A DNA stretch of 29,157 nt from a virus, in IMG/VR virus record IMGVR_UViG_3300049734_000274, positions 1 through 29,157 of that record; one strand, 5' to 3'. Below the pieces are notes generated by a model, which saw only the letters and a program-made list of their open reading frames with translations, was not told the DNA's origin and searched no databases. This document shows, in pieces, positions 1 to 29,157 of this stretch (position 1 is the stretch's first letter; each line of letters begins with the position of its first letter). The position numbers and the translations under genes are program-made.

Positions 1-11
1 GAGGAGGAGAG

Positions 12-416
12 TTGAGCAAGATAGAGAAGATCATTGGGATGCTAGGTAGCAGCCACGATGGAGAGCGAGCGAGCGCAGCTCTCCGTCTCGCTGAGATGGC
101 AAAGAGAAGAGGAGTGACCATTGTGGAGCTTCTGAAGTCTGAGCTCCGTCTGGGCATTCCTGCTTCACGTCCCAACAACAGCTACCAACCATACAAGCAC
201 TATCGGGAGAGGGCACCTGAGCCTGATGATGATGTGGAGGAGGAGGAGCGAGAGCTCATCAATCGTCTGCTACAGCTACGCAGCAAACCTCTCTCACATC
301 GTGAGCGAAAGTTCATGTATGAGATCGTGATGAAGAAAAGGAGGGACAAAGACTTGACTGTCATTGAGCGGCGGGAGGCAGAGGCAATTCTGGCGAGGTA
401 TGAGGAGCGAGAATGA
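12..416 (+). CDS. Small charged protein, possible DNA-binding N-terminus
   Basis: I do not recognise a characterised function. The predicted 134-aa protein starts at a TTG preceded by a strong GAGGAGGAG ribosome-binding site that nearly fills the first 11 bases of the window. Residues 4-41 form a helical block (IEKIIGMLGSSHDGERASAA and onward) like the N-terminal segment shared by many small phage and prophage proteins of Alphaproteobacteria, recalled from family knowledge. The middle (residues 50-80) is acidic and probably disordered (PEPDDDVEEEERE), and the C-terminus is a highly charged helix rich in Arg, Lys and Glu. Its stop overlaps the next start as ATGA, so the two genes are translationally coupled. 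Coding is likely; function is unknown, and a DNA-associated or regulatory role is only a guess. Confidence 0.6.
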   Translation: MSKIEKIIGMLGSSHDGERASAALRLAEMAKRRGVTIVELLKSELRLGIPASRPNNSYQPYKHYRERAPEPDDDVEEEERELINRLLQLRSKPLSHRERKFMYEIVMKKRRDKDLTVIERREAEAILARYEERE

Positions 417-745
417 AACAAGATGTGGATGGGCATCGTCTGCTCAACAAGCACACAGAGCCCAATCGTCCCAAGTTCTATCCATTCGAGCGGATCGCAA
501 TACGCATCATTGCGCGCTTTCAGGATCGTGGGCAATTTAAGTTCACCATGGATGAGTTCATGAAGGAGTTCTGTGTCTATCACAAGATGCGAAGACAAAA
601 TGTGACGACGCTTCTGCGACGTGTGTCGAAGAAGCTCTCAGTGACGAATTGTAGATTGGACCGCATCAGCGGTCTTGGGAGAAGTGCGCGTGCGGTCTAT
701 CGCACTGAAGGCTACTTCTCTGACATTGAGTTGAAGAAGGATTGA
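413..745 (+). CDS. Hypothetical small basic protein, possible winged-helix fold
   Basis: This 110-aa basic protein begins in an ATGA overlap with the preceding gene. The N-terminal 25 residues look unstructured. Residues 26-85 alternate helices and turns (FERIAIRIIARFQDRG, then FTMDEFMKEFCVYH, then RQNVTTLLRRVSKKLS) in a spacing that resembles a helix-turn-helix or winged-helix domain, ending in a basic beta-like stretch (SARAVYRTEGYF). I see no catalytic motif. It is the last gene of a rightward operon that converges on the late operon, so a DNA-binding regulator is plausible but unproven. A hairpin overlaps its last codons. Confidence 0.55.
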   Translation: MKQDVDGHRLLNKHTEPNRPKFYPFERIAIRIIARFQDRGQFKFTMDEFMKEFCVYHKMRRQNVTTLLRRVSKKLSVTNCRLDRISGLGRSARAVYRTEGYFSDIELKKD

Positions 746-759
746 ACCTCTTCCTCAAT
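725..759 (+). terminator. Hairpin at the end of the rightward operon
   Basis: The arms ATTGAG (725-730) and CTCAAT (754-759) pair perfectly. Inside them GAAGA-(A)-GG pairs with CC-TCTTC around an ATTGAA loop. The structure spans the stop codon of the second gene. No uridine run follows, so it is not a canonical intrinsic terminator; it could act with Rho or protect the 3' end. Confidence 0.3.
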
Positions 760-931
760 CAGTGAGTGCTGCGAGCGCATCCTTGCGCCATTGACTTCCT
801 TCCAGCAGCACTCGCTCCCTTCCCCATTCTCCGTTCCATCACCTCTCCTCTCTCGCCTCAACACGCATACACTCCATCGCTCTCCTCCGCACACGTCGTT
901 TCCCGCACTGTTTCTACGGTCGAAATTTTGC

Positions 932-968
932 GAGGGAGGAGAGGGAGAGGAGAGGGAAGGGAGAGGAA
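932..968 (+). other. 37-nt polypurine tract with four GGG runs
   Basis: Positions 932-968 contain only A and G. Four GGG runs are separated by 6, 8 and 2 bases, which is borderline for a G-quadruplex. About 90 bp upstream a pyrimidine tract (842-855, CCTCTCCTCTCTCG) is partly complementary to it (10 contiguous bases, CCTCTCCTCT/AGAGGAGAGG), so a long imperfect stem or an intramolecular triplex is possible. It sits between convergent operons, consistent with a bidirectional transcription barrier, which is inference. Confidence 0.4.
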
Positions 969-1237
969 CTGAGCAAGCTCCTGCACAGCCCTGCAAGGCT
1001 CTGCAAGCTGCCTCTAGAAAGCTCTAGGATCGTGCGGGAGAGGCTGTCCGCTTTCCCAGTAGGAAGGGAGGAGGAGTTGGGGTTTGCCTCCTCCTCGCAC
1101 TCGCCTGCGTCCCAGGGAGGCATTCGCGCAGACTGAGTTCCTTCCCTCCTCCGGCTCTGTGCCGGAAGTCCAAGTGCCTCCCTCCTCCCGCCTTTGCTCC
1201 AAGGGCGGACAAGCAGGCGAGAGGAGAGGCACTGCGA

Positions 1238-1256
1238 GTGATGGGCGAGCCATCAC
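1238..1256 (-). terminator. Hairpin just downstream of the late operon
   Basis: A perfect 7-bp stem (GTGATGG/CCATCAC) with a 5-nt loop starts 7 bases past the stop codon of the last leftward gene. No T-run follows on the minus strand, so it is at best a Rho-assisted or pausing structure. A second 6-bp GC-rich hairpin lies further downstream at 1150-1166. Confidence 0.3.
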
Positions 1257-1263
1257 CCCGTGT

Positions 1264-1665
1264 TCAAATCGCAAACCAACCTGAGGCGTTGACTTGGATT
1301 ACAAAGTTGCCTCCATCTGGCGTTGCCGGCATGCCTGTGATACCTGTATCATAGAACGCAAGCAAGCGAGACGTTCCTTCAACACCTGTGTCAATGAAGA
1401 GGATGACAATTTCAAACTGATCTCCCGTCACTCCCGTCACAGAAGGATCAGCGCTATCAAACACGCCATTGGCGAACGTCTTTGAACCCAACGCTCCTGA
1501 GGTAGCGATGCGTGCGCCGGAAGGAACACTGCTAAGGAACTCATGCGAAGCATCATAGGTGTAATCAGCTCCATCAACAAGCAGAGCCTTCACGCTGACT
1601 GCCGATAGATCGATGAGTGCCTTGAGGAAAGCCTCTCGTGCTTTTGGATAAACCGCATTTGACAT
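1264..1665 (-). CDS. Phage virion-associated protein, 133 aa, tail region
   Basis: Last gene of the late operon. It has an ATG start with a clear TAGGAGA ribosome-binding site 10 bp after the preceding stop. It belongs to a small family common in phage tail regions, recognised by an N-terminal MSNAVYPKAREAFLKALIDL, a central LLVDGADYTYDASHEFL and a C-terminal block around VTGDQFEIVILFIDTGVE followed by TPDGGNF. The family is usually annotated hypothetical and lies beside fibre genes. The predicted fold is mostly beta. A role as a small distal tail or fibre accessory protein is likely from context, but the function is not established. Confidence 0.75.
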   Translation of the reverse strand: MSNAVYPKAREAFLKALIDLSAVSVKALLVDGADYTYDASHEFLSSVPSGARIATSGALGSKTFANGVFDSADPSVTGVTGDQFEIVILFIDTGVEGTSRLLAFYDTGITGMPATPDGGNFVIQVNASGWFAI

Positions 1666-1674
1666 CTTTATCTC

Positions 1675-2763
1675 CTAAGCAGCTTGTGCGAACTTGAAGA
1701 GCGGAACAACAAAGCCAGCATCATTGGCGTAGCGCGGATGGCCTACTGTGACGCGCACCTCTCTGAAGCGAAGCTCTTGCTGATGCGTTGATCCATCGTT
1801 CTGACTACCGATGGAGAAGGCTTGCGAGGGAGTTGTGATGTTGGAGGTGTATAGCTCCTTCGCTCCCATCACACCTTCAACAAACAAACGCCAATATCCT
1901 GTGCCAACATCTCGCGAAACTGCGAGATGATAGCGAGTGCCAATCTCAGGTTGGAACTTCATGGAGATGATAGACTTGCCAGCAGAGGAGGTATCCTGGA
2001 CAAACGTCACAAGCTTCCAATCACTCGATGCGTCGAATGGATTTGCGTCTGTGGTAAGATAGAGCCCACAACCACGTCCATTCGTCACAGAGCGATATTT
2101 GCCTGCGAGCATACGCAGTCCAGTGACGAGTGTAGAGGGAAAAATGAAATGCCCTTCAATACAGAATGAATCATTTTGTCCCCACCAATTCGCATCGTGA
2201 GGTGCTGTGACTAGATCGTTCGATGCGTCTTTGTATCCCATGTTCTCTTCGAAGAGAGTAACAGTGCTATCAATCTTCGCTCCGTTTGCCATCGTGATCG
2301 TGCGACCGATAGAAGAGACATCAGATTGAGTTGTCTGTCCATTCGTTCCAACGAAGTGTCCAAGGAACTTCACATAGCTCCACAACGGATCAGAGGAAGA
2401 TACCTCATATGCCTTCACTGTAGGAAGATACATGTTGATGAGTGAGGCAACAAACGGCATAACGAGATTGATATCATCTCCCGCATCAAGCAAGGTAGGT
2501 GCGAACGTCACAGCAAGAGCAGCAACACTAGGCATTACGAGCGACTGCGGCGTAGCAGCAACAACGCTAGGAGCAAATGTTGTTGCGAGAGGAGCGATAG
2601 CAGGAGGAGCAAGAATGTCTGCTGCGCTCCCTTCCTCCTGATCAAGCACGAAAGGATATGTTGCGGCTAAGGCTGCTATGCCAACAGGCATAGTCAGCTT
2701 CTCAGCAGGCAGGAATGCGGCCGCTGTAGCGAACAACAACGGTGTGTAGAAAGCAGACTTCAA
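1675..2763 (-). CDS. LamG/ConA-like lectin-domain tail fibre or adhesin
   Basis: The 362-aa protein appears to start at a TTG overlapping the upstream stop as TTGA, with GAAGGAGA eight bases before it. Residues 20-118 hold four imperfect repeats of about 25 aa with a core like MPSVAALAVTFAPT, similar to the Pro-spaced repeats seen in other phage fibre N-termini. Residues 120-355 look like a concanavalin A-like/LamG sandwich: FCIEGHFIFPS, a GTRYHLAVSRDVGTGYWRLF segment, and the closing LRFREVRVTVGHPRYANDAG. Such domains bind carbohydrate or serve as fibre tips. It is probably a receptor-binding or virion-surface protein. The fold assignment comes from motif pattern, not from a search. Confidence 0.75.
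   Translation of the reverse strand: MKSAFYTPLLFATAAAFLPAEKLTMPVGIAALAATYPFVLDQEEGSAADILAPPAIAPLATTFAPSVVAATPQSLVMPSVAALAVTFAPTLLDAGDDINLVMPFVASLINMYLPTVKAYEVSSSDPLWSYVKFLGHFVGTNGQTTQSDVSSIGRTITMANGAKIDSTVTLFEENMGYKDASNDLVTAPHDANWWGQNDSFCIEGHFIFPSTLVTGLRMLAGKYRSVTNGRGCGLYLTTDANPFDASSDWKLVTFVQDTSSAGKSIISMKFQPEIGTRYHLAVSRDVGTGYWRLFVEGVMGAKELYTSNITTPSQAFSIGSQNDGSTHQQELRFREVRVTVGHPRYANDAGFVVPLFKFAQAA
2416..2694 (-). repeat. Four imperfect protein repeats in the fibre N-terminus
   Basis: Encoded residues 24-40, 51-68, 75-92 and 100-116 of the LamG-type fibre align as L-x-(M/P)-P-x-(V/I)-A-x-L-x-x-(T/M)-(F/Y)-x-P-(T/S)-(V/L). The DNA is less conserved than the protein pattern, so these are old repeats rather than a recent tandem expansion. 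Confidence 0.6.
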
Positions 2764-3476
2764 GCAGGTATCTCCTTCACCGTATTGATCACAGCAGTCG
2801 ATGCTGTTCCGACATCGAGCATGAGGCCTGAGAGAACCGTCTCATCACCTACACCCCCAAGCACAGAAGGATTAGCGCCAAGGTATCCAACGCCCCACGA
2901 GACGGAAGAAGCTGCGATCATTCGTATGCGCAACGCAAACGGCTGGCCGTTGTAGCCATTAATTGGAACATTGATTGTTGATGTCTCCCCGTTGAGCTCA
3001 AGAATGAACTTGTCACTATCTACGAGGTTTGGCGTCACACTTCCATCCGTCTCAATCTCAAGATACTGCCATCCCTCAGGAGGAGTCATATATGGAACAG
3101 CAAGATCATAAACTGGCCCTGAACCTAAATCCTCATCAGCATTGAATGTCTCCGCCGAAGTGTGTTCTTGTATGACCAGATAAAGACCTTCATTTGCAAC
3201 CTTGACCCAATCCCCATTCAGATAGAATGTTTCTGGTTGCCAGTCTCCACGATAACGAAGATTTGCCCGTGGCAATGTCACTTCGTGCGTTTGACCATTG
3301 CTCAAATGAATAGTGATTACAGATGAGCCTGGCTCCTGAGAAATATCAGTGATGCCTACGCCTGGAGTTGGATTGTCAGCAACATCCTGAATCAGATCAC
3401 GCAAAGTGCGAATGTTTCCATCCGCCTCTGCTGCTGTTAGGTTGCTGCCCTTAGTGTCCCTGAATACCAGAACCAT
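2760..3476 (-). CDS. Tail fibre / distal tail structural protein
   Basis: This 238-aa protein starts 20 bp after the preceding stop with a purine-rich leader, and its stop overlaps the next gene. The N-terminus MVLVFRDTKGSNLTAAEADG followed by NIRTLRDLI matches the LT-x-x-E-x-D-x-N-x-x-x-L motif found at the start of many phage fibre and tail-tip proteins. Residues 70-115 (RYRGDWQPETFYLNGDWV, then a GLYLV stretch) resemble small carbohydrate-binding modules of the W-x(5)-Y-x-x-G-D-x-V type. The C-terminal 100 residues are predicted beta-rich. It probably forms part of the distal tail fibre complex with its neighbours. Confidence 0.7.
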   Translation of the reverse strand: MVLVFRDTKGSNLTAAEADGNIRTLRDLIQDVADNPTPGVGITDISQEPGSSVITIHLSNGQTHEVTLPRANLRYRGDWQPETFYLNGDWVKVANEGLYLVIQEHTSAETFNADEDLGSGPVYDLAVPYMTPPEGWQYLEIETDGSVTPNLVDSDKFILELNGETSTINVPINGYNGQPFALRIRMIAASSVSWGVGYLGANPSVLGGVGDETVLSGLMLDVGTASTAVINTVKEIPA

Positions 3477-3496
3477 GTTCCATTTTCCCTTTTTTG

Positions 3497-4066
3497 CTAC
3501 GTGAAGATATCAAGCTCAGTTGAATCTCGGAACCACTGAACTGTAGTATTGTGAGGGAGATGGTCAGGATTCATATCACCTTCTTCCACCAAATGGCGGA
3601 CATAGACACTCTTCATACCTTCAAATTCTTTTGTCATTGAATAACGATAAGCCTTGAGTCCAAAAATGCCCAAATCCTTTTGAAGCTCAAGGGCTGATGC
3701 TCCAAATTGTAACACCACTTGTTCCCCATGCCTCCCACGAAACGCAATCGCCTTTATGATGCGAGCATACCAATTTAACAAATTCGAACCAGAAACAGTT
3801 TGTGTTATGAAAACATCTCCCCATTGACGTGCCTCTTCATAATAGTCACCTGAGAGGACATAGGGCTTTTCCAACTTATTTTCATCCAGAGGAGGATCGT
3901 CAATGCTAAAAGAAGAAGGCCCACCCCACTCAACGTAAGCCTCAGGAGTTTCAAACGGTATGACAACCTCTCGCTCTTCTGAGTAAGAGAGAATGGCTTG
4001 CTGCATCCGAGACAGCTTCCAAGGGTCATCACCTTTACGCAGTGAGATGGTTAGTTGCTTCTCCAT
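3497..4066 (-). CDS. EWGxPS-motif tail-region protein 3
   Basis: I recognise no known family. The 189-aa protein is the third of three adjacent paralogues. It shares with them a block at residues 27-56: SYSEEREVVIPF, then ETPEAYVEWGGPSSFSIDDP. A second weaker shared block (YYEEARQWGDVF) lies near residues 75-87. The C-terminal half (LNWYARIIKAIAFRG, later VQWFRDSTELDIF) is specific to this copy. It starts 4 bp after the preceding stop, with GGATGA as a modest ribosome-binding site. Position between tail hub and fibres suggests a tail-tip or fibre-linking role. It contains no membrane segment or catalytic motif. Confidence 0.65.
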   Translation of the reverse strand: MEKQLTISLRKGDDPWKLSRMQQAILSYSEEREVVIPFETPEAYVEWGGPSSFSIDDPPLDENKLEKPYVLSGDYYEEARQWGDVFITQTVSGSNLLNWYARIIKAIAFRGRHGEQVVLQFGASALELQKDLGIFGLKAYRYSMTKEFEGMKSVYVRHLVEEGDMNPDHLPHNTTVQWFRDSTELDIFT

Positions 4067-4070
4067 CGCT

Positions 4071-4535
4071 TCATCCTATATCATTGAAGTCTTCAATGTC
4101 CTCTGGATAAAAACCTTCCTCTTGTGCATCATCAGGAAAAACATTGATAGCGTATGGATGATATTTTGGCCTACCGGCTGGACTGTTAGGGCCATGTATG
4201 TGAAACACAACACCACGTCCCAGAGAAGAGTTAAATGACAAATGCGTCCAGACTGATTCAGTCACTGATTCTTCTATGTTGATCCCTGGTCCATGTTCGC
4301 TTCGAGTTCCAAAAACTCGTGACGTTGTGCCAGCTAAAAATGCTTGCCGGTATTTGACGACAATGCGTGGTCTTTTAGGATCATTGCCAGAATGATCCTT
4401 CTTGCTGAAAGGATCAATCTCAAACTGAGATGGACCGCCCCATTCATAGTAAGCCTCTGGCTTCTCCTCTAACAAGGCAACAGATCGTGGTTCTGAAAAC
4501 GAGCGAGCACGAGTGAACCGTCTGAGGATGGTCAT
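4071..4535 (-). CDS. EWGxPS-motif tail-region protein 2
   Basis: This 154-aa protein is the middle copy of the three-gene family. The shared block is at residues 11-41: RSFSEPRSVALL, then PEAYYEWGGPSQFEIDP. The downstream half is divergent (VWTHLSFNSSLGRGVVFHIH, then PSAG-like Pro/Gly stretches) and ends in an acidic tail (EEGFYPEDIEDFNDI). It begins 9 bp after the previous stop without a strong Shine-Dalgarno sequence, so coupling to upstream translation is likely. The copies are highly diverged outside the motif, which argues for an ancient duplication or modular exchange of variable tips. Function is unknown. Confidence 0.65.
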   Translation of the reverse strand: MTILRRFTRARSFSEPRSVALLEEKPEAYYEWGGPSQFEIDPFSKKDHSGNDPKRPRIVVKYRQAFLAGTTSRVFGTRSEHGPGINIEESVTESVWTHLSFNSSLGRGVVFHIHGPNSPAGRPKYHPYAINVFPDDAQEEGFYPEDIEDFNDIG

Positions 4536-4544
4536 GATTGCTCA

Positions 4545-5021
4545 TCAATCATCTTTAAATGGGAGGAAATCATATCTGTTTGAAAAACTCGGAGAGAAGG
4601 CAGGGACTGGAATAATCGGAGCATAACCACTTGTATGTTCCGCACCTGCCAAACGATGATCGAGATAAAATCTATGCTGTGTGTTATCAGGGCCAGACAT
4701 TGCCCAAGAAGAAACAATTGTCTCAAGAGTGCCATGTTGCGATAGATGGCCTTCCGAGCTATCATCAATCACAAATGAACTCTTCCAATATCTCGCTTCT
4801 TCAGAGAACGTATAACGCTTGCGTGAATCATCATCATCATGATCGTCATTCGGTTCATCTATGGTGCTGAATTGTGAAGGAGCACCCCACTCAACGTAAG
4901 CATCTGGCGTTCCAAAACTCATGATGACCTTGCGAGGTTCCGAATAAGACCGCGCCAAACGTCGCTGTCCATATTCTCCTAGCCTACGGGCAAAGCCATA
5001 ACCATAGCTATCATAACTCAT
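4545..5021 (-). CDS. EWGxPS-motif tail-region protein 1
   Basis: First of the three paralogues (158 aa), starting in an ATGA overlap with the hub gene. The N-terminus is Tyr/Gly/Arg-rich (MSYDSYGYGFARRLGEYGQR). The shared block spans residues 25-55: SYSEPRKVIMSF, then GTPDAYVEWGAPSQF. An acidic low-complexity stretch (NDDHDDDD, residues 58-65) precedes the second shared block (FSEEARYWKSSFVID). The C-terminus is aromatic and Pro-rich (PVPAFSPSFSNRYDFLPF). Direct coupling to the hub gene suggests its product attaches at the tail tip. No family assignment is possible from sequence alone. Confidence 0.65.
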   Translation of the reverse strand: MSYDSYGYGFARRLGEYGQRRLARSYSEPRKVIMSFGTPDAYVEWGAPSQFSTIDEPNDDHDDDDSRKRYTFSEEARYWKSSFVIDDSSEGHLSQHGTLETIVSSWAMSGPDNTQHRFYLDHRLAGAEHTSGYAPIIPVPAFSPSFSNRYDFLPFKDD

Positions 5022-7258
5022 GGCAAAGCATCCGCTTCAAGATCAACTGTTTTTTGAACCATCAATGACAAGTCACCAAGATCATAGATCGTTTCGAATG
5101 GACCACCCACCAAATTGATCAGCTGCATCTTCACCTTGGTATGAACATCATTCAAAGCCTTCTCTGCGGATTCAATGTCCTCATATGTTTGTCCAAGAAC
5201 ATCAGCTTGAACACTTTCACCATTCTCCACCTTGAGACCCTTGGGCTTCGGAAGTCCACCCACTAAGGTAGGAGAACTCCATGAAGCTCCTGCCCCTGTG
5301 GCAGAAACTGTAAAAGAATTAGCTGCTGTTCCTGCTTCAACCGCAATGACGCTCATCGCATTGGTATTGTGATCAAGACGGGCAGTCACATTTGGGTTCT
5401 TGATTGTACCCTCGCCATATCTCAAACCAGCAAAACCTTCCAAGGCAAGAACCGCACAAATCAGGTTGGTGATGCTATCATCAGTAGTGTAACCAATGCG
5501 AACAGCATTAGGCGCATCGGCTGCCGCTTTCCAAGTGTACAATGCCCCTGCAATTGTCACAGTTGAAAGCGCAACTGGAAGCTGATTCAACGTAAAGACT
5601 GCCTCAGCACGAGCGCCATCAATAATTGTTTCAGGACGCATGTCATTGAAGTTAACTCCATCATCATCAATGACGCCTTCATAGTCAGGATAAGTTATTG
5701 CATCATCGATAGCGACAATCTCCAACCCAGTGTATCTCTGATAGCCATCAACATAATCCTCTTGAACATACACAGGGATGCCAGAACTTGGATCTGGAAG
5801 CTCGTTTCCCTTACCAATTGTTCCAGCCACATCCACTGAACATCGTAGCTCTCCTCTTGAAATTGAAAAGCCATATCCGATTATCTTACCACCAGCTTGT
5901 CCACCTGGCATACGATCATCTATGATGAGCGCATTCTTCCGACAACTCATCTCAAGAAATTTGCTAAATGGCACATCGCAAGAAATGCGCACAGCCCTGG
6001 CCGTATAAAGTATGCGTGCCCGCGCAAGAGCGATGAGCCACTCAAGAGAATGCTTACCACGATCAGTATCAAAATACCTTCTCGCAAAATGACTTGTCAA
6101 AGGCAATCCTGAACCATCAATGTCTTCAGCCACGTTGGATGAGCTAATAGCAAACTGTTCAGATTTGTCCGCTCCAACAATGATGGGTTGTATATCAGCT
6201 ACAACGCTGAACCTCATAATCTCCTTGCGTGCTCGCGTGACGTCATATGCGACATCAAAGTAAGGAGGATTGAACTTCCAGAGGCTAAAGAAAACCTCCA
6301 ACTGTGAAGGATTTTCCTCTGGCGCATTGATGATATCGACAACGATACCATCTTCATTTTCGCTTTGATTGGGAACCAGATAGATGCCATACTGGTTGCC
6401 CTCTTGATAACGCTGACGAGTGTAGCGGCTCTCTGGCTGCTGCTCATCTTCTGGCGGCTTTGTGCTAGCACCCTTTGGCTCTCCAGCATAGGAGAGGCCA
6501 AAGGCCCAACCTCCTCCGATACGGTCACCAGTCATCGGCCATGTAGCTTCTAAACCTTGTCCCGTAAAAGATGTGATCAAGCCATCTTTGGATCCAGCAG
6601 CTTTGAAAGCCAGTTGAAGTTGGCGCTTCAAATCTATCGCACCACGCGCTGTCTGCGACCAATCAACGGTAGCCTCAACAACGAAGTGAGTGAGGGGCAC
6701 TCCGCTATAACCGAAACGAAGTGACGGATAATATTGCTCATCAACATCTATGTTTACAGTTCCATCCTCTCCAACCACGAAATCAGAAATTGAAATATCA
6801 TGCGTGACAGGATCAATATGCCAACGAGCAGACCGAGCTTGAAGAACATTCTCTGGATTGCTTCTCTGCTCTGGGTTGAACCAAATAGGATCATAAAACG
6901 GATAAACCTTCAATGTCTCTGCCAAAATCAATTTCTGTTCCTCAAAGTCTGCAGGCGCTGCCTTGTAAACCAGCGAGATAGTCTCTGCGTGAAGATCACT
7001 CGGCAATCCTTCTAGCCTGCCCAGAAAAAGAGGAACAGCAGGAGCACCATTGAGACTATAGCTAAACCAAACCCATTGCTTCCTTCCTGGATTGAGCAAT
7101 CCCACCTTTGGGTTCTTTACCAACAAACGAAGGGTTGCAAATTCTCCCTCATTGTGCATGAACTCTGCCAAATACACACGTTCATCCTTTTGCGCATGCG
7201 TAGATGCGTTGAAAGGAACGGATCCATTATCCACATAGGCATAAAAGAACTCAAGCAT
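5018..7258 (-). CDS. Large tail hub / baseplate-like protein
   Basis: This 746-aa protein lies immediately after a distal-tail-like gene, in the place where lambda-like phages encode the tail-tip hub. The start overlaps the upstream gene by 8 bp. The N-terminal 150 residues resemble the first domain of tail hub proteins (FATLRLLVKNPKVGLLNPG and PLFLGRLEGLPS). Residues 370-500 look like a second hub subdomain (HSLEWLIALARARI; GKIIGYGFSISRGELRCSVD). Residues 570-670 form a beta-module common in phage virion proteins (FTLNQLPVALSTVTIAG, YTWKAAAD, then NSFTVSATG). The C-terminal region is helical. It is probably the platform to which fibres attach; the exact lambda equivalent (J-like or smaller) is uncertain. 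Confidence 0.7.
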   Translation of the reverse strand: MLEFFYAYVDNGSVPFNASTHAQKDERVYLAEFMHNEGEFATLRLLVKNPKVGLLNPGRKQWVWFSYSLNGAPAVPLFLGRLEGLPSDLHAETISLVYKAAPADFEEQKLILAETLKVYPFYDPIWFNPEQRSNPENVLQARSARWHIDPVTHDISISDFVVGEDGTVNIDVDEQYYPSLRFGYSGVPLTHFVVEATVDWSQTARGAIDLKRQLQLAFKAAGSKDGLITSFTGQGLEATWPMTGDRIGGGWAFGLSYAGEPKGASTKPPEDEQQPESRYTRQRYQEGNQYGIYLVPNQSENEDGIVVDIINAPEENPSQLEVFFSLWKFNPPYFDVAYDVTRARKEIMRFSVVADIQPIIVGADKSEQFAISSSNVAEDIDGSGLPLTSHFARRYFDTDRGKHSLEWLIALARARILYTARAVRISCDVPFSKFLEMSCRKNALIIDDRMPGGQAGGKIIGYGFSISRGELRCSVDVAGTIGKGNELPDPSSGIPVYVQEDYVDGYQRYTGLEIVAIDDAITYPDYEGVIDDDGVNFNDMRPETIIDGARAEAVFTLNQLPVALSTVTIAGALYTWKAAADAPNAVRIGYTTDDSITNLICAVLALEGFAGLRYGEGTIKNPNVTARLDHNTNAMSVIAVEAGTAANSFTVSATGAGASWSSPTLVGGLPKPKGLKVENGESVQADVLGQTYEDIESAEKALNDVHTKVKMQLINLVGGPFETIYDLGDLSLMVQKTVDLEADALP

Positions 7259-7715
7259 TTGGATTTTTCTTCTCCCGAAATTTTAACGTCCAACTCACAG
7301 TCGCTCCATACTCATCCTTGCTGCTGTCAAAGCTAACAAGCAAGCAAGTCAGTCGTGGACGATAAAACACAAACCCATTTTGTACACGCACAGAGCCAGG
7401 AACTATCTCACGATTTGCTCCTTCGCCGGGTGTGCCTTCACCCCCAGTCGGTTCTTCATAATTTAATTCCGTCACACAATCAATGACAACCTCTTTCCCT
7501 GGCCAAATTCCATCAAGTGCTGGAAGATCGAAAAGCGAACAGGATATGTCAACCTGATACTTTCGAAATTGTACCAAGGACAAATCATCAAGTTCACCAT
7601 CAATGGTTTCTAGCATCTGTGATGCTTCTTGAATCGGAGAGAGCTTCTCCGTCAAACCCAAAGCAACCCTGTCAGAGAAAGGAATGCCTTGTATCTTGAG
7701 AAGAGTATCACTCAT
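7251..7715 (-). CDS. Minor tail protein, probable distal tail protein
   Basis: This 154-aa protein starts in an ATGA overlap with the tape measure stop and precedes the hub, the usual slot of distal tail (Dit-like) or lambda M/L-type minor tail proteins. Sequence features agree with a beta-rich tail component: an N-terminal LLKIQGIPFSDRVALGLTEK, a central KYQVDISCSLFDLPALDGIW, and a C-terminal FVFYRPRLTCLLVSF followed by YGATVSWTLKFREK. There are no motifs for enzymatic activity. The role is assigned mainly from synteny. Confidence 0.65.
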   Translation of the reverse strand: MSDTLLKIQGIPFSDRVALGLTEKLSPIQEASQMLETIDGELDDLSLVQFRKYQVDISCSLFDLPALDGIWPGKEVVIDCVTELNYEEPTGGEGTPGEGANREIVPGSVRVQNGFVFYRPRLTCLLVSFDSSKDEYGATVSWTLKFREKKNPNA

Positions 7716-9694
7716 CGAACATAATCCGGTGCCAGACCAGCGTTAGCAAATTCCGCATCACGAGCAGCCTTCATTAAAGCCTCTAGCACTTCAGAAGAAC
7801 CCATGATGGTACCACCCTTCCCATTGATGTTCAAATTGATTGACCCCATTGATTTTGTTTGGCCAATCCCTGAAGCCTGAGAAATAGGTAGAGCAGCCTG
7901 CGCTGAACCTAATGATGATGTAAGCGCATCCACAAAACCTCCGACAGCAAACCCTTCTCCTACTTCACCAAGCCGCATTGAATTCAATGCAGCGAAGAAA
8001 TCACGACCATACTTGCGAACTGCCTTCGCCTGAATGACAAACTCTCCCGAAGAGAGCCATGCTGGGATCGAATCAGAGGTTGATGACCCAGCTCCTCGCA
8101 CAGAACCTCCTCGCGCAAACCCTCCTCCTCCAGCAGCGCCTTTGGCTCCAACATTGGCAACAGCTTGCGCAGCAGCGGTGGCTTTCGCGATGATGTCTCC
8201 TAACCAACGAAAGATGCCGCCCAATATCTCCGTTGCCTTATTCCAAATGTCATCGAACATACCAGTGAAGAATTTGACGATGGCCTCTGCTGCCTTCGAA
8301 GCCTCACCCACAATCTTCGCCAGCCAACGAAGGACACCAGCAGCCATATCCTTGAACACTTGAACAATCGCATCGGCTGCGGCCGCCATGTCTGAGACCC
8401 ATTTGCCCAAAGCCTTCGCGGTATTGGCGATGGCGCCAAGCACAGACTTCTTGATCTCATCCCAATGACGAATGATAAGGATAGCAGCAGCAACGACTGC
8501 GGCGCCAACGATGAACATCACAGCGCCCCAAGCACCAAAGCCCGCAATGATGGTGAAGATTGTTCGAGCGATATTGCCCAACGCAGTGATCAACCCTCCA
8601 CTGCTGAGAGCTTCTGCCAACCAACCAATACCAGAGACCACCTTCCCCAATCCAGAGAAGGCATAACCCAGAACTTGAACAAACAGGCCAATAGCAAATA
8701 GCACAGGGCCCAATGTTATGGTGATGCCACCGAGCGCAATCAGAAACGCCTTGATGGGTTGTGGAAGCTCCGCAAAGAAATCACGCACACCTTCGAAGAA
8801 GCCAATGATGCTCTCCCGATTGTTCTTGATGAAGTCCAAGATACCCTTCGTGGCTTCATTGAGAGCCGGAACAAAGATGAGACCAATCTGATCTTTCAAT
8901 CCCTTGATGGCGCGGCCCAACAGAGTAAGGTTGTCACCAAACTCATCGCCAATCCTTGCCTGCTCTTCAGTGAAGCCCAAACCAAAATCGTGGAACTGTT
9001 TCTCAAGCTCAGCAATGCCTGCCTTCGTTTGGTTGAGGAGAGGAATGAGCTCAATGCCTCCTCTCCCGAACAGCTCAATGGCCAATGCTGACTTCTTCGC
9101 ACCATCCTCCATACCAGAGAAGCCTTCCACCAATTCGCGGAAAACTTCATCAGGTGACATTTGCTGAAGCTCTTCCACTGAGAGCCCAAGCTGAGAGAAT
9201 GCTGCTTGTGCCTTTCCACTTCCCTTGATAGCTGCGTCGATGTTCTTGTTCAAACGTCCCATGGATGTCGTGAACGTTTCCATGGGTATGTCATTCTGCT
9301 CTGCTGCGAAGGCGAGAGCGCCAAAGTCATCGATCGCAATGCCTGCCTTCTGTGAAGCCTTCCCCATCGCATCAGCGCTGTCAGCAGCAGACTTGGCGAG
9401 AAAACCAAACGCAGTCGCAGCACCACCAACCGCAGCACCCAACAAGGAAAAGGTTTGACCTGCTTGACGTATGCTACTCCCAAAATTCGTCAGTCTCGTG
9501 CCGATAGTGTTGAGGCTTTTCTCAACTCGCTGAAAGTTTGACTGGAGTTGTGTTGGTGGACCGACAAATTTATTGGCAGCATTCTGCATTTCTGTGAAGG
9601 CTTTCTCACCTTCACGGCCAAGCTCCTTGAGAGCTTCCAGAAGCTCCCTGCCTCCTTCCAGAGTGATGCGTTGAACGATTGCGTTGGTGGCCAT
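7712..9694 (-). CDS. Tail tape measure protein
   Basis: The 660-aa protein sets tail length and is threaded through the tail tube. ATG at 9694 overlaps the upstream stop as TGATG; a GTG one codon earlier is possible. The N-terminal 160 residues are helical and Ala/Ser/Gln-rich (GEKAFTEMQNAANKF; LTNFGSSIRQAGQTFSLLG). Residues about 315-415 contain strongly hydrophobic segments (FLIALGGITITLGPVLFAIG; AVMFIVGAAVVAAAILIIRH), as usual for tape measures. Amphipathic Trp/Ala repeats follow (WLAKIVGEASKAAEAIVKFF). A Gly/Ser-rich linker near residue 520 precedes SIPAWLSSGEFVIQAKAVRK, a C-terminal motif common in this family. At roughly 0.15 nm per residue the tail would be about 100 nm long, an inference. 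Confidence 0.92.
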   Translation of the reverse strand: MATNAIVQRITLEGGRELLEALKELGREGEKAFTEMQNAANKFVGPPTQLQSNFQRVEKSLNTIGTRLTNFGSSIRQAGQTFSLLGAAVGGAATAFGFLAKSAADSADAMGKASQKAGIAIDDFGALAFAAEQNDIPMETFTTSMGRLNKNIDAAIKGSGKAQAAFSQLGLSVEELQQMSPDEVFRELVEGFSGMEDGAKKSALAIELFGRGGIELIPLLNQTKAGIAELEKQFHDFGLGFTEEQARIGDEFGDNLTLLGRAIKGLKDQIGLIFVPALNEATKGILDFIKNNRESIIGFFEGVRDFFAELPQPIKAFLIALGGITITLGPVLFAIGLFVQVLGYAFSGLGKVVSGIGWLAEALSSGGLITALGNIARTIFTIIAGFGAWGAVMFIVGAAVVAAAILIIRHWDEIKKSVLGAIANTAKALGKWVSDMAAAADAIVQVFKDMAAGVLRWLAKIVGEASKAAEAIVKFFTGMFDDIWNKATEILGGIFRWLGDIIAKATAAAQAVANVGAKGAAGGGGFARGGSVRGAGSSTSDSIPAWLSSGEFVIQAKAVRKYGRDFFAALNSMRLGEVGEGFAVGGFVDALTSSLGSAQAALPISQASGIGQTKSMGSINLNINGKGGTIMGSSEVLEALMKAARDAEFANAGLAPDYVR

Positions 9695-10368
9695 CACTTG
9701 ATCCTGGTGTTGACGCTTGAAGAGTAATATTCAGCAAGACGCTTGGAAGCGTCACGGAAAATTTGACGAAGGCTGAAGCGTTTGCGCAGGCGCACAGTCG
9801 ACACGCCAACAAACACAGGCACTGCGTTCTGCTCTCCTCCCTTCGCAGCTGCGCGAAAGCCACGCAATGAACGCTTGGCGATACTCCTCCCACGCGCACG
9901 TCCAGAGAATTTGGCCATCAGCAGAGGAGGTTTGCCTGGATGCTGGACCTTGAACAATGGACCCACAAACTTGATGTAGTTGCGTGGCGTCATCTTCCTC
10001 CCTTGAACCTTCTTGGGAACTGATGGAAGAGGTATCCACAGCAATGGCTTTCCAAAGATGGTTGCTCCGCTCTCAAACACCTCACTGTAAGGTATCTTGT
10101 GATATATCCATAGCGCAGGATTGATAGAAGCCCCACGCCTTGGATACAAGTTCACTCGGAGCGCATTCTGCCATCTGCTACCAAACCCAGCAGCAGCAAT
10201 GTTCTGTCGACCGCGATGCTTGATGTCATTTCCCACGCGAGCCATCGCATCAGTCGCTGATTGCTCAATGGGCTCTGGTATCTTATCAAGCTTCTGCTTG
10301 AGGCTTCGATCACGATCAAACTTCAATTGGAGCTTCTTGATGCGGCGTATTGCCTTGAGAGGTGTCAT
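9694..10368 (-). CDS. DUF6441-like tail-region protein
   Basis: This 224-aa, very basic protein lies between the chaperone and tape measure genes. Its pattern matches a family I recall as DUF6441 from alphaproteobacterial prophages: an N-terminal helix, a segment FGSRWQNALRVNLYPRRGAS, then WIYHKIPYSEVFESGATIFG, LLWIPLPSV and GRKMTPRNYIKFVGP. Such genes sit in tail operons and are presumed minor tail or tail-completion proteins. The start is in an ATGA overlap with the second-frame chaperone segment. The C-terminal third is Arg/Lys-rich with no catalytic motif. Family assignment is from pattern memory and moderately sure. Confidence 0.65.
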   Translation of the reverse strand: MTPLKAIRRIKKLQLKFDRDRSLKQKLDKIPEPIEQSATDAMARVGNDIKHRGRQNIAAAGFGSRWQNALRVNLYPRRGASINPALWIYHKIPYSEVFESGATIFGKPLLWIPLPSVPKKVQGRKMTPRNYIKFVGPLFKVQHPGKPPLLMAKFSGRARGRSIAKRSLRGFRAAAKGGEQNAVPVFVGVSTVRLRKRFSLRQIFRDASKRLAEYYSSSVNTRIK

Positions 10369-10646
10369 TTTTGTAGCTCCTTGAGCTTCTTCTTCACCTC
10401 ACGAGGATCGCCACGCGCACCCATCACTGCTGTCCAAAGGTTTTCTGCCTTCTCCATCTTCACTCTTCTGCTGGCAAGAAAGAGGAACGCTGCCAACTGA
10501 CGAGGAGAGTAGCTCCAACAATCCTCGCTAGAATGACCAAGAGCAATCAGGGCTTCGATTGCTTCTGCGATTTCATATCCACTGCCTTCCCAGATGCGTC
10601 TGCCTCTTCTCCTTTGCCCTGCGCCAGCAGACCTAGCTTGTTGAGC
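10365..10646 (-). CDS. Tail assembly chaperone T segment, read by -1 frameshift
   Basis: Past the end of the chaperone gene, the -1 frame stays open from 10706 to a TGA at 10365 that overlaps the next ATG as ATGA. From 10577 it reads like a real protein: YEIAEAIEALIALGHSSEDC, WSYSPRQLAAFLFLASRRVK, MEKAENLWTAVMGARGDPRE, then VKKKLKELQK. There is no credible start codon before this stretch, so expression as a C-terminal extension of G is expected, as in lambda gpG/gpGT. The coordinates begin at the best slip candidate. A slip there gives a fusion of about 206 aa. The exact slip site is uncertain. Confidence 0.6.
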   Translation of the reverse strand, partial: AQQARSAGAGQRRRGRRIWEGSGYEIAEAIEALIALGHSSEDCWSYSPRQLAAFLFLASRRVKMEKAENLWTAVMGARGDPREVKKKLKELQK

Positions 10647-10984
10647 TTTTCCGCGAAAGGGCGGATACCACTTGGCATCGTCAACGCAAGAATGGCTTCC
10701 AGCAAATCAATCTGCTGCTCAAGATTGAGTTCGCCAATCTTCGTCTCCCATGCCTCCTCTCCCATGTGACCGCATCCAGCAGCAATGATGGCGACCACTG
10801 CCTCAGGAGCAATGGCCGCCCATTCATCACTGGACACATCCTTCCCTGCGAACAGTTTCGCAATCTCTGGAAACTTCCGCAGCAGAGCCGCAATAGCCTT
10901 CGCATTGACAGCAAAGACAACAACTTCAACGTCAGCAACGCGAACCTTCGCAGTTGCCGGCGCAATGTCAAGCAACGAAACCAC
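10547..10984 (-). CDS. Tail assembly chaperone G-like protein
   Basis: The 145-aa protein lies between the major tail protein and tape measure genes, the conserved place of lambda G. The start is a GTG with GAGGAGG just upstream. It has an N-terminal beta segment (KVRVADVEVVVFAVNAKAIA) and an all-helical rest (ALLRKFPEIAKLF; AVVAIIAAGCGH; LEQQIDLLEAILALTM), the usual layout of these chaperones that coat the tape measure. The C-terminal tail after residue 120 is charged and low-complexity and probably unimportant if ribosomes shift frame. In the family, a -1 frameshift makes a longer GT form needed to recruit tail tube protein. The open -1 frame downstream supports this. Confidence 0.75.
   Translation of the reverse strand: MVSLLDIAPATAKVRVADVEVVVFAVNAKAIAALLRKFPEIAKLFAGKDVSSDEWAAIAPEAVVAIIAAGCGHMGEEAWETKIGELNLEQQIDLLEAILALTMPSGIRPFAEKLNKLGLLAQGKGEEADASGKAVDMKSQKQSKP
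10646..10652 (-). other. Candidate -1 frameshift heptamer (GGAAAAG)
   Basis: In the zero frame of the chaperone gene this reads G GAA AAG at codons 112-113. The A-site slip AAG to AAA is favourable, as in lambda's G GGA AAG; the P-site slip GAA to GGA is less so. Other weaker candidates are around GGC AAA GGA, 26-36 bp further downstream. I could not identify a clear stimulatory hairpin. Confidence 0.3.
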
Positions 10985-11002
10985 TTTGCCTCCTCTTCAC
11001 TC

Positions 11003-11539
11003 TTATGGGCCTGGGCTGGCGCTCGTGTTCTCATCTCTCACAGTGATTGTGCCAAATCCTTGCCCTTGGTCAAGCACATCACCTTGGACTTCGATGCCGC
11101 CCCACTCATCAGAGATAGGCGTCAACGAGGCACCCGGCTGGAAGCTGACGGTTGGCAATTCAATGTCGATCTGATTGCCAATGTCATTCGCACCAACAAA
11201 CTTCACAGCAGCGGTGATCTCACTCAAAGAGAAGATGTTGATGACTTCGTCGCCTGCTGTATTGGTATCAACTTCACCCAACACAGCAAGTGCGAGGTTC
11301 TCAGCCACCCACTCTTCCATCACCATGCGCAGCGTTGCTGACTTCTCAAGCACCACTGTGCGATCCTTCGTGCGCACACCAGACATCTGCGAGAAGTGAT
11401 CAAGCTTCTCAACTGCTGGAGTGAACTCGAATTCAGAAACGTTCCCCACATGACGATAGTCAACATCAGCAGGCAACTTGACAAAGACGCTTCCCTTGCC
11501 GATGTAGTAGTTCAAGACATTCGGAGGTGTCGCTGGCAT
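11003..11539 (-). CDS. Major tail (tube) protein
   Basis: I place the start at the ATG at 11539 because GAGAGGAAGGG precedes it and it follows the upstream stop by 11 bp; a longer frame reaching 11644 would overlap that gene and lacks a site. The 178-aa product begins MPATPPNVLNYYIGKGSVFV, a typical tail-tube N-terminus. It continues with HVGNVSEFEFTPAVEKLDHF and GVRTKDRTVVLEKSATLRM, the conserved pattern of siphovirus tail tube subunits. Position between tail terminator and chaperone agrees. It is shorter than lambda gpV (246 aa) and appears to lack gpV's extra C-terminal Ig-like domain. Confidence 0.85.
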   Translation of the reverse strand: MPATPPNVLNYYIGKGSVFVKLPADVDYRHVGNVSEFEFTPAVEKLDHFSQMSGVRTKDRTVVLEKSATLRMVMEEWVAENLALAVLGEVDTNTAGDEVINIFSLSEITAAVKFVGANDIGNQIDIELPTVSFQPGASLTPISDEWGGIEVQGDVLDQGQGFGTITVRDENTSASPGP

Positions 11540-11550
11540 TTCCCTTCCTC

Positions 11551-12003
11551 TCAGAGCTTGGTTGGAAAGAGTGGATACCGGAATGAGATGTCCAACCCCA
11601 TCTCCGCTTCCATTGAGCGTCCCTGTAATACGCTTGTTGAGCAACCACGGTATCTGATCTCACCGTTCTCACCCACAATCGTCTGCAGGTCCACATCATT
11701 GAGCACAACCTTGAGGAATGCGGCGCGAAACTCATTCAGCTTCGATCCAACTTCCTCCGGTTTGTCAGCAAGCAGCAATGTGATCTCAGGAGACATCGTC
11801 ACAAGCGTTGGAGACTTCGCATGTCGGCTCCTCCCGCTATCATCTTCCCAATTGCTCTCTTCGTCCCCATCAAACAATGATACTGCTGGGCGAGCTTCTT
11901 CTGAAATGTGGAGCTTGTTGCGTGAAACGCTTTTGACCCCTGGCACAGACAATGACAGGAGCGAAAGCTGAACCATGATAGCTTCTCTGCGATCCTCCGC
12001 CAC
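11551..12003 (-). CDS. Tail terminator-like protein (gpU-like)
   Basis: This 150-aa protein starts at a GTG with AAGGAG seven to eight bases upstream, 1 bp past the preceding stop. It begins with a helix (REAIMVQLSLLSLSVPGVKS), then EEARPAVSLFDGDEESNWED, a pattern shared by tail terminator/completion proteins (P-G-V then R-P-A-x-x-L-F-D-G-x-E). The C-terminal half alternates helix and strands (LNEFRAAFLKVVLNDVDLQT; AEMGLDISFRYPLF). In lambda-like phages gpU caps the completed tail tube for joining to the head. Gene order between connector and tube supports this, and length is near lambda gpU's 131 aa. Confidence 0.7.
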   Translation of the reverse strand: MAEDRREAIMVQLSLLSLSVPGVKSVSRNKLHISEEARPAVSLFDGDEESNWEDDSGRSRHAKSPTLVTMSPEITLLLADKPEEVGSKLNEFRAAFLKVVLNDVDLQTIVGENGEIRYRGCSTSVLQGRSMEAEMGLDISFRYPLFPTKL

Positions 12004-12004
12004 A

Positions 12005-12364
12005 TCAAGCTCCTTCGATCAGGACGCACATCACCTGCCCATCAACCTCTCCTCCTGGTGAGGGAAGATAGCGATGCGACTCAACTCGCCAAGTCTTGCC
12101 ATTCATTCCAATGATGGCGCCATCCATCTCTTCGATGTTGATGAAGAGCGCATCGAGATCAACACGACGAAAGATCACAGCAGGCCTCATCATCTCTACC
12201 ATAGGCCCACCAATGTCTGTGTCGTAGTTTGTAATCACTCCTGCTGACCGATCGATGGCCTGTATGTCAACGGCTGCGGTCGCATCTGGGGCCTGAAGCT
12301 GAACGGTGACAGCTAGCGTATCATACACAGGAGCATAGAGGATCGAAGAGTAGTCAAGACCCAT
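12005..12364 (-). CDS. Head-tail connector protein (FII-like)
   Basis: At 119 aa it is close in length to lambda gpFII (117 aa), and it lies directly before the tail terminator gene. It starts MGLDYSSILYAPVYDTLAVT, a common opening of head-tail joining proteins. It is mostly beta, with RPAVIFRRVDLDAL, and ends in GKTWRVESHRYLPSPGGEVD followed by VMCVLI. These features fit the FII/gp9-10 connector group. The start overlaps the methyltransferase stop as TGATG. The glycan cassette therefore separates this connector from the capsid genes. Confidence 0.65.
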   Translation of the reverse strand: MGLDYSSILYAPVYDTLAVTVQLQAPDATAAVDIQAIDRSAGVITNYDTDIGGPMVEMMRPAVIFRRVDLDALFINIEEMDGAIIGMNGKTWRVESHRYLPSPGGEVDGQVMCVLIEGA

Positions 12365-13023
12365 CAGCGTGGCTCCAATACGAGGTTGCGATTGTCATAC
12401 ATTCCCTTCGTCTGATGCGTCTTGGAGAGTGTCTGCTCCACCAACGCGCGCGCGAAGTTGTCCAAGACTTCGATGATAAGTATGGGCTTCTCCCTCGCAA
12501 TGAGCTTCATCGCTCCTTTGAGGGCCATCATCTCAGCACGCTCAACATCAATCTTGATCGCAGCGAGCTTGTTCAATCCGCGGATGCCATCTAGGCGCAA
12601 TGTGCGCACAAAGATATGACCACGAGACTTCCGCAAAAGGCTTGCGCCAGATGTCAAATGAACTGTATCATTATAACCCAAGCGCGCATTGCCATCCTTC
12701 TCTGCTGCTGCTGCTTGGATGATCTCAAACTTGACGCCATTAAGCTCACTGTTTGCCTGTATGCGTTCCACCAAGTCAGGCATTGGCTCTATCGCCTTTG
12801 GCTCTGCTCCTCTCTTCGCTGCGAGAATGGAGAACAAGCCAGAGTAAGCTCCCACATCAAGAACCTGAACACCAGGCTCGCAAATCTCTGCCCACAATGC
12901 CAATGTATGTGGCTCAAACTCCTTCTTCGTCTGTATGCCTTTCACAATGCGATCATCATCAAGAAGATCGACTGTGAGGTTGCCAACCTTCACGCCAAAG
13001 ATGCCCATGCCGCTCTCGCCCAT
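12364..13023 (-). CDS. FkbM-family methyltransferase
   Basis: A 219-aa class I SAM-dependent methyltransferase. Motif I is seen at residues 54-63 (VLDVGAYSGL), an acidic residue at the end of the next strand (AIEPMPDL, residues 77-84), and the FkbM signature IKIDVERAEMMALKG at 156-170, corresponding to the family's KxDVEGxExxxLxG. The usual Gly of that signature is Arg here. FkbM enzymes O-methylate sugars in antibiotics, capsules and glycans. Neighbouring glycosyltransferases point to methylation of a sugar. The N-terminus overlaps the preceding gene by 34 bp without a good ribosome site, so the start could be at Met6 (13008). Confidence 0.85.
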   Translation of the reverse strand: MGESGMGIFGVKVGNLTVDLLDDDRIVKGIQTKKEFEPHTLALWAEICEPGVQVLDVGAYSGLFSILAAKRGAEPKAIEPMPDLVERIQANSELNGVKFEIIQAAAAEKDGNARLGYNDTVHLTSGASLLRKSRGHIFVRTLRLDGIRGLNKLAAIKIDVERAEMMALKGAMKLIAREKPILIIEVLDNFARALVEQTLSKTHQTKGMYDNRNLVLEPR

Positions 13024-13661
13024 TTGTTGACTGTGCTATGAGGCTTCGCCTTCCCTGCGAAGATGACCAAGGAGCATCCATCAGGTGGAGCTTCCTTATG
13101 TTGTTCAAGATAACGATACCCCAAGAAGAAATTTGGAGGCAAGAGAGGTTGAAGCAGAACCGCATTCGGCTCCAGTTCTTCAATGACCTTCTGATCTCCA
13201 TACTTGCCTGCCTTGTCCATCAATGCCCAACGATCAGGCCAAAACTTCCGAAATACGTCATCACCATAATCTGGACCGAATGTCATCACACAAGAGCCAT
13301 ACAGGCAAGGCCATTCGAGATTGCCAGCAGCACGTGTGAAGTTCGCACAAATGCCGAATGGAATGTCGAGATCAGCAAGTGGACTAAGATCACCTACAAT
13401 GACTGTGTCCAGATCGAAGTAGAGAACACGTTGGCCTCTTCGCCACTTGTGAGAGAACAAGACCATCTTCGCCCACCAAGAGCGCAACCGCATATCCTCT
13501 ATGTTGACTGCCTTCACTCCGCACCTGATAAGGTCTTTTGGGCGATCAGTGAAGCAAACGAAGCTATGCTCATATGGAAGATGACGCTCCACCATTGAGC
13601 GTAAACGGGAGACATACTCAGGGGAATATCTGTCTCCCGTTCTTACGCACGCAACAATCAT
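12990..13661 (-). CDS. GT-A glycosyltransferase with DxD motif
   Basis: The 223-aa protein starts in an ATGA overlap with the small membrane protein gene. It opens with a Rossmann-like strand (MIVACVRTGDRYSPEYVSRL) and has HSFVCFTDRP, followed by the GT-A nucleotide-sugar and metal site YFDLDTVIVGDLSPL at residues 81-95 (Asp83, Asp85). Later elements include GSCVMTFGPDYGDDVF and the closing GKAKPHS, matching GT8-like enzymes where a late His binds metal. It is small for the fold and has no membrane anchor. It probably transfers a sugar from a nucleotide donor; donor and acceptor cannot be read from the sequence. Its own neighbour encodes a related enzyme. Confidence 0.85.
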   Translation of the reverse strand: MIVACVRTGDRYSPEYVSRLRSMVERHLPYEHSFVCFTDRPKDLIRCGVKAVNIEDMRLRSWWAKMVLFSHKWRRGQRVLYFDLDTVIVGDLSPLADLDIPFGICANFTRAAGNLEWPCLYGSCVMTFGPDYGDDVFRKFWPDRWALMDKAGKYGDQKVIEELEPNAVLLQPLLPPNFFLGYRYLEQHKEAPPDGCSLVIFAGKAKPHSTVNKWARAAWASLA

Positions 13662-13867
13662 ACCATACCAAACAGACGCAACAAACCCACAATGGCGATA
13701 AGGATCAAGAGAACAATCGTCAACGTTGACAACGCATTCCTTGCTTGATCATTCTTCACCATTGGGAGTAGGAGATACACAATGATGATGCCAATTGCGA
13801 CCAGCACAACAAAGAACACGAGCAGCTGGACAAGGCCAATGAGTGAAATGGTTTCGACCATGATCAT
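13658..13867 (-). CDS. Small two-helix membrane protein
   Basis: A 69-aa hydrophobic protein overlapping both neighbours by ATGA. Two transmembrane helices are evident: residues about 8-35 (LIGLVQLLVFFVVLVAIGII and onward) and 46-68 (LSTLTIVLLILIAIVGLLRL). A short polar loop, MVKNDQARNA, lies between them. Met3 is an alternative start. Its size and two helices would fit a holin, but its place between two glycosyltransferase genes, far from any lysis gene, argues instead for a membrane partner of the glycan enzymes. A similar layout occurs in many phages as an unexplained small membrane protein among virion genes. Confidence 0.75.
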   Translation of the reverse strand: MIMVETISLIGLVQLLVFFVVLVAIGIIIVYLLLPMVKNDQARNALSTLTIVLLILIAIVGLLRLFGMV

Positions 13868-14679
13868 GAGCTCCTTGGACCTGATTTGTAGCCGCTCAGG
13901 TTCTGCTTGACATACTCACCAAAGAGAGGAGAGCCTGTGTAACGATCAACGCCAAAGCCTTCCCTCTCTGCCTCCTCCAACAAATTGTCGAAGAGTTCAA
14001 TCAGATCTGAACGCCAATGCGTCCTCACCTGACCATTGAACCAATGCTTCCTTCCTTGAGCCTCCAATCGTGGGATCGCATAGCGGAGATGCGGCTGCTG
14101 CGACATCACTGTGTAGTGGATAGCCTTCAAGTCAGGATCGAAGAGATTGATGAATGTCTCGCCATCCAAGCAATTCCATGCGCCTTCAAATTGTTGAACG
14201 GAAGAGGAGAAGCGCATACGATCCATCATCACGCGATGCGAGATTGGATCAGAGCGGAGAATGTTAATTGGCAACATCTCAGGCTTCATCTTCTCACAGT
14301 CCCACAATGAGACGCAAAACCTCCACGATCCTCCTCCTTTTGCGAGCACTCCCTTGCCCTTCTCCAACTTTTGATTCCAGAGATCAGCAATGTCTGCTTG
14401 GACAATCACATCACTGTCCATGTAGATGGCTCTACCTTCGAAACCACAATATGCTGGCACTGCCCAACGGAAGCAAGAGAAGGGAGTTGCCCAAGTGCGC
14501 GTCTGCCATCCCTGCTTCCCATCTGAGAACCAAAAGCTGTCTGGGTTCTTGCTCAGCATCATCCAAACAATCTCAATGTCCATCGAAGAGTGCTTGCGCA
14601 AGGACCATTCCAGCACTGCTTGTGATTCAGCATCCTCATGATTCGCAGCACAACCAACGAACACTCTCACCGCAGACAT
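13864..14679 (-). CDS. GT8-like glycosyltransferase
   Basis: The 271-aa protein has a typical GT-A layout: an N-terminal strand RVFVGCAANHEDAESQAVLE, helix-strand units, then FSCFRWAVPAYCGFEGRAIY and the metal-binding YMDSDVIVQADIADLW at residues 86-101 (Asp88, Asp90). Downstream are CLDGETFINLFDPDLKAIHY and a His-containing C-terminal part with HWFNGQVRTHWRS. This resembles GT8-like or phage-encoded hypothetical glycosyltransferases. ATG at 14679 has GGAGGGA upstream and overlaps the preceding gene by 13 bp. It is larger than the second glycosyltransferase and only the core is similar, so the two probably add different sugars. Donor and acceptor are unknown. Confidence 0.82.
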   Translation of the reverse strand: MSAVRVFVGCAANHEDAESQAVLEWSLRKHSSMDIEIVWMMLSKNPDSFWFSDGKQGWQTRTWATPFSCFRWAVPAYCGFEGRAIYMDSDVIVQADIADLWNQKLEKGKGVLAKGGGSWRFCVSLWDCEKMKPEMLPINILRSDPISHRVMMDRMRFSSSVQQFEGAWNCLDGETFINLFDPDLKAIHYTVMSQQPHLRYAIPRLEAQGRKHWFNGQVRTHWRSDLIELFDNLLEEAEREGFGVDRYTGSPLFGEYVKQNLSGYKSGPRSS

Positions 14680-15362
14680 TGAGCAATTCCCTCCTCAACA
14701 CTCACCCTTTTGAAGACTTCAATGCGGCTGGTTGGCGAAGCATTGGTGACTTCGATGTTGGATTTTTCCATTTGCGGGATGACGTGGTTGAAGCTGGCAG
14801 CCCAGGCCTTCCACGTTTCAAAATCATACTGATGGTTGGGATCGTAGTGCCTTTGATTCGCATGCCACTCTCCTTCGTCATTGGGCCCATAGTCGAAACC
14901 AAACAGCACAATCTTCGTCGCACCCTTCAGATACGCAAAATTGAAAGCGCCAAACCCAGACGTTCCTCCTCCATGAATCACGCTTGGGTTGTCAGACAGT
15001 CCAAGCTTCGTATCTCTCCTCAAGTAGTGAAGATTGCGAGGAGGGAAGGAGAGACGATTGACAGTCCATGTGTCAGGGACTGCCCACCATATAGGAAAAT
15101 TCACATCACGCAATCTCTTCCACCATTTGCGCAACTCAATGGTGTCCAGACCGAAGCCCACATCAGCCCATGGATAATCGAAGATGGCACCCTTCACAGC
15201 AATCGCATGAACCTTCCCTTGCAGAACTTCAAGGTCAAACTCCTTCAAAGAAGGTCCACCACCAATGATGATGGTCGGCTTCCTCCTCCACATAGGAGGT
15301 TCTATGCGCTCAAATCGCACAGGCTTCACCAAGATTGACTTTCGGAATGAAATCACAGGCAC
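14667..15362 (-). CDS. DUF115/MptE-like Rossmann protein, putative glycosyltransferase (copy 2)
   Basis: The 231-aa protein contains the hallmark PTIIIGGGPSLKEFDLEVLQ (residues 29-48), followed by VHAIAVKGAIFDYPWADVGF. A second nucleotide-fold element is ATKIVLFGFDYGPNDEGEWH (residues about 158-177). This pattern is shared by DUF115/MptE-like and GT42-like proteins, which in phages and flagellar loci are associated with sugar transfer. It is a diverged paralogue of the adjacent upstream gene. The GTG start at 15362 overlaps that gene by 53 bp and has no convincing ribosome site; Met24 (15293) is an alternative just before the GGGPS motif. Enzymatic role is inferred from motifs and neighbours. 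Confidence 0.7.
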   Translation of the reverse strand: MPVISFRKSILVKPVRFERIEPPMWRRKPTIIIGGGPSLKEFDLEVLQGKVHAIAVKGAIFDYPWADVGFGLDTIELRKWWKRLRDVNFPIWWAVPDTWTVNRLSFPPRNLHYLRRDTKLGLSDNPSVIHGGGTSGFGAFNFAYLKGATKIVLFGFDYGPNDEGEWHANQRHYDPNHQYDFETWKAWAASFNHVIPQMEKSNIEVTNASPTSRIEVFKRVSVEEGIAQCLR

Positions 15363-15927
15363 TGTCCATGCTTGTGTTCACAATCGGAAAGTTTCTTCTG
15401 TTCAACTCTTCCATCATCAATCGCAAGTCACTCAGCATCAATGGGTAGCAATTCTGTGAGACCTTCCAAGGATGCGGAGGATGATGATGATCATCTCCCT
15501 TCAGATCTGCTCCAAGCAAAACGATCTTCGCTGCTCCCAAATGCCAGGCAAGATTGATCGCACCAGTCAAAGAAGTATGACACACAGCGAGCTTCGAAAT
15601 ATCCACAGCAAGACCAGGAGGTGGCTTGAGCTTCTCCAAACAATGAACTCTCTTGTCATTGAAGGAAAGATTGCGCACTGTGCGTGATGTCGTCACAATC
15701 CTGTTGGTGAAGGCTTTCAGTTTCGTGTGATAGTGTCCCCAAAACCTCCAATCATGGAAGTAAAGAAAGTCAGCAGAGAGGAAGGCTTGAAAGCTCGCAT
15801 TGATCGCGATCACTCTTCTCCCTCTCAATGATGACAAATCTTCCTGTAATACGCTGGGGCCGCCACAGATGATGAAAGCCACCTCTCCTTCCCAGATACG
15901 CGGCACACGCCAGAGAGGCTTCTTCAC
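15310..15927 (-). CDS. DUF115/MptE-like Rossmann protein, putative glycosyltransferase (copy 1)
   Basis: This 205-aa protein begins at GTG, 32 bp after the preceding gene. The motif EVAFIICGGPSVLQEDLSSL at residues 15-34 plus VIAINASFQAFLSADFLYFH corresponds to the nucleotide-binding start of the MptE-like/DUF115 fold. The central TSLTGAINLAWHLGAAKIVL then LGADLKGDDHHHPPHPW matches the second conserved region, including the His-rich stretch. The C-terminus (LMMEELNRRNFPIVNTSMDS) completes the fold. It is the first gene of the glycan cassette. Family members are often annotated as LPS-biosynthesis or sialyltransferase-like; precise chemistry is unknown. Confidence 0.72.
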   Translation of the reverse strand: MKKPLWRVPRIWEGEVAFIICGGPSVLQEDLSSLRGRRVIAINASFQAFLSADFLYFHDWRFWGHYHTKLKAFTNRIVTTSRTVRNLSFNDKRVHCLEKLKPPPGLAVDISKLAVCHTSLTGAINLAWHLGAAKIVLLGADLKGDDHHHPPHPWKVSQNCYPLMLSDLRLMMEELNRRNFPIVNTSMDSACDFIPKVNLGEACAI

Positions 15928-15959
15928 TTCTCATGCCCCAGCAGAGCAATGACGCAAAA

Positions 15960-16178
15960 TTACTTTGGCCTGTCACTCTTCGGAATGGGATTGCCCTTGT
16001 CATCAAGCACAAGCTCCCCATTCTCATCCAACTCATACAGGCCACTGTCCTTGCGTGGGTCTTCAGAAGGCTTCTCAAAATGCCCACCAGGGCTCACAGT
16101 TGAACCCGGAGGAGCTGCTGTGCCTTCACTCAAGTCAGGACGTCCAGGTTTGCCGATGTCCCTCTTGTCACCTGACAT
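15960..16178 (-). CDS. Small Gly/Pro-rich hydrophilic protein after capsid gene
   Basis: I choose the ATG at 16178 because AAAGGAGAG lies just upstream; the longer frame to 16244 would overlap the capsid gene. The 72-aa product is hydrophilic and probably disordered (SEGTAAPPGSTVSPGGHFEK), ending in a short acidic segment (LYELDENGELVLDDKGNPIP). Lambda has the small gene FI in this place, but no sequence similarity is visible to me. It could be a head-assembly accessory or a leader of the glycan cassette. Function unknown. Confidence 0.55.
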   Translation of the reverse strand: MSGDKRDIGKPGRPDLSEGTAAPPGSTVSPGGHFEKPSEDPRKDSGLYELDENGELVLDDKGNPIPKSDRPK

Positions 16179-16218
16179 TTCACTCTCCTTTGAAGCCCCA
16201 TCCCTCGCAAGACTATGA

Positions 16219-17232
16219 TCAGATGGTCCCCACCAGCAGCACACCAGGACGTGTGCAGATGTCGAGCGAGTTCATCTGACTGTCAAGCGCGATACCCTTC
16301 CCATTGGGCATCTCGTATTGCTTCGTGTAGCGCGGCTGCCCAACAGTGTTGACAGTTTCGATGTAATCCGCAGGAGCAAAGTATGTCCTGAAGAGATTGG
16401 GCACACCGATAGGGAAGAGATGTGCCTTGACTGGATCGATGAACTGCGTCCCACCGACCGCACCACGGTAGTTGTCCCACATGATGCCACCGAATGGGAA
16501 GGCGCCAAATGAGAGACCAGTCTGGACATAGCCTTGGCGAAGTTCTGCCGCAGCAGTCCAGCCCATGAAGGTGTCACGCACTTCTGGATGCGAGATGAGC
16601 GCATCGAAGAAGTCATCACCAACAAACGCATACACGCCAGTGAAGGGAGTAGCTCCCAACTTGCCAGCGATCATACGCACAACCGCTGCGCACTGCTGAC
16701 GAAGAGCACCAGCAGTGGGAGTGGGATTGTCAAGATCGAAGTCAATCTCAGGCTCTTGCGTCACCCCAAACAGATCGAAGAGGTTCAGCGTGGAGCCATC
16801 AGCATACTGGACTTCACCCTTGACGGCGCCAATGCGAGAGTATTCATGGGTGGCTTCGAGCGAGTTGGTATGGAGTTGCTGCCTCTCAGCAACCTTCCCC
16901 ATAACAGTTTCCAACTGCGTCTCTGTTCCCCACGCACGCACTCCCTGCACTTCATCAGCCATCACACTGTCATTGATCTCGAAATGAGGAACAGCAACAG
17001 CACGCAAGTTGCGTGGGCCTTTCGGCAGAGTGTGACCAGGTCCACCACGAGGAGTGGGCCCAATCAATTCAAGGATGCCATCCTTTTGTTCGATCACAGC
17101 AGCCAGAGAAGTGATGCCACTCTCATTGAAGATGCCGAGTTGACCGATACGACCAGGAATGAAATCCAGATTGTTGATCGCATCAGTGAGATTGACTACA
17201 CTGAATGCGTCATTCTGGAAGATGTCCAACAT
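16219..17232 (-). CDS. Major capsid protein (lambda gpE family)
   Basis: The 337-aa protein is nearly the length of lambda gpE (341 aa). It shows the family's N-terminal pattern MLDIFQNDAFSVVNLTDAIN followed by PGRIGQLGIFNESGI, a P-domain-like middle (LRQQCAAVVRMIAGKLGATP) and the C-terminal pattern VPNLFRTYFAPADYIETVNT then PRYTKQYEMPNGKGIALDSQ, where the capsid-family tail A-x-G and R-P signature (CTRPGVLLVG) closes the protein. It follows the decoration gene by 18 bp with AGGGAGAAG before ATG. It assembles the icosahedral shell and is a plausible acceptor for the glycan cassette encoded next. Confidence 0.93.
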   Translation of the reverse strand: MLDIFQNDAFSVVNLTDAINNLDFIPGRIGQLGIFNESGITSLAAVIEQKDGILELIGPTPRGGPGHTLPKGPRNLRAVAVPHFEINDSVMADEVQGVRAWGTETQLETVMGKVAERQQLHTNSLEATHEYSRIGAVKGEVQYADGSTLNLFDLFGVTQEPEIDFDLDNPTPTAGALRQQCAAVVRMIAGKLGATPFTGVYAFVGDDFFDALISHPEVRDTFMGWTAAAELRQGYVQTGLSFGAFPFGGIMWDNYRGAVGGTQFIDPVKAHLFPIGVPNLFRTYFAPADYIETVNTVGQPRYTKQYEMPNGKGIALDSQMNSLDICTRPGVLLVGTI

Positions 17233-17250
17233 AGTTCAGCTTCTCCCTTC

Positions 17251-17634
17251 TCACTCGCGAACAATGATGCCCAGCAGGGCCAAGCTCGCAATCATGTTGG
17301 CCTTGGCAGGATTGCCAGTGGTGTCCTCTGGATAGACAAGTCCATGGACATTCACCTCCGCATCGCGTGCGATGTAGGAGACGGCCGCATCCATGTCAGT
17401 GGCATCGATGTTGTAGAGAATGATGCCGGCTGCCTCACCAGACCCACCAGGGTCAGTCACATCACCAGCAGCATACGCGATGAGCTTGCCAGACCCATTG
17501 TCCGTCACCACAGTGCCGGCTGCGAGCTTTCCCTGGCCAGAGGCAACGATGCCATTCTCGCGAGAGCGATGCCCATTGGCTTCACTCAAAATGAAACCAG
17601 TGTTGGGCGCACCAACTTCAAAAGTGGGAAACAT
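17251..17634 (-). CDS. Head decoration protein (lambda gpD family)
   Basis: The 127-aa protein has the gpD-family pattern: an extended N-terminus (FEVGAPNTGFILSEANGHRS), then NGIVASGQGKLAAGTVVTDN, YAAGDVTDPGGSGEAAGIIL and a C-terminal NMIASLALLGIIVRE. Lambda gpD (110 aa) binds capsid three-fold axes as trimers and stabilises the expanded head. The gene lies between protease/scaffold and capsid, the standard order. The ATG is preceded by AGGAAGGAG. It is exposed on the head surface in the family, so it is another candidate target for glycosylation. Confidence 0.88.
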   Translation of the reverse strand: MFPTFEVGAPNTGFILSEANGHRSRENGIVASGQGKLAAGTVVTDNGSGKLIAYAAGDVTDPGGSGEAAGIILYNIDATDMDAAVSYIARDAEVNVHGLVYPEDTTGNPAKANMIASLALLGIIVRE

Positions 17635-17648
17635 TCGTCACTCCTTCC

Positions 17649-18104
17649 TCAAGCGTTGAGGGCTGCGCGCTGGCTGGCAACCTTCTTGTTGAGTTTGCCA
17701 GTAATGCGAGCCCAAGCCTTCTTCGGATCAACTTCACTCTCATTGCTCTCAGAGCGATGATTGTTGATCTCCTTGTCAGTGCCACTCTTCTGTGCCGTTG
17801 TGCGGCCTTCCTGAAGAGCAGACACCACATCACTGAGAGATTTTCCATCAGCAATGAACTGAGCTGCCTTCGAAGGTTGACCAGCGAGATTGCAAGCAGC
17901 AGTGATGTCTGCTGTGCGCTTCTGCTCTTCCTTCCGAACACGCTCAGCAATGGCTGCTGGTGTCTCCTCTTCGCCTTCCTTCTTGGAAGTGGCAGCGGCG
18001 GCAGCAGCATCTGCTTGTGCCTTCAGTTGGCGCTCCACTTCAGCAGTCACGAGCTTGCTCACGTCTGGGGCGTCATTCTGACCGCCCTGATCGTTGTCTT
18101 CCAT
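17649..18104 (-). CDS. Nested scaffold protein (Nu3-like, internal start)
   Basis: Inside the protease gene, in frame, the ATG at 18104 (MEDNDQGGQNDAPDVSKLV) has GAGGAA with 6-7 bases spacing, a clear internal ribosome-binding site, and lies exactly at the junction between protease and scaffold regions. The 151-aa product would be a free scaffold, as lambda Nu3 from gene C. It is acidic at the N-terminus, helical and Ala-rich in the middle (AIAERVRKEEQKRTADITAA) and basic at the end. Independent expression is inferred from the start site and from lambda. Confidence 0.6.
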   Translation of the reverse strand: MEDNDQGGQNDAPDVSKLVTAEVERQLKAQADAAAAAATSKKEGEEETPAAIAERVRKEEQKRTADITAACNLAGQPSKAAQFIADGKSLSDVVSALQEGRTTAQKSGTDKEINNHRSESNESEVDPKKAWARITGKLNKKVASQRAALNA

Positions 18105-18779
18105 CTTCCGTTCCTCTCTGTTGGCGGTGCCACCTGACACCTTCGATGCGCGAGCTTTCATAGTCCACCCATTTGCTGAGGCGAGTGCGACCATCTTCTC
18201 AGGCGCATGCTGGTATGACCGATAGTCCCACTTCGCAGCTTTGCGAGCTTGGTTGCCATCGATCTTGTCTGCGTATCCAAGTTCCATTGCCTCCTCTGCT
18301 GTCAACCAAGTCTCATCGACCATGTGCTTGCGCGCCACACGATCCGGTTGACCAGAACGCTCAGCATAAACATCCGCCATCGATTCAGCGAGTGTTGTGA
18401 GCGCATTGATTGTCTTCTCATGATCGTCAATGTTGCCCATTGTGAGGCCAGAAGGATCGTGAATCATCATCATCGATCCTTTACGCATCACAATCTCATC
18501 CCCAGCCATCGCGATCACAGACGCCGCAGAAGCTGCGATGCTGTCAACCAACATCGTCACCTTTCCCTTGTGCGTCTTGAACTGCGAGTAGATCGCCATG
18601 CCCTCAAATGCGTCACCTCCTCCTGAATTGAGGCGCACCACGATGTCCTTCTTGCGCCCCACTTCTGAGAGAGCTTCTGCGACGTCAAGAGCAGTCACAA
18701 AACCATTGTCAGTGAAGAAGCCTTCACCGATCGTGCCATAGATGAGCAGCTCTCCGTTCTTCATCAACTTGCTCGTCAT
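17649..18779 (-). CDS. ClpP-like prohead protease with C-terminal scaffold region
   Basis: From the ATG at 18779 (GAGGAGG six bases upstream; a TTG at 18794 gives a worse start) the protein has 376 aa. Residues 1-180 form a ClpP/S14-type fold: VVRLNSGGGDAFEGMAIYSQ, the catalytic Ser84 in SIAASAASVIAMAG, His107 in MMMIHDPSG, and a probable Asp155 in HMVDETWLTAEEAMELGYAD. Residues 225-376 are charged and Ala-rich, as expected for a scaffold (VTAEVERQLKAQADAAAAAA; AERVRKEEQKRTADITAACN). Lambda gpC (439 aa) has the same arrangement with nested Nu3. It matures the prohead and is then removed. Confidence 0.9.
   Translation of the reverse strand: MTSKLMKNGELLIYGTIGEGFFTDNGFVTALDVAEALSEVGRKKDIVVRLNSGGGDAFEGMAIYSQFKTHKGKVTMLVDSIAASAASVIAMAGDEIVMRKGSMMMIHDPSGLTMGNIDDHEKTINALTTLAESMADVYAERSGQPDRVARKHMVDETWLTAEEAMELGYADKIDGNQARKAAKWDYRSYQHAPEKMVALASANGWTMKARASKVSGGTANREERKMEDNDQGGQNDAPDVSKLVTAEVERQLKAQADAAAAAATSKKEGEEETPAAIAERVRKEEQKRTADITAACNLAGQPSKAAQFIADGKSLSDVVSALQEGRTTAQKSGTDKEINNHRSESNESEVDPKKAWARITGKLNKKVASQRAALNA
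18111..18117 (-). promoter_or_regulatory. Internal ribosome-binding site for the nested scaffold
   Basis: AGAGGAA on the minus strand, 6 bases before the in-frame ATG at 18104. It decides the start of the Nu3-like product. Confidence 0.55.
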
Positions 18780-18790
18780 GATCTCCCTCC

Positions 18791-19459
18791 TCAAGCCGCA
18801 ACCAGCAACAAGAAGTCTTGGTTCCAGCCTTCAGTGTCGATGTGCTCGCCTTTCGCCAGCACCAACGTCCCCAACCTCGCTCCTCCTCTCCCAGCAACAG
18901 CCGGCATAGGCATCTGCTCAATCAACGACACTGGTGTCAGTCTCTTGGGATGGTGCTCTCCCTTCCCATCAGCAGTGACGAGAATGATCGCACGACCAAC
19001 ACCAGTGACCGGCACAATCCTCTTCTTGCGCTTTGGCAAGCGAGGAACACGAACAACAATGCCGCCAGGCTTGCCCTCAACGAGAGGAGGAGCGAGAGCT
19101 TCATGAGTGCCATGTGCTAGAGCATGGACCTCAATAATCGCCGCGCCATTGCCAACAACTTCAGCAGGATGAGAACCTTCAGCCGCAGCGGTAACAATGA
19201 CAATAGCAGAAGCATCACCAACAACAACACCAGAAGTCTCGCCAATGGCGGAAGCTGTAACAGCAATCGTTGCGGCCGCAACTCCTCTGACTCCAACGGC
19301 GCCACTTGCTGAGGCTTCGATCTTGATGGTTGCTTCGCCATAATTGCTCCCGTGCGTGCCATGGGCGTTGGCGACAACCTTGATACTGGCGTTTCCTACG
19401 CCAGTGTATGTCTCCTTGAAGTAGTCAAAATTGAAGTCACTATTGAAATCGCCAGACAT
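18791..19459 (-). CDS. Beta-repeat virion protein, possible head fibre/decoration
   Basis: No named family is recognised. The 222-aa protein starts in a TGATG overlap. After an aromatic N-terminus (MSGDFNSDFNFDYFKETYTG) it has five consecutive repeats of about 20 aa (residues 22-120) of the type G-x-A-x-I-x-V-x-A-x-A-x-G-x-H, a Pro and basic linker (VPRLPKRKKRIVP), then one or two more repeats (residues 154-170 and 191-206). This suggests a repetitive beta structure, such as a solenoid or a string of small strands. It lies between fibre genes and the protease, within the head module. A surface-exposed or fibre role is inferred. Confidence 0.6.
   Translation of the reverse strand: MSGDFNSDFNFDYFKETYTGVGNASIKVVANAHGTHGSNYGEATIKIEASASGAVGVRGVAAATIAVTASAIGETSGVVVGDASAIVIVTAAAEGSHPAEVVGNGAAIIEVHALAHGTHEALAPPLVEGKPGGIVVRVPRLPKRKKRIVPVTGVGRAIILVTADGKGEHHPKRLTPVSLIEQMPMPAVAGRGGARLGTLVLAKGEHIDTEGWNQDFLLLVAA
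19100..19396 (-). repeat. Five tandem ~20-aa beta repeats
   Basis: Encoded residues 22-120 of the 222-aa protein. Units include NASIKVVANAHGTHG, EATIKIEASASGAVG, AATIAVTASAIGETSG, DASAIVIVTAAAEGSHP and NGAAIIEVHALAHGTHE. Similarity is at protein level (A-x-I-x-V-x-A-x-A-x-G); DNA copies have diverged. Confidence 0.7.
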
Positions 19460-19749
19460 CAGTTCTTCTTCACGACCATCAGCGCATTGAGATCACGGAT
19501 GGTGGCGTCCCTGGCTTGGATGATGGCCATCGCCTTTGCCAACTCTCCTCGCAGTTGAACTGTGCGATTGCGCAGACCGTTGTTTTGCTCTTGAAGCTCA
19601 GCAAGCATGGCATTGATACTTTCGACCGCGCCCACCTGCTGATCAGAAGGCTGCTGAGGAGGAGGTTGTTCAGCCTTCTCCTTCACTGCCTCCTTCGCAA
19701 CTCTCTTCGCCACTACTGCCTCCTCAGACATATGCCCATTCCTTCTCAT
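19459..19749 (-). CDS. Small coiled-coil protein
   Basis: A 96-aa protein coupled by ATGA to the large fibre gene; an alternative ATG at 19731 (Met7) has AGAAGGA eight bases upstream and may be the true start. The N-terminal half is charged with a Pro/Gln stretch (EKAEQPPPQQPSDQQ). Residues about 40-92 form a convincing coiled coil (SINAMLAELQEQNNGLRNRT, then VQLRGELAKAMAIIQARDAT). Its position after a fibre and before a repeat protein suggests a trimerisation or chaperone role in fibre assembly. Nothing enzymatic is visible. Confidence 0.6.
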   Translation of the reverse strand: MRRNGHMSEEAVVAKRVAKEAVKEKAEQPPPQQPSDQQVGAVESINAMLAELQEQNNGLRNRTVQLRGELAKAMAIIQARDATIRDLNALMVVKKN

Positions 19750-22577
19750 GCGATACCTGCCGCTTGCATTTTGTCATACATGCCGCTCATAACAACACCC
19801 ATCATATCGACAACGAGCCAAAGACGCGACACCATCTGGCCCAGGGAGAACTTGCTCTGCTCCCATTCCGACTTGATGGGCATTCCTGGGATGCCTTCCT
19901 GATCCTTCATTCGCGCAAAGAAGGTCTCTGGCTTACGAGGATCACATCCGCTGTCAATCAACTCCTTGAAGAGACGCGCTGTGGTATGGGTGCGCACCTT
20001 CTCATAAGCCGGACGCAGCACCTTGTATGGCTCACCATCAGGAGGAGGATTAGGATCATACTCTGCTGGCCATATCTGATTAGGCACCAATGCGTCCCAC
20101 TTCTCCAAATTGACAATTCCCGTTTCTATGAACTCCTTGTCAAGAGGGATACACGTCAACAATGTGCCATCGTCATAGCACGCATCCATGTTGATGGATC
20201 CATTGCCCTTGTCAGCTCCAGTTGCTGCTGTATGAAAGAGACCACCGGAAATGAGAAGCCGCGCACCCAAACCTCCCGCAGTGATGGCTTGAAGCTGCGT
20301 TTCAATTTCCTCACTACCATTAGTGCCAGTTCTGATGATATTTCGCCAAGCTGCCCAAGTCTTGGAAACACTCGAAGCATTGTCACCAATCGCAAACACA
20401 CCACCGATCTCATCATTCGCACCACCAACTGTATTTCGATTCAGACTGATGCTCGGTCCATGAGTGGCGGAGTTCTCTGTACAAACACATTGAATGATTT
20501 GCCCAGATGCTAAACGATTGAGAAAGAAGGTTCCTGCTGATACTGAAAAATTGCCAGCAGATATCACAACATCACCAGGATTGATTGTTGTATCGCCACC
20601 GATGCTGACAGAACCTCCTGACCCTGGCTGGATAAAAATGCGTCCAGGATAAGTTGCGTGCGAGTTTCCATACAAAGAGAGGTAAGCACCGACTGTACTG
20701 TCAATTGCTCCGTAGAGGTGCAAGGCTCCTGTGTTGTTACTCTTGTTGATCATACTGGATGATTGGTCAAGAGTGAGGAAGCCTCCACCAAACTTCACAT
20801 TCCTGTCAGCACGATTGATCGCGATAGCACGTCCAATGTTCGCACCAGCATCATTATAAGCATTGATGACAAAGGTTGCTCCTGCATTCGATCCTGCCTC
20901 AGCATCATTGTCAATGAAACATTGCCAACGCTGAGAGGTTCCACTTCGAAAGATAATTTGACGAAGGCTTCCAGCATCAGCATCCATCAAGAGTTGCGCA
21001 CTACTTCCACCAGTGCGAGAGATGTGAAGGTCACCTCCGGTTGTCTTGATCGTTCCTCCAGCATTGAACTCAAAGGCGGCATTCGTTATGCTCAGGAGCT
21101 CAATCGTTCCAGCAGGCCCAGCACCCAGATATGCGCTTCCACTTCCGATTGCCTCATTGCCATACAACTGAAGGTAGGCGCCACGATCATTGTTGCTAGC
21201 GAAAGCTCCTCCACCAGTGACGACAACATAACCATCATCTGCGCCATCAGCAGTGTTACGACGAAGCACGAGGTTGGCCGTCGCAATGATGTCTCCTCCT
21301 CCGATGGAGAGATCACCGCTCATCGTCAAATTGCCAATACCTGTGTAGTTACCGGAGATGCGAGCATCAGGAACAGTGCCTGTTGAGAGGTCACTGGCAC
21401 TTCCAGAAGAAGCAATCGCAGCCAATCCCGTCACATCAGCAGCAGCAATGGCGAGAGAAGATTTGAAAGCAGCGTATGTTGTCTCCTTAATGAGACGTCC
21501 ACTCGTGCCATCAAACAAGACCGGATTGTTCGCAGTGACGCTCGAAGGTCCAACAACAGCACCATCAATGTTCGCCTGAACGATTGACCAATTGGCACCT
21601 ACTGTAGCATGATCGCCAGCACTAGTAGCATCGACAAGACACACAAGAAGATCGCCAACTTCGACATTGGGCCCACTCGCTCCTCCTATCTTGCCTGCGA
21701 CAGAGATGCGATATGTATGGCCAGCGTCAGCTGCTGGATAATTCGGATTTGTGCTCGCATTGATGACACCCTTGAAGAGCATCGCATCATTGGCGCCAAA
21801 GCCAGCAGCGATGGCAGTCGTCACAAAGGCAGTCGTTGCGAGCTTCGTCGTGCTGTCGCCCGCTGTTGGCGTTGGTCCTGTTGGAGACGCAGCGAACGCA
21901 ACAATGCCGGTTGCGCGCGTGATCGTCAAAGGAACGGAGAGCGCAGCACCAGCATCACTGTAGTTGATAATCTGAAAATTCGAGCCTGCGTCACTGCCGC
22001 TCTCTGCGGCATTGTTGATCCTCCAAACCCAACGAGTGCTAGTGCCGGTTTGAAACGAATAGTCGATAGCAAACCCTGCGTCACGTCTCGCAATGAACTG
22101 CGCAGGAGAAGCATCACCTGTGCGATCCAAGATTATGGAACCAGCATTGACCTGAAGCGAATTGGCCAACAACGTAGCATTGACAGTGACACCGCCAGTG
22201 AACGTCGCACCAGTGAGATTTGCCTTCGCATCAAGTGCTGTCTGAAGTCCAGACACATCAGCAATGGCAATTGCGAGGACAGTTTTCGCCTGCGCAGCTG
22301 TCAATGCGATGGGCGCTGCCGCTCCTCCGGTATTGTTGCCAAGGATCGTAGATGCGCCAATGCTGGCGATATTTGAGAGCCCAACACCACCAGCTTTCAA
22401 CTGAAGAACATTCGTCACCCACTCGAATGAGGAGCCAATGTCACCAGCCTCTCCTCTTATCATCGCCTCATTTGCGATCGCAGTGCTGTATGCGTTGAGC
22501 TCAGCACCAGTGATGCCTTGGACGCCATTGCTATCGAAGTTGGCGTTTGCGTAGGCGAGGAGAGTTGCGCGCGACAT
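19746..22577 (-). CDS. Large fibre-like protein within the head module
   Basis: At 943 aa, this is the largest gene here. Its N-terminus (MSRATLLAYANANFDSNGVQ) is followed by fibre-type modules: NLTGATFTGGVTVNATLLAN, a GDSTTKLATTAFVTTAI motif widespread in tail fibres, and long Ser/Gly/Ala/Asn-rich beta regions. A module like RWVWRINNAAESGSDAG recurs as RWQCFIDNDAEAGSNAG, indicating an internal duplication. There is no clear S74 chaperone; instead the C-terminus is a different helical part (ARLFKELIDSGCDPRKPETF; VSRLWLVVDMMGVVMSGM). It is encoded directly after portal and a 141-aa protein and before the protease, an odd place for a tail fibre. Confidence 0.75.
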   Translation of the reverse strand: MSRATLLAYANANFDSNGVQGITGAELNAYSTAIANEAMIRGEAGDIGSSFEWVTNVLQLKAGGVGLSNIASIGASTILGNNTGGAAAPIALTAAQAKTVLAIAIADVSGLQTALDAKANLTGATFTGGVTVNATLLANSLQVNAGSIILDRTGDASPAQFIARRDAGFAIDYSFQTGTSTRWVWRINNAAESGSDAGSNFQIINYSDAGAALSVPLTITRATGIVAFAASPTGPTPTAGDSTTKLATTAFVTTAIAAGFGANDAMLFKGVINASTNPNYPAADAGHTYRISVAGKIGGASGPNVEVGDLLVCLVDATSAGDHATVGANWSIVQANIDGAVVGPSSVTANNPVLFDGTSGRLIKETTYAAFKSSLAIAAADVTGLAAIASSGSASDLSTGTVPDARISGNYTGIGNLTMSGDLSIGGGDIIATANLVLRRNTADGADDGYVVVTGGGAFASNNDRGAYLQLYGNEAIGSGSAYLGAGPAGTIELLSITNAAFEFNAGGTIKTTGGDLHISRTGGSSAQLLMDADAGSLRQIIFRSGTSQRWQCFIDNDAEAGSNAGATFVINAYNDAGANIGRAIAINRADRNVKFGGGFLTLDQSSSMINKSNNTGALHLYGAIDSTVGAYLSLYGNSHATYPGRIFIQPGSGGSVSIGGDTTINPGDVVISAGNFSVSAGTFFLNRLASGQIIQCVCTENSATHGPSISLNRNTVGGANDEIGGVFAIGDNASSVSKTWAAWRNIIRTGTNGSEEIETQLQAITAGGLGARLLISGGLFHTAATGADKGNGSINMDACYDDGTLLTCIPLDKEFIETGIVNLEKWDALVPNQIWPAEYDPNPPPDGEPYKVLRPAYEKVRTHTTARLFKELIDSGCDPRKPETFFARMKDQEGIPGMPIKSEWEQSKFSLGQMVSRLWLVVDMMGVVMSGMYDKMQAAGIA

Positions 22578-22999
22578 CAGTAGCTGATCGAAGCTGGGAA
22601 GGTGATCGAAAACGAATCAATGCGCACTGGGCCGCCAGCAGCGATGGACGTTGTGTTGAGGATGATCATGGCGGCAGCAACACCAACATCGCCATCGAAG
22701 ACATTGTTGCCATCACTGTCCTGTATGCGAGCCCAAGTAGCCTCTGCTGTCGCATCAGCGGCGCTGTCCTCTGTGATGGTGTCAAACATCAACACTCCTC
22801 CGCTCGCAGCCCCACCAACCGGATCAGAGAAGGTGAGTGTTGCGAGGAGAGTATTGCCAGAGAGAGGATCGTCACCGTCTGCTGGCTGGATGCCAGAGTA
22901 AATCTTCAAAGTGCCAGGTCCAGCACCAAAATTGATCTTCGCCGCAATAGCATCCAGCGCAGCATTGCGAGCAGCCTCAGCAACCCGAATGTTGGCCAT
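22577..22999 (-). CDS. Phage virion protein, 140 aa, beta-rich
   Basis: It starts at an ATG overlapping the portal stop as TGATG; a TTG one codon upstream is less likely. The pattern is typical of a small prophage family usually annotated hypothetical: GAGPGTLKIYSGIQPADGDD, LLATLTFSDPVGGAASGGVL, a TEDSAADATAEATWARIQDS block with DSDGNNVFDGDVG, and a closing IILNTTSIAAGGPVRIDSFS. It is all-beta. In related genomes, as I recall, it neighbours fibre genes; here it is coupled to both portal and fibre, so it may be the fibre's attachment or decoration partner. Confidence 0.7.
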   Translation of the reverse strand: MANIRVAEAARNAALDAIAAKINFGAGPGTLKIYSGIQPADGDDPLSGNTLLATLTFSDPVGGAASGGVLMFDTITEDSAADATAEATWARIQDSDGNNVFDGDVGVAAAMIILNTTSIAAGGPVRIDSFSITFPASISY

Positions 23000-24879
23000 C
23001 AATTCTCCTCCTCTTCAGGAATGGGCGTGCTCTCCGTCTCCAGAATACGCCCATTGCTGTCAGTGGCCAGAACCTTCGTGCGATGTCCTTTCGATGATGG
23101 CATATGGACATCAAGATGAATGGAAGGTGGATGGTTGTGGAGCACTATGGGGCGGTTTGCTCTTCCATCGCTGGATCCACTGTCTGCTCTTCTGGGTTCG
23201 CTGCTGACCAAAGCTGCATGATGCTGCGCTTGATGCGCAGAGCGAGAGGATGGCCTTCCATTGTTCTTCCTCCGTGGAGGCTTCTGCTCATCAATCTGCT
23301 TTGGTTCCTCGTCAGTGTCAGTCTCATCGTCTGGACTTGTGACATCTTCTTCCTCCTCTTCGAATGGAGATGGAGCATTGCCACCAGGCATCTCAATCTG
23401 AAGCTCCAAATCCTCAACACGATCCTGAGAAGCACGAATGCGCGCATCCGTCTCTTCTGGATCATAGCCTTCAGCCTCAATGACATCATCACGAGACTTC
23501 CAACCATTGTCAACTGCGAGCTTCTCTGCTTGACGATCCTTCAGCGGATCAATCCAATCCCACTTTGGCGGTATCCACTTCACACGGAAGTATGTCTTGG
23601 GGTCAGCGTTGAGCGTTGGAAGCTCGACATCGACCGCGCCAGCAAGAACCGCATCAACCAACCAACGGTTCCAAACTGGACGACAGAACTGGAAGACCAT
23701 CACCTGATGTTGCATGGCTTCGATGCGCCTTCTGAACATAAGCTCAGCTGCGCGTTGAGTGCCATAGGAAGATTGTCGCTGATCACCAGTCATGTGCATA
23801 TATGGAACGCCAAAGCCGGATGCGATCCCCAACAACTGCCGATACATGAATGGCTCATATGTCGTCCCAACATCGGCCGGAGATGAGAATTGAACCTCCT
23901 CACCAGCAGCAAGATCCATCATCACACCAGGCTCCAAGCCAAACGCATTGGGCTGTGTAAAGATTTGCGAGTTGAGGTCTGCTGGGTTCTCCAATGGCCA
24001 ATTGTCGTCACGCACAGGACGCGTGACAAATCCGGCGAAGAGAGCTGCTGTGCGCTTGCGCTCAAGCTCCGCATCCTCATACGCATCGAAGATTGCGCAC
24101 TTCACAATGGAGGAGATAGTGTGAGGGATGCCCCTGATCTGTCCAGCTTGCTGAGGCTTGTAGAGATGGAGCACTTCACTCGCAGGCACCCTTGTGCGAA
24201 TTGGCAACGAGGCATCACGCATGTAGATGTCATTGCCTGGGTTCTGATTGAAGAAGTGATATGCGATCCTCCTCCCAATGCGATCAAACTCAATGCCGCA
24301 TTCGATGCGATTGGTGGACTGTGTCTCACTGATGTTGTAAGAGATGTCCAACATCTCACTCTGTAGCAGCTGGAGTTGAAGAGGAACTGTGAGACCATCC
24401 TCCATGCGGCGTGCCCGCAGACGGATGAAACATTCACCAGCCTCAAACATCTCACCAGCTGCGAGCACCTGTAGCCCATAGAAGTCTGTCAGGTTGTCCG
24501 CATCGCACTCGTCAGTCCAATCCCGCCAGACAGTGACGAGTTGATCCTTCAGAGTTGGCTGAATGCGGAGGAGCGGAGATGGCTTGATCCCACTGCCAAT
24601 GAGCGCATTGACAAAGCTCTCCTTCGCATTGGCTGCGTATGGATTATTTGCGCAGAGATATCTGGAGCGTCCCAGCACACTCTTGCCATATGTGCGGATC
24701 AGCCGGTTGATGGCTTCAGTGGTTGTGGGGACTGCTCGCAACCTTCGTCCAGACATGCCGGCTTCGAAGGCAGTGAACACTGGCGAGATGCCAGAAGAGA
24801 TCATTCGTGCGCTGGCGCCAGTGGCGTCGTTTGCCTTCACACGCACGCGTGGCTTGCTGCGGGAGAGAGGAGCATTCAT
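22999..24879 (-). CDS. Portal protein (lambda gpB family)
   Basis: The 626-aa protein starts at an ATG overlapping the gpW stop as TGATG (a GTG precedes it by one codon). It carries the lambda-type portal pattern: LGRSRYLCANNPYAANAKES, GIKPSP, VWRDWTDECDADNLTDFYGL, FEAGECFIRLRARR, VPASEVLHLYKPQQAGQIRG and RTAALFAGFVTRP, and ends the core with WIPPKWDWIDPLKDRQAEKL. It forms the dodecameric DNA channel at one head vertex. It is longer than lambda gpB (533 aa) because of an acidic, low-complexity C-terminal extension (EEEEEDVTSPDDETDTDEEP) followed by a basic and His-containing tail. Confidence 0.93.
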   Translation of the reverse strand: MNAPLSRSKPRVRVKANDATGASARMISSGISPVFTAFEAGMSGRRLRAVPTTTEAINRLIRTYGKSVLGRSRYLCANNPYAANAKESFVNALIGSGIKPSPLLRIQPTLKDQLVTVWRDWTDECDADNLTDFYGLQVLAAGEMFEAGECFIRLRARRMEDGLTVPLQLQLLQSEMLDISYNISETQSTNRIECGIEFDRIGRRIAYHFFNQNPGNDIYMRDASLPIRTRVPASEVLHLYKPQQAGQIRGIPHTISSIVKCAIFDAYEDAELERKRTAALFAGFVTRPVRDDNWPLENPADLNSQIFTQPNAFGLEPGVMMDLAAGEEVQFSSPADVGTTYEPFMYRQLLGIASGFGVPYMHMTGDQRQSSYGTQRAAELMFRRRIEAMQHQVMVFQFCRPVWNRWLVDAVLAGAVDVELPTLNADPKTYFRVKWIPPKWDWIDPLKDRQAEKLAVDNGWKSRDDVIEAEGYDPEETDARIRASQDRVEDLELQIEMPGGNAPSPFEEEEEDVTSPDDETDTDEEPKQIDEQKPPRRKNNGRPSSRSAHQAQHHAALVSSEPRRADSGSSDGRANRPIVLHNHPPSIHLDVHMPSSKGHRTKVLATDSNGRILETESTPIPEEEEN

Positions 24880-25121
24880 CACAAGCCCTTCCCACTTTGG
24901 AATGAATAATGAATGCGAGATGTGCCACTGATGGGCGTTCCTCCCTCAGCAGCAACAAGAGCCTCTTCCAATCCGGCGATGATTGATTCCATCTCGCTCA
25001 GCGAGCGATACTGGACAGTCGTGTCAGCATGGCGAACGATCAAGGCTCCACTCGCAACTGCCTTGTTCAACTGGAGGAGTTGTGCCTTGATGGCGTCGAT
25101 CTGTGCTTGTGTGAGTGCCAT
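24879..25121 (-). CDS. Head-tail joining protein gpW-like
   Basis: The 80-aa protein starts at the ATG overlapping the terminase stop as TAATG; an in-frame ATG at 25133 would add four residues. It has the gpW-type layout: an N-terminal helix (TQAQIDAIKAQLLQLNKAVA), a beta hairpin (SGALIVRHADTTVQYRSLSE) and a second helix (MESIIAGLEEALVAAEGG), then a short tail. gpW (68 aa in lambda) plugs the filled head and forms the platform for the connector. Its place between large terminase and portal is the same as in lambda. Confidence 0.85.
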   Translation of the reverse strand: MALTQAQIDAIKAQLLQLNKAVASGALIVRHADTTVQYRSLSEMESIIAGLEEALVAAEGGTPISGTSRIHYSFQSGKGL

Positions 25122-27061
25122 TATGCCATCCATCCGCTCTTGCGCACACGACGATGAGGAGAACCCAACCCTGCGTTTGGCTCACCACGAGGAGGCACCC
25201 TTTGGTTTACAGCTGGCGGCGACAGCTGCTGCTGTGGCGCAGGGTTGGCTCTTGGCGGAGGAGAAGGCAGTGGTTGTGTGCGCCCTGACATGGCCAACAA
25301 CCTTCCCCACCGGACATTCAATGATTGGAGTGCCGCATACGCATACACACGAGTGTCCAATGCTTCGTTCCTCCTTCCACCTGGAAGGAAATAGACACGC
25401 GTGGGAAAACCCTTCACATACTTCGTTTCGATCTGCTCAGCAGTGAGCTGCTCAAAGTATGCCTGGTCACGATCGATGGGGAAGTGAGCAAAACCAGGTC
25501 CAGGCTCCTTCACCTTCAGCTTCGCATAGGTCGCATCCTTCGCAGGATCGACACCAATGACGAAGAGATTGATGTTGAGCTTCGTCTTTGTGGCACGCTT
25601 AGGCCAAATTGGCTTTCCAGGTCCAGCTGATCCCTTGATCGCATACACTCGCCTTCGCATCCGGTCACGCACAAAATGCGACACAGCGGCTGCGTGGTGT
25701 CCTCCATGATCGACGCAAGTGGCATGGACAGGGAGCATTGTGCCGTCAGTGCGCTCATGCGTCTCCAGAAGATACTTGTCCAGATCTGACCAGATGTCAG
25801 GTGCTGATGGATCACCGTAGAGAATTTTGTAGTCCAAGCTCCAACTCTCTTCGTCAACTCCCCACCCAACAAGCTCTAACTCAAGACGGTCTGCTTGGAC
25901 GTCCACGCCACAAGTAACCACAAGGACATCATCAGGAAGCTTATCGCCCCAATCCTCAACACGCGCCATCAATTGGTGCGCATCGATCTTCTCCGCATCA
26001 TACTCAAAGGTCTCACCCAGCGAGGTATTGACGAAGGTCTTGAGCAGTTCTGAGTCCACCTTCGCATCAACAAACGCTTGTGCCATCTCGCCCAACCGAA
26101 CCCATGGCGAATAAATCTCATTGATGTGGAAGCCTCTCACTCCGCGGAATGGTGCGCTGCTGCGATACTCAATCTTGTGGATTGCGCGCCAACGCTTCGG
26201 ATCATCCCACAAGGAGCCACAATGCGGGCAAACGTATCGTGCTGTATGGGGAAGGTTTGGGTCCCAACGCACATTCTTCCATTCCAGCTTCTGCCACTCC
26301 TCGCAATCCTCGCAAGGCACAAACCCATAACACTGGTCAGATAGGTTCCACTCCTTCTCAATGCGAGATGCGCCTTTGATACCAGGCGTGCTCACCATAA
26401 TGAACTTGCGGTTCCAAAATGTAGTCGCTCTCTTGCGAGCGAGGTTCACTGGGTCGCCTTCAGTTCCAGCAGAAGGCTTGTAGCGGTCCACTTCATCACA
26501 CAGGACGATACGAATGGGGCGAGAGGCCAACGACGCAGGAGAGTTGCTTCCAGCGATGGTGATGTGGCCGCCTGGGAACGTCTTATGGAGAAGAGTATTG
26601 CCACTGTCCCTTGTGCGAGGATCGCCAACAAGACTACGCAACACAGGAGTGTCACGGATCATCGTCGCGAGACGGTCTTTGCTGAATGACTCACCAAGCT
26701 CCAGTGTCGGCATAATCAGCAACATCGGCGCTGGGTCTTGATGAATATGGTAGCCGATGATGTTGAGCAGCGTCTCAGTCTTACCAACCTGCGACGAAGT
26801 CATAATGACGATGGTCTCAACCTCGTCATCAGAGACTGCGTCCATGATGGCGCGCATAGGCTCATTGCGCTCAGTGTTCCAACGTCCAGGTTCAGCAGAA
26901 GCCTCTGGTGACAGATAGCGATAGGTGTCAGCCCACTCGCTCACTGTCAACGTTGTTTGCGGTCTGAAGCTTTCGAAGAAGAGTTGCTGGACTATCTCCT
27001 GACACCGCAGCATCATGGAGTTCTTGTTCTGTTGGAGCCACAAGCTCATCTCTGGCGTCAT
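25121..27061 (-). CDS. Terminase large subunit (GpA family)
   Basis: The 646-aa protein matches lambda gpA (641 aa). It has TVSEWADTYRYLSPEASAEP (residues 39-58), an adenine/Walker A region TSSQVGKTE (88-96), Walker B IRIVLCDEVD (183-192), a possible zinc site with CEDC (250-253) and CPHC (278-281), and the nuclease core CGVDVQADRLELELVGWG (384-401) with Asp387, plus CVDHGG (449-454). It packages DNA with ATP and cuts concatemers. The last 60 residues are Pro/Gln/Arg-rich (PLPSPPPRANPAPQQQ). ATG at 27061 overlaps the small subunit by 134 bp; Met16 or Met17 is a possible later start. Confidence 0.93.
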   Translation of the reverse strand: MTPEMSLWLQQNKNSMMLRCQEIVQQLFFESFRPQTTLTVSEWADTYRYLSPEASAEPGRWNTERNEPMRAIMDAVSDDEVETIVIMTSSQVGKTETLLNIIGYHIHQDPAPMLLIMPTLELGESFSKDRLATMIRDTPVLRSLVGDPRTRDSGNTLLHKTFPGGHITIAGSNSPASLASRPIRIVLCDEVDRYKPSAGTEGDPVNLARKRATTFWNRKFIMVSTPGIKGASRIEKEWNLSDQCYGFVPCEDCEEWQKLEWKNVRWDPNLPHTARYVCPHCGSLWDDPKRWRAIHKIEYRSSAPFRGVRGFHINEIYSPWVRLGEMAQAFVDAKVDSELLKTFVNTSLGETFEYDAEKIDAHQLMARVEDWGDKLPDDVLVVTCGVDVQADRLELELVGWGVDEESWSLDYKILYGDPSAPDIWSDLDKYLLETHERTDGTMLPVHATCVDHGGHHAAAVSHFVRDRMRRRVYAIKGSAGPGKPIWPKRATKTKLNINLFVIGVDPAKDATYAKLKVKEPGPGFAHFPIDRDQAYFEQLTAEQIETKYVKGFPTRVYFLPGGRRNEALDTRVYAYAALQSLNVRWGRLLAMSGRTQPLPSPPPRANPAPQQQLSPPAVNQRVPPRGEPNAGLGSPHRRVRKSGWMA

Positions 27062-27503
27062 TCATCAATCTCTCGATGATGTGCTGACATTTCTTCGCAT
27101 CCGTCTCCACTGCCACGAGAGGTGCTGCGCGTGCGCTCACGCTGTTCATCTTGGCGTTACATCTCGCTAGTGAATCACCGAGCAGAGTCACCAACCAACC
27201 AATCGGCACAATCTCGCCATTCTTACGGGCAAGATCAAATTCGCGGAGGAGTATGTCTGCTTGGAGCTTCTTATTGACCAATGACGCTTTGTCAACTCCA
27301 GCAAACTGATTGTCTTCCAAACCTCTCTCGCGGAAGGCTCTGCTCAACAACCAATCAAACACCTGCTTGCTATCGAACATGTACATGGCTGACTTCGTTC
27401 CTCTCTGGAGGAGTGGACAGCCAGCCTGTGCCCAAGTGCGAACAGTAGGAACTGTGACTTCAAACAGCTCAGCAATTTCGGAGGTTGTACACTTACGCCC
27501 CAT
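26928..27503 (-). CDS. Terminase small subunit (Nu1-like)
   Basis: This 191-aa protein is comparable to lambda Nu1 (181 aa). The N-terminal helix-turn-helix (TTSEIAELFEVTVPTVRTWA, then QAGCPLLQRG and a short wing) is of the Nu1/MerR-like type that binds cos DNA. It continues with a FDSKQVFDWLLSR segment and a long helical region (ADILLREFDLARKNGEIVPI, then WLVTLLGDSLARCNAKM) that would dimerise and bind the large subunit. The ATG has AAAAGG upstream. It follows a 319-bp non-coding gap that is the logical place for its DNA target. Confidence 0.85.
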   Translation of the reverse strand: MGRKCTTSEIAELFEVTVPTVRTWAQAGCPLLQRGTKSAMYMFDSKQVFDWLLSRAFRERGLEDNQFAGVDKASLVNKKLQADILLREFDLARKNGEIVPIGWLVTLLGDSLARCNAKMNSVSARAAPLVAVETDAKKCQHIIERLMNDARDELVAPTEQELHDAAVSGDSPATLLRKLQTANNVDSERVG

Positions 27504-27822
27504 CGCCGCCTTTTGAGGTTGAACACAAGTTTTCCTGGTGCTAGAGCAATGATGAGCCCTTGATCAACCCTCAAGACGTTTTTGCAGCCCAAAGAACCTG
27601 GGCCCACCCGTCTGGGATTTGACATCACACCATCACTCTTCGAGATGTTTGGATGACAATGCCATCATCAATGATGAGAGGGCACAAGACCTTCTCTCGC
27701 CACCAGGGTCCACTCAGTCACTCAAGCATCACATGCTCATGACTGATCGAGTAGGTCATCCATGGTGACCCCTGCCCTAAAACGTAGGAGAAGGGAAGAG
27801 GCTTTGTATGATGGAACGGTAG
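27504..27822. other. Non-coding gap before terminase; candidate cos/packaging region
   Basis: 319 bp without a credible gene, between the NusG-like gene and the small terminase. A 10-bp direct repeat CAATGATGAG occurs at 27547-27556 and 27669-27678; the second is embedded in CCATCATCAATGATGAG, a near-palindrome. There are also inverted repeats CTTGA/TCAAG (about 27559-27575) and GCCCA/TGGGC (around 27590-27605). In lambda the cos site lies just upstream of Nu1, so binding sites for terminase may be here. No cohesive-end sequence can be named from sequence alone. Confidence 0.4.
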
Positions 27823-28353
27823 TTATCCCCTGCTCACGATCTGAGCAAACGGCAATTCCACAGGAAGCTCCTTGCCGAGACGCGTCAACAGCACACGTGC
27901 CTTCCCTCTCCTCTCTCCCACATATGTGCCACTCTCTCCTTTGAACAGTCCATCAATGACATCAACAGCAGATTGCGCGAAGAGAGGAGGGATAGCAGGC
28001 ACTGGTGATGCTGATGCTGCCTCTCGTATCGCTAGCGCGCGTGCCTCCTCCTCTCGCCTTATGCGATCTATCTCCCTCTCAGGCACTACTGCTAACACGC
28101 CCCCAAACAGCACAAGACCTAACACATCTCTGTGATAAGCCACAACAGCACTCGATCCGTTGACGTTTCTGAAGAACAGGTAGCGTCTGAACAGTGGTGT
28201 CGTCACAAAGACCTTCTTACCATGAGCATGGCGAACCTTACGTTGCTCAATGTGCTTCGCTACATAGGCGTCAATGCCTACATCCAACAAATCCTTCTCA
28301 ATGCTGAACTCGCGCTCTCTTTTGGTGAATGCGACTGCGAAGCCTGCGCTCAT
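27823..28353 (-). CDS. NusG/RfaH-like transcription elongation factor
   Basis: I choose ATG at 28353 because AAGGAG lies seven bases upstream; a TTG at 28377 is weaker. The 176-aa protein has a NusG N-terminal domain: GFAVAFTKREREFSIEKDLL (residues 4-23), an HGKKVFVTTPLFRRYLFF segment (44-61) strikingly like RfaH's ...SEPLFPNYLF, and LGLVLFGGVLAVVPEREIDR (78-97). A linker then leads to a KOW-type C-terminal domain at residues 135-174 (LFKGESGTYVGERRGKARVL; LGKELPVELPFAQIV). Such proteins bind RNA polymerase's clamp and suppress pausing and termination. It overlaps the nuclease gene and heads the late operon. Confidence 0.82.
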   Translation of the reverse strand: MSAGFAVAFTKREREFSIEKDLLDVGIDAYVAKHIEQRKVRHAHGKKVFVTTPLFRRYLFFRNVNGSSAVVAYHRDVLGLVLFGGVLAVVPEREIDRIRREEEARALAIREAASASPVPAIPPLFAQSAVDVIDGLFKGESGTYVGERRGKARVLLTRLGKELPVELPFAQIVSRG

Positions 28354-29044
28354 GCTGCCTCTCCTTCTTCCTCTCAATCTTCAAACGATCACGTTCAATC
28401 TCATCATTGATCTTCTTCCTCTCTCGTTCCTCCCTCTTTTGCTGCTTGATCCTTTCTCTCTTCTCCCTCAAATACGCACTGCGGCCTTCCTGCCATTCTA
28501 TGACTGGGAGATTGGAATGATTGCCATAGCTGGTACAAATGTTGTAGCGGACACGCATGAACCTTTCGAGCTTCACATTGATTGTGCGAGACCTAGAAGG
28601 CCACAACAAATAAGCAGTGGTAGGTATCATATCACTGCCAATTTCCACAGGCTTCTTCCAATCTCTCAAGTCAGATGCTGGAACGGCATAGAATGACCAT
28701 TCACCATTTTCAATCACACAAGCTATAATTGCGGAAGCTCCTCCTGCCTTGAAGTATTTGCGATGCCATGCGATCTGTGCTGGGCGAACCTTATGGAGCT
28801 TCAATGAATAGTATGGACGCCCAGTTTGATGATATGCTGTATGATTTTCATCAAGAATACGATCTGCCAGCTTTATCTCCAGAGGCACAGAATATGGTTT
28901 CATCTTTCCAACAAGCACTCTCACATCTGGAGTGCCCAGTGTGCCTCCTCTCGCATGCTCAATTGTCTCATACCATCCTCCATTGGTTTCCCACAAGGCA
29001 AGGAAAGCTCTTTTGCCTGCTTGTTCATTCTTTCGATCAAACAC
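28298..29044 (-). CDS. PD-(D/E)XK-type nuclease with basic coiled tail
   Basis: The 248-aa protein begins at a GTG with GGAGG eight bases upstream. Residues 28-60 hold the core of a restriction-like nuclease: EHARGGTLGTPDVRVLVG and VPLEIKLA, giving Asp40, Glu56 and Lys58 as the PD...ExK triad. A later strand (GASAIIACVIENGEWSFYAV) fits the fold. Residues about 190-248 form a Lys/Arg/Glu-rich helix (REKRERIKQQKREERERKKI) likely to bind nucleic acid. The enzyme may be a Holliday-junction resolvase-like or packaging-associated nuclease; the family cannot be named without a search. It overlaps the NusG-like gene by 56 bp. Confidence 0.72.
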   Translation of the reverse strand: MFDRKNEQAGKRAFLALWETNGGWYETIEHARGGTLGTPDVRVLVGKMKPYSVPLEIKLADRILDENHTAYHQTGRPYYSLKLHKVRPAQIAWHRKYFKAGGASAIIACVIENGEWSFYAVPASDLRDWKKPVEIGSDMIPTTAYLLWPSRSRTINVKLERFMRVRYNICTSYGNHSNLPVIEWQEGRSAYLREKRERIKQQKREERERKKINDEIERDRLKIERKKERQHERRLRSRIHQKRARVQH

Positions 29045-29061
29045 AGCATTCTCCTCCTTCA

Positions 29062-29090
29062 GTTATTCTGTCTATGATCCCACCAGTCAA
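29062..29090 (-). promoter_or_regulatory. Possible promoter of the late operon
   Basis: On the minus strand TTGACT (29085-29090) is followed after 17 bases by AATAAC (29062-29067), upstream of the GTG at 29044. The -35 is good for sigma-70, the -10 is poor (4 of 6 at best). It is the only plausible candidate within the window; the real promoter could be outside it. Confidence 0.3.
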
Positions 29091-29157
29091 GTTCCAGACG
29101 GAGGGAGGAAGTTAGAAGGGAAGGAAAAAATTGCTTCTCTCCCCTACGATTGGAACT

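Follow-up and report, generated by a model that had tools for sequence, protein, structure and literature searches.

A candidate virion-glycosylation island between the capsid and connector genes of a lambda-like siphophage

Why does a phage carry a compact set of sugar-modifying genes in the midst of its virion genes? In a lambda-like siphophage record (IMGVR_UViG_3300049734_000274), from which we analysed a stretch of 29,157 nt, hereafter the window, six tightly packed genes occupy positions 12364-15927 on the minus strand. All six overlapping, same-strand reading frames that had originally been predicted are present. They encode MafA (15310-15927; 205 aa, GTG start), MafB (14667-15362; 231 aa), GTA1 (13864-14679; 271 aa), the small protein TM69 (13658-13867; 69 aa), GTA2 (12990-13661; 223 aa), and an FkbM-type SAM methyltransferase (12364-13023; 219 aa). 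From MafA to FkbM, successive genes overlap by 53, 13, 4, 4, and 34 nt, and the FkbM gene overlaps the FII-like connector gene (12005-12364) by a single nucleotide. No excess of promoters or terminators was found in the cassette region.

The flanking genes, likewise on the minus strand, agree with the original prediction that the cassette separates the capsid side from the FII-like connector. Upstream lie a gpD-type head decoration protein (17251-17634; phrog_49, E=2.4e-17) and a major capsid protein of the lambda gpE type (16219-17232; phrog_29, E=1.6e-52). Downstream, the FII-like gene is followed by a Z-like connector or tail terminator (11551-12003) and by the major tail (tube) protein with its Ig-like domain (11003-11644; phrog_807, E=8.3e-30), and this FII-Z-MTP order is conserved across loci. 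The capsid, decoration, and tail tube proteins are candidate acceptors for a sugar. One extra small gene (15960-16178, minus strand, 72 aa), preceded by AAAGGAG, sits at the junction of capsid and cassette. Its Pro/Ser/Thr/acidic-rich product has no confident Pfam or PHROG family and no homologue among the loci compared; it is possibly an FI-like protein or a linker, and a possible acceptor. The head module of the window also includes a 943-aa spike-like gene.

The first two cassette proteins had been described as DUF115/MptE-like, and PF01973 (MptE-like) is indeed their best Pfam match, with scores of 16.9 and 26.9 bits that lie under the cut-off of 34.6. This model produced zero matches in three host genomes that do contain Maf relatives, and is thus too narrow for the phage Maf-like family. 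In a PHROG search, both MafA (E=3.7e-26) and MafB (E=1.4e-20) matched phrog_4603, annotated as 'alpha-2,3-sialyltransferase'. The AlphaFold model of MafA (pLDDT 96.3) finds its best PDB match in the flagellin O-glycosyltransferase Maf (5mu5; Z 16.4, rmsd 3.2 Å, 187 of 205 residues), which favours glycosylation of virion proteins as the function of the cassette; MptE (M. jannaschii HPPK) came second with Z 12.4, and CstII reached Z 12.3. Maf 5mu5 was absent from the best 50 Foldseek matches by E-value and surfaced with a second aligner. When MafA was compared by sequence profile with solved structures, only chance matches resulted, and a single-protein scan of viruses with MafA gave no matches. 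The GGPS and H-x-H motifs are conserved across divergent Maf-like members. Judging from the model, MafA and MafB are better read as Maf/GT42-like catalytic domains than as MptE-like proteins, with MafA as a stand-alone, putative priming glycosyltransferase. The three-domain architecture of Maf is absent, both proteins consisting of the catalytic domain only.

Two other readings of these proteins can be weighed at this point. That they are pterin pyrophosphokinases (MptE) would fit the best, sub-threshold Pfam match and the second-ranking structure, but Maf scores 4 Z units better over the aligned residues and the neighbouring genes encode sugar enzymes, not pterin genes; we regard this as extremely improbable. 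That the Maf-like protein is a virion component instead of an active enzyme is suggested by phage PAJU2, whose depositor annotated the Maf-like ORF010 as 'structural protein'; of the genes examined in that record, only ORF003, ORF010, ORF015, and ORF023 carry this annotation. The two conserved motifs, and the fusion to or clustering with sugar enzymes, make such a role very unlikely.

The other four proteins correspond to the two DxD-containing GT-A glycosyltransferases, the two-helix membrane protein, and the FkbM methyltransferase that had been predicted. GTA1 matches PF01501 (GT8) below threshold (E=8e-5); its model is poor (pLDDT 56.5), and among the matches listed for it there are only GT8-type GT-A folds, with Z scores of about 13. 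In its DSD motif, D88 and D90 are invariant in 11 relatives. GTA2 carries a DLD motif, matches the glycosyltransferase family phrog_1962 (E=1.4e-23), and is a relative of P1 PmgQ (tblastn E=1e-6) and P7 HdmD. The methyltransferase, a putative capping O-methyltransferase, scores 46.7 bits against PF05050 (E=5e-12), where the cut-off is 22.7. A hydropathy scan indicates about two hydrophobic helices in TM69, the only ones in the cassette; this protein gave no Pfam or PHROG match and no homologue among the loci compared. The matches to phrog_4603, phrog_1962, and PF05050 are far beyond chance.

Enzymes of this kind could also act on the host, remodelling its lipopolysaccharide or capsule from the cytoplasmic side so that an altered receptor stops the adsorption of other phages, or of progeny on debris. 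LgtC, which acts on LPS, is one of the GT8 enzymes among the structural matches of GTA1, and MafA matches the structure of CstII, which sialylates lipooligosaccharide. TM69, as a predicted membrane protein, hints at a membrane-linked step, which we count against virion glycosylation. Furthermore, polymorphic glycosyltransferase clusters of jumbo cyanophages, which include sugar isomerases and nucleotidyltransferases, have been interpreted as serving O-antigen modification (PMC7824862). However, none of the six proteins has a Pfam match to a GtrA flippase, a GtrB bactoprenol transferase, or a multi-pass GtrC, which favours virion glycosylation and led us to set a gtrABC-type seroconversion cassette low. 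In addition, the solved structure most closely related to MafA belongs to a protein O-glycosyltransferase, and many phages have such genes beside capsid or sheath within the virion cluster, a placement that lysogenic conversion does not need. We therefore consider modification of the host surface unlikely. For glycosylation of phage DNA bases, there is a precedent in the glycosyltransferases of DNA-hypermodifying phages (Pyle et al. 2024, as cited in PMC12619734). Against it, we recognised no gene for base hydroxylation or base replacement in the window, although the record may be a fragment, and the placement of the cassette genes tracks virion genes. We also know of no action of Maf/CstII-type folds on DNA, and this reading is highly improbable.

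In related phages, the gap between capsid and connector is a variable glyco-island. Our census comprised 115 non-redundant capsid loci, 23 of which have FII/Z/tail-tube-type connectors. A Maf gene lies inside the capsid-connector gap in 12 of these 23 (13 when L137, detected by tblastn, is counted), and these loci have no Maf elsewhere in the stretch examined. Maf is the first gene after the capsid in nine loci and the second in two. The census is a lower bound because ORF tiling overlooked MafA frames in L137 and L110-L112. The gap is empty in one phage, holds MafA alone in several, and extends up to 9 kb in others. In L007, whose capsid protein is 63% identical to that of the window, the empty gap measures 36 nt and the FII homologue directly follows the capsid gene, whereas elsewhere it stands at the end of the island. 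Other islands encode a phosphomannomutase-like phosphatase, a cytidylyltransferase, and a sulfotransferase.

As to conservation of the whole cassette, the exact six-gene set has no second instance among the related loci compared, but a block of three genes does recur. In the myophage locus L038, homologues of MafB, GTA2, and FkbM (43, 48, and 42% identity) keep the same order between the tail sheath gene (phrog_165, E=1e-147) and the tail tube gene. The MafB of the window is sister to the post-tail-sheath MafB of Bradyrhizobium-type myophages (tree support 100/100), and in six of six Maf-bearing sheath loci Maf lies 0-1 genes after the sheath gene. Many phages whose hosts are soil or aquatic Alphaproteobacteria carry similar islands, in the capsid-connector gap or just after the sheath gene. 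When Maf genes were picked out of rhizobial genomes solely by similarity, most of those with nameable neighbours adjoined virion genes (major head, decoration, head-tail adaptor, Hc1, and tail-terminator genes). Natural fusions join MafA to FkbM (L244), GTA2 to Maf (L186), and MafA to GTA2 (L269). The two recurrent Maf positions, the L038 block, the rhizobial neighbours, and the fusions together with the sugar-type enzymes of other islands all favour virion glycosylation.

Some relatives are placed differently, which counts against this reading. The Maf relative of Caulobacter phages comes after large tail genes, in L278 and L279 Maf adjoins a fibre-like gene, in Mosig a relative is located near nucleotide-metabolism genes, and P1 pmgO and pmgQ lie near baseplate and tail genes. 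The Caulobacter and L278/L279 placements, like the spike-like gene of the window, would suit an island that modifies a minor protein (a fibre, spike, or other accessory virion protein) and not the capsid, tube, or sheath. In most loci of the window's own lineage, though, MafA follows the capsid and not a fibre gene; we rate this sub-case, whose probability overlaps with that of virion glycosylation as a whole, as fairly unlikely. We compared cassette-positive with cassette-negative phages for an acceptor signature, e.g., a Ser/Thr-rich extension, in their capsid, decoration, tail-tube, and connector proteins and found none, which likewise counts against virion glycosylation. Of the predicted coordinated system acting on a capsid, decoration, or fibre protein, the sugar-transfer and methylation cassette has good support from family searches, from structure, from its conserved position at post-capsid and post-sheath sites, and from natural fusions, but no such signature points to the putative target. 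Among three prophage hosts, NeuB is found in that of L030 and missing in those of L038 and L109 (both Bradyrhizobium). A nonulosonate (sialic-acid-type) donor is therefore unlikely in the latter two, and the gene content of these hosts argues against such a donor; this, too, counts against virion glycosylation.

Taken together, the cassette is probably a virion-glycosylation island through which a virion protein is O-glycosylated step by step in the cytoplasm and finally capped by methylation. MafA would act late in infection, placing the first sugar on a Ser/Thr residue of a virion protein made in abundance; the capsid or decoration protein is the first-choice acceptor, followed by the tail tube. 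Further sugars would come from MafB and the two GT-A enzymes, the FkbM enzyme would O-methylate the product, and TM69 may be an accessory. We infer these activities, their order, the acceptor, and the sugars from the enzyme folds and families, the operon structure, the recurrent placement by major virion-protein genes, and the modular exchange observed here, as we do the benefit, which may be shielding, or altered adsorption or stability. More tentatively, a minimal Maf might prime the protein encoded just upstream, which is the capsid protein in siphophages and the sheath protein in myophages. Acceptor choice would then be tied to gene position, and variable downstream enzymes would diversify the glycan like an O-antigen locus, without the sialic-acid-type donor of bacterial Maf.

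If this holds, Alphaproteobacteria have many phages and prophages that bear methylated glycans of their own making; these glycans would diversify rapidly and be added by a pared-down relative of a flagellin glycosylation enzyme. Virion glycosylation, so far a feature of a few mycobacteriophages, would become a widespread Gram-negative trait, genes long without a known role, P1 pmgO and pmgQ among them, would gain a testable function, and compact cytoplasmic protein O-glycosyltransferases would become available for glyco-engineering.

Among known systems, the Maf flagellin O-glycosyltransferases (Magnetospirillum 5mu5; Aeromonas, Campylobacter, Clostridium) are cytoplasmic, share the catalytic-domain fold with MafA, and modify Ser/Thr of an abundant, self-assembling surface protein directly (PMC11339370). 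Unlike them, the phage proteins are lone domains of ~205 aa that lack the Maf domains found at the N and C termini, are encoded in phage operons, and in two relatives come from hosts in which NeuB is missing. The composition of the cassette had been thought undescribed, and the exact six-gene set did not recur among the loci compared; virion glycosylation itself is already known from mycobacteriophages Che8, Corndog, and Myrna (PMC12363180, PMC12619734), so the idea is new only in part. There, too, glycosyltransferases are phage-encoded and glycosylate capsid and tail tube proteins, but the summaries of Freeman et al. 2023 given in these sources mention no Maf-type enzyme or FkbM capping. P1 PmgO is annotated in the same sialyltransferase-like family as the Maf proteins; a phosphatase gene separates pmgO from pmgQ, and both are dispensable for plaques (PMC10695390). 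In PMG1/D3, PAJU2, and 'Tetraselmis' virus S20, one or more Maf-like genes and a methyltransferase gene lie amid the genes for the capsid and the head-tail connectors; capsid type and gene complement differ from those of the window, and the records describe no function. The placement of these genes favours virion glycosylation, as does XacN1, a carrier of Maf and GTA2 homologues for which at least two virion glycoproteins have been reported (PMC5852040). In the Bradyrhizobium-type myophage island (L038, L183), a phrog_2518 protein takes the place of TM69, the site is that between tail sheath and tail tube, and no post-capsid MafA was detected in L038, yet MafB, a GT-A enzyme, GTA2, and FkbM follow one another in the order seen in the window.

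The recognisable phage genes in the 29,157 bases of the window all lie on the minus strand and follow the lambda-like order that the original prediction had described: small and large terminase, gpW-like adaptor, portal, structural protein, spike-like gene, protease, decoration and capsid, and then, after the capsid, FII-like, Z-like and tail-tube genes and the tape measure. Six mutually overlapping ORFs occupy exactly positions 12364-15927, as predicted, and overlap the FII-like gene by 1 base. The GC and GC3 contents of this cassette are similar to those of its flanks, so it does not have the look of a fresh foreign insertion. A scan of the region for promoter-like and terminator-like sites revealed no excess over shuffled sequence. 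The head module also contains, between the phrog_3758 structural gene and the protease gene, a 943-aa gene (19746-22577, minus strand) with tail-spike-like PHROG matches and no Pfam match, which is an odd site for a spike. Large genes 3' of the tape measure (5018-7258 and 1675-4535, minus strand) have no Pfam and mostly no PHROG match and probably encode an undescribed tail tip.

The two genes on the capsid side, MafA (15310-15927) and MafB (14667-15362), had been described as DUF115/MptE-like. Two such related proteins are indeed encoded, but both score under the cut-off of the Pfam MptE-like model; they match phrog_4603, annotated as alpha-2,3-sialyltransferase (E=3.7e-26 and 1.4e-20). Structure comparison of the MafA AlphaFold model (30 homologues; pLDDT 96.3) identified the Maf glycosyltransferase of Magnetospirillum magneticum as the best solved match (Z 16.4, rmsd 3.2 A, 187/205 residues), aligned over its chain residues 253-512, with MptE (Z 12.4) and CstII (Z 12.3) clearly behind. 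According to PMC11339370, Maf enzymes attach O-linked sugars to Ser/Thr of flagellin, and their central domain is CstII-like. We chose the names MafA and MafB because of the phrog_4603 matches, the structural relationship and this literature; both are stand-alone Maf-type catalytic domains and not full Maf proteins. The remaining assignments were supported. GTA1 (13864-14679) has a conserved DSD and, from a poor model (pLDDT 56.5), GT8-type enzymes as best structural matches, and the second GT-A enzyme, GTA2 (12990-13661), is a member of phrog_1962 and a relative of P1 PmgQ. TM69 (13658-13867) contains approximately two hydrophobic helices and is without relatives in the comparison loci, and the FkbM methyltransferase (12364-13023) scores over the curated cut-off.

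Capsid relatives were drawn from viral contigs and from a single genome for each bacterial species, most of them Alphaproteobacteria. In the sub-lineage with common FII, Z and tail-tube genes, the capsid-to-FII interval is a variable locus. In L007, whose capsid shares 63% identity with the window capsid, it is 36 nt long; a single small gene fills it in L033, L138, L157, L158 and L169; L109, L121 and L176 have MafA there with no further enzyme recognised; and L015/L154/L163, L137, L126, L127, L120, L150 and L030/L115 carry an additional 3.5 to 9 kb of genes. Once capsids with 90% identity or more were removed, 12 of the 23 loci with these connectors (13 counting L137) carry Maf in the gap and none elsewhere in the stretch examined, these counts being lower bounds due to ORF tiling. 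Maf is the first gene after the capsid in nine connector-bearing loci and the second in two. In L114 (7090-9190), the gap encodes, before MafA, two proteins with a GHGRS motif and, by eye, a resemblance to sialyltransferases (the one tested had no Pfam match), together with a radical SAM/SPASM protein.

MafA-like genes are rare around the host of L038 (4/199, 4/385 and 13/392 genomes, by similarity search alone), and their nameable flanks are major head protein, decoration, head-tail adaptor, Hc1 and tail terminator genes. The exceptions, L278 and L279, are near fibre-like genes; in these rhizobial genomes the Maf relatives also adjoin hexapeptide acetyltransferase-like and glycosyltransferase-like genes, a setting unlike that at the head-tail junction. 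In viral contigs, the gene before the MafA relative encodes a gpE-type capsid in 20 cases and a head-tail adaptor in 34, near-copies counted; in a group of five it is a phrog_122 decoration protein, as judged from a single tested member. In one group of soil phages (L189, L204, L191, L192), the region immediately upstream of MafA codes for collagen-like proteins with Gly-Pro-Pro repeats, which are possible acceptors. The Maf-like ORF010 of PAJU2 (L267; AP009624 7780-8349) bears the depositor label 'structural protein', as do the capsid and tail proteins, and its product may copurify with virions.

A second site was found in Bradyrhizobium-type contractile phages: each of the six sheath loci with a Maf gene has it after the tail sheath gene, with no more than one gene in between. 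The L038 genes run sheath, MafB, GT-A, phrog_2518 protein, GTA2, FkbM and tail tube, with sheath and tube confirmed by PHROGs. MafB (43% identity), GTA2 (48%) and FkbM (42%) follow the same order in the window, and the intervening GT-A genes are weakly alike (22% over 119 residues). On the tree, the window MafB branches with full support as sister of the five post-sheath proteins; as these form one clade, they were counted as one event. The window MafA, with moderate support, groups among proteins that are mostly post-capsid, and L172 carries two Maf-like genes, located two genes after the capsid and two genes after the sheath, respectively. Together, the L038 likeness, the tree placements and the two sites of L172 suggest that the window cassette combines a MafA of the post-capsid kind with a mobile block otherwise seen at the post-sheath site.

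Natural fusions join MafA to FkbM (L244), GTA2 to Maf (L186) and MafA to GTA2 (L269), and in L126 MafA is fused to a long region with a terminal methyltransferase domain. Additional gene products are encoded in other islands: a phosphomannomutase-like phosphatase with a cytidylyltransferase in L137, a sulfotransferase in L030, and a cupin, a short-chain dehydrogenase and an oxidoreductase in L150. Such a repertoire is typical of pathways that supply nucleotide sugars and decorate glycans.

The folds, enzyme families, operon and placement of the cassette agree with the predicted coordinated sugar-transfer and methylation system for a virion protein; its activities, timing, order of steps, sugars and acceptor we infer. 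MafA would prime Ser/Thr of an abundant virion protein in the cytoplasm, presumably late in infection, MafB, GTA1 and GTA2 would extend the glycan, and FkbM would cap it by O-methylation. NeuB had no match in the hosts of L038 and L109, whose draft genomes may be incomplete, so that the donor could be other than a sialic-acid-type sugar. CMP-Kdo is present in Gram-negative hosts. Since a Clostridium Maf takes Kdo if its native sugar is missing (PMC11339370), CMP-Kdo is a possible donor.

The main rival is modification of the host O-antigen, the role that a jumbo-phage review gives to polymorphic glycosyltransferase clusters (PMC7824862); we consider it unlikely here. Virion glycosylation is probable and the best supported of the readings considered. 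XacN1 encodes MafA and GTA2 homologues close together, beside large genes, and at least two virion glycoproteins have been reported for it (PMC5852040). P1 pmgO and pmgQ are dispensable for plaque formation (PMC10695390), which fits an accessory role. As the original prediction noted, some phage glycosyltransferases act on virion proteins; capsid and tube glycosylation is established in mycobacteriophages, as summarised in PMC12363180 and PMC12619734. Phage virion glycosylation is already known, and what is new here is the proposed use of a Maf-type enzyme as primer and of FkbM for capping, both encoded in a modular island linked to the genes of major virion proteins.
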